Source: Lepiota brunneoincarnata (taxonomy: Eukaryota; Basidiomycota; Agaricomycetes; Agaricales; Agaricaceae). Taken from it: a stretch of DNA of 64,000 nt. Position numbers and translations under genes: made by a program. Below the pieces are notes generated by a model that made no database searches, had not been told where the DNA came from, and was given only the letters and a program-made list of their open reading frames with translations. The stretch is from positions 248,001-312,000 of the forward strand of contig JAEBUN010000014.1 in NCBI GenBank assembly GCA_023014365.1, given 5' to 3'. Of the stretch, positions 1 to 64,000 are shown piece by piece (the stretch's first letter is position 1; every line of letters starts with the position of its first letter).

Positions 1-57
1 ACTGGAAAATGGGTGTTGTCAACCCAATTTGGTTGGTTTTTGTCCCAGGAAAACCAC

Positions 58-519
58 TGTTAGGGCAACCTGGAGGGTTCAGACAACTCAGGGAGCCGAA
101 ACGTCACTGCAGGGAAATCCTAAGTATTATTAATCTGTGAGCTAAGTAGGGAGTCCATACCTGCAGGGAAATCCTAAGAGAATAGGATGAGGGAACCCCT
201 GCAGGCAAAAACTATGTATATACTTGACTTATATAATCAATATAAATTGAACAAGGCTTGACAGTGGTGTCTGGGTGTTGCATAAGGCCAGGTGTGATTA
301 AAATGAGTGTGGGGAGTGAAGATAACAGTCTGAAGTCTATGGGAAATGGGAGGAAGCAGGTGAGGGTTAAGGAGGGTGTAGAGGGTGAAGGGAGGGGTTT
401 AACTGGGCAGTGAGGGGACCTCTGGTGCATTCTGGTTATGTTTGGGGTGTAAGCATTTGAAAGGGGGGATGTACAGTGTGCTGGGAGGCTTAGGGGTGTT
501 TGTGGATTGTCCCCTTACA
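58..519 (+). mobile_element. Solo LTR, family also present at 11994-12514
   Basis: A 462-bp LTR starting TGTTAGGGCAACC and ending CCCCTTACA, flanked by a perfect 5-bp target duplication (accac at 53-57 and 520-524). It is clearly related to the LTR at 11994-12514, sharing the two internal motifs built on CTGCAGGG.AATCCTAAG and a TATATA region near 217. No internal retroelement coding sequence adjoins it, so it is the product of LTR-LTR recombination. Orientation is judged from the shared motif order only. Confidence 0.88.
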
Positions 520-2435
520 ACCACCGCTGACCTCCCCATCCAGTGTAACCCACAAGAGTACTCAGTGCCATGCAATTGGCTGTAATCCTGATGCAATATC
601 ACTCCATTCCCAATAAATTCCCTTCTCCATGCCTCAGAAACTTCAATCCAGTAGACTCTCATGAGCTTGATATTGAATAAACATGAACAAATTGAGTACT
701 CAGACATGCAAAACAACCCTTGAAGCCAAGTGAGCAATGACAACCAGGAACGAAATCATGTCCACATTGGTGATAACAATTGAAGCTTGCAAATCATTCT
801 AGGTCACAATGTGATTGCAAATGTCTGAGCACTCAATGAAGTTGCTGTTCTGGGCACATGGGTCAAGGGTATACAGAGCGAGGAAACAGAGGAATTACAA
901 ACACAAAAAACCCCAGCACTTTCTTGCCTCTTCCAAAATCCTGCCCATAACTTGACTGCTCTACAGCAAGCTGGTGTGGAGATTATCTAACAGATGTTAA
1001 TAATGATAAAGAGCGGACCCCAGGTATGACTGAACCTCATTTTTCCACTGACCCAGTGATCAAAACCAACAGTAGAACAACAAGCATAACAAGATGACAC
1101 AGGAAGAACTGTTGGAAATGTTCCCTGGGGAAGTCAATCTTGAAGAGGAGATCAAAATCATTGAGAGCTTCAGTGGGAAAGCAGCAGAAGAGTGGACCAA
1201 ACGAGAGCCAAATTACAATCCAGGGCCAATGGCCAATATGGCCAAGCTTTGAACAATATGGGAGGAAGAAATGGCACACAGGGCCTGAGAGGAAGAAATG
1301 GCACAAAAGGCACAAGAGAAAAAACAGAGGGCATAGCATTGGGGGGAAAAAAGGAGCAGAGGGACTAAGGGCATCACATGCAAAGCAGAGGGAGGGCAAG
1401 AACCCATACCCCCACACTAGATTGTCCATAGTTTTCTTTAGATAAATCATTGGGGGAAACCCTATGAATGGCTGATGGACAGCGCTGATAGTTCAGAGTC
1501 CCCACTGTCCAGATGCTAGCCAGCCTGTCAAACCTCAGCAATTGGTTTTTGGTTTGGTCTTGCAGTTTGTTGCCACTGCTTGCCTTACCAATCACTAACT
1601 TAATAAGTAGATGGGTTAGCCTGGATGAAGCCTGTGTTATGAACCAGTCCACAAACACAAAAAACCTTGAGATTGGACTGCCTTGGTCATCCATTAGATA
1701 GCATTGGATCATGAGGAAGTTACAGAATGGGATTGGTAAAAGCAAGGGCATGCTTTCTCACCTATGCTTCAATGGCCACATGAGGAATGTGCAGGCCATA
1801 GCCCTTTGGTGCTCAGGGTGCCAAAGTCCCTTGTCTATCAGGATTTATCTATAGCCGACATATACTTATGATATTGATATCAGTACTCTGTTGATTGTCA
1901 AGTCCCCCCCCAGGTGAATGCTGACTAGGATGACCAATCACCTCAAGATCCAGGATACCTGGGACTCTGGGAAATATGCATTGCAATGATTAGGTATCAA
2001 TCTATTCCAAAAGGACCTGACACTTAGTATGGATGGAGGCTTGACCATATGATATAGAACTGATATTTCACTAAACATCACCTTCCATGTATTTCATCAG
2101 TCTGAAAGAGATGCAGAAGTAAAAGGAATGGAAGAATGCTGGACAGTGGCCTGGGAGTCATCATTGGCATCCACAAGGTCCTCAAGCATCAATAGATGGA
2201 GTTCTGCCTTCCTAAACCAACAGGGCCATTGTATATTGGTGCTTGAGATATTCTGACATATGGCAGGCAATTGGTGTGTCCCTCAGCCATATGCACCAAT
2301 AGCCAAATGTAACAGGATGAATGGTTATGAATTTACATATAAGGGTGAGATGTACAGTTTCTAGTCTTTGTCCAGCTCAACACCCAACTCACCCAACAGG
2401 CCTTTACACCTTCACCCTGTGCATGAACTCTTACA
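520..2435. other. No intact gene; degenerate intergenic DNA
   Basis: Both strands contain only short open frames broken by many stops. Apart from a possible relic at 1094-1440 nothing is recognisable, and no terminal repeats or target duplications were found. Confidence 0.5.
1094..1440 (+). pseudogene. Unidentified gene relic with repeated Glu/Met/Ala motif
   Basis: From an ATG at 1094 the frame reads 52 acidic-to-basic codons (starting MTQEELLEMFPGEV) to a TGA at 1250. It then continues in the same frame through further stops with a repeated EEEMA motif and Lys/Gln-rich text. The bias toward helix-forming residues and the persistence of one frame suggest a decayed coding sequence, perhaps a retroelement gag or a low-complexity host protein. 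I do not recognise the family. It could also be chance, since the surrounding DNA is AG-rich. Confidence 0.22.
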
Positions 2436-2723
2436 ATGAAGAATATCTTCTTTACTCTTCTTGTGACTGTTCTGTTGAGCCATATCTTAGCGCAATGCAA
2501 ATCTATTAATATTCAATCTGTGCATACAAACATTTATTCTTACATGCTCTTAATCTCATGACACTTAATACTTAATCCTTCAAAGCAGCATCGAGCCACT
2601 GATAACCTGTGGAGACCCATTGGTTACTACAACATACTACAAAGCATTCCAGTCTGCAGGCTTCATGCATGGGATCAGCACTCTGGCAGCATTTGTTAAC
2701 ACAGATGCATGTGGAGATGCTTG

Positions 2724-3067
2724 TGTCAAAGTACCAAGCCATCCAGATCAATGTCCCTTATTGTTTTCTTGGCTATTTCATATTGCCCATGGTCACCATA
2801 GGTACTCCATTATGGACTCTTTTATATTCCTGCTAGCAATGATGATCAAGTTACATTACTTAGTAAATACTTGTACATATTCTCATCATATTTAGGTAGT
2901 GGTCTGAGCACCTGTGGATGCCAGTTTTTCTATACTGGGTCTCAGGTGCATACATACCCTCAATGTATCCTCACATGTGCTTACAGTTTTTCTATACTGG
3001 GTCCCAGTGGTCCCAAATTTATATATTGTGTCTCAAGCTATACATCTGTGCAAATACCCAATCATCA
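2724..3067 (+). repeat. Copia 5' LTR
   Basis: Starts TGTCAAAG and ends AATCATCA, matching 14141-14483. Directly downstream lies GGTTATGGGCCC, which resembles the reverse complement of the anticodon arm of initiator tRNA-Met, the half-tRNA primer type known for Drosophila copia. It has one mismatch to the usual anticodon-loop sequence. Confidence 0.9.
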
Positions 3068-3372
3068 GGTTATGGGCCCTGCTAGCAATTCTGTTTCCAA
3101 GGCATCTGTCCACTTTGCTAAGTTGGATGGCAAAAACTACTATGCATGGTCAGACAATATGAAAGCCACGCTCCAAGCATGCCAACTCTGGTTCCATGTT
3201 GAGGGACTGGAGGAATGTCTCCCAAAGCCACCTGCTGATCCTCCTACTGGTGATGAATCAAAGCCATTAACAACATACTCACCCATCTACAAGGAATGGT
3301 TGCAGGCAAAGAAGGATCATCTTACCTGGAAGAAGCTTGATGCTTCTGTGATGGGGTTGATAAGAGGTGCTA

Positions 3373-4033
3373 TGTTAGGGCCGGTGCGGGTCGGAACCGA
3401 AGCGGAGGGTTGGGGTGGTATCCTTGGTATAAGGTAACCGGGGGACGGAATGACGTCAGTACGTAGACGGCGGGACCGAGGTGGAGTACTTCGGGCGGAG
3501 AGTGGACTTGCGGCCTCAGCTTATGTGCTGTGCCCTCCTACTGTCCGAGTCCGTATTTCAGGAAGTCGGGGCCGAAGCGGAGCGAGGCAGAGAGAGAGGA
3601 GGATAGGGAACAGGGGACTGGTCCGCTGCTCGATTCGATTATCAGACTGAGGAGTACAAGCCAAGTGCCTACGGTATATATACTACTAGCTCGACGAATT
3701 ATGACTCGTACTGACTACGTGCGGAGCAAAGCGGAGACCCATATGGTTACAAGCGGATTACGAATAATTTCGAATGGAATGGAGACCGGTACGGGTATGG
3801 AGACTGGTAACGTATTCTGATTACGGACGGAGAATGGAGAACTGGACAATGGGAGCACCGAGGGTCAGGTGATCATGGCACGTGTAGAGGTAGGTCGCGT
3901 GATCGGGGCGAAGGGTTGCGGTCGGAGCCAGTCGGGGCCGAGTCGGAGGGCATAGGGTTGTCGTGTGGAGCACACGTGGAGTCGAGAAGCCGAAGCCTAA
4001 TGGTTAAGCTCTAGGTTTGGTGTGGATATAACA
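3373..4033 (-). repeat. Gypsy 3' LTR
   Basis: 661 bp, matching 10591-11251 with 8 transitions. On the plus strand it lies directly upstream of the antisense gene at 4167-5249, so it may also supply that gene's promoter. Confidence 0.93.
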
Positions 4034-4050
4034 GTGCCCCCCCTTTAGGG
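4034..4050 (-). other. Polypurine tract of the Gypsy element
   Basis: On the minus strand the sequence CCCTAAAGGGGGGGCAC directly abuts the 3' LTR, the expected place and composition for the plus-strand primer. Confidence 0.7.
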
Positions 4051-4166
4051 CCGAGCCTCGAGGCCCAAGGCGGTCTAGACCGGGGCCCACCGGAAAATTC
4101 CACGAGGGTATAAAAAAAGGTGAACTGATTCGAATTTGAGAGGACACAACTTGACCTCCTACCCCC

Positions 4167-5249
4167 ATGAGCAGACAACCATCTCGTCAACCGACCGCTA
4201 CGGAGCGCAAGGCGCGATTACTGAGAGAGAAGGCGGAGCGAGAGGAACGAGAGCGGCTCGAAATCGAGAGGCTAGAAGAAGAGGAACGGCGAGAGGAGGA
4301 GGAGCGGCGGCTGGCAATAGAGCGCCAAGAGGAGGAGCGACGGCGGCTCATAGAGCTGCGCCAGCGACAAGCGGAAGAGCGCGCGAAGGAGCGATATGCG
4401 GAGGAGATCCGGAGGCAGCAAGAGGAAACCGCCGAGGCAGAGCGTCGGGCGATTCGGGCCCGACTCGTTGCGACGACCACAGGGGCCTCGTCGAGCCGTC
4501 TGTCGGAAGACCCGATGCAAGTAGATACGGAGGAGTCGGATTCCGAATATACGGATAGGGATGAGGCGAGGGATGAGGAGGAAGAGGGGGAGGAGGACTC
4601 CGGGGATTCAGGGGGTAAGGGTAAGGGGAAGGCAAAGGCGAGGGCGGCCCCGCGACGGGGCAATGCGCACGTATTCGGGGGCGAGAATCCCTGCTGGAGG
4701 TGCCAGCGAGACGGGGTCCCATGTGAGGTGGCCGGCGGGTAAGTCATTTTGGAGGATTTCCAGACTACATACTGATAGTTTCTTAGTAACACCAGGAGTT
4801 GCCATCAGTGCAGCAAAATGAAAAAACGGTGCGGGGGTCAAGAGGAGACGGAGCCGAGCGGGGCCAGTGGTTTGTCGGGCCAGCAATTCGAAGGTGAGTA
4901 AGGAATCCTGTATTATGATGGATGCCAATTGATGGACCTTGTAGAGTTGAAACGGCTCATCGAAGAAAGGCACCAGGAGACCGTCAAGAAAATCTACATC
5001 CTGGAGGTGCGAATTGAGCGGTCCATCGCTCGGTTGGGGGAAAAGGTTGACAAGATGGGGTCGCTTGCTGGCCGCTACGAGCAACTACGGCGTTGGGAGG
5101 CTCAGGTGGATGGAAATTGGTCAAGTGGAAATTTTTCGGAGACGGAGGGTTCGGAGGGGAGTGTCGGGCCCGCTTCGGAGGAGGAGGTGCAGGATTTGAT
5201 GGAAGAAGTGAATGGGTCGCCCAGGGCTCTCTGGAGACGACACCGATAG
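4167..5249 (+). CDS. Antisense accessory gene of Gypsy element: coiled-coil, cysteine-rich protein, three exons
   Basis: This gene runs opposite to gag-pol, between the 3' end of pol and the 3' LTR. Reading exons 4167-4738, 4799-4893 and 4945-5249 gives 323 residues. The introns have GTAAGT and GTGAGT donors and phases that join exactly. Residues about 10-110 are almost continuous Glu/Arg helix (coiled coil), followed by an acidic Ser/Glu stretch and a Gly-Lys basic stretch. The first exon ends in CWRCQRDGVPC. Splicing joins it to CHQCSKMKKRC, creating a paired CxxC-x6-C module of the kind used to bind zinc; neither exon alone encodes it. A second helical segment follows. The function is unknown; nucleic-acid binding is a guess. 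Similar antisense ORFs may exist in other basidiomycete Gypsy elements. I chose the ATG at 4167 because it starts the long helical frame. Confidence 0.78.
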
Positions 5250-5315
5250 GTAGTTGTACGGGGTTGTTTTTTTGGGTTTGTTTAATACATGGTTGTTTCT
5301 TGGTGTGATGTGTGG

Positions 5316-8300
5316 TCAGTAACTCAAAGTGAGTGAAGAGGACCAGGCTTTGCAGGGTAAGAGGAATGAAAAGCCTCTACTGAGATCTATAGCATGTTCA
5401 AGCTCGGTGGCTGGCAACCACGAGGACTCTTCTTCAGTGTCTTCGTAACCTAACCAGATGACTTTATAGAGGAGCTTGCACGCGCGGCGCCGATCGGTCT
5501 TAGAGTCGACGATGCGGGCAATCTTGTATTCTGGTTCACCGTCAATGGAAACCGGCGCGGGCGGCGGATCCGATCGGGCGGGTATGGTGTTAGGTGTGGC
5601 TGGTTCGAGCATGGAAACATGGAAGACTGGGTGTACTCCACGCATGGAGTCGGGAAGTCGGAGTGTAAGGGAGTGAGTACCTGCTTGTGCAATGATCTCA
5701 TAAGGCCCAAGGTACTTTTCGGAGAGTTTTTTGGAGGGACGGGTGGTGCGGAAGAATTGGGCTTTCACGAATACCTTTTGTCCAACCTTGAAGTCCGGGG
5801 CGGGGAGTTGGCGGGCGTCAGCGGAGGTCTGATAACGTTGCTGGGCTAGCGCTATTTCTGACTTCAGGGTGGTATGTAGGTCGTCGAGATCAACAGCAAA
5901 ATGGCGGGCCCGGGCAGAGGCAAGATCGCGTTCAGGATGAACTGTGATGTTCGGATGGTATCCTTTATTAGTGAAGAATGGGGAGATACCGGTGGTGGCA
6001 CTAGGAGCGTTGTTGTAAGCAAACTCAGCTAGGGGTAGTAATTCGGACCAATTGTCCTGTTGGTAGTTACAATAGACCCGAAGGTATTGTTCGAGGGTCT
6101 GGTTGGTGCGTTCCGTTTGTCCGTCGCCTTCTGGATGGTAGCCCGAGGTGAAATGTAGCTTCATGTCAAGGGCTTGTCCCAATGAGCGGAAGAAGTGGGA
6201 GACGAATTCGGAGCCGCGGTCGGAGGTAACATGTTCGGGCACGCCGTGCTTAGAGAAGACGTGGAGGACGAATAGGCGGGCGAGGTCGGAGGAAGTGACG
6301 GTATCATAAGTCGGAATGAAGAGGGATTGTTTGGTGAGTCTGTCAACGATTACCAGGATGGCGTCATAGCCGGAGGAGGCGGGAAGTTTTTCGATGAAGT
6401 CCATGGAGATTGAATTCCAAGGGCGTTCAGGAATGGGGAGTTGTTTGAGGAGACTGTAGGGACGGTGGCGCTGGGGTTTAGACCTCATACAGGTGACACA
6501 AGACTTACAGAAATCCTTGACGAAGGTGCGGACGCTAGGCCAGGTGTATTCGCGCCGGATGAGTTCCAGCGTTTTATTCTCACCGAAGTGGCCGGCTAGG
6601 ACGTGATCATGCTTGTACTGGAGGACCCGAAGTCGGAGATTGTCGGCGTCAGGGACGTAGATTCTGTCGTCTAAGAGGAGGAAACCTTTATCATTAACTG
6701 ACCAACGGCCTTCTGGGCTGGCAAGATGGGCGGAAGCGGTCGGATCCGCTGGTAGGGCGGTGAGAATATCGCGGTGTAGCTGATCGAGGTCCATGACTAC
6801 AGCTGCGCGAAGGGAAGGGGCGTAAAGAGTGGTGGCACGGACGGAGGCCGCAAGCTGTTTGTGAGTGAACACAGGCCAGAAGTTGTGCGGGTTGACTGAT
6901 GCATAGTCGCTATTCCCCCCTTTAGGGTAGACGTCCCATCGTCTAGTTAGGGCGTCAGGCTTGGTGCCGAGGCGGCCGGGTCGGAAACGGATGACGAGGT
7001 GGAATTGGGATAGGAACTCGGACCAACGAGCTTGGCGGCGAGTCAGGATCTTGGTGGTGCAGAAGTATTTGAGGTTCTTGTGGTCAGTGACCACATCAAT
7101 AGCAAGGGGGGCACCTTCGAGATAGTGCCGCCAGATGCGAAAGGCTTCGAATATCGCCAGGAGTTCCTTGTCGTGAGTGTCATAGTTGAGTTCGGCTGTG
7201 TTAAAGGTGCGGGAATGGAATGCAACGGGATGGACCTCCCCATCGTCGGTGACGATAGAGAGGATTGCCGCAAGGGCGTAGTCGGAGGCGTCGGTCTCGA
7301 CAATGATCTGAGTGTCGGGGACCCAAGGAGTGAGGATGGGGGCGGAGATAAATGCTTCCTTCAGGGAGTTAAAGGCCTCGCGACAATCATCAGTAAAATT
7401 CCACTTCACGTCTTTGCAGGGTGAGGCGAGTGAGCGGAACGACAATGTCGGAGTATCCGTGAATGAAGCGACGGTAGAAATTGGCGAAGCCTAAGAAGGA
7501 CTGGATGTCCTTGACTTTCTTAGGCTCAGGCCACTCCTGGATGGTCTTGACCTTAGATTGGTCCATTCGGAGGCCGTCGGGGGAGAGAATGTAGCCGAGA
7601 TATTCCACTGTGTACAGAGTGGAACTGGCATTTGTCAGGGCGGGCGTATAGACCGTGTTGGCGGAGCTGCTTGAGGACCTCCTTGACTTGGTCACGATGG
7701 ATACTATGGTTGTCGGAGTATATCAGAATGTCGTCAAGGTAGATAGTAACGCAGACGTCGAGCATGTCCTTGAATATATCGTTCATGAACCGCTGGAAGG
7801 TGGCGGGGGCATTGGTGAGGCCGAAAGGCATAACCATCCATTCGAAGGAGCCATAGCGGGTCCGAAAGGCAGTCTTCCATTCGTCGCCGTCAGCAACGCG
7901 GACAAGATGGTAGGCGTGGCGGAGGTTGATCTTGGTATATACGCGAGCTTTGCGAGGGGAGTCTAAGAGGTCGGAGATGAGCGGAAGGGGATAGCGGTCC
8001 TTCTTGGTAATACGGTTGAGACCTCTAAAATCAACGCATAAGCGGAGGGAGCCGTCCTTTTTCTTGACGAAGAGGACCGGGGCTCCATGAGGGGAAGTGG
8101 AGGGGCGGATGAAACCAATAGATAAATGTTCGTCAATAAAATCACGTAGAGCTCCAAGCTCCGATTGTGAAAGGGAGTAAATGGTACCGACCGGAGGCTG
8201 ACCGCCATCCTCTAGGTTAATCTGGAGGTCGTAAGGGCGGTGTGGAGCAAGTGTGTCAGCACGCGATTTACTGAAAACGTCAGCGAACTCGTGGTATTCC

Positions 8301-9130
8301 TCGGGGATGGACGAGAGGTCAGGCGGTTCCTCGGAGACAGAAGAGGACGCGGCCGATGCGGAGGCGGCGGAAAGATTGATTCGGAATTGTTGGGAGCCAG
8401 GGAGCTTGGCAGCGCGGATAAAGGCAGGAGCGTTTATCAAGGAGATGTGCGGTTTCGCAAGGGGGACAGATTGGGACGAGGTCCCGGACAGGGGTGGTGA
8501 ACCTAGGTCAGGAGAGTCAGGGGCGGCCATAGGCGGAGCCGATGCGGGTGCGACGCAGGTAGAGACGGAAGCAGGATTCTCGAGTAGGGATGGCCGGAAA
8601 GTAATACTGCCCAAAACCCAGTCAATCAATGGATTGTAGCGGGTGAGCCAGTTGTGTCCTAAGACCACAGAACAGGAAGAGTCAAGCTGGGTGACATAAG
8701 TGTCCAAAATGATAGATTCACCGGAGGGGAAGGATACAGGCAGTTGCGCAAGCTCCGTAATGTAGGCATTTGAGGTCCCATCAAATAACCGAAGTTCAAT
8801 AGCCGGGATGGACGAGGTTGGAATACTATGAGAACAAACAAAAGAAGAGTCCACAAAACAGTGAGTAGAACCACTATCAACAAGAGCTTTGAAAGGAGAA
8901 AAAGAAGAAGAAAAGTCAGAACTAACTACATTGTCCGTTGTAGAAAGCGGGTCCGAAGCGGAGAGTACAGGAGCGGAAACAGAGGGTAACAAAGTAACTA
9001 AAGGAGAAGTTAATGTAATATGAAGAGAGTTTGGATCGGAAAGAGCAGGACGCATTGAGACGGAAACTCTCTGGAGCACAGCAGAGTTCAATGCGATCCT
9101 CAGTCTGTGCAGAGGCCTGAGGACCGCCGA
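5316..9130 (-). pseudogene. pol: Gypsy pol: protease, RT, RNase H, integrase, chromodomain (two frameshifts)
   Basis: The minus-strand frame continues directly from gag after one TAG at 9131-9133. The protease shows DSGSTHCFVD and the downstream VLGHNWL. RT shows KKKDGSLRLCVDFR, the motif-A region near 7930, PFGLTNAPATFQ and YLDD. A one-base excess near 7608-7620 shifts into a second frame ([21 protein letters not shown]). A second one near 7419-7427 shifts into the last frame, which holds RNase H (ETDASDYA, HDKELLAIF, TDHKNLKYF), integrase (H..H..CVTC finger, MDFIEKLP, TSDRGSEF, DGQTERTNQ) and a C-terminal chromodomain (YKIARIVDSK...LYKVIWLGY). In motif A the usual KIDLR reads KINLR, replacing a catalytic metal-binding Asp. 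The polyprotein would reverse transcribe and integrate the element; this copy cannot. Confidence 0.9.
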
Positions 9131-10537
9131 CTATTTTTCCGAGCTCGGGAGAGCCGGTGCGTCTGTCTCGGAAATCTGAGCCTGTCGGCCTTTAGCCTTG
9201 GCGTCAGGGAATTTCTTCTTGTCGCAGTTGGCAGCCCTGTGATTGGGATCTGCGCAGACAAGGCAGAGGTTATTGTCGAAACGTCGTTGACGTTCCTCGG
9301 GGGTTAATTTACCGTCCTTACCAAGTTTACTAGTAAGGTCGGACTTTGGCGGGGCCGATTTCTGACCGGCAGACGGGTTGGGCGGATTGCCCTTGAAGAT
9401 GTTATTACTGGGGGTGCTGCCTTTGTTGTTACTGTTGGCAGGCTTGGCGGCAGGTTGATGGTTTGTCGCGGTGGAAGGGGATGGGTTGCCTCCAGGTTTC
9501 CTAGAGGCGGTCGGGTCCGAAGTGGCTTTGGCGCGGGCCTTCTCGCGTTGGCATTCCCAGTAGCGAGCATCGATCTTCATCACTGCTGCTCGCATTTCGA
9601 TGAAGGTGTCGGGCTTGCCGTCGGGCCGATTGGACAGAATGTCCTGGATGCGGTCGGGGAGGCCTTTGTAGTAGCGGTGACAGAATACCTCATCACCCCA
9701 GCGGAGTTGGCCGGCCAGACGGAGAAAGTTGACGTTGTAGACGGCGATCTTTTCGTCATAGCGCATTCGGAGGGAGTCAAGCTGCTCAGCAGCTTCTCCG
9801 GTCGGATCCGCGGGACCAAAATTGGTCTGCAGTTCCAGGGTGAACTGATCCCAGTCCTCGATCCAATCGTGCATTATTCCGTGGTTGTCGGCCTCGTCGA
9901 GGCCGATTTCGAAGTGTTGCTGGGCCACGCCGGTAAGGTACGTCAACGCAAAGTTGACCTTGGTGGCAGGGATAGCGAACTGGGCCGGGTTAGTACGGAA
10001 GTAGAGTCGACATTGGAAGAGGAAAGGTTTGAGTTTGGTGGGGTCGGAACCTGTAAAGATGTCAGGTTCGCGAGCCTTGGTACGGGGGGTTCGGGGAGGC
10101 TGTGGGGGTTGAGAGTTCCCACGGCCGTCCATTTGATCGGCTATTCGTTGGAAAACTCGGAGCAGGAGTTGGTCATGGTCATTTTGGGTGTTGCCAGGCG
10201 GAATGTTGTTATTGTTGTCGTTGTTGTCTGACGGTTCATCGTCGTCCGGGGGTCCGTCCCCATTGTCAGGGTAGTCGTCGGGATCACCAGGGTCGCTGGG
10301 ATCGGGATTTGGGTCAGGGCCACCGTCGGGGCCGTCGGGAGTCTGGAATAGTGAAGGTTGAATATCTTCACTGAACCGGTCTGGAGTTGAGGGCACGATG
10401 GATTGTTGGCGAGGGGGAGAAACCCTCGGGGGGTCGGGTTGTAATTCCTCGGAAGGAGATTGTCGAATGATGCGTTTGCTACGGCGAGCGGCTGGAGTTA
10501 CCCGAGTGCGGGGACGGGTGACTGTTCGAGAGACCAT
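9131..10537 (-). CDS. gag: Gypsy Gag with CCHC zinc knuckle
   Basis: An uninterrupted 468-codon frame starting at the ATG at 10537, the first after the 5' LTR. An acidic, Asp/Pro/Asn-rich N-terminal part (residues about 40-130) precedes the Retrotrans_gag-type capsid domain (residues about 165-320; DIFTGSDPTKLKPFLFQC, FALTYLTGVAQQHF, FCHRYYKGLPDRI). A basic Ser/Thr/Asn linker leads to one zinc knuckle, CLVCADPNHRAANC, near residue 435. The frame ends in a single TAG, beyond which the same frame stays open into protease, so Gag-Pol may be made by stop-codon readthrough. Gag assembles the cytoplasmic particle and binds element RNA. This is the only fully open coding region of the element. Confidence 0.92.
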   Translation of the reverse strand: MVSRTVTRPRTRVTPAARRSKRIIRQSPSEELQPDPPRVSPPRQQSIVPSTPDRFSEDIQPSLFQTPDGPDGGPDPNPDPSDPGDPDDYPDNGDGPPDDDEPSDNNDNNNNIPPGNTQNDHDQLLLRVFQRIADQMDGRGNSQPPQPPRTPRTKAREPDIFTGSDPTKLKPFLFQCRLYFRTNPAQFAIPATKVNFALTYLTGVAQQHFEIGLDEADNHGIMHDWIEDWDQFTLELQTNFGPADPTGEAAEQLDSLRMRYDEKIAVYNVNFLRLAGQLRWGDEVFCHRYYKGLPDRIQDILSNRPDGKPDTFIEMRAAVMKIDARYWECQREKARAKATSDPTASRKPGGNPSPSTATNHQPAAKPANSNNKGSTPSNNIFKGNPPNPSAGQKSAPPKSDLTSKLGKDGKLTPEERQRRFDNNLCLVCADPNHRAANCDKKKFPDAKAKGRQAQISETDAPALPSSEK

Positions 10538-10590
10538 GGTTAGAAAGGATTAGAGTGTAATGGACAGGAGGAGTTTGAGTCTGATAATAC

Positions 10591-11251
10591 TGTTAGGGCC
10601 GGTGCGGGTCGGAACCGAAGCGGAGGGTCGGGGTGGTATCCTTGGTATAAGGTAACCGGGGGACGGAACGACGTCAGTACGTAGACGGCGGGACCGAGGC
10701 GGAGTACTTCGGGCGGAGAGTGGACTTGCGGCCTCAGCTTATGTGCTGTGCCCTCCTACTGTCCGAGTCCGTATTTCAGGAAGTCGGGGCCGAAGCGGAG
10801 CGAGGCAGAGAGAGAGGAGGATAGGGAACAGGGGACTGGTCCGCTGCTCGATTCGATTATCAGACTGAGGAGTACAAGCCAAGTGCCTACGGTATATATA
10901 CTACTAGCTCGACGAATTATGACTCGTACTGACTACGTGCGGAGCAAAGTGGAGACCCATATGGTTACAAGCGGATTATGAATAATTTCGAATGGAATGG
11001 AGACCGGTACGGGTATGGAGACTGGTAACGTATTCTGATTACGGACGGAGAATGGAGAACTGGACAATGGGAGCACCGAGGGTCAGGTGATCATGGCACG
11101 TGTAGAGGTAGGTCGCGTGATCGGGGCGAAGGGTTGCGGTCGGAGCCAGTCGGGGCTGAGTCGGAGGGCATAGGGTTGTCATGTGGAGCACACGTGGAGT
11201 CGAGAAGCCGAAGCCTAATGGTTAAGCTCTAGGTTTGGTGTGGATATGACA
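10591..11251 (-). repeat. Gypsy 5' LTR
   Basis: 661 bp. The gag start codon lies 53 bases downstream on the minus strand (10535-10537). No confident tRNA match was made for the primer-binding site. Confidence 0.93.
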
Positions 11252-11993
11252 TGCTATTGAGTTCAGCAAGCAAGAACACATTGGCAAAGTCCTGTTGTCC
11301 AAGGAGATGTGGGACAAACTTTGTACATTCTATGTGGACCAATGCTGCAATGTCAGCATTCATTACTCCTACCAAGAACTCTTTACTATGAAGTGGGATA
11401 AACGTACCTCCATGACTGGGCATATTAGCACCTTCTTGAGCCATCACCATCACATTGTTGAAGCTGGCAAGAGGCTCGAAGACACCATTCTCATCCACAA
11501 TATATGTACTCCTTTCCCTCCCTTCTTCTGGTGTCTGGGATGTTGTCAAACAATCCCTTCTCAGCCAAGGAAAGAGCCTTATCCTTGACAAGGTGAAGGC
11601 TGAGTTGATTATGACACACCATCGAATTGAACATAAGCATGCCAATGGCAATACCTTGAAGGCCAAGTCTGATCAGCTGGTCTTGGTTGCCAAGTCATGG
11701 CCAACCAGTTCTGGAAATTCAGGTAATAAGGATATGAGGAAAGCTACAATATACAGCCTATGTCAGTCCAGAAGACAATGGAAGAAGAAACTACATGAAG
11801 TCCTCACTGGACTTGGCTTCACGTGTGCCTTTGCCAATGATTGTTTGTATTTCAGCAAGGAGGACAGCAAGATTATACTCATTGTCCTTGTTTATGTTGA
11901 TGATATGGCTATCACAGGTCCTGGAGGATGCAAGATCATGTCCTCCAAGTTGGCTTTAGGTGGAGAGTTCGACATTACTGATCTCGGGGAGCT

Positions 11994-12514
11994 TGTTAGG
12001 GCAACCTGGGGACCCAGGCAACTCAGGGGAACTGAGGGGAGCAGAGGCGAACCTGCAGGGGAATCCTAAGTGTCATTGACCAGGTATGTACATGTGGGGG
12101 GCTTACCTGCAGGGGAATCCTAAGAGAATAGGATGAAGAGACCCCTGCAGGCGAAAACTGTGTATATACATGACTTATATAAGCAATATTAATGAATAGG
12201 GGGGTGAAGCGAACTGTCCCAACAATGCTAATGTAGGAATAAGGAAGGATGAAAGGAGGGAGTGAATATGGTGACAAGGGAGTGTCAGGTAATAGGAGAA
12301 TATAGGAGAGGTGTCAGGGGGAGTCTGGAGGGGGATAGGGAGGGCTTGTGAGGACCTTCATGGGGTGCTTGGGTTGTTCTGGGTATCCTGGGGCTTCTGG
12401 CGTTTGAAGGGAGGAAGGTATAGTGTGCTGGAGGGTAAGGGGACGCTTTGAGGGGTTTTGGGGGTGTGGGACATGTTAGGAGTGTCTTTGAGGCCTCTGA
12501 GGTGTCCCCTTACA
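11994..12514 (+). mobile_element. Solo LTR inside Copia RT
   Basis: 521 bp, TGTTAGGGCAACC...CCCCTTACA, perfect target duplication GAGCT (11989-11993 and 12515-12519). It belongs to the family of 58-519 but is longer and diverged. Removing it restores the Copia RT frame (GEL joined to the following Lys codon). Confidence 0.9.
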
Positions 12515-12909
12515 GAGCTCAAGTACATGCTTTGGATTGCCATTGTACAAGATCGTGCAAACCGCCTCATATATCTCAACCAAATGGCCTATATCTGCCA
12601 AATGCTTGTCTGGTTTGGCATGCAGGATGCAAACCCGGTTTCCACTCCCCTTCCTGTTAAACACAATCTCACCCAGTCTCATTCCCCTAGCACCACTGAC
12701 AAAAAACATGCCTATGTTGAACATGCAGGTGATATCCATTACCTATCCCTCACCAGCTTGCTCCTCTTTGCCACACAGATGTGACCTGACATCCAGTTTG
12801 CTGTCAGCCTCATTGCCCAATTTGGTGGTAACCCAGGCATTGCTTATTTAGAGGCTGCGAAGCACATTCTCCATTTCCTCAAGGGTACAGCTTGTTATGA
12901 ATAGTCTGG

Positions 12910-13607
12910 ATCAAGAGGAACAGGAACAACTATTCGACTTTACAAGATGGGTACAGGAGACCACAGACCAGTTATGAGCACAGGAGTATGAAGATGAAGA
13001 AGGGGAATATTATAACACCATGCAGGACCTGGCAAGAGAAGCAGGAATGGAGATAACTCTGGAGGATATTCTGGAATACCCCAAGGATGAAGAGGACAGC
13101 CATGGATCAACCAATCCAACCTCTGATGTAGATGGAAGTACCGAGAGAGTGGAGAGCGAGAATGGAGGAGACTACATGGAGATAGAATCGGGAGAAGGAG
13201 ATTATGAGTCAGAGGAAAGCGATGGAACATTGCACAGCAGTAAGAACGAGGACACTGACTCATTGTAATATAAATAACAATAGGATGCCATCAGCTAGGA
13301 TGTGCATCATGGTCAAGACTGTGGATGACCAGTAGAACAGCCCAACTACCTATAATGGGTATATAGTGTCTCATAGGTATATAAGGCCTGTACAAGTAGA
13401 GATTAAAGCCCTAAGCTTTAATCTTGTTAACAGCAGTCGTTAACCCTCTCTGCCTTAACTTGGCATGTTCCCTTGTTATCTCATTGAGCGCGATCCACTA
13501 AGCTCTGCAAGGCCAACCATCTTGGACACCTTGTAGAGTGATTGAAGGCTGTCTCCAGTTATCCTCAGATACAGAAGGAGCACGGATCATAACACAGCTG
13601 ATTACAG
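12910..13607 (+). mobile_element. Insert of unknown class in Copia, with acidic ORF end and LTR-like stretch
   Basis: Copia coding text stops at about 12900 and resumes at about 13608. Both edges carry TCTGG (12905-12909 and 13608-13612), consistent with a 5-bp target duplication, though the insert ends are not TG...CA. Inside is an acidic open frame (12911 to the stop at 13266-13268, one in-frame TGA) with QEEQEQLFDFTRW and a Glu/Asp/Ser-rich tail. A stretch with a TATA-like TATATAAGG near 13380 follows. It may be the 3' end of a truncated retroelement. I do not recognise the family. Confidence 0.4.
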
Positions 13608-14140
13608 TCTGGTCTTGGGAAGATGTGGGCAGGATGCTTTTGACTTGGTCAGTTGGACAGATTCCAATTGGGCTCAGAGTTCTGATGACCAAAGGTCCAT
13701 TGGAGGCTTTGTTTTTGAAGTTGCTGGTAGCTCTATTTCGTATTTCGTGGTCTTCGAAGAAACAACCCACAGTTGCCACCTCATCCGTTGAGGCTGAGTA
13801 CATTGCAGCTGCCAATGCCACCAAGGAGGCAATCTGGCTTTGCACATTGCTCAAGGAGTTGGATTTCCCACAAACAGTTGCTACCATCATCCATGCAGAC
13901 AACCAGGGGTGTAATGCACTTTCCACCAATCCAGTTGCCTATTCTTGTGCCAAGCATATCAACATACATCACCATTTTATTTGCAAACATGTAGAGACCA
14001 AGGAGATCGAGTTACACTATGTGTCTATGGCCAATATGCTTGCAGATATTTTTACTAAAGCTCTCCCACAGGAGGCCTTTGCCAAGTTCCACACTCACCT
14101 CAGTGTGTTGCCTCCTTACTGACATCTCACTGAGTGGGAG

Positions 14141-14483
14141 TGTCAAAGTACCGAGCCATCCAGCTTGATGTCCCTTATTGTTTTCTTGGCTATTTCATAT
14201 TGCCCATAGTCACCGTAGGTACTCCATTATAGACTCTTTTATATTCCTGCTAGCAATGACAATGGAGTTACATTACTTAGTAAATAATTGTACACATTCT
14301 CGTCGTATTTAGGTAGTGGTCCAAGCACCTGTGGATGCCAGTTTTTCTATACTGGGTCCCAGGTGCATACATACCTCAATGTATCCTCACACGTGCTTAC
14401 AGTTTTTCTATACTGGGTCCCAGTGGTCCCAAATTTATATATTGTGTCTCGAGCTATACGTCTGCGCAAATACCCAATCATCA
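14141..14483 (+). repeat. Copia 3' LTR
   Basis: Mate of 2724-3067. It is preceded by the short purine tract GAGTGGGAG at 14132-14140, a plausible polypurine tract. Followed by the GCTTG target duplication. Confidence 0.9.
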
Positions 14484-14837
14484 GCTTGGCAGATCATAGG
14501 ACCCTCCCATAGAGTGTGGGCCTCTCCTGGACAGCCTGATACCATCCCCCTTTATGCATACTTCAATCCGACAACCACAGATTGGGTGTATCTGCTCTCC
14601 CAAAATGGGATCGCTCCACCCCCTCCAAGTGGCTTTGGGGCCGGAACAGTCCTAAATTATGTGTACCCCATGCAGATTTGTGGCAGTGTCCCCCTTTATG
14701 GAGCATCTGGGCTGGGGGACCATTGGTACACCACAAACCTGCAAGTACATAACAAATTAGTTAACAACCTCGGATGGAGTGATGTTGGAATTGTGGCATA
14801 TGTATTACCCGTGGATGGTATGCTTCCTTCTTTCTAA

Positions 14838-15729
14838 ACAGTTAGCTGTTGCTGAGGTTGCTTTACCAGACTGCTCCTGTGAATATCCTGGTCTGAAGCC
14901 ATATCCTGCCTTCGATTCTTATGATTCCTCGTGTTATGCAAGATTTGAAGTTTACCTGTGTTGTAGAAAGGAGATATTCCGATTTCCGAAAGACATTTAT
15001 TAGAAGGTGTTTCTCTATACATTGATTGATGAGAGGATATTCCTGCAAGATAACGAGACAAAGCGAGCTCTGATGTTCGTTGTATGCACCTGGAAAGGAA
15101 TAAATAATGAGGTTGGAGGGACTGTGATAAGTGAAAGCAGATTGATGGGTCAACATGATCGCAGATTAGATGCAGATGAGATCGTCACCAGTGTCCTCTC
15201 GCTGAGATAGGGATACGTCCAATTGGTTGCTCACCAGTCATATCCTTGCTACTTCTAAGTTTAGTTGGCATGCAATGCATGTAAGTATGGGTCATGCACG
15301 TCTCCCGTATTCTTGTCACTTCAAACGAAGGACAAGAGAAAAAAACGATAAAATCGTTCAACGTGGGTGTTAAACAATTCATTCACATTTGTTTCTCATA
15401 ACTTATGGCAAAGCGAGATGCGGCCCCTTGTGTTGGTAACTTTTTAGTGAGGAGTACTACGAACCAAATATACAAGGAGCACAAGGTGCCGTTGGGTTCA
15501 CTTCATGTCTTTCCTTTGGATAGTGAGCTGCAAATTGGGCCAGCAGTGCCAGTAACTTATGGCTCAACAGAACGTTCGTGTGATCATTGGGCAGACTTAA
15601 AATGCCACCTTCCACGGGTCCATTTCACCCTGATAAGCATCACGCCAGCCAAAGAACCTAGCTGGTATGCTAGAAAAGGCTCCTATTCTGGATTGAAGAC
15701 ATATGAATGTTGTCATAAGCTACAATGAG
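14838..15729. other. No gene recognised
   Basis: Only short frames without recognisable motifs. This is the gap between the DUF5648-type gene and the convergent membrane-protein pair. Confidence 0.45.
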
Positions 15730-17415
15730 CTACTTCCAATACGCCTCCAATATATGTTCAAGATCAAAGGGTTTACCAGGATGTACACTCATCAATCCTA
15801 TCAATGCCCCATAGCACAGAACCACACCAACACAGAGACCTAGAACAACAAATCCTACCACACGGTTCCCAAATAACCCTAATATCTTGATCTGTGCACC
15901 CCTGGCAACTGTCATGACCTGATAAGTCACATTTGACTGCTCCAGTTGATCCACATAAAATCCGTCTGTGTATGCCTTGCTCGCAGAAAGGACAAAACTA
16001 TTCATATTGCTGCTGACCATATTTAAATCGTGCACTGACACTCCTCGAGGAAATGCACTCCACTCCATGGACATATTTGTGAGGAAGAGTTGAGCGCTTG
16101 TTCCCCCTACCCATTGACCAACGCTATAGTCATTTGGTTCCATTGAGTATGACAATGCTGAGGTGAAGATAGAGTTGGCTGCATAAACAGGTATATTTCC
16201 AATGGGCAGGAGACCAGATTGAACAATGTGGAGGGTCTTTGTGCTGCCTTCAAGCTGCGCATGACCTCCAGATAGTTCCATGCTGGGATCACAAAGGAGG
16301 ATCGTGGATAGTGGTGGGCTCCAGTGAGATGTACCAGAGGAGGCATTAATGGCAAAACCAGAGGGATGCAGTAATGTAGGAATGTGGTGGAGGTTGACGG
16401 CAGGTCGTTGGTCCTCGTCCTTCAGGACCGGGAACAAGCTGTTTGTGCCTATGAAAAGAAATGCCAACTTGGCGTCCGGTTGGATATCTTGAAACCAATA
16501 TAGTGCCACTATTCCTATGTGATTGTTAGTCAAACCAATGTGGGTCCCAATGGTTAACCTACCTCCAACATAATGAAAAGTTGGCATGAGTATGCTCCAA
16601 ACCATCCACTCCTGTTCATCAACAACCCAGATGGTATCTTCTGCATGGGCCTTCATGTCTGGAACTCTCCATGAACATGTAAAATTATAATGAATGATGT
16701 CGGTTGGGTACTCTATATCCCCCGTTTCATCCCTTGTGGGCTGGTAACTGGGCCACCCTACCAGTTTGGAAGGCTCAACAGAATAACCATAGATCGCACC
16801 TTCATCCTGTTCCAAGTATACTATGAGATCGGAGCGGGTAGTATGAACACTCCAGTTGTTCACATTTTCATAGGTGTCAGAGAAGTTGACACTTTGCAAA
16901 TCTGCTACATCCAACGAAACATTGGTAGATTGCGTTAGGCCTGACATCGATAGGGCCCCAGGTGCAACTAGATTTAGTGCCGCCAACAGGACTGAAGTGA
17001 TGAACGCAATATGGAAGGTTGTACTGGGTCTCCTTGTGAGGAAATATCGACTCTTGTCATCGCTGCTGGAAGTCAACCATGACACACGGTCAGTGGCACC
17101 AGACTCCAGAAAGCCCGTTTTGTCCTTCTGGAGAGACCATTCGGTGCTGAAGGCAAAGGTTACAGCTTCCGAAGCCAGGTAAACGGCAGAAGCCTGCCAG
17201 ATGATGAACAATACAGTGAAGCCTCCTGTGACCTCTCTAGATGACAACAAGAGGTGGATTGCAATTGGTCAAGAAGAGCAGGTGAAAACGAGGACAAGAA
17301 ATGCGATCTCTAAGATCACAAATCCGGCTAGGCGGCAGACCAGGTACAGGGGGCGTGGTTTACTATTAGTACTGGTATCGTTCCTGCCATCCAGTCTGGG
17401 TTGAACTGTAAGTTT
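15730..17415 (-). pseudogene. Membrane glycoprotein family, paralog A (in-frame TGA)
   Basis: A 506-codon open stretch (15730-17250) extends upstream in the same frame across one TGA at 17269-17271 to a candidate splice acceptor (CTTTCAG) before 17415. Aligned with paralog B over 39 residues without gaps, the TGA falls inside coding sequence, so it is a nonsense mutation, not an intron. The protein has hydrophobic segments near the N-terminus (GFVILEIAFLVLVF; VLFIIWQASAVYL; FITSVLLAALNLVAP) and a large region rich in N-glycosylation sites (NVSL, NFSD, NWSV, NFTC, NMSM, NVTY). One more membrane segment lies near the C-terminus (VVGFVVLGLCVGVVLCYGALIG). This suggests a plasma- or endomembrane glycoprotein with a big luminal or outside domain. 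The family looks basidiomycete-specific; function unknown. No convincing start codon was found, because the 5' end overlaps the tail of paralog B. Confidence 0.65.
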
Positions 17416-19210
17416 CTGAAAGAAGCTGGGAATGTTCGAGAAAAACCAACTTGGGTTCCTTCCCCCAATGTTGAAGTACCGTCTTCAACTTGAACAGTGG
17501 AATGCGCCACGAGTGCAAAGCAAAGTGGTTTGTGATTAATGCCAAGGCAACAGTGCCGACCAAAGTAATTGTTGTCCCGAGCAGAGGTTTGCTGGCTACA
17601 AGTTCCAGTTGACCAACTTTGGTGGTAGCCTGAACTGTTTGGAGGTAGACCGAGCTCAATATGTCTGTATCTGTGTCCTGGAAATTTGAGGAGAAAGCTT
17701 TGGCACTGGAATTCATGAAGCAATTGAGGTTATACTGGATATCCTGAATGGAGAGGACTCCAAGGTCGAAAGGCGCCAATGATGTGGCAAAGTTTAGTGA
17801 CGAATCGTTGAGAAAGACCTGAGCAGCTAAGATCCCTAAATCCACACCTTCGGTCATTGTGTCGTCATCCAGAGTGCTCAACAGAGCAAGTCCAAGGACA
17901 ACGGTTGCAGTGCTGGGGGAAATATTTCCTACTCAGGTCGACAAGCTCAATGATCTATGAGCTGTAGGTTGTGACGTTGAGAGAACGGTGACGCTGTTGT
18001 TTGCTTTTGAAACCAATGTCTGTCCATCCAAAATACAAGCCGTTGGGTCGCACAGGAGGAATGTGGCAAGCGGAGGTTTAAAGAATCCGTTGTGACTCCC
18101 CATGTCAATCATGTGAAATCCAGAAGGACTGTACAAGGTTGGGAGGTGATCGAGATTGAGCCTTCTCATGTTTGGAGAACTTTTAAACAAGCTATTTGAT
18201 CCGATGAACAGGTACCCGGATAATCCTGTCTGTACATCAGTTGTTGGGAATATATCCAGGAACTCATCCAGTACAAATCCCTGGTCGGTAGAAAAGCAGT
18301 ACATGGGCTTTACTCCTATTTGCGGCAGTTAGGTTGATTTCTACATGGATTACCGCAACGACCCGAACTCACCGCCAATAGGTAACGTAAAGGTCAATGG
18401 TGGATTGTAAAGATACCAAGCGAAGCCACCTGCGTACCAGGTTGTATTCCAAGAGGACATATTAAATGAAGGTGCCTCCCACCAGCACTTCATGTCATAC
18501 TTCAACACGTCTGTGTCGTATTCCAAATCGCCTTCATAGGTAACACTCATATCTGGCCATCCCACAATCATTCCTACTTGTGTTGCAAGGCCAAAAGAGG
18601 ACTTTTGCATCAGTTCAAGTTCAGCGGCCATCCACCCACGCAAAATGAGGTTCTTCAGGTTTGAATGTGGACCTCCCCCAACAGCACCAAAGTTTGTAAT
18701 GTTAATTGTCATGGGAATGAAGGGAGAGATACTGCCAACATGAATAACTCTGGGTGCGATAGATTGCAGGGCAATTAGACCCCACCAGGCGAGGAACAAG
18801 ATATGGTATGGGATGCTGGCATCGTCTGTCAAGAAATATCGGATTTGATCAAAAAAGCCCGATGCAATTGTTGAAACGATATCTGTGTGGCCTGGGATCA
18901 AGCACTTGGTCATGCTGAATCTGTTATACCACTCGCTGCTAAAGTCATGCAATACATGACCTTTGGTGCTCATGACTGCAACCATGTGCCATAGGATGAA
19001 TATAACTGTGAAGAATAAGCGTGATTGAGTCTCTGAGAATGCTTGAATACACGGCATTGGCATAGCCAAACAAGAGGCTGCCAGTGCGATGAAGGCACAT
19101 TCCAGGGCAAGGAACAGGATAACGTGGGCGAGAAGCCTTTGATGAGGTGCATGATTGTCCGGAGCCTGATGAGAATGTTGTCGGGTTGTTGTTGTTGTTG
19201 TTAGTGCCAT
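17366..19210 (-). pseudogene. Membrane glycoprotein family, paralog B (in-frame TGA)
   Basis: Exon 1 starts at the ATG at 19210 (an upstream in-frame ATG at 19339 is possible) and ends at 18373. A 57-nt intron (18316-18372, donor GTGAGT) joins it in phase to the rest. A single TGA at 17933-17935 interrupts an otherwise open frame to the stop at 17366. It matches paralog A throughout: LFIGSNSLF against LFIGTNSLF, LPTLYSPSGF against LPTLLHPSGF, LLCDP in both. Topology is the same, with three hydrophobic segments at the start, a glycosylated middle and one membrane segment near the end. Its C-terminus runs about 30 residues past the end of paralog A and into that gene's 5' region, suggesting a lost stop codon. 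A Thr run follows the start. Function unknown. Confidence 0.66.
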
Positions 19211-20296
19211 AGCTTCCGAGGTCCATGCATGCGTCCGGGTGCAGCAGACCCCTTTAAACGTGCCAGAGATTTGGTGTGCTGCTATTAAGACCAAATATTC
19301 CAAGTTTGCAATTGGCATGCAGTGCTCGATTTTAACCATTTGAGGAATATGTCAAGGGATCTACTGCAGACCTGGGCATTTGATGATCATTTGACCACAA
19401 TCAGCATGGAAGGGAGTCGCAAACAGGCACGACATGATGTATGCATGATGGTAGAAGCTGTTAGCTCTACAATAATGGACATGTACTCTTCACACCCATC
19501 CCATCCATGTTGTACCTCCCTGATTTTATGTTATTCGGTATTCCACCCGTCCTTACCTCCTGGGCTTAATATCATACCTCCAGTAAATTGCAACGCCAGA
19601 AGGTGTCCTCAGCATGATCTGTGCACCCTTACTTCTCATAATGCTCCATGACATGCGAATATGATTATATCTGTTGCAGTCATGGCTCAGACGCTTTCAA
19701 GAAGCCATCTATACAGCATCAAAGGCTTGGATGTTGGCAGTTGACCTTTCCATGGTAATTAATTGATTACTATTGCCTGAGGAAGCAGGAATGTAGTGCG
19801 TATCCATCTGCTACCTCTGCAATATCACCCCGTTCATCCAATAGGTGAGGTGAGACTCTGGGGTGGGCGTAGCCTCATTGCCTTGCGAGGGACTGTTTCT
19901 TGCACAAGAACAGAAGTGAGGCACAGTCACATCATCAGCTTCATATGCACCTCTACCCTCACCCGCCAGTCCTCGGTTTTGTGTATATACCATGAAATAG
20001 CCAACATCCTGTCCAAAATCCACACAGATATACCCAGTTCCTTTTCTTCCTTCCCTCCTCTCTTTCTACTGGTCTCAGCACAGGTGGAATCAAAAAGCTG
20101 CATGGTTCTGGATGATTTGACTATGCTTCTTCCTGCGCCTTACCACCCAGAGTCAACAAGGCTTTCCTCAAGCCATGTCTCCCAGCTTATACACTATTGA
20201 GTTTCATTACTCTACCACACTTACAACAATCTAGGGTTTAATACTCTATGTTACCTGGACCCCTCACAGCCCAAGACTGGATTTCTCACAGTACTA
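19211..20296. other. No gene recognised
   Basis: Upstream region of paralog B followed by pyrimidine-rich unique sequence. Short frames on both strands lack motifs. The Tc1 element begins after the TA at 20295-20296. Confidence 0.45.
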
Positions 20297-20508
20297 CAGT
20301 GACCCACAAAACTGTTCCAATGTTTTGTACTTTTGACTTAAAGTAGTAATAGCTCAATAAATAAAATGGCTAAATTTGTGAAAGTATTTATATACATAGC
20401 CAAATATGTCATATCTGACCCTGCAAAGTCGCGTTATGTAATACTTCCAAATGAGGTAATCATAAATTTTGTAAAGCATTTTAAGTCATTGGAACAGTTT
20501 TGTCAATG
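20297..20508 (+). repeat. Left terminal inverted repeat of Tc1 copy 1
   Basis: Pairs with 21691-21901. Its inner end (CATTGGAACAGTTTTGT) is the inverse of its own outer end, so each terminal repeat is itself bounded by inverted 17-bp motifs. Confidence 0.85.
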
Positions 20509-20646
20509 GTGATTTTTGATACTAATCCAAGCAATCACATAACTCCATTGATTGTGAATCAATAAGATTATGTGACCATGTGTCTTTGACATATAAATAG
20601 ATGTGCTGACAGCCATGTCCCATCATTCTCAACCCCCCCACTTATC

Positions 20647-21662
20647 ATGAAGCCATTATCTTCTACTCTAAAGAAAACTATCCTCTCTATGCTAAATTCT
20701 CATCATTCCTATACTAAAATTCAGGCAATTACTGGTGTTGGGTGCAGTACCATGTCCAGACTAGCCTCTAAAAATTGTTCCAGCCTTACCAAATCACTTG
20801 GAGGACCTCCTTCAAAACTCTCTACTACTAATATCTGGTATACTATCCATCTTATCTCTGTTGGCAAGGCTGAAACTGCTGTAGATATAGCCAAATCTCT
20901 TACTCCCATCATTGGGACATCAGTCTCTTCACAGACTGTGGCAAGGCATCTCAAACAGGCAGGAATGAAGGCTGTATTCAAGCAACAAAAGCCTTTACTC
21001 TCTGACAAGCATAGGAGAGCTAGACTGGATTTTGCTCTGACACACCAGCATTGGACTGTGGAGGATTGGAAGCTGGTTGGATAGTCTGATGAGACCAAAA
21101 TCAATTATTTGGAGTCAGATGGGAGGAAGTGGGCATGGAAAAAGAAGGGAGAGGGGCTCAGTGAAAGATTGGTTAAGGAATCTCTAAAGTATGGAGGAGG
21201 ATCAGCAATGGTTTGGGGCTGTATGCTGTGGGATGGCCTAGGCTATGCTATGAGGATTGATGGAAGGATGGATGCAGAGTTGTCTGTGCAAATTTTGGAG
21301 GAGGATTTGAAGAAGAGTCTCTAGTGATACAAGCTTAAACCCTGAGATATCATCTTTTAGCAAGATAATGATCCCAAACACAAGAGTATATTGGCCAAAA
21401 AATAGTTCAAAAAAATCATTTTAGGCTCCTAACCTGGCCAGCACAGTCACCTGACCTCAATCCCATTGAACACTTATGGGATTATGTGAAGAAAAAGCTG
21501 GGAGAGTATAAATCTCCTCCCAAGGGTATAGAGGAGTTGTGGCAGAGGGTAGAGAAGGAGTGGGATGCTATTCCAGCTTCTGAGTGTCAGAAGTTAATTA
21601 AAAGTATGCCTAGAAGAGTAGCAGTTGTCCTCAAAGCCAAGGGGGACTACTCTAAGTACTAG
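20647..21662 (+). pseudogene. Tc1 transposase (DD34E) with multiple stops
   Basis: Starts at the ATG at 20647 with an N-terminal helix-turn-helix region (YTKIQAITGVGCSTMSRL, then VSSQTVARHLKQAG). The first catalytic Asp lies in SDETKIN, just after a TAG (21082-21084) that replaces the usual Trp. The second Asp is in QDNDPKH and the Glu in SPDLNPIEHLW. Counting through a frameshift gives 34 residues between the last two, the DD34E pattern. Further stops lie at 21322-21327 and before QDNDPKH, and a 7-A run causes a one-base shift. The intended end is the SKY-stop at 21660-21662. The protein would cut and paste the element at TA sites. It is inactive here, and most of the same lesions occur in copy 2. 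Confidence 0.88.
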
Positions 21663-21690
21663 AATAATAGGATGGCCTGGTATAATATGT

Positions 21691-21901
21691 CATTGACAAA
21701 ACTGTTCCAATGACTTAAAATGCTTACAAAATTCATAATTACCTAAGTTAAAAGTATTACATAACGCGACTTTGCAGGGTCAGATACAACATATTTTGCT
21801 ATGTTTAGAAATATTCCCACAAATTTAGCCATTTTATTCATTGAGCTATTACTACTTTAAGTCAAAAGTACAAAACATTGGAACAGTTTTGTGGGTCACT
21901 G
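21691..21901 (-). repeat. Right terminal inverted repeat of Tc1 copy 1
   Basis: About 211 bp, mate of 20297-20508 with scattered mismatches. Confidence 0.85.
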
Positions 21902-21903
21902 TA

Positions 21904-22894
21904 TATATGTACACGATGTGTGAACATGATTATAGTTACTACTAGTCTTTCCATCAACTAGAGTCTTGGGGAGTCCTCTATACTTCATCCAACACTCAGG
22001 CACGAACAACCAATCACTGTAATCAAGACCCGTGACATCCGATCGCCAGGACAATAGGTACATTGACAGGAATGATTTATGCTCATATCCCTGCAAACTG
22101 TCAATGCAACCCATCCATGTGATATCCCAGATGATGTGAACAAATCTGAGGAATGACAAATGATAAATGAGGGGTGTCCATCACAACTGAAGCTGGGGGA
22201 GGTAAAGTCAGGCTCTTAATTGGATGTAATTGGCATGTCCAAGTGAGGATGGGATAAGCAGATGGCAATTTGAAGGGCAATCGGTAGGAAGCATGTTAAA
22301 AATGATTTGAACCACCAAGGATGGTCGAGCCATGAGGAGTTCAATGTGAAAACCTGCAAAAGAATCCAACATGGAGAGTGTGCTTTGAAAAGCCAAATCA
22401 AATCTCAGGTCAGATGCTTGCCAGATTTCCCCCACCATCGAAATGCTCACCCTCCTCCTTCTCCACCCCATGTCAGCACTCACCATATCTCTGGAGCTCC
22501 TGCTGAGGCTGAGAATAATGAGCGTGTTGAACTGAGTAGAGTCAATAGTATCAGTGACACACTGATCACTAGTCACTAGCTTGAGTTGATCAACAATCAC
22601 TGATGTATTCACACGTTGTTAATAATAGTGTGATTTGATAAGCCCACTGATTTGGTCAAGTGTAAAGGTTCTTCGTATGTAACTCCCCTTCACATAATAG
22701 GATTTGGCTAGTCTAAGGTCCCATCCTGTCAAAATGGACATGAGGCATGAAACTTGGTGTCCACTAATTGACATCCCCAAGGGATGGGTGTACATAACAA
22801 CTAATTACTTATATATCATAATTCGTTACTAACTAATAAGTGATCTGTCACTTTATTTAACAGAGCGTGTTCCGGTAGCGCTCCTCGGATGTTA
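21904..22894. other. No gene recognised
   Basis: Short frames on both strands only. AT-rich sequence at 22790-22860 separates this from the relic that follows. Confidence 0.45.
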
Positions 22895-23340
22895 GGTTCC
22901 TACATCAATGTTGCTTGGTAATGCATATCTTTCATCAGATGCCTTGCTCGCCGGGCCCCCAACTCGACAGTGACTGGGCTCGGGGCGGTTACACTGGTGT
23001 TTTCCACATTGAACGTACTCACTTATGCACTGTGGTGGAAGAAGCCGCAGAGGGCATGCTATACGCATACAGCACATTATCCTCTTCGCTGCTCTTCGTT
23101 CTCTCAGGAAAATAAGCCGGCAAGATCGCTCGTGGGGTGTGCAGGTCGAGTCGGTATGGTCCACATTCTGAGTTCTCATGCCCTCTGCTGACTACAACAT
23201 TGATGACTTCAACTACCAACTTCTCCTTAGGCCAATCAGTGCTCTCTTTGGTGCTCTTCACCCCCTTGGTCCTTCTCGCTTCGGACAAATACAGGGCACT
23301 TGTTGTGGCGTTAATTAGCTTTGTACATCACTGCCATTAA
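22895..23340 (+). pseudogene. Relic of a membrane-protein family (LNVLTYALWW motif)
   Basis: One plus-strand frame encodes LVFSTLNVLTYALWWKKP (about 22990-23045), a hydrophobic segment ending in a double Trp and basic residues. It continues with HILSSHALC, then frame changes into DFNYQLLLRPISALFGALHP. I recall this type of segment from large basidiomycete membrane-protein families of unknown function, but the match is from memory and the frame is broken by stops and shifts. No start or end can be assigned. Confidence 0.35.
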
Positions 23341-23499
23341 ACCGGCCCCAATGGTGCTATCTGGCATCCTCACCATTATCAAAGGCATCCCTTTGTGGAA
23401 TTGAAACATATCCAAGCGATGATCAGAGAGTCTCCCAAACTCGAATCTTGCCGGGTTACTCAAGGGCACCCAGCCGTGCACAAGGACAGAGGGGGTCCC

Positions 23500-26420
23500 A
23501 GGCACGTGGAGTGACCGTGGTTTTACCTTCATATGACATGCCAATGCATGGCCTCCTGCAGCTGACACCTGAATGTCGGTATGCGCACGCACACCGCAAA
23601 TAGTTGTTTAAAAAGATCGCCAAATAATTTATTGCGAGGACTTGGCATATATAGTGCACATCCGCCTGTCGAAGAAGATAGACGTCGGGATGCCTCTTGA
23701 CTTGGCAACCCATTGTCGTGCAGCATGACGAGCTTGGAGATAGTGAGCTCACTCGAAGGTTTCGTTATTTCCTCTTTCGTTTGTTCTCTTGTTCTCTGTA
23801 TGATATAATTGTAGTCTCCCTGAAGTCCAGCCTCGCGTCATAGACATCAGGGTCACGATTTTTCAACCTATTGATTGTGTGTATTATAAAGTGCGCTCCC
23901 TCGATACCACCATTAGACACCTGTAAATCTGTGAGCCACTGGGATATTCGTGCATAGGGTGGGAAATTGTCCGCGATGCAGTCCCAACCTCCTCGAAGCG
24001 TGCGTTTTAGGTTGACTAACATCACCCCCGCATATAGGTGAGCGGACTCGGCAAGGATAGCAGAAGGAAGCCCGAGTAAAGAAAGTAGGTGGTGTGGAAA
24101 GAGGTGCCTCATACCATGCCCCACGCGCATACTGCCGCAGCGGAAGCACAAGCAGGGGATGGCACCCATCCAAGTCCCTTCCTGAAACAATAACGGTGCC
24201 TCGCAGCCCAACGGGGTTGAGCTCAAAGGGCTTTCCGTTGCATCTGAGAGCAGTACTATCAAATTTAGACTCGTCAGAGGGATTTGAGACTCATTTAGCG
24301 TGATCAACATTATCATGCCCAAGATCCAGCCCCCGCCAAACCGAAGCAAAGACATCCTCGCTTCCTTTTACCATTAATAGCACTTGATGCCAAGATTAGC
24401 ACACGGGATAAGATTCCTCGACCGCCGTGGAAGGCCTGGTATCAACTGGTCGTGCATTTTTTCCCAGTCGCCCCCACCCACGTTCAAACCCGCCAACTTT
24501 ATAGGTGAACGCACACTCGGCCCCACAAGACTTTCAACGTGAGCGCGTCAGTCAATCGTCAGCTGAAAAACAGATTGTCCTGGGTGGGCAGAAGGCAGCG
24601 GGCAAGGCCTCGGGAAGGCATATCACGAACTTGACACCTTCAACACTTTCGGAAGGCGCGACAGAAACCGAAGCGTCGGTGCTAGCGGTACATGCTGATG
24701 ATCGGACAGAGGAAAGATGGCGGGAACAACACAGAAATCGACTTTCCTGAGGTGCTCGAGCACAATCCGGAGGGGAGTTGGAGCTACCTAGCACTAAGTA
24801 TCTCCTTCATTAGAGTCAGAGAATAAGAATCGAGTTTCTTGAGATAACCTGATCCGGCGGCGGGGGTGGAATGTTGGTCTAAGTTGACCCGCCTTGCCCC
24901 AACCCTACCCGTGAATATGCACAATGAGGTGCCAAGTGTCGGTATCAGACTAGCGAACGGGTGCGCACCATTCTGTGGTGGTGCTCAGCGGGCCGCGGGC
25001 TGCATCCTCCATGAGGATGCTACCCATGTTGTCCCTTGCCCTCCACCACACCGCTAGAAGTTGTCTGCTCGTGATCGCGGAAACCTCGGAAGGGGCAGCA
25101 GGGCTTGGCCGAACGGTACCTAAGTAGGCCATGAGGCACCTTACAGGGGTAGACCAGCCGCGGCGGTAAATGGTCCCGTCCCAAGCACAGGATATATCAA
25201 GGGCTCAGTTAAAGGGAATGGATTGGATTGACAGGGGTGGTGAACTGTAAGACGGAGACTTATGAGGTTGACAGGTGAAACTGCGAGATTGAGACAGGGG
25301 CCTACCGTTTACGAGGTGGTAGTACAGACCTGCTTGGCCGATTGCAGCTGGCTGTATAAAGACGTCCAAAAGGGACAAACTTGATACTATAATCTACCTC
25401 CTTCTCCTCGCCTTGGGTTTCCAGAGGCAGGACGGGTACAGTCTTAACCACCCTGGAATGTGGTGGACGATTATCGGTGGCGTGTTTTCGGTCAAAGGCC
25501 ATAACACCGTCCTGCCAATTGGGTGAATGGGCTTTGCAAGGTCGGGATGGAAGCCCAGGAGAGGATGGCAACATAAGCATGTGGAAAACAAAGGCTCACA
25601 GTGTCATGCCTCATGCTCATGACCGACAGAGCACAAGGACTTGGTGCTTGTTCTATTCCGTATCCAGGTCTCCGCCTTCTGAAGTGATCATAATAGGTTG
25701 CGGCCCAACGACGTGTATTCAAACGAGAACCTTCCACTGAGCTCGCGAGCGGCACTATTAGATTTGTCAACAGAAGTTGGGACTGATGTCTAGTGAGAAA
25801 GAGCATGACCTTAAAACTTAACTGTTCAAGATCGAGTTTGTGCGAAATCGAAGCCAAGGTACTGGATGTATCTTGCCCCATGGACGTCCCGGCTTCCCTT
25901 TATTGCCAATATTCCAACACGGGGTGGTTAACATGCAAGTAATTATGCACACATTGCAAGACAAAAATAGTTTACAACCGTGCAAGAACCAGTATCTGTT
26001 AACCATGTGGTTATTATCCATTCGACCCCTAAAACCAACGTCCACCCTCACAGACTTCCCGGGTAAAGATCATAGTTGGTCCCATGCGACTGTCATGAGT
26101 GGGTTAGTCGACCCGTCGACTGAATGATGAAATCCGCAAACCTGATCGGCGACCTCGAAAGAGTAGATATCATGCCGGGTGAGCAGTGAGCAGCGAGCCG
26201 GTGCCTTATGCCTTAGGGAGCCAGATTGGAAGCCGTGATAGAGACCGACGTAGTGATGCCAGCTCCACACACTCACATCTGGATAGAAGAACGTCGGGTA
26301 TCCATTTTCCTAGAGTTGCTCCAATTTAATCCGATGGGAGAGGTAGAGTAGCGAGAGTCATTTGTAAAAGGAGGCTGCAATGTTGCTGCGCAATCGAAGG
26401 GTAGACAGCACCGTGTGTTA
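23500..26420. repeat. Diverged segmental duplication, unit 1
   Basis: Blocks in this stretch reappear in the same order at 27470-29480. 23530-23660 matches 27480-27610, 24170-24360 matches 27690-27960, 24480-24730 matches 28030-28265, and 26020-26280 matches 29125-29375. A minus-strand open frame at 23765-24355 (196 codons, LNESQIPLTSL) has a partial counterpart at 27756-27974 (LNESQIPLTNL). That suggests a decayed coding region, which I do not recognise. No terminal repeats mark the unit. Confidence 0.6.
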
Positions 26421-27469
26421 TTCAGCAGGGGGCGGCGCCAGACCAACATCAAGTAACAGTGGGTCACATGGATGTTGGTACGCGTCAGTATCAGGTGAGA
26501 GCCAGTCAGCGTGTCGTTGGGTGTCACATGATTAGCAATCATCAAAGGACCTCGGGACATGCGGGAGATGGGAGGCGGAAGAGAAGAACAGGAGGGAGGA
26601 GCATCCAGCAGTGAGTGTGGAAATAGTTGGCTATTAAGTCTCAGGTGTGGCTGACGTCTCCTGATCCCCCCGTAGCCAATATCACTGGATAGAATTATAT
26701 CTACTGTGGGCTACTATCACGTGCAGTGGTATTCAAAATGATAGAGACATTCAAAATCCACTCTACAACCACATCCACCATAATGAGCCCTCTAACGATA
26801 TAAGATCGGCCAATGGATAGCATCCCCAAAGGGGCCTATAACGTTTCTTCGGTAAGATATGGTGCAGACATCTTTCTGCACGATGATCTTTGAATGAGGC
26901 ACAACAAATTGAGGGATGATATGCAGCTACTACCCCCAAAGAAATCCCAAAATATCCCAATTTTTTTCAGGGTGTCACTTGTACTGTTTAGAAGAGAACT
27001 GTCATTTTATACGGCGGTGTCTCTTCATCAGTTTGGAGAGATACACAGAAACGATGGTTGACCGTGACAATTGTTGATGCAGGTTTAAACTCCGCCGATT
27101 TCAAATGCAACGCGTCGCCTTCGTTTATTGGTCGTACCACCATCACCGTGGCGGTGTCTGGTGTGACAAATCGTGACAAATGTTTTGAATCTCTCTGAAA
27201 TTCGGGAGTTGATGTTCAGCTTTGCTCCGATTGCACCATCCAACGAGGAAGCATCGAAGTAACCTTATAGACCTTTAGAATACATGTTATTCAATGCTTA
27301 CCTCTGGCCGATTGAAACAATATCGTGTCGATGTGGAGTTATTCAAGACTTGCAAAGATTTTTGAATAACCCCACACGTGATAGTATGTGATGTAGGAGT
27401 CCTGAACCCGGGCTATACATACAGTACACAAACGCCGAGGAGGGCACAGGCACAGTGAGTGATCGTATT

Positions 27470-29480
27470 TTTACCTTTCACACGACATACTAATTCGCGG
27501 CCTCCTGTAGCTGGCACCTGAATGTAGGAATGTACGCGCACACCGCAAATAGTTGTTGAAAAAGAACGCCAAATAATCCATTGCAACAACATGGCGTGTA
27601 TGGTGCACGTCTGCATGCCATACCTCATGCTCATGGTTGGCAAAATGAGGGCTTGAAGACCATACTATCACAGGGGAAGCGCAACCAGGGGATGGCACCT
27701 GTCCAAGTCTCCTCCTGAAATGACAACGGTGGCTCGCGGCCCAATGGGGTAGAGTTCAGAAAGGGCTTTCGGTTGCGTCTGTTAGCAGTACTGTCAATTG
27801 TAGATTCGTCAATGGAATTTGAGACTCATTTAGCGCGACCAACCTTATCATGCCACATCTGGCCGCTGCCAAACCGAAGCGATGGTACTTGATGGAAGCA
27901 AAGACATCCTGGCTTCCCTGCAGTGTTAATAGCACTTGATGCCAAGGTCCGGGCACGGGATAAGAATAGTCCACACCCGTAGAAGGCCGGGTACGTGCTG
28001 ATCATGCATTTCTTATTCAGTCATCCCCCAGGTCCGCCAACTTTATAGGTGACGCGCACCCGGTCCCACAAGGCTTTCGGCATGAGTGCGTCAGTGGACC
28101 GTCAGCCGAAGAACAAGGCCCACGAACCTGACCAGCACTTTGGCAGGTTATCCTGCATGGGCGGAGGGCAGCGGGTGAGCCCTCCGGAAGGCGTGACAGA
28201 AACCAAGGCGCGGTACCAGCACCGCATGCTGACGGCCGGACAGGGGAAAGATGATGGAAAGAACGAACACCAGTCCTGAGAGTTGGTGGGTTAACGGGCT
28301 CTGGGCAGGTTTATTGCACATGTCATTTATTACAGCGAAAGCAATAGCAGATGATTGATGACCACTGATATAGTCCACTCGAGTCAAGTCTGGGAGCACA
28401 AGCCTGAAGTAATCGCACACACACACATACAAGACACGGTGCCCCCCGCGGATAATGCTACAGATCTGGTTCCCATTCAATCCTGTGTTGTCCGAGCGGC
28501 ATGAACAGGACCCACGCTTCGAATCGCGAGCTTCTGCAGGGTACTTAACAGCAAGATGACGCCAGCATGGTCAAGCCACTGCCTCTACTGCGCGTGCACT
28601 CCTGGGTGAGCATATGAGTTACGAAGACAACGCAGGTGTAGCATCCGTCTGAAATCATTATGGCGGTTATTGAGTAGAGGGGTGATTCAGGAAACAATCG
28701 TCGTTTATCACATGACCATAGACTGATCATCAATCATGGGATGCACGACTACGCATCACGTCCAAACTGAACAGAGTCATGGTTCACTATACCCTTCTCA
28801 ATGCATTATGTACACCAAATAATCATGCGCACCTTCCATCCTTCGGCGCGCAAGCGGTGACGCCCAGACCCGCAATTCACGGACGATGCGAGCTGGGGAT
28901 CCTGCACCTTTGGCGTTTTAGCAGACGTTACACACCTCCCCTCAGCGTTAATCAGTGCTGTAAATATTAATAGTCATCAATATGATTGTGTCAGGTTCTT
29001 AAAGATGCGCACACGTGCCACCTCCAGGTCAGAGGACAGTTGAGTTTCTTGAGATCAGCTGTAATCAAGTGACGAAAATAGTCTATAACCGTAGGGCCTA
29101 GTATACGTGCTCGTGCGGTTGTTATCTATTCGACCCCCAAAAACAACATCCACCCTCTCTGGCTTCACGGATAACATTCGCAGTTGGTCTCGTACAACTG
29201 TCATACGTGGGTTAGTCAACCCATCGACTGAATGACAAGGCCCACAAACCTGATCAGCAACCCCAAAAGAGTGACCGAGCGAACAGCGAGCAAAGCTCTA
29301 CGCCTCAGGGAGCTGGATTGGAAGCCGTGATAGAGACCGGCGCAGTGATGCCGGCCCCACCACACTGACATCTGGGTCGAGGTAAGAGGAACAGAAGAGC
29401 ATCAGGTGGCCAATCCGGTGGGGGAGGAGATAAAGTATTGAGAGTCATTTGTGAAAGGAGGCTGCAATGTTGATGTGCAA
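27470..29480. repeat. Diverged segmental duplication, unit 2
   Basis: Second copy of the unit at 23500-26420. In addition, 28560-28990 matches 31265-31670, the region just upstream of the gene at 31832. It therefore contains a copy of that gene's upstream region without the gene itself. Confidence 0.6.
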
Positions 29481-30289
29481 TCGAAGGGTGGACGGCGATG
29501 AGAACATGGTGAATTTTTTCGTTATATTTTGGCGTGGGACAATGCGGGCCGTTTGTTCCTATCCCAACTTCTTTCCGAACAAGGGTACTAGGCCCGAAGC
29601 AAGGCTACACACATAAACATGTATTGGTTTGAGACCGAGCCTTCCATGAAAAAACATACCCATGCCCCCCCACACGTCACGCCTCATACCGCATCACACA
29701 CTTCCCGGAATCCTTAGTCGAAAAAAATCCTGAGAGCTCCGGAGCCTGGAATCATGCAGATTCGGGAACAGCACTCCCAGACACGTCGCATAAGCACTTA
29801 TGACACAGCCGAAAGTGGATGGAAAGGTATTGTTGAACTACAAGAGGGAGAGCTGTGAGAAAAAGAGTAAAAAGGTAGAATCGAGACATGAACTTACCGT
29901 TTTTTGAGACGTTGATGTGCTTGCCTCGTCTCCTGGTCTGCTGCCCGACGCCGAAAGGGAATGAAATTGGCGGTGGCTTCACCTTCTCCTTCTACCCCTC
30001 AACATCGCCATTATGAGGTTACAAGAAATCGAAGCTCAACCATTGCTGAAGGGGGTGAATTACTATCAACCAAAGTGTTCGCTTCAAGGTGAGGGGACTT
30101 AGAAGGGGCAAGGGAGAAGGTGGTGATACGTACCTGGTAAACCTGGCTCCCAGACAAGTACCCGGGCTTAGCATCCAATACACAGTGGTGGTAGAACCAG
30201 AAGATAGCGTCAGGCCAGGCGGCGCTTCGTAATCCAAAAGGGTGGAGTCGAACAGTAAGTTGGTCAGCTAGATTTGAGATATGTTTAGC

Positions 30290-31760
30290 GCGGCGGGGCC
30301 CTGCCGAATTAAAGCATAGATGCTATAGCCCATGGAAGCCAACATGTCCTACTCCCTTGGCCGTAATAGCAAGGCTCGGACATGGGTCATTCAACAAGCG
30401 AAGCAATTGCCTACGCGTCGTACGATAAAAAGAAAAGTAGTCGACTCCAGTGTAAGGCGATTGGAAGGCGTGACAGAAACCGAGGCGTCGGTGCTAGCGC
30501 TGCATGCTAACGACCGGACAGAGGAAAGATGATGGGAACAACACCATAAATCAATTTTCCCGAGGTGAGCTGGAGCTACTTGTGAAAGATCGGCGAATTA
30601 TCGATGTCATGCGAGAGAGGGTGGGCAGCGAGGAGAATGCGTTTCCAACGGTCCGAAGTAATACCTGCTGGATGCTCCCGTTCTACCGTAAATGGAGGGG
30701 CCTGTGCCCCATTCGAGGCGCTAAATGCCGAAATCGGGTGAAGCACCCAAGTCCAGCTGTATTCGAGACCTCCATCAGACTACAGAGAAGCGAGTCGGAC
30801 TCGCGCCCTCCATAAAAAACGGGACTCACGTCATATCCTACACTATGGCTCGACGTCAATTTGGGGAGTAGCACTTCCGGACATGTACCTAGGCCCTCGG
30901 TGAAGGAAAAGAGGATCGGTTGAGAGATACGACTGTGAGGATGATGGTGAAAGAGCAAATCCAAGATGAGAGCCTACTGACCTATGACGTGGTATTATGT
31001 TTCCATGTCGGAGATGGGAACACTGGTCCTGAGAGTTGGCGGGTGAATGGGCTCGGCGGAGGCTTATTGCATAGTGGAAGCAGCAAAAGCAATGATCGAT
31101 GAGCGCTGAGCTAGTCCACTCCAGACAAGTCGTGGAGCAATCACGCACACGTATGTACATGTAAGACGCAGTGCTCCCCGTAGATAGAGCCACGGGTCTG
31201 GGTCCGGGTGGCATGAAAAGGACCCGCGCTCCTAATCGTGAGCGTCTGGCGCTCAACAGGAGGATGACAACGGCAATGCCTCTACTGCACGTGCATTCTT
31301 GGGTGAGCATATGAGTCGCGAAGACAACGCATGTCCAGGTATCTTCGTGAAACCACTACGGCGGTTTATGGACAGAAGGGTGACTTCAGGTAATGCGTTG
31401 GTTGTCGCGTATCACATGACCGTTATGGATCATCGATCATCGATCCAGTCGCGCCCGAATTGAACAGGAATCGTGATTCTCACGGTCCATTGTACTCTGC
31501 TCAATGCACACCAAGTAATCGTGGGTGCCTTCCATCCGTCAATGTTCAAGCAGCGATGGTCAGGCTTGCGGTTCATAGACAATGCCCGCTGGGGATTCTG
31601 CATCCTTAGTGTTAGCAAACATTACACACCGCCCCTCAGCGTTATCAGTGCTGTGCATGGTTACCAATATAGAATATGTCGGGTTCAATGGGAAACTAAC
31701 CTTACCTTTTTCGTTGAAGACGTGCACGCCTCGTGCCACCCCCAGGCTTCCATACACAGC
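30290..31760. repeat. Diverged segmental duplication, unit 3 (upstream region of the microexon gene)
   Basis: 30330-30545 matches 24500-24730 and 28050-28265 (GGCGTGACAGAAACC and GACCGGACAGAGGAAAGATG). 31265-31670 matches 28560-28990. Between the units (26420-27470, 29480-30290) I see no recognisable genes. Confidence 0.55.
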
Positions 31761-31831
31761 CGGACTGTTCGCTTCTTGTCTCCCTCTCAAACCTTCACCC
31801 CCACCATCATTATCTACAGTATCGTTCAACA

Positions 31832-34800
31832 ATGGCTACCGACTCAACCCCCTTCCGTTTCTCAAGGGTTTTTGCTATTCGTCGAATTTCACCGAATACT
31901 ACTGAGAGACCCCCCTCGACAATCCGTAAATACTTATCGAAATGGCTGCCCATACCCAAGTCGGATTCCAAGCGCATCACTTCTGGTGCTCAAGAGCCAA
32001 GTGCCCCCGACGATTATGACTCCCGCGGGTCTCGAGTCCGTGAATATACCACCGTCGCACTCACTACGGTGCTACCTATCACCGAAGCCATCCCAGTTGC
32101 GGGGCCTCCCTTGAAAGCAGCCATCGGCGGCTTGCTAGCAGCCCTCCAAATTATCGACGTGAGTTCTGATGGTTCCCAATTGTCTAGATTGACCAAGAAA
32201 CTAATCCCAATTTTTAGCGAATCGATCGGAACAACCGAGATGCCAAGATTCTCGAGACGAGGCTCCGTCGGCTGAACGAACATCTCGCCGCCGTTCCAGG
32301 TGTCTCCTCCCAGGAACTCAATGTCCTTCGCGACGGTTTAACTGCGTACGTCCATAGAGTCTCACCATCTACATACCCCCTAATAATCGTAGTAAACTGA
32401 ACGAAACCTTGGCAACCCTGAAGGAATTGGGGATGAAGCGAAAGGTCCGATACGCAACTATTGCACAGGTGATTCGCCAATGCTCTGAAGAAATCACGTT
32501 TTATATGTCGGAGTGTACCGTAAGGGCTTTTCTGCGAATCCAGATCGAGAATATTATTCTGAAAACACTTGTCCGCCAGCTCGTGAGTAACATGTATATC
32601 GCAGCGAATATCGAGGTGTTTGCCCCTCCGGCACCACGACCCGCAGCTGGTTGGGCAACGGGAATCACCTTGGTGGACGCAACCCGGAAGGAGTGGCCAT
32701 TGCCTGCATTCCTTGCGGTGTCGCACGAGGTATGTGTTCAAGGTGTATCAATGGACTCGGGTGGCCTGGTGATTCGCTGACCGGATTGAAACAGGTCTTT
32801 TTGGGGGCCATTTCCGCACTCATGAAAACGGACAAATTGGAAGTACGTGTGCAGCGGCCATATGTGGAAAGGGGCATGTATGACCTCTGCATCGACGAGG
32901 GTGGTAAGGTTGTCCCAATTACGGGAGAGAGTGATTGGCCCAGGGTTCAGCCCGGGACAAGGATTGTCATGAGTGCAATTCTTGTGCGGCGACAATTCAC
33001 TGGCAATAAAAGGTATAAATGTCCCCGGTGCAAGGCCTGGAATGATGCTGGTGGCTATGAAGGTGTATCAATTGACTGGTAAGTCCAATTACCTCCTTGG
33101 TATTGATTTTAAAACAATAGATTATGTTTTAGCAAGAAATGTGATGGTCGGTTCCAGATGTCAGAAGCAGATACTGCACCAGGGCAGAGAATAAGCTATC
33201 AATCTAATATAGGGGATACTCAAGATATAGGCCTATTGCAAAACATCCACCTAAAACAAGTTGTAAGTAGCTGGCCAAATTGAGTAATTGCAATGATTGA
33301 CATTTTGACTTTGATGAATTTTACTCTATTTCTATTTTAGCTAGTAGGTTTTGCATTTTTTGTCAGCTAGACTTGAAACACTGATCTTGTCTGTCTTCAT
33401 TTTCACCTCTCAGGAGGTGGGTTCTCCAGTTTGTGACCTGTGTTTGAAACACTGACCTTGTCTGTCTCCATTTTCACCTCTCAGAGAGTGGGTTCTCCAG
33501 TTTGTGACCTGTGTTTGAAACACTGACCTTGTCTGTCTTCACTTTCACCTCTCAGGAGGTGGGTTCTCCAGTTTGTGACCTGTGTTTGAAACACTGACCT
33601 TGTCTGTCTTCACTTTCACCTCTCAGGAGGTGGGTTCTCCAGTTTGTGACCTGTGTTTGAAACACTGACCTTGTCTGTCTCCATTTTCACCTCTCAGAGA
33701 GTGGGTTCTCCAGTTTGTGACCTGTGTTTGAGACACTGACCTTGTCTGTCTTCACTTTCACCTCTCAGGAGGTGGGTTCTCCAGTTTGTGACCTGTGTTT
33801 GAAACACTGACCTTGTCTGTCTCCATTTTCACCTCTCAGAGAGTGGGTTCTCCAGTTTGTGACCTGTGTTTGAAACACTGACCTTGTCTGTCTTCACTTT
33901 CACCTCTCAGCTTGTGGGTTCTCCAGTTTGTGACCTGTGCTTGAAACACTGACCTTGTCTGTCTTCACTTTCACCTCTCAGCTTGTGGGTTCTCCAGTTT
34001 GTGACCTGTGTTTGAAACACTGACCTTGTCTGTCTTCACTTTCACCTCTCAGTCGGTGGGTTCTCCAGTTTGTGACCTGTGTTTGAAACACTGACCTTGT
34101 CTGTCTCCATTTTCACCTCTCAGAGAGTGGGTTCTCCAGTTTGTGACCTGTGTTTGAAACACTGACCTTGTCTGTCTTCACTTTCACCTCTCAGCTTGTG
34201 GGTTCTCCAGTTTGTGACCTGTGTTTGAAACACTGACCTTGTCTGTCTTCACTTTCACCTCTCAGGAGGTGGGTTCTCCAGTTTGTGACCTGTGCTTGAA
34301 ACACTGACCTTGTCTGTCTTCACTTTCACCTCTCAGCTTGTGGGTTCTCCAGTTTGTGACCTGTGTTTGAAACACTGACCTTGTCTGTCTCCACTCTCAC
34401 CTCTCAGAGAGTGGGTTCTCCAGTTTGTGACCTGTGTTTGAAACACTGACCTTGTCTGTCTCCATTTTCACCTCTCAGAGAGTGGGTTCTCCAGTTTGTG
34501 ACCTGTGTTTGAAACACTGACCTTGTCTGTCTCCATTTTCACCTCTCAGAGAGTGGGTTCTCCAGTTTGTGACCTGTGTTTGAAACACTGACCTTGTCTG
34601 TCTTCACTTTCACCTCTCAGCTTGTGGGTTCTCCAGTTTGTGACCTGTGCTTGAAACACTGACCTTGTCTGTCTTCACTTTCACCTCTCAGCTTGTGGGT
34701 TCTCCAGTTTGTGACCTGTGTTTGAAACACTGACCTTGTCTGTCTTCACTTTCACCTCTCAGGAGGTGGGTTCTCCAGTTTGTGACCTGTGTTTGAAACA

Positions 34801-36798
34801 CTGACCTTGTCTGTCTCCATTTTCACCTCTCAGAGAGTGGGTTCTCCAGTTTGTGACCTGTGTTTGAAACACTGACCTTGTCTGTCTTCACTTTCACCTC
34901 TCAGGAGGTGGGTTCTCCAGTTTGTGACCTGTGTTTGAAACACTGACCTTGTCTGTCTTCACTTTCACCTCTCAGCTTGTGGGTTCTCCAGTTTGTGACC
35001 TGTGCTTGAAACACTGACCTTGTCTGTCTTCACTTTCACCTCTCAGCTTGTGGGTTCTCCAGTTTGTGACCTGTGTTTGAAACACTGACCTTGTCTGTCT
35101 TCACTTTCACCTCTCAGTCGGTGGGTTCTCCAGTTTGTGACCTGTGTTTGAAACACTGACCTTGTCTGTCTTCACTTTCACCTCTCAGGAGGTGGGTTCT
35201 CCAGTTTGTGACCTGTGTTTGAAACACTGACCTTGTCTGTCTTCACTTTCACCTCTCAGCTTGTGGGTTCTCCAGTTTGTGACCTGTGCTTGAAACACTG
35301 ACCTTGTCTGTCTTCACTTTCACCTCTCAGCTTGTGGGTTCTCCAGTTTGTGACCTGTGTTTGAAACACTGACCTTGTCTGTCTTCACTTTCACCTCTCA
35401 GTCGGTGGGTTCTCCAGTTTGTGACCTGTGTTTGAAACACTGACCTTGTCTGTCTTCACTTTCACCTCTCAGGAGGTGGGTTCTCCAGTTTGTGACCTGT
35501 GTTTGAAACACTGACCTTGTCTGTCTTCACTTTCACCTCTCAGCTTGTGGGTTCTCCAGTTTGTGACCTGTGCTTGAAACACTGACCTTGTCTGTCTTCA
35601 CTTTCACCTCTCAGCTTGTGGGTTCTCCAGTTTGTGACCTGTGTTTGAAACACTGACCTTGTCTGTCTTCACTTTCACCTCTCAGTCGGTGGGTTCTCCA
35701 GTTTGTGACCTGTGTTTGAAACACTGACCTTGTCTGTCTTCACTTTCACCTCTCAGGAGGTGGGTTCTCCAGTTTGTGACCTGTGTTTGAAACACTGACC
35801 TTGTCTGTCTTCACTTTCACCTCTCAGCTTGTGGGTTCTCCAGTTTGTGACCTGTGCTTGAAACACTGACCTTGTCTGTCTTCACTTTCACCTCTCAGCT
35901 TGTGGGTTCTCCAGTTTGTGACCTGTGTTTGAAACACTGACCTTGTCTGTCTCCACTCTCACCCCTCAGGAGGTGGGTTCTCCAATTTGTGTCTTGTGTT
36001 TAAAATACTGACCCTGTCTGTCTCCACTCTCACCCCTCAGTTGGTGGGTTCTCCAGTTTGTGTCTTGTGTTTAAAATACTGACCTTGTCTATCTTCATTC
36101 TCACTCCTTAGAGAGTAGGTTCTCCAATTTCATATTCTGCACTTGAAATACTAACCTAGCTTATATATATCTTTATTTTCTAGAGGGTGGGTGCTTTAGT
36201 CTTGTGGGCTATTTTCTAATCACTGGGTTTATATCACCTCTTATTTTTCAGGAGGTCAGTCCTTCAACTATATGTGAAGCATTGATACATCCATCTTCTA
36301 CCATCATTTTTAGGATGTTAGTATTTATTGGTCTACTCAATCAACAACTGCTGACCTTTTTTCATCCCTTTGCCCTGCAGGAAGTTTGTATCCTTATGTT
36401 AATGCTATCTAGCTAACCTTTCTAACACCTATTTTTTATTTCTAGAATGTATTTGGTTCTTTCCCATCACTTTATATGGATGCTTACCTATTTTGTTTTT
36501 TATGCCACTCTCCAGAAGGTTTGTATCTTCATTCTGTTTATTGTCTATGGTATTGATCATATTTCTGTGTCTTAGGAGGTATCAATACATCTCACCATTA
36601 CCCCCAAGAGATATTGATTTTCCTTGCCATTTATTCTATAGTTTGTGAGTAATGTTCTTCCCTTAACAAATATTTATGTTCACAGGTAATTGGCTCCCCT
36701 AGGTTGTGAGTAAACATGCTATTCAAAATACTGTACCTTGTGCTGGTTTTATCTGATGACAATTCTTTCTACAGCCTCCCTGGTACTTTGATGACTGA
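31832..36798 (+). CDS. Helical/ULD_2-like/zinc-ribbon protein with a tail encoded by about 49 three-nucleotide microexons
   Basis: Ordinary exons are 31832-32158, 32218-32345, 32393-32729, 32795-33078 and 33133-33262, 402 codons with all phases matching. Residues about 70-200 are helical (PLKAAIGGLLAALQII, LRRLNEHL), like the N-termini of fungal immune-type proteins. Residues about 250-360 (LVDATRKEWPLPAFLAV, GMYDLCIDEG, PGTRIVMSAILV) resemble the basidiomycete ULD_2 ubiquitin-like domain. A zinc ribbon follows, CPRC...CKKC, its second half completed by splicing. After 33262 the gene continues as exons of exactly 3 nt: 33341, then every 71 bp from 33414 to 36112, then 36184, 36252, 36314, 36381, 36446, 36516, 36576, 36642 and 36703. 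The terminal exon 36775-36798 (PPWYFDD, TGA) is in phase. The tail would be about 49 residues, mainly Leu, Glu, Arg and Ser. An alternative 20-nt exon at 36686-36705 shifts the end to a TAG just downstream. Start context aacaATGG. The domain assignment is from memory. Function unknown. Confidence 0.8.
33414..36114 (+). repeat. 71-bp tandem array of intron plus 3-nt exon, 39 triplets
   Basis: Thirty-nine triplets lie exactly 71 bp apart, each following CACCTCTCAG (or a close variant) and preceding GTGGGTTCTCC (GTAGGT at the last). Each spacer has a branch-point-like ACACTGACC, a pyrimidine-rich tract and a final AG. The triplets are GAG (11), AGA (9), CTT (14), TCG (4) and TTG (1). Around 34905-35830 the order GAG, CTT, CTT, TCG repeats, giving a 284-bp higher-order unit. 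Substitutions within the spacer are few and go with the triplet type; for example, spacers before AGA mostly read CTCCATTTTC. Confidence 0.95.
36112..36774 (+). other. Non-repetitive continuation of the 3-nt exon series
   Basis: Past the array the spacers are no longer copies of each other, yet each begins GT and ends in a pyrimidine-rich AG. They are 69, 65, 59, 64, 62, 67, 57, 63, 58 and 69 nt long. The triplets between them are AGA, AGG, GAG, GAT, GAA, AAT, AAG, GAG, TTT and GTT. Donors include GTAGGT, GTGGGT, GTCAGT, GTTAGT and GTGAGT. Branch-like CTAAC, CTGAC or CTTAC motifs occur in several. Confidence 0.85.
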
Positions 36799-37202
36799 GC
36801 AATAGTTGGCAACCAGGCAGTGGCAAGATGGACAAGGTAAGTACCAGAGCAGTTTACCAGTCAGGCTTTGTAGAGCTAATTGAGCAGAACATTCCAAAGG
36901 GCAACAGAATTCTTTCAATTTTTTCATGGGAGGTTTTCAGAAATAGGTGGAAATACAACCAATAGCACATTTTGTTCTGTAAAGTGAATGGTGTACAGGT
37001 GTATATGTAACAGCTTCTCAAAGTCTTCATGCATAAGAGACATATACTATCCAGAGTATACAAGAGACTGAGACTAGCATATGTGTGTGAAGCCATCCTC
37101 TAGGTCTAGTCAACCACATCAACCATTCATGTTCATCCTTCGTCATTATCATCATCATTAGCAACAGCACCATTACAGGTCAACTATAAATCTTTAAACA
37201 TT
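36799..37202. other. Intergenic region between two convergent genes
   Basis: No gene recognised; presumably holds both 3' ends. Confidence 0.5.
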
Positions 37203-38736
37203 TTACAAGGCATTAGTCATTAACGCAGACCCAATCCACCCCAGAAGTTTAAGAAACCCAAATATACACCCTCCCAAAACAATTGGCAGTGTCAGGTTAT
37301 CATCCAACAACCCAAGATCTAGAAGAAATACAACACCCCATCAACATGAGGCTCCAAGGACTAATACAAAACAAACTCACCCATTGCTTCTGCAACACCA
37401 CTAACCAACCCCGCAACAACACCCAACACACCCAACCCCACCCACCCCTTCACGAATCCACCCCCACTCAACCCTACGCCATTGTTACTGCCGGTACTAC
37501 CTATCTGCACACCCTCATCCCATGCCCAGCTCAACTCATGACCACCTAACCTAATCAGAGCAACAGTAGACCAGAAGCCAACAGCAATAAGTGTGCCCAT
37601 GATGCTGGCTGCTACAAACCCCACTAATGACTTGCATGGTGTGAGTGGAATGTGGAGGAAGGGGAGGCAGAAGGGGAGATGAGGGGAGGAAGGGCCACAG
37701 AGACAGCTGATTGTGGATGTGGCTGTGTCAGCCCAGGAGAGGCTGTATTTAGGGAGAGGAGGGGTGAGTTAGGTATGTTTGAAAAGGAACAAATGTGTAC
37801 TCACATGAGGATAGTGATGGTCGCAATGTCCCAAGGGTAGAATTAGAAAGCAAAGTTGACACCAAGGATGTACCATATCACACCGTTTGTGGAGTTCTAT
37901 GAGGCATGCATGCATGTTAGTTTATTATAATTTATTTTATTTTATGGTTAATGATGGGGGGAGGGGAGAGCAGGATGGGTGGGGGATGCACAAACACACA
38001 CCTTTTCACTATTGTGCATAAGAAACCCCATGGCGCACTTGTACAGCCTCTCAAAAGCAGGCCAGCAGAAATGGAGAATGTCAGCAGGGACAATGATGCA
38101 TAGAGCCAACCAGAGCACAAGCACAATTTTGGAGACATCACCTTCAGAGATGTAGAGATACAGTGTCACAAAGCTCATACATATAACACACATGCCCTCA
38201 GTAAACAAAGAAAAAAAAAACCCTAAGTGGGAATTTGGAAGCAAAGGAAAAAACAGACCGATAGAGCTGTGTAGCAGTTTTCTTGGGATCTCCCAATCAA
38301 TTTTTGGTGGTGGAGTGGTGGTGGTGCCATTTACATGACCATTCACAGACTTTAGGATGGTGGAAGTAGTTGTGTTGTCATGCTCAATGAGGTCCCATTT
38401 GACCTTGTGTTTGCCATCACTGACATTGGATGAAGGGGTGTCTGTGTCATCCTCGGGTGTGATGAGGTAGAGATTGACCATTTCTATGTGGCCAAAGCCC
38501 TCAAGTCTCCTGATGACCTTTTGTGTAATATTATGGACACCGCTCTTGTCTGAGGAAGGGAGGGGAGTAGGTGAGAAGGTGACAACAGGTGAATGGGAGG
38601 GACAGCAACAGCGTGGAGGGATGGACTGGAGATGAGTTAGGGGGCTTGGTGACTTGGTGGTATTCAGGGCAGCTGACATTTGAGTGGTTGTGTGCATGCC
38701 AGCAGAATGGACAACCACAGCATTGAGGGGATTCAA
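37203..38736 (-). pseudogene. DGK1: CTP-dependent diacylglycerol kinase-like gene, decayed
   Basis: Minus-strand exons are about 38002-38736, 37805-37896, 37381-37742 and 37203-37318, with introns of 105, 62 and 62 nt whose phases join. Hallmarks are KIDWEIPRKLLHSSIG, FVTLYLYISEG, LVLWLALCIIVPADIL, NSTNGVIWYILGVNF, ILILSWADTATST, SLVGFVAAS and LLDDNLTLPIVLGG, as in Dgk1-type ER or nuclear-envelope kinases that make phosphatidate from diacylglycerol with CTP. An in-frame TAA at 37843-37845 interrupts the membrane segment. Twenty-nine extra residues after HSSIG look like an unspliced 87-nt intron that no longer leaves in frame by GT-AG rules. Several expected Arg positions after SWADTATST read Cys or Ser. 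The start (ATG at 38736) and the N-terminal 60 residues are unsupported by motifs. A functional copy is expected elsewhere in the genome. Confidence 0.75.
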
Positions 38737-40140
38737 GCAGGGAGAATGAAGAGGAGAAAGCGCAGGCCGAGCAATGATCTGCCCTTTTTGGATGATATTC
38801 TCATGTATCTAATTAATACATGTAGCCAAGTAGCTTTCCTCCAACATTCTTTTGACATGCCTCTTTGTGGTCCAGGATGCCAGAAGATGTAGTCTAAGTG
38901 TATATGGAATGAGTTACCTGTGCATCACCACATGCGAGAAACATGCACCAGGATAATAATGCCAAAGCCATGTGCAGGAAGCAACAAGTTGACCCAAGAC
39001 TCAATCTGGGTCACCTGCACATTGAACCACAGTGAGATTACGCCCGTTTTGTTTAACTGCCCATTGAGCTGGATAACAATCTTTCCAGCATGGTGAAAGG
39101 CCAGACAACTTAGAGATTCGATAAAATTAACAGCAGAGTAAAATACACAGGTGACCGGAAAACGAACCCTGCTTGTCCAATGCATCCGGGGAACAGGAAG
39201 TTCATGTTGGAGGCCCTGGCACACAATTTTAGTGGATTGACATATACCACTACTCCTATCGACTAGATCTCAAACTCTTCCTTTCCCTATTAACGGACTC
39301 TGCCCAGTCAGTGTCTCATGCATTTCTTTGGCAACCCTCAAGCTTCCTTTAGTCATCCTGTCATATACCTTACAGAATTTGGTGCAAACAGTCTCGATTA
39401 CAATCATTGGACACCACAAATTATCTGCTGCAGCATCCAGTTTGATGCTAGCATTTGTAACCGGCGCGTGCTGTTGTTGTGGCTGGTGTTGAGCTGGCAT
39501 CTGACATAGATTGTATCATTTTTCAGGATAGTAAGTGGCATTGGGTGGTACTACTTCTCTGGATACGCTTGGATCACAGGCTTTCACTGGCAGAAATGAT
39601 CCAACTGACCTCTCAGTGAGGGAACGTAACAGTGGTTCGAAAAACCCTGTTGAAAACTTTCAGGTTCACCTGCAACATTGCATTTTCTTGCTATGGATCC
39701 CTTCCCATTCCTACAAGGATGGCACCTGGTATCATTTTCAACAGCTTGTTTGTGGAAAGAGTGCCATTGTTTGTATTCCCTATGCAGGTGTGAAAATATT
39801 GGAAGTCCTGTGGGGATTGGATGCAGGGACATTGGATCCAGGTCGATGGCTGGTCTTGTGTGATGAGAAGGAACAGAAAGGGGAAGAAGTTAAGGGCTAC
39901 CAATGAAAGGGCGCCATTGGCGGGCAACCTCACTAAAGGGGGAGTGACCAGAGAATGAGCAGGATGAGAGATAGTATTTGAAGGTCAAGGAAGAATTACC
40001 TATTTACATGAGCTTGCCACTATTTATACTACCTACTTGATGAAGTAAGCCAGCCTGGCTTACAACTGACGTCTACTGACTTTTTCCTATAGCCCAAGAA
40101 TGTGTCCAGCACAAGGCTTAGCCCTGGTGGAAGGTAGGAA
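38737..40140. other. No gene recognised
   Basis: Open frames of 60-120 codons on both strands (for example plus 39535-39906) show no known motif. Confidence 0.4.
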
Positions 40141-41043
40141 TAGGGGTGCTGAAGTTTGGTTCAGAACTTTGGTTTGAACCTGAACCCCCTGAACTAAACC
40201 CAAAGGTTCAGTCCAGTTTGGGTTCAGGTTTAGGCATAGGCCTGTTGACTTGGTTCAAGGTTCAGCCTTGTGGCCAGCCTACCTGAACGCATTTGAACAC
40301 ATGAGTTGAGGGCCATCGGTGGTGAGGGCTGCAGTGGCAGTGGCAGTGCTTGCCAAACATCAACAAAGTTCCAACTTCATTGATTTTTCACTCACTCTTT
40401 CCCCCATGCTATCAACACTGCCAAATCCCACATGTCCTGTGCTTATCATGTCTGAAGACAACTGTGCACTAAATCTGGACAGTTCACTCAAGGAGGCCTC
40501 CAAGATCGATTGAAATTACTCACTGAGTGCTGAAACAATGCCCTTCCCTCCTGCAAGTGATACCCTCAAGCCAACCCATGAATCTCAAGGACTCAAGGGT
40601 AAACAGCCAGTATGGCATGTCACTAGTCAACGTCTCCCCAGTCAACCCACCTCCAAACCAACATGGAAGGCTCAAGGGGATCCAGACCCAGGTCTGGTCA
40701 CTCTCACTGCTTTTTTTTCCCCCTCAAAAAGGTCTGGCCCCTGTCCTCCATGTTTTAATCAATATCTGATATGTCTTACAGCCTTGAAGCAAGACAACAC
40801 ACCCCTGAAAGAGTCAGTGGAGGCAGTTGGTCCTCCTGAAGAAGATCAGGCAGCCACTTCACAGGCTTCAAATATTACTGATAATGAAGGTAAGCATACC
40901 TACCTCTATCCTATTTCCCATGCTGATGAAATACCTCCATTAATTGCCCACCACCCATATAACTCCATATTCACTCAAAAATCAATATTATGGCTCCACG
41001 TTCACTCGAAAATCAATATCATGGCCTCCTCAACTTGTAAAAT

Positions 41044-42563
41044 GAATATTTCTAAACATAGCAAAATATGTTGTATCTGACCCTGCAAAGTCGCGTTATG
41101 TAATACTTTTAACTTAGGTAATTATGAATTTTGTAAGCATTTTAAGTCATTGGAACAGTTTTGTCAATGACATATTATACCAGGCCATCCTATTATTCTA
41201 GTACTTAGAGTAGTCCCCCTTGGCTTTGAGGACAACTGCTACTCTTCTAGGCATACTTTTAATTAACTTCTGACACTCAGAAGCTGGAATAGCATCCCAC
41301 TCCTTCTCTACCCTCTGCCACAACTCCTCTATACCCTTGGGAGGAGATTTATACTCTCCCAGCTTTCTCTTCACATAATCCCATAAGTGTTCAATGGGAT
41401 TGAGGTCAGGTGACTGTGCTGGCCAGGTTAGGAACCTAAAATGATTTTTTTGAACTATCTTTTGGCCAATATACTCTTGTGTTTGGGATCATTATCTTGC
41501 TAAAAGATGATATCTCAGGGTTTAAGCTTGTACCACTAGAGACTCTTCTTCAAATCCTCCTCCAAAATTTGCACAGACAACTCTGCATCCATCCTTCCAT
41601 CAATCCTCATAGCATAGCCTAGGCCATCCCACAGCATACAGCCCCAAACCATTGCTGATCCTCCTCCATACTTTAGAGATTCCTTAACCAATCTTTCACT
41701 GAGCCCCTCTCCCTTCTTTTTCCATGCCCACTTCCTCCCATCTGACCCCAAATGATTGATTTTGGTCTCATCAGACTATCCAACCAGCTTCCAATCCTCC
41801 ACAGTCCAATGCTGGTGTGTCAGAGCAAAATCCAGTCTAGCTCTCCTATGCTTGTCAGAGAGTAAAGGCTTTTGTTGCTTGAATACAGCCTTCATTCCTG
41901 CCTGTTTGAGATGCCTTGCCACAGTCTGTGAAGAGACTGATGTCCCAATGATGGGAGTAAGAGATTTGGCTATATCTACAGCAGTTTCAGCCTTGCCAAC
42001 AGAGATAAGATGGATAGTATACCAGATATTAGTAGTAGAGAGTTTTGAAGGAGGTCCTCCAAGTGATTTGGTAAGGCTGGAACAATTTTTAGAGGCTAGT
42101 CTGGACATGGTACTGCACCCAACACCAGTAATTGCCTGAATTTTAGTATAGGAATGATGAGAATTTAGCATAGAGAGGATAGTTTTCTTTAGAGTAGAAG
42201 ATAATGGCTTCATGATAAGTGGGGGGGTTGAGAATGATGGGACATGGCTGTCAGCACATCTATTTATATGTCAAAGACACATGGTCACATAATCTTATTG
42301 ATTCACAATCAATGGAATTATGTGATTGCTTGGATTAGTATCAAAAATCACCATTGACAAAACTGTTCCAATGACTTAAAATGCTTTACAAAATTCATGA
42401 TTACCTCATTTGGAAGTATTACATAACGCGACTTTGCAGGGTCAGATATGACATATTTGGCTATGTATATAAATACTTTCACAAATTTAGCCATTTTATT
42501 TATTGAGCTATTACTACTTTAAGTCAAAAGTACAAAACATTGGAACAGTTTTGTGGGTCACTG
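41044..42563 (-). mobile_element. Tc1/mariner element, copy 2 (inverted, truncated at one end)
   Basis: Near-identical to 20297-21901 in reverse orientation. The 42563 end is complete and followed by TA; at the 41044 end about 84 bp of terminal repeat is missing. It lies inside the 30-bp minisatellite of the hAT element. Confidence 0.92.
41198..42213 (-). pseudogene. Tc1 transposase of copy 2, multiple stops
   Basis: The first 145 codons (42213 down to 41776) are identical in translation to copy 1, ending at the same TAG in place of Trp before SDETKIN. Downstream stops and the 7-A frameshift are also shared. One position differs usefully: copy 1 has a TGA where this copy still has TGG for Trp after the TAG at the end of the KKSL stretch. 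DD34E motifs are as in copy 1. Inactive. Confidence 0.88.
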
Positions 42564-42935
42564 TACCCTGGCTCCACATTGACTTGTAAATTGATATCCT
42601 GGCCCTTGTTGACTCATAAATTGATGCCCTGGCTCCACGTTGACTCGTCAATTGATACCCTGGCCCTTGTTGACTTGTAAATTGATACCTTGGCTCCATG
42701 TTGACTTGTAAATTGATACCCTGGCCCTCATTGACTTGTAAATTGATACCCTGGCTCCACATTGACTTGTAAATTGATACTTTGGCTCCACATTGACTTG
42801 TAAATTGATACCCTGGCTCTCATTGACTTGTAAATTGATGCTCTGGCTCCATGTTGACTCACAAATTGATACTATGGCTCTATGTTGACTCATAATCAAT
42901 ACTATGGCCTCTTTGACTTGTATGGCTCCACATTG
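42564..42935 (+). repeat. About 30-bp minisatellite, roughly 12 copies
   Basis: The unit is CCTGGCTCCACATTGACTTG plus TAAATTGATA, 29-32 bp with variants. Three degraded copies lie on the other side of the Tc1 insertion (about 40945-41043), so the Tc1 landed inside the array. Confidence 0.85.
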
Positions 42936-43041
42936 AACATCAAGATGAACAAATAGAGGAAACTACTACTATATATGTACATTCTGTTGAAGGTGAGGTT
43001 TGGGCTACAGAGTTCTTGCTTGTTCTAACTGCTATTTATAG

Positions 43042-46000
43042 GACAAACAAAATGAAAGTGCTCAGCCACAGAGTCAGGGAGAGTTTGAAAGAAGCCAGCT
43101 GTTGTTGTCAGTGATGAAGAGGAAGAAGGAGTAAATGATGAGGATGGAAAGACAGAGGAACTTACTCAGGAAGATGATAAAGAAATAGATACTATCCCAC
43201 TGGTAAGTTATATTTAATATGTTTAATAGCTTATTGGCATACTAATATTTTTTTTTCCAGCAAAAACATGCTCATCGTGGCTGTTATCAAAAGTCTAATC
43301 AGAAGAACAGTTATTTTCAGCTTATATTCCCATGTCACTATGAAACCATCAGTAGTGTACATCAGAAGGACTATTCTTAGTATACGCCTCATGTTTCTTA
43401 GCTCTGACTCATAGTTACTCTGGTCTGGACTATTATAGTAGGAGTACAGCCACACTTCGAAGTATATAAAGATACAGTACAATACCTTGTATCCTTATCT
43501 TAGTGTTATAAAGTTCTTGCCTCCTATACCCCTTTGCCCTTAAACCAGCTGGACTATAGTGCTCTGTCATCTCCAAGTCAAGCCTAGTAGGACAGGACTA
43601 AGTCTGTATAGACATCCTGCCATGAATGCCATGCTACTCAAGAGCAAACCCCTAACCTGGGTAACAGTGGCTGCAATGAGCAAACCAAAGACATTTGGGC
43701 ATGCTGGTGGATGGAAGAACATTTAAAAGATGGTGTTCAGATAAAGGGGTGGTGGTGTGAGATCTGCTGGTAAGTAAACTTGTTCTTGTATTACTTCACT
43801 TCTAACATATGTGGATCCTGTAGTCATCTTGCAAAACAAAAAGGGTGTGATCCTGATAAGAGTATTTGGATGACTGGGAGTGTAACAACTTGTCGTAAAC
43901 ATATTGGGTGGTATGTAAAGTTGTTTCTAAAATCTATACTCTTTTTTCATTGGTTTATCAGGAATTGGAAGACACATGGTGAATTTTATATGATGTGAGC
44001 CCAGGAGTTGGATTTTGTGCCTCATCCTGTCACACTTGCTGAATCTGAGAGGTCTGGTGTATTTAAACTAACTGACAAGGAGAGTGTGACTGCCCAGAAA
44101 ACACTTGATACATTCATAGTGCCAACTGTGAAGTGGACAAAGGAAGGGCTTATTGAGCATTTAACTCATTGGCTAGTTGAGGATGATCAGGTAAGGTTCC
44201 ATATTCATTCTTGATGATTTGGAGCTAATTATTTCTTCAGCCATTCACAGCTGTAGATCAGCCATCATTCTGCAAGCTTCTTATTTATCAGTGACCATCA
44301 ACAAGGGAAAGTGATATTCCTCACCATACCAAGATGTCAGAAGAGGTGAAACACAAAGCAAAGATTGTGGTCCACTGTCTTTCAAAAGTCCTTCAGGTAT
44401 ATTTTTTTGACATATCTTCTAGTATTGGTACTGACTATATCTCAGAATCAACCAGGACAAATATCTTCCACATTTGATGGGTGGACTACAGAAGTTATAA
44501 AACCTTTTCTTGCCATTACTGTTCAATACATTGCTTCTCCTCCTGATCAACCACATATCTGGAGGCTGAAGTCACACCTTATAGGTTTTCCTGAGATTGA
44601 AGGCAACCATGGTGGTGAGAATTTGGCAGCAGTTGTTCTTGGTGTTTTCAATGAGTACAAAATTCAATCCAAAGTATTGATTTATGATTTATAGATTGGT
44701 TGGATTACTACTGATAATGCTTCAGTAAATGACAAAGCTCTCAAGGTGCTTCAACATACACTTGACACACCTTCAAACAGGTGGATTGCTCGTAAGTGGC
44801 GTATTAGGTGAGTGATTTTTGATTTGGTTTATATTTTATTCTGATATGTTTTAAATTGAAGATGCATTGAGTATACTATTCATCTTGGTGCTAAGGCTTT
44901 TATTGAAGCTATCTGCCCTACTCATTTTACAGCTAAAGCAGTCTCATCTGATGAGGATGAAATTGACTGGGATCAATTGGGTGAAGTTGAGGATGATGAA
45001 GATGTAGATAATGCTGTTTCATTTGATGCAGGAGATGTTCTTGGAAAGGTCTTAGCATTTATTACTCAGGTATTTCTCTTTCCCAAAGCAATACCAAATA
45101 TTAACTTATAAATTATATATCTTTTAAGGTCCACTTATCACCTCAGGCAAAGAAGTACTTTTCAATTTGCTGTGCTGAGGAATCAGTACCTGAACTTGAG
45201 CTTGTCAAATGGGTTTGTACTCGCTGGAGTTCAATGTATAATCTCCTTGAACGATTACTCCTATTGAAGAAGGTATGTTTTTTTTAATATTTAAATTGAG
45301 TGTATTCTGAATCCTGGAACAGGGAGTTTGTAAATTTATCAAAAATGCAGATGACTCTGGATCTGTTCCTAAGTTAAAAGGCAAGATGTATTTGGATTAT
45401 TACTTGGTTGAGGAGGAGTGGAAGCTTCTTGAGCTCATGCAAGATACTTTGGCAGTAAGTAATATTTAATCTACTCATACAAAGTTTTCTCATTTCTATT
45501 AGGTTCCTGCCAGTGTTCAGTCATCATTTTCATCTGCTACTCATTCATCCATCACTCATGCTCTCCCTGAGCTTGAATATGTGATTGAAAAGTGGGAGCA
45601 TTTGATATTTCATCCAAGGTTTGCACAGGTTAAGGATGGTATTCAAGCAGGGATAGATAAGCTCAAAAAATGGCATACAACAATTGCTGATACTGATGCT
45701 TATTTTATTTCTCTTGGTATGATTTTATTCCTATTCTTGACCTTCTGCTAATAATTATACTAGTGCTTGATCCAAGCTGCAAAATGGAGCATTTTGAAGA
45801 AAAGTGGGCTCCAGCTGATTGTCAAAAAGCAAAAGATCAATTCCGAGAAGTGGTGTGTAATATTTGTTGATTTATCTTGAATTTTCTAATGGCTTGGTTC
45901 AGTTTAAGGCATATTATAAGGAACCCAAGCCACAGTTCCAACACTCATCAAATATTTTTTCAGAAGTGGGAACTTCTGCACAAGCTCAAGCAATGCAACA

Positions 46001-46404
46001 ACAATTATCCCAGGCATCCTCATTTACTCATGATATGTTTCATGAGTTGGATGAGTATTTAGGTGCTAGTATTGAGCCAGTAGAAGATATTATAGCATGG
46101 TGGGGAGTGAGTTATATCTATTTTTTGGCATTAAATCTTTTTCTGATTTCTTACCTAGATCAACCATACAAAGTATCCAACCTTGGGTACTATGGCTAGA
46201 GACTATCTAGCCATTCCTGGCTCTTCAGTGTCATCTGAACGGGCTTTCTCTAGTAGCAAACATACTGATACCCTTCTCCGCAATTCACTTGAAGGTCCCA
46301 CCTTTACAGCTTTACAAATTACAAAAGATAGGTATAAAACTGGACTTCTAGATGGGGGAGTAGAAGCAAAGGAATGGGAGCTCAAGGAATGGAACTTTGA
46401 TTAG
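43042..46404 (+). pseudogene. hAT transposase with BED finger and dimerisation domain, many introns
   Basis: About ten short introns separate exons encoding a complete hAT order. There is an acidic N-terminal region (43100-43202) and a BED-type zinc finger (GWWCEIC...C, then CRKHIGW...KTHGEF, 43667-43990). The catalytic core follows (STFDGWTTEV, HLIGFPEIEGNHGGENLA, TTDNASVNDKAL, KWVCTRWSSMYNLLERLL, VLDPSCKMEHFEEKW). At the end is the C-terminal hAT dimerisation domain (YPTLGTMARDYLAIPGSS, VSSERAFSSSK), finishing at the TAG at 46402-46404. A TGA at 43996-43998, a TAG near 44692 and the solo LTR in the BED exon disable it. It would excise and reinsert the element. Apart from those lesions the coding text is well kept, so decay is probably recent. 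Confidence 0.82.
43282..43666 (+). mobile_element. Solo LTR in the hAT BED-finger exon
   Basis: 385 bp, TGTTATC...GGGTAACA, with a perfect target duplication GTGGC (43277-43281 and 43667-43671). Its family was not found elsewhere in the window. Confidence 0.8.
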
Positions 46405-46578
46405 TTTATTGCCAATATAAACATGTTTATGACATAGTACCAAAAGGTTCAAGTTTGAACCTGTTCAAACCCTGAACTGAACCTCCTGAACCAAGTTCGG
46501 GGGGTTCAGTTCAGGTTCAGGTTCAGGTTCAGGCTGAGAGGGTACTGAACCAAACTGAACTGAACTTTGGCACCCCTA

Positions 46579-47043
46579 GGAGAGATCGTGAAGTTTTCAC
46601 GACTATGTTAACAGGGAATTGGGAAAACAGAATAGAAAAGATGGAAGGGGTGGTATACACAGCTCAGAGGAGTCTATATATGGGGAGAAAACTTATGCTA
46701 TGGTTCAAGTTCAGGGAAAGGAATAGAAAAGTAGTGAAAATTTATATGTTAGGGAATGTAAGAGGTTTCAAGTGAAAGGGATATGTTGCAAAATGATAAT
46801 GGCTTCGTTCAGCTAGGCACTGAAATGCGGATTACTTTACGAGATTGAAAACGAAGTTTGTTAACAGGTTCACTAATTCTGACTTTATAAGTTTGTGGGG
46901 GAGAGGTTGTCACAGATCTCCAGAAATATATTCAATTCTAGTGTTTTTAGGGTTTTGGTACGTTATTTTCTTAGTCTCCAACTAGACAGACAGTTGTTCT
47001 ATCTGAATACAATGGGAACTTTGATGGTTATTACTATATAATA
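46579..47043. other. No gene recognised
   Basis: AT-rich unique sequence between the hAT element and a long LTR. Confidence 0.4.
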
Positions 47044-48291
47044 TGTTAACTAATATCTTCACGATTCGATAAGTCAGGCAAAATGCAAGCTTTCGCAATC
47101 AGTGAACCTCCGGAGACCTAGCAGACAACGTGTTCTAACGGGCCCTAGCGCACTACAGCTTCTGAACAAGGCAATGAAACTTTTATACTACTCAGCAAGA
47201 CAGGCTGCTAGCGAGCTCCTGCAGTAAGTACATATCTTTAGACTAGATAGACCTAGTGGACAGCATTTTCAACAGGCCCTAGTGTACTATGTTTGCTTCT
47301 CAATTAAACAGCTCTACAATTCAATGGTATACTTCTGAGGCAAGGCCTCTAAGAGGAACCCAAAGAAACGGAAGTTAGTGAACTTTCTACTTAAGAACAG
47401 AAGAGGTGTAGCAACTTGTATTCAGTTCTTGAGTCAAGCAGAAGGGTCTGTCAATATCTCAATCGTTTCACAGGGTCTGGTTTTAAAGAGTATAACTCTT
47501 TAAGTCTCTGGTGGTCTTATGACCGAAGAAAATTGCGTAAAATTGCTTTATATTCCTATCCTAATCGACCATACAATCAGGGGGGGAAATAGGCAAGCGG
47601 TTTTCTTCCCTCCCATGTAATTTACAGACAAGTTTTTATAACAATATACAATTAACTTATGGGTATACCTGAAACAAGCCTTCAGCTTCATCATTTTATT
47701 GTCCCCTCATCATTTAGGAGCATCATTCTAGGAGTTCCGATATCAGCAACATCAATTTGCTCTCAGGGACTTGCTCCCTAGGTGCCTGGCTATTTATATC
47801 ACAGCCAGCCAGGTTAGCAAGTTTCCTCACTAATCTTTATCTATTGGTTTTTATTTTATTCTCGGACTCTCCACACCTGAGCTTTTCAACCCTAATGTTC
47901 TAAAGTCCACTTCCATAGTCTTCAGGTAGTAGACTAACACTAGAATTAATTACCTTATTCTATTCTTATCAATCTTCATTTTCTAGTTCATCATTTCTGA
48001 TCTCTTTTTGTTTCTATGAGGGGGCATCCTTCCCTGAGTACCCTCTGGGATACCCCCATTCAATCCCTTAGGTTTCAATATCATCAGAACTGTTTCAAAG
48101 GGGACATTCTTGTCAGGGCATTCAGCTAATCCCTACATTCTTTTGTCAAGATTCACTCCCGGACCTGTTATTATGACTAGGTACCATCCGGATGACATAG
48201 GTGTTGCGACTCATCCGCTTTCTAGGGCAGAGGTGAAGAAATGGGTCTTTTTGTGCAGTCATGAGTATCTTAACTAATATCTTAGTTAACA
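47044..48291 (+). mobile_element. Long LTR with adjacent primer-binding site
   Basis: About 1.25 kb bounded by the inverted ends TGTTAACTAA and TTAGTTAACA. It is followed at once by TGGTATCGGA, very like the TGGTATCAGA primer site common after copia-type 5' LTRs. No retroelement coding sequence follows and flanking 5-mers do not match. This is probably a 5' LTR whose element was lost by truncation. Confidence 0.5.
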
Positions 48292-48759
48292 TGGTATCGG
48301 ATACAATGCTCGGGTACATTCATACCAGAGTCATTCTTCCATAGCCTTGTCACCCATAAGTTAGTTAACATCACTTTTACTTGTCTGGGTGTTCTGGTTC
48401 TGTTTCTGAGATGTCCACCTTCACATATTTTAGATAGTATTCTAAATCTCTCGCACCCAGTGTCTGACCATGGCCATATACTGATATTCTTCAGTAATGG
48501 AGAGTTAGTTACTTTATTAGCTAGTGATTTCACAAATGAACTGATTTTGCAGCACAACAGCGCTCCGAGTTTCTTGATCTGAGTTTGGATTTCGGGTTCC
48601 GAGTTTGGGTTCGGAGTCCTATGAGAGGTGGCATAGGGCAGCCTTTGCAGGTGTAGCTGCTTGCCCACCTCTACACTGTGATGCATCTTGTGTGGATGAT
48701 CGCCTTTGAATGTGGGTTTTGAGTGTTTCATGGAACTGAGCAGATCTGGTGCCCTCATC

Positions 48760-49060
48760 CTGAAGATGCTCATCTTGAACCTGTGCAGCAAGTTCTGAGT
48801 GTTCAGTAATTCTTCGGTAGCAACCGATTCCATAGGCGAGTGGGAAATCATTCCAAAAGCACTGAAAAGGTGCTCGCAAGATGCAGAATTAGCAGATATG
48901 TGAAGGTTGTGATATTGTATGTGTGCTTTATGTTCATCGGGTATTCCCGCTTCATGAGCAGTTTGTGAGCAGTTCATGAAGCGCGTTGATGAACACATGT
49001 GTTACTCATCAGCAGCACAACCTGCTCCTCTGGCGTTACTTGAGAACTCCTGGACACCAT
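48760..49060 (-). pseudogene. Relic of a second hAT family (dimerisation domain)
   Basis: On the minus strand, ISANSASCEHLFSAFGMI followed by a Leu-rich helix ending in FKM matches the C-terminal dimerisation region of hAT transposases that usually read NSASCERLFS. Upstream residues are frame-shifted. The open frame extends to 48282 without further motifs. It is not the family of 40141-46578, whose corresponding motif is VSSERAFSSS. Confidence 0.55.
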
Positions 49061-51236
49061 GGCTTACACTAGACAAGGTTAATCCCTTGACATGCCACCA
49101 TGCATACCTCATGGGATGCTGTAGGCATTAGGGGAATGCTTCCTTCCTGGACAGTCATTGACGGAGCCCTTACAGAAGTGCCTATTCTCACCGACCCCGC
49201 ATAATGGGACCTATATGCACTTATGTCCGAACCCATGTCACACGAGATATCGGTGCCATACAAATTCCTGTTGTAGAAGTATTATGGTGCAATTGGAATG
49301 ATTGTCAAGCGCCATCGATATTTAACAGGCATACCCCCATGATGAATGAGACCAACTTATCGCTCCTTTCAAATACAAGCACAGCTACCTCATGCCTTCT
49401 CTTGTTCTGTAAGGTGTATCTTCATGATGAATGCACCATTGATGTCATGACTACACAAGAGTAGCTGTTCAGACAGTGTCTTGGCGGGTCGGAGGGGTCA
49501 TGGTTTGGACAAACGGCGCTTGATTAAGATCTATCGTGATGCATTGATACAACACAGGACTGGCAGTACAACTTCTGGTATATTTATAGCACAGGGATCC
49601 GTAGTATCGACCAATTCTGCCCATAATGAATGGGTTGAAGGCTGACCAAAACCACACCAGTTGTGTCCAGAAGTCTGTGGCCCAACAACAGAATTGAGGT
49701 TTGGATACAGGGATGCGGGATGCTGAAATTTGTCCCCACAAGGTTCGAAAGGAGTTGAGCATGAGCATCTATCAATAACAGGATTTAGTGAGGCACAAAG
49801 AGGATACCTCATTGCACTACTGGACAGGGCTCATCTTGGCCCCAAGTTTTGGGTGTGATAGGTGAAGGATTGGGCACAGGGCATGAGAATTTGGAGATGA
49901 AAAGAGCGCACAGGACATCCCCGAACTTAAGTGCACATCAATTTTTGGCCTGTAATGGATGAATTAAACCATGGTTCTGCCTTGCAGGTTCTACCCCCCT
50001 ACAATGCTCATATGAGGGAGAGCGAATGTTATACAAGCAATGCAAATGCACACAGTGGTAGTTGCCACACCACAAATGAGAAAATTGAATTACGGGGGCG
50101 CCGGCAGGTAGTTATCCTTTCCTCCTTCCAGCTCGTTAGGTTTGGGGTCTGGGCTGCAGGCTTCAGCCCCCACAGAACTTCTCTTGGCATATGTAACTCA
50201 TCTTCAATCCCCATCCTGGGAGACACCCAGAAGACCATGCATTATCTACATGTTGGTGTGAAGTGACATTGGCCCCTGATTGCCTAGATCACTGCCTTTT
50301 ATGTTGCTTCATTTGTATTGAGAAGATACCAATGGAGTATTTCTTCATGTCTATCTATAGTCTCTTGTGACTGAAAGCTCAATTTAACCCACTTGAACCT
50401 GTATTCTGGCCAATCACCCACAAGTGAGCAAATGATCTGCAGGGGGGCCTCCAGCAGCGATGGTAAACACCATGGAAAGGCCATGGGGAATCCCATGGGA
50501 TTCCTAGTAGCGTTAGATGGATGGATAACTCAATATAACACCCTTGAAGCAGGCAGACCTCACACACTTGGTATGTCCATAGCAGATATATGGTGACGGT
50601 CCTAAGTTTCTGAGAGCCACAAATTACCTTATATAAGGCCTAACTTCTTCAGTAAGCCTGTCAAGAACATCTTACATTTGACTCCCCTTGCTTTGCATAG
50701 ACATGACAACAAGCTTCGGCTTCAGTGGCGCTAAAATCAGTATGATATTTATGTCTAGTTTTACTTCCATCAACCTGACCAATTGTAGGGGATGATGAGA
50801 AGACCAGCTCAGGCACTGCTGGATATTCTGGCATGATTTCCTCAACAGCTCAAATGAGTGAGATCCTGTCTGGGACCACATTTCGCTTAGTTATCAACAT
50901 TAACCCTTACCACCACTGCAGCCAGCAGAGACAGTACAGGACTCTTTCACTCCTGTTTCAGTAAACCTCTGGGCATAGTATAGGTAGGAAGAGTAACTGT
51001 TGAGGGTGCATGCAGTAAGAGACACGAGCCATGTTTTTATTGTGGCATTTATGTGATCACGCTGCTCTAGGAAGATCCACAGACAATGTTGATTCCAATC
51101 TCGCACAAGCCACTTGAAAGGATGAAGCTGGGTCTCATGTTCTGGTTGACAGGCCTGCAGGTAACATAAGATCCAATTATGCCTTGGGCATAAAAACAGT
51201 ATTTGCTCGGAATGTATAGGTTAAGCAACACAAATT
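49061..51236. other. No gene recognised
   Basis: Open frames up to about 110 codons on both strands, none with motifs or a convincing spliced structure. Confidence 0.4.
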
Positions 51237-52108
51237 ATGTCCTACTTTGTATGTGGAGGGTTAACTCTTAGCATAGCAGCTAACAGAGGTGATAGACAAC
51301 CCGATCGCCCTAGCCTCAAAAGACCCACAAGCAAAACCAGTCCTGACAACACACCAGCTGTTAGAGAGGATGGAGCTGCATCTGGCATCCCGCTTGGTGG
51401 GCCCAAATGCTACATGAGGTCCAGTACCGTGCTCGTTCAAGAAGTGCTGTGTAAGTCACAGATCATTTCTCAAATTTAGTCATGCAATGCTCAACTCCAA
51501 TATCCTGTCACAGCAGCTGACGTAGGGAGTACAGGAGCCCCCTCCATTGTGGGCGGAGATGGAGTTGTACCACAATCCCCAAACAATGCAGGCGATCTCT
51601 CGGGTAGAGATGATGAACAATCTGTGAAGTAGCCACTGTCTACATTGTCATTAACCTGCATTTATTAACCGATAACCCCAGCACTGCTTGGGACTTGGGA
51701 CAAGGCAATGTAAGAACTACCAACGGAAGGAATGAGTTCACCATCTTGCTCATGGGTGAGTCACAACTCTACATCCAACTGTAAGCTTGAACACCAAAGT
51801 GGCTCACAAAGGTGAAACCTGGGACTGGCAAAACTACTATGTTGACACTGCTCATGAATGTCCTGGCTGGACATGGTCCGAACCAGTACCAAAAGTTCCA
51901 CGATCAGTCAAACGAGGCTGGTGGCCCCGCTGGCAGTAGTCAAACAAATTCAGCGAAGGTGTCCGAGTTTGTCAGCCATATGGTGTGACTCTTCGGATCC
52001 TCAATACTCCAGGACTTGCAGACACTCATGTCTTGGTTCGATTCCAAGGCCTTGCACTTTTGCAGCTTGCTGCCCTATCTTCAGAGATGGCCAGCCTGAT
52101 GCTTAAGT
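51237..52108 (+). pseudogene. P-loop GTPase/NTPase of basidiomycete type, frameshifted
   Basis: An exon at about 51237-51450 (basic and Pro/Ser-rich) and another at about 51520-51630 precede the recognisable part. That part has NEFTILLM (about 51735), a possible intron with GTGAGT, then a P-loop region. The bases of the loop read GGTGAAACC followed by TGGGACTGGCAAA, one base too many to encode G-x-T-G-x-G-K. The next text is KTTMLTLLMNVLAG, then FHDQSNEAGG, SQTNSAKVSEF and, after a second one-base shift near 51978, LRILNTPGLADTH, the DxxG-like Walker B/switch region with Asn in place of the usual Asp. Such proteins are common P-loop NTPases in mushrooms, with unknown roles. Assignment of the first two exons to the same gene is by proximity only. 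Confidence 0.6.
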
Positions 52109-52720
52109 AAGGATCTGGCTAAGGAATTACACACAGACAGACAGACAAAAAAGCCGTAGTGTAAAAGACTATGCAGTGGGCCAGCCTCTCATCAGGTAAT
52201 ATTGCCATGAGGGGTCCCAAGTGGGAGGGATGCCCCAGGCCCAGTGTGAGGGAGGAAACACACTTGCAAGTGGAACTTCATGCATCCTCCCTCCCCACCA
52301 TTGTGCTATTGATCCCAACATGTCTCGACTCCTGAGGCATTGTGCTTCCCAGTGGCACAATGCGACTCTTATCCTCTAGCATAGTTCTCATCTCTGCTTC
52401 CGTAGATACTCATTCTTCTCCCTTTGCGACATATTCTAGTAGTCATAGCTAATTGTCTTCTAGGTAGTATAAAGCTCAGGTGCTTGTGCATCTGAGGTAG
52501 TTAGTTCGGGGGGACCCACTTCATGTCTCAACTTTTCTTTCTTTTCTTTGGCTCTTTCATATCTTGATCCCACTGTCCTTATGCACCAAATTATCACTCT
52601 CATTTATCCCTTCCCCTTCTGCTCTTGATGGACTTGAGCCCTGGCAACCATTTTATTGGTCCCACTCGTCCTTTTCTGTACCTTAGTTGCAAATGTGACT
52701 TGTTGATCTTCAACTGGAGC
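52109..52720. other. No gene recognised
   Basis: Unique sequence with pyrimidine-rich stretches up to the left end of the second hAT element. Confidence 0.4.
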
Positions 52721-53944
52721 TAGGGGTGCCGAAGTTCAGTTCAGAAGTTTGGTTCGAACCTGAACCTCCTGAACTGACCCTAAAAGTTCAGTCCAGTTCA
52801 GGTTCAGGTTCAGCCCCTGGCCTCTTGGTTCGGTTCATGGTTCAGGCTCAAAAATGATGGGCCTGAACGCGTTCGAACCAATAAGTTAGAGCCTCGCAGT
52901 AAATGCAACAATTTACAACAATTTTCCCAGTAGAAATGGGAAGATTGATGTATATCTCGGGGACGACTGCAGGGATCAGCAAGCGGTTTTTGCTGTTCGA
53001 TAGCCCCTGCTGACACCTCTTGAACGCGCCACACCATGCCCCAATTGACCCACCCCTTCCCTCGTCATCGCTGTCAACATTGCCTAGATTCATTCCTCAT
53101 TTCGTAATCTCACACTGCACCATTCCTTCTATTACTACCACCGTTTGATGCGCATCTTTAAGGGCTTTCCAACGCCATATTGCACATCCTGGGAAACACT
53201 CTTTCAGTGAAGTAAAACACATTTTCCTGGCTGATCACCATCCCCACACAGATGTCTCTGTTCTGGGGCCATTTCTCAACGCCTTGGGATACAGTAACTT
53301 ACATCTGGAGGATCTCTCCTGTGCCTTTCCAACAAGCTCACTCACATCCGGTTGCGCTTGGCGGTTGTCTCGCAAATTGAGGATCTTTGTTGTCTCATCA
53401 CTTTCCCTCCTTGCAGGGCTTCTGGGCCCACTGCCTTGCTTCAACATGCTTGGGCTTATCTTTTTTATGTTGGAAATAAAAACCAATTGTGAGTGTCATG
53501 GTGCACAGGGGGTCCAACCATTGACTGCTTGTCCCTATGATCACCCACCTCCCTGTGGTTTGGCTCCTGAGCATTTTATTTCTCTCATCCTCTATGTAAA
53601 AGGTAGCCAGCATGCCAGGATAGTTATCTACTCATTCTATTGTTCTGGCTTTACTTTAAATACCATAGCAAGAATCCCCTGCAGTCTCAATTCTCACAGA
53701 ATCACACATACAAGTTTCTGAGGCTGTAAGTAGTCTTTATCACTTTCCTCTCATGACTATTACTTGTGTTGTCTGTAGAACAATTACTTGTCTTCTAACA
53801 GGTATAGAATACATCAGTTCTTGCATATATGAGTTTCTGAGGCTAATAATCACTCATATTCTAACATTTTACTCTTATTCACCCTTCCTACCCTTCTTTG
53901 GTTATTTATACCTGTTTTTTTCTTTTTTTGGAGGGGCTAATATA

Positions 53945-55546
53945 CAGTAAGGGACAAAACCCTTCCAATGATTTTTATACTTCAACAAATATGTTAATAA
54001 CTGCCCACCTACTAAAGGTGAAACCTTCATATTTTAATTGGGAATACCTATATGGCTCGTGTATCATCCTGCCAAACATCATTACGTCATATGCCATTTT
54101 TGGAAGTCGGTGAATTAAACAATCATTTAAGGTCATTGGAAGGGTTTTGTCCATCTCTACTCTAATCACATGATTTTGTTTATTACAGCCAAATAAGTGC
54201 AGATAAATGTCATGTGACTGATTGGAATAATGTATAAATATAGCTGCTCACTCCCCTAGCTCACACCACCCCCCCAACCTCATTTTGCTAACATGTGATC
54301 TCTCTCTATAACTTAACACAACCATATTCTTTCCCTTTTGGACAAAGGCCACTCTGCTACCCATATTGCTTTTACCACTGGTCTTGGCCTCAGCACTATA
54401 TCTTGTCTTTGCTCCAAACATTGTTCAACACTTTTTAAGTCACTTGGTGGCCACCCAACCAAGCTTTCTATTGGCAATATCAAATATGCCACTTATCTTA
54501 TCATATCCCACAAGGCTGAAAATGCCTCCCAAATCACCAGAACCCTTCATACTATCATTGACAAACCTCTATCCTCCAAACAGTTTGCAGAGCACTCAAA
54601 AAAGCTGAAATGAAGGCTGTAGTCAAGCAGAAAAGGCCTAAACTCTCTGTTATGCACAAGAGGAAAAGATTGGAGTAGGCAGAGGCACATGCAGACTGGA
54701 CCCTGGAAGGCTGGAAGAGGGTGGTTTGGTCAGATGAGACCAAAATCAATCACTTAGGGTCAGCTGGCAGGGTTTGGGTCTGGAAGAGAGCAGGGGAGAG
54801 GCTTAGTGATAGGCTGGTGCAGGGAACCACAAAGTTTGGAGGAGGTTCTATCATGGTATGGGGCTGTATGCTGTGGGAGGGTCTAGGGTTGGCAGCCAAG
54901 ATTAATGGTAAGATGGATGGTGATCTATTTATCACCATTTTGGAGGATGAACTCAAGGGGAGCCTGGAGTGGTATGACAAAGAGGTGGAGGATATTGTCT
55001 TTCAATAAGATAATGATCCCAAACATAGGTGCATCAAGGCTCAAAAATGGTTCAAAGCAGCTGAAATGGAGGTTATGGTGTGGCCCCCACAATCTCCAGA
55101 CCTTAATCCAATTGAACATTTGTGGACTCACCTTAAAATCAAGTTAGGGAAGTATGACACTTTACCTCAGGGGATGGAAGAATTATGGAATGAGACACAA
55201 AAGGAATGGGATCAGATTCCAGCAGAAGTGTGTCAGAATCTGATAGAGAGTATGCCTGATAGGGTTCAGGGTGTGTTGGATGCCAGGGGAGGGTATACAA
55301 AGTACTAAAAGTGTAATTATTGGTAATTTCTTAGAGATGGACAAAACCCTTCCAATGACCTTAAATGATTGTTTAATTCACTGACTTCCCAAAATGGCAT
55401 ATGACACAATGATACTTAGCAGGATGGTATATGAGTCATATAGGTATTCCCAATTAATATATGAAGGTTTCATCCTTAGTAGGTGGGCAGTTATTAACAT
55501 ATTTGTTGAAGTATAAAAATCATTGGAAGGGTTTTGTCCCTTACTG
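53945..55546 (+). mobile_element. Tc1/mariner element, copy 3 (different subfamily)
   Basis: 1602 bp flanked by TA (53943-53944, 55547-55548), with terminal inverted repeats of about 215 bp (53945-54159 and 55332-55546) starting CAGTAAGGGACAAAACCC. As in copies 1 and 2, each repeat ends inward with the inverse of its outer motif (ATTGGAAGGGTTTTGTCC). Confidence 0.92.
54293..55308 (+). pseudogene. Tc1 transposase of copy 3, stops and a frameshift
   Basis: From the ATG at 54293 the first codons include a TGA and a TAA, then a helix-turn-helix region (LDKGHSATHIAF, STISCLCSKHC). A one-base loss near 54600 shifts the frame. The core has VVWSDETKIN, GGGSIMVWGCML, a stop (TAA, 55006-55008) where Gln is expected before DNDPKH, then WPPQSPDLNPIEHLW with 34 residues between Asp and Glu (DD34E). 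The end is TKY-stop at 55306-55308. It is clearly diverged from copies 1 and 2 but of the same architecture. Unlike them it keeps Trp before SDETKIN. Confidence 0.87.
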
Positions 55547-55617
55547 TATGTGTATGGAAAAGATGGTTACAAAACTGGACTTCTAGATGGAGGAGCAGAA
55601 GCAAAGGAATGGGAGCT

Positions 55618-55969
55618 TGTTACCGTTTTTCTTCTTACGTGCACACCCGTCTATTTTCGCTTATCACATGTCACCACCCGCTGTCAGTGCTCAGTTATAT
55701 TTACTTATCACATGCCGCTGCTTGTCTATAGTTAGTTCACCTTTGGCTTGTGATTTCCGTTCATTCACATGTGATTCTCACCTTTATCACATGCCAATCA
55801 CCCCAGTAGTATATATAGACCTAGATATTACTTGTAATCTCTAGCTTTGTCTTATTATACACAGTATTTGTTCCTGCTCTTTGGCATCGCCTTAGACTTG
55901 CTCGCACTACTCAACAGTTAACTTGTCATTAATCACATTGAGCCTTGCAGATGCCTAACCAGCATAACA
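55618..55969 (+). repeat. Gypsy 5' LTR (second element)
   Basis: TGTTACCG...AGCATAACA, with TATATATAG near 55812. Mate is 62612-62963. Confidence 0.92.
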
Positions 55970-56403
55970 AAAGACAAAGCTACTTGTTGCCTCTTTTCTC
56001 TCTTCTTGCCCTCCTTGGTTTGCACAGTACCGTTAACTGTGAGGTCTAGACAGAACCGTAATCTGTTGAGGATCATCACTTGTCTATTCGAGCAGTCTGA
56101 CACGGTCCTCACCCCGAAGAACTCTGGCTGTTGTTCTTCTGAACCTTCGCACCCCAGCATCTCTATAGGTTCTTGGATTCCTTGTTTGTCTTGTCGAACG
56201 TCTTAGTGGATCTTAAATTCTCGGAGGTTCCTCTTTACCAGAAAAGACATTGTTGCCCATCACGGGTAGTTATTTCAAAGCCAGGACAGACCATCCTAAC
56301 TCTCGCATTTCCCAAACTGGTTCTGGATCTCCAGGACCCTCTCAACCATCTGTTACCCCACGTGCCATTCCATCTACTCCTTTGCCCTACTCCTTCTTTT
56401 TGC

Positions 56404-57773
56404 ATGCCTTCATCTTCTCCTGAGTCCGACCAACCCATATATGCAACCCCGCCCAAACCAGTGGATACCACCCTTCAGGTAGCCACCCAGATTACTGAAC
56501 CATCACCTGTTGAACCACCCCGACTCCCCTTTGGTCTGCTAGAAGCAACCACAAATACAGGAGGTCCCTTGCGCTTTCCCATCCATCAGATCAAACCCAG
56601 ACAATACCAACTTCCCCGAAATCTACAACCCTTTCCACCACCCTCTCCTCCCTCTGAACCCATGTCTGAGACTATGGGAGACCTGCTGGCTAACCAGCCA
56701 CTGTCAGGACCACCTGGAGGACCACCTGGAGGCCCACCAGGACTGCCCGGACTGCCACAAGGTCCACCCCGACCACCATCACCACAACCGCAGCACAATG
56801 GCTACAAAGAATTATTGTTCGAAAAACCAACACCATTCGACAGCAACCGCAAGAATTTCCAGGAATTCATTAACTCCGTAGCACTCTACCTTTATGGTAA
56901 CGCCGACATCTATAACACCAACGACAAGAAAATCATATTCTTCTTATCCTTGCTTAAAACCGGTGAAGCCAGTAACTGGAAGAACCAGTACTTTCAGTTG
57001 AAGCAAATTTGGGGAGAGTTCACCCCCGGAACATACAATGAACTTGTTGAAGAGTTCACCGAAGCATTCTCACCTGTCGACATCCCATCCCAAGCATTCC
57101 ACGACCTTAACACCCTCCACCAAGGATCCCGTAATGTCGAAGACGTCATCGCAGAGTTCAAGACTCTCGTCCACTGTTCAGGACTCCACAAAGATCACGC
57201 CCTCATAGAGAAGTTCCAAAATGTCATCAATCGGAACCTCGCTTACAAAATCCTCACCGATCTGAACCTGCCCAATACCATAAACGAATGGTACCACTGC
57301 GCTATCCAGATCAACCACAACTGGCACACACTTCTACAATCCTTGGACCGCATCCAGGATTCCATCCACGCCCCGCTCCTGTTAATAACTACTGCCGTGT
57401 GCAGCAACCATATCGCTGACAACAACAACAATCATCCTATACTGGACCGAACTGCCATTACCAATTCCGCCCATCGTGTGATCCGAATGCTATGGAGATC
57501 AACAATATGTACCTTAACGAAGGTCCCAAATATTACCCTTCTTGTAATATCCCTGGTGATCCACACCCTGATCAGGAAGAAGCTGAAGAAGACCAACTGG
57601 ATCATTTCCCCCACAATGACGACATTGATATCAACACCATCTTTACACCCGAAGAGAAATGCGCCTACAAGAATGGCTTGTGTTTCCGTTGCTTCAAACC
57701 CGGTCACATTTCCCGCATCTGCCCTAACATCGCCCAACCACAACCAAAGATTGATAAAGCAACCAACATATGA
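56404..57773 (+). pseudogene. gag: Gypsy Gag (second element), one frameshift and one TGA
   Basis: I chose the ATG at 56404 because the text upstream is not Gag-like. A Pro-rich N-terminus with a GPPGGPPGGPPG run leads into the capsid domain (FDSNRKNFQEFINSVALYL, FFLSLLKTGEASNWKNQY, FHDLNTLHQGSRNVEDV). A one-base change near 57370 shifts the frame. After a TGA near 57418 the second frame carries the CCHC zinc knuckle CFRCFKPGHISRIC and stops at 57771-57773. The protein would form the particle and bind element RNA; this copy is broken. Confidence 0.85.
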
Positions 57774-57844
57774 AACACCTCCCTTAAAATCCGTTCTATC
57801 ATCAAATCTATTCCTGAAACCGAAGCCATTGAAGTCTATGAGAC

Positions 57845-60800
57845 TTGGTCCAAAGACCTGACTATGCAACCATTCGCAAATTTTTGATTCAGAGGTTCTG
57901 TTTGACACCAGCCCCTCCCAGTTCCCCTCTCTCTTGTAATGTTGTAACTCTCACATCTACTTCAAACAATAAATCCATATATCTTCCTTTAAAGGTGCAG
58001 AGCCTGAGAGAACAAAAAGACGTCCCGCTTATTGCCCTCCTTGACTCCGGAGCTCAAGGAAACTTCATATCAGATGACTTCATCACCGAACATTGTTTAT
58101 GGAAGCAAGAACTTCCCTGAGCAATTAACATGCATAATTTCAATGGATTGAACAATCTAAACAGAATGATTACCCATTATTCTACCTTCCACATGATAAT
58201 TGATGGTCGATTAACTCCCATCACTGCCTACGTCACAGCAACAGGATCGAAACCAATGGTCCTTGGTTTCCCGTGGCTTATTGAAGTCAACCCAAAAATC
58301 GATTGGAAACGCCATACATTTCAATGGAGAAAAGAGAAGAAGTGCAACCACCATCCCAAGTACTTAACATACAACAACCATCTGATTGATATCGCTACTC
58401 TCGCCATGGACCAACTAAATGCATTCAACCCTGAAGGAAAGTTTTCCTATACTCCACACAAACCAATCTATGAACCTCTCCTCGATGAGGACTACGAAGA
58501 GTTCTCTCTAGAATCCGAGATGCGTCAGATCATTAGTATGCCCACTGAACTCACTCACATCAAACTTGAGATCAACTGAACTAGCCAGGCTACAGAACTT
58601 GCGATTAAACACGGAGACAAAAAGATTGATGACCCCACCATTAAGGTTCCCTGCCGATTCCACCAATGGTTGAGTCGTTTCAGCAAGAAGGCTGCTGAAC
58701 AATTCCCTCCCCGACGATCTTATGACCACGCTATCGAATTAAAGCCCAAATTCAAACCCGTCACAATGAAAGCTTACAAGCTTTCCCCAAACCAAGATAA
58801 CTCTTTGAAAGAGTTTATTTCTGAAAACCTCTGTAAAGGTTACATCCACCTGTCAAAATCCCCGATGGCATCCCCGTTCTTCTTTGTCGACAAGAAGGAT
58901 GGCTCACTCCGCCCCTGTCAAGATTACCGCTATGTCAATAAGCATACAGTCAAGAACACATACCGAATCCCGATGGTTACTGAGATTATGGATAAGCTCA
59001 AAGGAGCCCGTATATTTTCCAAACTCGATGTCCATGCTGGATACAACAACATTCGCATCAAGAAAGGAGACAAATGGAAAGGTGCATTCAACACCCTGCT
59101 TGGACTATTTGAACTGACTGTCATGTTCTTTGGAATGTGCAACTCCCCCACAACCTTCCAGGCATTTATGGACGATATCTTAGTGTCCCCGATCCGCAAA
59201 GGAGGAATCGTCGTTTACATGGATGACATACTCATATTTGCTTGCAACCAGGAAGAACACGACCGCATTATGGAAGAAGTTCTCAAGTGTTTGGCCCAGA
59301 ACAACATCTATCTCAAAACTGAGAAATGCGAATTCTACCACGACCATATGGAATACCTTGGCATGATCATCACACCCGATAAAATCAAAATGAACCCTGT
59401 CAAACTAGCTGGAATTGCCCAATGGCCCATACCAAAATGTACCAAAGATGTCCGAAATTTTATAGGATTCTGCAACTTCTACTGGAAATTTATCCACAGC
59501 TATTCCACTATCACCCAACCCCTTAATGCCCTTATGTCGACCAAATGACTATTCAAGTGGACTGATGAATGCCGCGACTCATTTGATGCTTTGAAACTTC
59601 AGTTCTCAAAGCAACCCATGCTTACAATGCCTGATCAATCGAAACCATTCGAAATCGAATGTGACGCTTCAAAATATGCTACCAGAGCTGTACTTTATCA
59701 AACCAACATTAATAATCAACGCCACCCCATGGCTTTCCTATCAAAAACCCTTACGCCTGCCAAACAAAATTACGATATTCACAACCACAAGTTACTCGCC
59801 ATTATCCATGCCCTTGGTGAATGGCGTCATTATCTGGAAGGAGGACCCTTCCCTGTGAAAGTTCATACCGATCACCAAAATCTTACTTATTGGAAGAAAC
59901 CGCAGGATATAAACTGGTGCCAGGCCTGCTGGCATCAATTCCTCTCCTGCTTTAATCTCCAGATCAAGCATGTACCTGGTACAAAAATACCCACTGCCGA
60001 CGCTCTCTCCCAACGTCCCGACCATATCCCTGACAAAGATGAAGACAACAAATCCGTAACAGTATTACCCAAGACCATATTCGTCAACACCATTGACCAA
60101 GAAACCTGTGACAATATACTTCATCATAACAATTACAACCCACATACCACTGAACAGATTACCGCTCTCATGACCGCCCCATACATTCCAACAGACTCCT
60201 GATATTCTGTAACTTGAACCCCAAAAGGTTTAATTGTTACCCATGATGGAAGAACCATCCCACTGGAAAACCTCGAACTCTGCTGACGTATCATATGGAA
60301 ATATCATAATTCCCCCACCGCAGGTCACCCCGGCATTGATATGACCCTTCACGCATTGGAGCATGATTTCTACTGGCCTGGTATGGCCTACCCAAATGTA
60401 TCATATCCGACCACAACCCACGCTTCACTGCGCATTCATTCCAGAAACTGTTAGAACAACTTGAAATAACCCCTGCAATGACCACAGCCTACCACCCTGA
60501 AGCAGATGGAGCAACTGAATGATCGCATCAGGAGACCCAAGCATATCTTTCCATTTTCTGCTCGCATCACCCTGAAAATTGGTCACAGGCCCTCCCTCTC
60601 CTCAAGTTTGCATACAATAGCTGACCGCACGCTTTATGAAAACAAACACTGTTCGAAATCATTATGGGAATACAACCGAAGGCACTTCCCACTGTTCTCC
60701 TTGAAACCGAATCCCCCACTGTCAACAACCACATGGAACTAATTGATTTATACCGTCGAAACGCTAAAACCGCACACAAAGCCGCCATGAAACACATGGA

Positions 60801-61326
60801 AAACTGACACCAATCAAAGTTTACCCTATTCCACAAAAATCAAATGGTTTGGCTTGACGCCCGGAACTTAAATACCCTGTATGTCACATGCAAAATGGCC
60901 CCCAAACATCTCGGACCATTCTGTATCCTCAACATTTTATCCCCTGTTTCATATTGACTCGAACTCCCCAAACATTGGAAAATCCACCCCATATTCCACA
61001 CCCAACTCCTCATGCCGTATACTGAAACCGAAACATATGGACCCAACTATGTCCGACCTCCACCCCTAACAGTTGAAGGCGAACAAGTGTACGAAATTGA
61101 AGCCATACTAAACCACCAAAAACAACAAAACTGCCTTGAATACCTAGTCAAATGGCTCGGATGGCCTGAATCTGAAAATACCTGGGAACCTGAGTCTCAC
61201 TTTAAATCAGTACCTGATGAAATCAGACCTGAAACTCTGGATGGAAAAGTTATCCCTGAAACGGAAGATGAAGGAGATGCAGTAGCATTTCTGATGGAGT
61301 ATAAGCGACTCAAAGGACTCGACTGA
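57845..61326 (+). pseudogene. pol: Gypsy pol (second element): protease, RT, RNase H, integrase remnant, chromodomain
   Basis: The protease has LLDSGAQGNFIS and VLGFPWL, separated by a TGA at 58118-58120. RT retains its catalytic residues (KLDVHAGYNNI and YMDDILIF, 58970-59240). TGA codons at 58577-58579 and 59546-59548 separate it from protease and RNase H. RNase H keeps ECDASKYA and HTDHQNL, but the usual D-K-E-L-L-A reads N-H-K-L-L-A, so a catalytic Glu is gone. Integrase starts with HPGIDMTLHALEHDFYWPGM and jumps to DHNPRFTAHSFQ; the CxxC half of its zinc finger and the first catalytic Asp are deleted near 60395. The C-terminal chromodomain is intact (YEIEAILNH, EYLVKWLGWPESENTWEP) and ends at 61324-61326. 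Confidence 0.9.
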
Positions 61327-61435
61327 AACGACAAAAACATGCCTGTTATTTGTTCTCTTAAAGCCACAAAGAAACCACGTCATTCTTGCCACCACCCCTA
61401 CCGTAAATAAATCACACCGCCTCATTAACAGCACA

Positions 61436-62524
61436 ATGCCTTCCTCCGTCCAATCTCTCCCATCCGAATCCGCTCTTATTTCTACCCCACCTACATTAGA
61501 TGGAACAACCAGGTCCTCATCCGCACAACCCGACTCCAACCGCATCCTATACCAATTCCTCGTCGAAAGCGCTCTCAACACCACTGAAGACACACTGCCC
61601 TCACACTACATACCACAACAGACCACTTCCCCCAGTCCCGTTCCACCCATCGCTGAAACACCAACCGCCGTCCCCGCTCCCCCACTTGTTGCTACCATTA
61701 GCGACTATATTAATGAAGTCAACAGTGCCTCTACCCTTGTCCTTTCACTTCTTATCACACCAACGCCAGCAGTATCAACAGAAGTACATGATGGCTTCTT
61801 CCAACTCCATGAAAACCTCCTCTGCTTCTGCAGCCTCAAACAAAGTGTTGAAAGAGTCAAGGAAGCAAATCAAAACACATTTAACCGCCTGTGGGCCAAC
61901 CCTACCTTCCACCAAATCTTCACCGAGCATTGCAGCTCCATGACCGGTATACGGGTTGCGCCCACAATCCCTAGTCCAATTCAACCTACGCCAACCGACA
62001 GACCGGCATGACAAGTCCCCGTTCACTCAACCCACCAACGAATTCGACCTGAACAACCTCCAAGCCCTACTACCCTGCCTATTATCGTACCCCCCACCTC
62101 CGCACCACCACCCTGAACTCAACGACAAACAGTGGACAAATTCACCCAATGAATGGAAGCCCATCAACAGCAGGAAACCCACCCCTTACCCCAAAGACCC
62201 CCTCAACATTGTACCACCCCCACCATCACACCCCAAGCCGCAACAACCCATTCATACGATGTTGGAAGAAATCGCTGTTTTGAGTGCCATCAAATTGGCC
62301 ACTGGGCACACAGTTGCCCCCAATACACCTGCTGCCACTGCAACCGCTCTGTGCCTGGACATTACATGTGAACTTGCCCCATCTATCACCAAAACCAACA
62401 AAATGCTGCGCTTGAAAGGACAGCGCAACGCTATCCCAATACCTTTGGACGAACATATGATATCATTGGCGATGGCCAATATAATGACTATGACTATGCC
62501 TACGATGGTTATGGCTACGACTAG
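61436..62524 (+). pseudogene. Sense accessory ORF of Gypsy element with two zinc knuckles
   Basis: One frame from the ATG at 61436 to the TAG at 62522-62524 (362 codons) has no frameshift but four TGA codons (62009, 62114, 62150, 62369). The N-terminal half is Ser/Thr/Pro-rich with one helical segment (residues about 115-180, FQLHENLLCF, NQNTFNRLW). The C-terminal third has CFECHQIGHWAHSC followed by C-x2-C...GH...C (CCHCNRSVPGHYM, TGA, TCP), two zinc knuckles in tandem. A Tyr/Asp/Gly tail ends it. It lies between pol and the 3' LTR, 110 bases after the pol stop. A nucleic-acid-binding role is inferred from the knuckles only. Confidence 0.72.
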
Positions 62525-62611
62525 AAATGACTACTTCTGCAATCCATACCTGATGCCTGTACCCCGCCACTTGTTGGCTTCGAAACAGAGTTTGAAGATT
62601 AGAAGGGGTAA

Positions 62612-62963
62612 TGTTACTGTTTTTCTTCTTACATGCCCACCTGTCTATTTTCGCTTATCACATGTCACCGCCTGCTGTCAGCACTCAGTTATATTTACTT
62701 ATCACATGCCACTGCTCATCTATAGTTAGTTCACCTTTGGCTTGTGATTTCCATTCATTCGCATGTGATTCTCGCCTTTATCACATGCCAATTGCCCCAG
62801 TAGTATATATAGACCTAGATATTACTTGTAATCTCTAGCTTTGTCTTATTATACACAGTATTTGTTCCTGCTCTTTGGCATCGCCTTAGACTTGCTCACA
62901 CTACTCAACAGTTAACTTATCGTTAATCACATTGAGCCTTGCAGATGCCTAACCAGCGTAACA
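62612..62963 (+). repeat. Gypsy 3' LTR (second element)
   Basis: 352 bp, preceded by the purine tract AGAAGGGGTAA (62601-62611), the probable polypurine tract. Confidence 0.92.
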
Positions 62964-63171
62964 GAGCTCAAGGAATGGAACTTTGATTATTTTATTGCCA
63001 ATATAAACACTTTTTATAACATAGTACAAAAAAGTTCAAGTTTGAACCTGTTCGAACCCTGAACTGAATCTTCTGAACTGAGTTCAGGAGGTTCAGTTCA
63101 GGTTCAGGTTCAGGCTCAGGCTCAGGCTGAGGGGGTGCTGAACTGAACTGAACTGAACTTTGGCACCCCTA

Positions 63172-64000
63172 GTGGGAAGAGCTGGGCATACCAATGAGAT
63201 CTGATCATACTATGATTATGGAGTCTGCTAATGCCTCTAAGAACACTACTATAGGCCTCCAAAAGGACCTCCCAGTCCACATCAACACTTCAACCTTCTA
63301 TATCCAAGCTCAAGTTGTCAAAAATGCCTCTTATGAGGTTTTGCTTGGTCACCCCTTCCTTACGCTATCAAACTCAGTCACCCACCACTTCCTGGATAGC
63401 AACTCAAGCATTACCCTCACTGACTCCAACACTCTATCTGTTATCACCATCCCCACCTGGCCTCGCATCCATCCTGCATCAACTGCACAGGGTTTTTGAG
63501 TATTGATGATTCACCACTTAGCTGAGGAGATCCGACCACCACTCCAACCCAGTCTTACCATATACCCCCAATCTCCATCTCCCCTCTTTCATGCTATATG
63601 ATCTCTCCACTTGCATTCATATCTGCCCCTTTTGAACCTGTCCAGTTGATTAAAGATATTTTCAAACTCTCCCTTACTGAAATAGAGCCTAATAGTATTA
63701 CCCCACCAGACATATCTAATTTCACATACAAGAAAGTTGCTAATCACATCAAACCTGTTGCTATAACCCTACCTGAGAACTTCTGTATAGTTTGACATAT
63801 CCCCTCTGATCCTCTCACTTCCTTAACAACACTTCCAACTCACCCACCTGATTTCTCACCTGGAGAACAATTTACAGAAGAACAAAAGAATGCTATGCAG
63901 GTAAACAAGGACAGTTTTTTATGGCCCAAAGAAGAGAAGCTCATACATCACCTTATCAAGCTCCAAAAATTTGCATTCACATGGGATGACTCTGAAAAGG
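63172..64000 (+). pseudogene. Gypsy pol fragment: protease to RT-proximal region, runs off window
   Basis: Text starting EELGIPMRSDHTMIMESANA, then VLLGHPFLTLSN and an ITIPTWPRIHP stretch, is the retroviral-type protease region of another basidiomycete Gypsy lineage. It ends in a TGA at 63497-63499. After a frame change, 63598-63795 continues (KKVANHIKPVAITLPENF) across a TGA to THPPDFSPGEQFTEEQ and FLWPKEEKLIHHL, the linker that normally precedes RT. The left end abuts the hAT right terminus at 63171. The corresponding upstream half was not found left of 52721, so the hAT junction may not be a simple insertion. Confidence 0.72.

Follow-up and report, generated by a model that had tools for sequence, protein, structure and literature searches.

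The DNA analyzed herein is a window of 64,000 nt from Lepiota brunneoincarnata (assembly GCA_023014365.1, contig JAEBUN010000014.1, positions 248,001 to 312,000 of the forward strand), and all positions refer to this window. A predicted gene on the plus strand begins with five ordinary exons. Exon 1 (31832..32158, 327 nt) carries the ATG start and is followed by exon 2 (32218..32345, 128 nt). The match to the ULD_2 domain begins in exon 3 (32393..32729, 337 nt), and its bulk lies in exon 4 (32795..33078, 284 nt), where a first CxxC motif was recognized by eye. A second CxxC was seen by eye in exon 5 (33133..33262, 130 nt), with its first cysteine split across exons 4 and 5. Exon 5 ends with ...NIHLKQV in phase 0. 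The preliminary description had placed 402 codons in five exons between 31832 and 33262, the last ending in phase 0, and the joined exons of the window copy indeed gave 1206 nt, or 402 sense codons, in phase 0. Long open reading frames resembling retroelement proteins were also noticed by eye in the window.

Downstream of exon 5, a series of AG-NNN-GT triplets separated by short spacers was confirmed on the same strand. The first array intron (33263..33340) has 78 nt. The first candidate single-codon exon (33341..33343) is CTA; it is CCA in three near copies on the same contig (C8) and CAA in a diverged copy on another contig (C5). In the following 71-bp array (33344..36111), near-identical introns of 68 nt (70 nt for the first) alternate with 3-nt exons, which are mostly GAG, AGA, CTT, and TCG. 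The 3' edge (36112..36774) contains ten introns of 57-69 nt with the triplets AGA AGG GAG GAT GAA AAT AAG GAG TTT GTT. The terminal exon (36775..36798, 24 nt) is CCTCCCTGGTACTTTGATGACTGA, encoding PPWYFDD and a stop, and the predicted tail sequence reads LEREERERLLSRLELRRR...

Some junctions of the 3' edge can be read in two ways. One triplet is either GAA at 36381 or TTT at 36385, four bases on, both of 3 nt; similarly, the AGA junction competes with an incidental AG-TAG-GT, and these alternatives give chains of equal length. The intron at 36645 would shrink to 41 nt if splicing used the acceptor CACAG (36685), which comes earlier; a penultimate exon of 20 nt (36686..36705) would follow, with the end reading VIGSPRFLPGTLMTEQ and a stop. 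The last triplet, GTT, may be part of this 20-nt exon, in which case the single-codon exons would number 48 instead of 49.

Searched for chained junctions, the stretch between the donor at 33263 and the acceptor ahead of 36775 gave 49 triplets and 50 GT...AG spacers of 57-78 nt, matching the previously described number of about 49 and the range of spacer lengths. The 49-triplet peptide stays in phase 0 without a stop, although the absence of stop triplets carries little weight at the given number of distinct triplets, and it runs into CCTCCCTGGTACTTTGATGACTGA in the same phase, as had been described for the terminal exon. The spliceosomal features that had been listed were also recovered. All 50 spacers begin with GT and end with AG, a branch-like YTRAY motif is present in 13 of the 14 edge spacers, and pyrimidines make up 60-85% of the 20 bases 5' of the AG in the edge spacers. 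Together with the constraint in the C5 copy given below, these are the features of U2-type introns.

The chain was then compared with background. The region 36110-36800 holds a chain of 10 junctions, and the maximum in 2000 dinucleotide shuffles was 4 (2/2000). The last seven introns of the 3' edge (from 36317 on) have no detectable similarity to the repeat or to one another, and the corresponding region (36312-36800) holds a chain of 7, with a maximum of 4 in 2000 shuffles (1/2000). In positions 1-33000 and 37001-64000, on both strands, the longest chain of 3-nt exons was 4 with spacers of 50-80 nt and 5 with spacers of 45-85 nt. Other exon sizes also formed chains within the repeat (44 for 7 nt, 36 for 10 nt, and 7 for 12 nt) because of the repeat period; in 36112-36800 these sizes gave chains of only 4, 1, and 1. 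An unspliced reading was rejected because no open reading frame of at least 90 aa with an ATG, GTG, or TTG start lies within 33263-36774 on either strand.

Positions 33373-36130 make up a tandem array with a 71-bp unit and 38.8 copies. Because of this repeat structure of the core, most triplets do not count as independent observations. The independent evidence for exons comes from the 3' edge, from the diverged paralogue, and from the variability of the triplets. Diversity in the core was 0.69 for the triplet and 0.016 for the spacer. Of the 71 columns of the unit, those of the triplet rank as the top three in diversity, both for the core of the window copy and for the pooled set of four C8 arrays; they were not the top three in the near copy L010 alone (6 regular units), which counts against the exon reading. 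Window core units that share an identical 68-nt spacer form 213 pairs, and in 116 of these the triplets differ, each time by 2 or 3 bases. Junctions anchored on the intron body are exactly 3 nt long in 38/38 cases in the window, 23/23 in the near copy L009, and 12/12 in the near copy L011.

The C5 copy has the same design as the window gene and is diverged and broken. It is a pseudogene with stops and with an excess of C>T and G>A, which make up 105 of the 180 coding differences counted in gap-free codons. Its junctions were located via the intron body alone. The triplet length was exactly 3 nt at 20/20 junctions, and AG-NNN-GT was intact at 19/20; the one lost acceptor counts against the exon reading. 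Changes were found at 0/40 bases of GT, 1/40 bases of AG, and 178/1252 bases of the spacer body (p = 1.4e-4). Across the five columns of the branch stretch CTGAC, the changes numbered 1, 0, 10, 0, and 1, the ten being G to A, which is permitted by CTRAC. As a control within the unit, the main junction was intact in 19/20 and a look-alike AG-TTT-GT in 11/20 (p = 0.008). At the 3' edge, GT and AG were changed at 0/40 bases and the spacers at 59/589 (p = 0.025), four indels fell in spacers and none in triplets, and all 24 bases of the terminal exon were the same. The rates of the triplets and of the terminal exon at the 3' edge were not significantly unlike those of the spacers (p = 0.12 and 0.15).

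The constraint in C5, the loss of the look-alike site, and the restriction of diversity to the 3 nt of the triplet itself support the earlier claim of exons of one amino acid each. As judged from sequence, these are probably true spliceosomal single-codon exons, about 49 in series and spliced in sequence, that give a C-terminal tail variable codon by codon.

Four near-identical C8 copies, namely the window copy, L009, L010, and L011, lie on one contig about 95-103 kb apart, with tail lengths among the copies of 49, 34, and 23. L009 has three single-base insertions in exon 3, L010 has one single-base insertion in exon 1, and L011 has a TGA in exon 1. In L010, four of 15 body-anchored junctions are irregular (4, 2, 2, and 1 nt) within a stretch rich in spacer indels, which may reflect sequencing error or decay. 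These frame lesions and irregular junctions make a decaying or silent family the main rival. In such a family, an ancestor would have had genuine single-codon exons, and the array would since have expanded without function in a duplicated, transposon-rich region. The stops and the C>T and G>A excess of C5, and the retroelement-like reading frames of the window, fit this explanation as well. However, the window copy is intact across 402 codons, and triplet diversity in a recently homogenized core is expected from selection, not from drift. Nonsynonymous to synonymous differences from the window copy were 4:6 in L009, 9:8 in L010, and 13:5 in L011, or 26:19 in total, which also speaks against decay; for L009 and L010 only, the ratio was 13:14 (p = 0.007 against an assumed neutral share of 0.72). 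The codon differences of L011 taken alone look neutral. A decayed family is therefore considered unlikely, with some weight left to it.

Another explanation holds that the array is a satellite within a single 3.5-kb intron (33263-36774), or lies beyond an early transcript end, with AG-NNN-GT as a by-product of the repeat. The tandem nature of the core is in its favor. The direct join of 33262 to 36775 is also in frame (HLKQVPPWYFDD), and read-through into the first spacer meets a stop after VSSWPN. Near-identical introns could also be skipped wholesale with the frame staying open, which counts against the single-codon exons. But the regularity persists across the seven spacers without detectable similarity, and in C5 the AG, the GT, and the length of the triplet are conserved where the spacers and the look-alike site are not. 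Nor does a satellite explain why diversity is confined to the 3 nt flanked by AG and GT. This explanation is regarded as improbable.

Mobile introns (introners) inserted at each codon of a pre-existing exon would make the triplets old and the spacers young, and identical spacers with differing triplets are what insertion predicts. The 68-nt spacer has at least 112 matches in the genome, and those counted all lie inside the C5 array or one of the four C8 arrays. Neighboring triplets were equal in 9/34 cases against 9.2 in shuffles, and in 7/19 against 7.4. This shuffle level gives no sign of target duplication of 3 bp, the one length covered by the test. Near-identical introns in unrelated genes and a 3-bp target duplication, both marks of introners, were thus not found. 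Moreover, higher-order repeats, such as GAG CTT CTT TCG in series, point to tandem duplication. Introner spread was rejected as the main reading on the spacer distribution and the counts of neighboring triplets, and is held to be very unlikely. An assembly artefact, in which poor polishing of near-identical repeats created the copies or the triplet differences, would fit the clustered indels of L010 and the four near-identical copies at about 95-103 kb spacing on one contig, but it is hardly credible given the regular window junctions (38/38), the differences of two or three bases between identical-spacer units, and the same design in C5 on another contig.

In the 402-aa protein, ULD_2 (PF22893) scored 29.7 bits against a gathering score of 24.5 (residues 242-327). 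Nothing else in Pfam was above cut-off, with no NACHT and no WD40. HeLo and HeLo-like domains had no Pfam match in the 402-aa protein (E <= 1) or in P0001 and exons 1 and 3 (E <= 10), and the comparison with solved structures gave no credible match (best E 0.06). With 7999 candidates scored per search, one and the same homologue was found each time, Agrocybe chaxingu NLJ89_g6905 (38% identity), and the similarity ends at HLKQ. Past HLKQ, the annotated Agrocybe protein has an acidic low-complexity stretch and no comparable tail, which counts against the exon reading. A distant paralogue on contig C1 has, by eye, a GTAAGT donor one codon past HLKQ, as does the window gene; its region (L058) has no such array, which also counts against this reading. 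Chains of 3-nt exons reached at most 4, the background level, in L058, L061 (the ULD_2 locus at C1:592688), L063, L064, and L013, the last of which holds a relic of the array of this gene family.

The best reading from sequence is a coding minisatellite in which intron makes up 96% of the repeat. Each core unit consists of a U2-type intron and a single codon, so duplication or deletion of units changes whole codons and keeps the frame. Because the introns are short, they would be recognized as units, as in intron definition. Simultaneous binding of both splice sites would hardly be feasible on an exon of 3 nt, so the introns would be removed one by one, and after each removal the following donor would adjoin an exon of normal size. 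The introns would be homogenized by concerted evolution, and the codons would be kept different by selection for residue diversity, in the manner of the repeat domains found in non-self recognition proteins of fungi. Every exon being 3 nt in phase 0, any subset could be skipped in frame, which would make isoform diversity possible. The tail could be, as a guess, a binding surface of variable length and sequence on a ULD_2/zinc-ribbon protein. It is tentatively proposed, as a possibility on the doubtful side, that the intron-built minisatellite is a diversity generator, perhaps in non-self recognition, with one free codon per unit, unequal exchange that alters length by whole codons, concerted evolution that maintains the spliceability of the introns, selection that diversifies the codons, and frame-neutral skipping that multiplies isoforms.

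If true, the gene would put splice-site pairing to an extreme test. All exons of the tail would be too short for exon definition, and the donors and acceptors of more than 30 near-identical introns would have to be paired in the correct order. A variable protein segment would be built by splicing the repeat out and retaining the variable codon alone. Ordinary annotation probably overlooks genes of such design, and similar ones may therefore exist elsewhere.

Serial 3-nt exons in a fungus were not described in the titles and abstract openings of the papers listed by searches of the open-licence PMC literature. The flatworm micro-exon genes (MEGs) of Schistosoma and Hymenolepis are described as having runs of small exons divisible by three, whose skipping can alter the protein by a single amino acid at the least; tandem duplication has expanded some copies, they are hard to annotate, and their proteins are described as secreted (PMC10526429, PMC7653826). 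The Lepiota gene is also a run of small in-frame exons. MEG exons are given there as mostly 15 bp, with a range of 6-81 bp (3-81 in the abstract) and introns of 0.1 to 5 kb, whereas this fungal gene has array exons of 3 nt throughout and introns of 57-78 nt that are mostly near-identical. An operational definition of MEGs asks for micro-exons below 70 nt divisible by three and for at least seven exons, at least half of them micro, with a run of at least four (PMC7653826). The sequence prediction gives 49 exons of 3 nt and 55 exons in all, the 49 micro-exons forming one run when the 24-nt terminal exon is not counted as micro.

Single tiny exons have been reported as a 3-bp exon in Drosophila homothorax (PMC7392893), three microexons in human RPS24 (PMC12686416, PMC11162997), and 1-nt exons in plants (PMC8831610). 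These likewise have one to three nt and use the ordinary splicing machinery, but in these reports they number one to three per gene, and the Lepiota gene has dozens in series derived from a repeat. A reported birth of an intron by tandem duplication over a splice boundary follows the same principle and made one new intron only; the Lepiota unit carries a whole intron and one codon, dozens of times. Hypoxylaceae fungi are reported to have many near-identical stwintrons and related introns per genome (PMC8469720, PMC9024468). The Lepiota genome similarly has many near-identical introns, but this intron was found in one gene family only, repeated inside each gene.

The Podospora het-d/het-e (HNWD) genes have near-identical repeats within and between loci, in variable number and with a few diversifying codons per repeat, and the family includes pseudogenes inactivated by RIP (PMC1805685). 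Concerted repeats with hypervariable codon positions are also present in the Lepiota array, an analogy in evolutionary mode only. The conserved part of the HNWD repeat is a WD40 protein blade, whereas that of the Lepiota repeat is an intron, and the Lepiota protein lacks NACHT and WD40 by Pfam.

A structured RNA element was also considered and rejected. No Rfam family reached its gathering threshold in 31000-38000, and 199 of 200 shuffles fold at least as well as the unit, which speaks against such an element. The one array 22-mer tested was absent from viral contigs. Similarly, an amphipathic helix in the tail received no support, as the tail residues had no helical periodicity (p = 0.96, 0.36, and 0.78). 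For strand-like alternation, the p values were 0.47 in the window copy, 0.02 in L009, and 0.06 in L011.

The window (C8:248001-312000) belongs to a genome of 55.6 Mb in 95 contigs. The gene at 31832..36798 (+) was expected from the preliminary description to carry five normal exons of 402 codons that end in phase 0, and exon joining bore this out: the five ordinary exons give 402 codons and close in phase 0 at 33262. The described AG-NNN-GT chain up to a PPWYFDD terminal exon was also found. Past 33262, 50 GT...AG spacers, each 57-78 nt long, alternate with 49 triplets, and a 24-nt terminal exon follows. Translated as exons, the triplets would read LEREERERLLSRLELRRRLLERELLSELLSELLSELLELRREDENKEFV, then PPWYFDD and a stop. 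The predicted protein contains a ULD_2 domain (29.7 bits against a cut-off of 24.5) and, by eye, a CxxC...CxxC pattern. Retention of an array intron would lead to a stop after 12 codons (VGSPVCDLCLKH), and the frame would be kept when any set of triplets is skipped. The serial AG-NNN-GT chain is real as an observation, and constraint and variability at the sequence level strongly favor the reading of the triplets as exons.

The core of the chain (33373-36130) is a tandem array of 38.8 copies of 71 bp, each unit of which would equal a complete intron plus one codon. A single accidental AG-NNN-GT, multiplied by copying, could therefore mislead the reader. The 3' edge of the chain, the constraint in the diverged copy on contig C5 and the site of variation all speak against such an accident. 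Among the 3'-edge spacers, those at 36115, 36187 and 36255 scored z values of 5.2, 2.5 and 2.3 against the consensus, and the seven spacers from 36317 on scored between -1.3 and 1.3. Pairwise z values among the edge spacers were never above 2.5. The chain within 36110-36800 has 10 junctions; among 2000 shuffles, 4 were reached in two and fewer in the rest. Similarly, 36312-36800 holds a chain of 7 junctions, and the maximum in 2000 shuffles was 4, reached once. With the same chain settings, the longest chain in the rest of the window (without 33001-37000) was 4. The 36110-36800 path can begin with an incidental AG-TAG-GT, an equal-length alternative to the AGA junction, and one 3'-edge triplet can be read in two ways, as GAA or as TTT four bases on.

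Variation was counted in regular 68-nt GT...AG units only, with the older 3'-edge units excluded. In the window, 35 core units gave a mean diversity of 0.689 for the triplet against 0.016 for the spacer. Of the 71 columns, those of the triplet ranked as the three most variable in the window copy, in two further copies on C8 (L009 and L011), and in the pooled arrays of all four C8 copies (69 units), the pooled result being 1 in 57,155 if columns are exchangeable; in the remaining copy, L010, taken alone (6 units), they were not the top three. Identical 68-nt spacers were shared by 213 unit pairs in the window, and the triplets differ in 116 of these (84 by three bases, 32 by two). The same spacer precedes five different triplets, GAG, CTT, TTT, TCG and AGA. 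Three saturated bases beside 68 bases that stay alike are not expected of a neutral satellite under ordinary mutation. Homogenized introns together with selection for differing codons can yield diversity confined to the triplets.

The diverged copy on C5 (L012) is broken by stops and a deletion in exon 1, and two insertions were seen by eye within its array. C>T and G>A changes are in excess (57 and 48 of 180 coding differences). Its units were anchored by the intron body alone, with AG and GT unused; 23 anchors gave 22 neighboring pairs, of which 20 were compared and 2, split by insertions, were excluded. The triplet length was exactly 3 nt in 20/20. GT changed at 0/40 bases and AG at 1/40, against 178/1252 in the spacer bodies (p 1.4e-4). 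Changes in the branch-site stretch CTGAC were 1, 0, 10, 0 and 1 by column, and the 10 in the third column are all G to A, compatible with CTRAC. A second site of this form, AG-TTT-GT, follows the donor at a short distance in each unit and served as an internal control: it was intact in 11/20, and the main junction in 19/20 (p 0.008). At the 3' edge (36112..36774), GT/AG differed between the window and C5 at 0/40 bases against 59/589 in spacer bodies (p 0.025), triplets at 6/30 (p 0.12) and the terminal exon at 0/24 (p 0.15), with 4 indels in spacers and 0 in triplets. These constraints predate or accompany the decay and thus show which features were under selection in that lineage.

The main doubt about the window gene is whether it is alive. 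Near-identical copies lie on one contig at C8:176592, 279832, 374713 and 473468, with gene starts about 95-103 kb apart, within larger duplicated segments. Several places on C8 match a 2-kb flank probe, including sites some 15 kb past two of the three further copies. The tail has 49 triplets in the window, 34 in L009 and 23 in L011, and the nominal chain of L010 is 26. When L010 was anchored by spacer bodies, 4/15 junctions were off length (4, 2, 2 and 1 nt) and adjoin spacer indels; one further junction reads 3 nt. With gapped codons excluded, nonsynonymous and synonymous differences from the window copy were 4 and 6 in L009, 9 and 8 in L010, and 13 and 5 plus one stop in L011. Insertions are also present in exon 3 of L009 (three) and in exon 1 of L010 (one); the window copy is the sole one intact across these exons. 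On C25 (L013 3790-4110) lies a relic with 72% identity that, by eye, retains the triplets ATA and AGA flanked by AG and GT, lacks the gene body and adjoins sequence like the upstream region of the gene. A distant paralogue on C1 (L058) carries, by eye, GTAAGT as a donor in the matching position, and a chain search found no array in its region. Repeated stretches downstream of this paralogue (L058 2955-3790) are ones that we take to resemble an HSF-type oligomerization segment.

The described count of about 49 triplets agrees with the chain found, except for doubt about the last triplet. Inside the spacer 36645-36702, CACAG at 36685, downstream of a branch-like TTAAC, is an earlier candidate acceptor. 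Splicing there would leave an intron of 41 nt, replace the triplet by an exon of 20 nt and end the protein in VIGSPRFLPGTLMTEQ. This intron would be shorter than the shortest ordinary intron of the gene (47 nt), and the 20-nt exon departs from the pattern of the remaining array exons. Both ends are also open in the C5 copy by eye, so that the C5 comparison does not decide between the acceptors. Past the predicted stop, a GTAAGT donor-like site (window 36837 onward), also present in the C5 copy, is possibly the donor of a 3' UTR intron.

The array introns would be short enough for intron definition. The two splice sites of a 3-nt exon could hardly be recognized simultaneously, and since such an exon leaves little room, the introns are probably removed sequentially, every step bringing the following donor directly behind a normal exon. 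Each triplet would also supply the exon bases in front of the following donor. AG are the usual exon bases preceding a GT donor; GAG resembles them, unlike CTT and AGA, and whether a triplet is included might thus vary with its codon. We infer this whole mechanism from established splicing biology. The RNA of array units (33417-35972) is less structured than shuffles, 199/200 of which fold at least equally well for one unit and 200/200 for two units.

PMC7653826 defines micro-exon genes of flatworms operationally by exons below 70 nt and divisible by three that make up at least half of the exons and include a run of four; on its predicted exons, the window gene would fall within this definition. 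In contrast to the flatworm genes as presented there, exon size here is uniform and minimal, the introns are short and near-identical, and the host is a fungus. Serial single-codon exons in a fungus were not found in the open-licence literature searched, one search covering the best 20 of 1,166. Podospora het-d and het-e (PMC1805685) combine concerted repeats with a few diversifying codons, and the window gene resembles them in this evolution, whereas its constant repeat part is predicted to be intron. The likeness is one of mode of evolution only, without membership.

Elsewhere in the window, part of a neighboring ORF had its best named matches among CTP-dependent diacylglycerol kinase-like proteins of Macrolepiota and Leucocoprinus (45-47% identity). 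Long ORFs at 5316-10549 (-) and 56143-59548 (+) look like Ty3/gypsy-type retroelement proteins, with gag, reverse transcriptase and integrase motifs by eye. The same 145-aa transposase-like ORF, presumably Tc1/mariner-like, flanks the gene in two copies of opposite orientation, 20647-21084 (+) and 41776-42213 (-). A 31-bp minisatellite of about 10.7 copies lies at 42564-42908.
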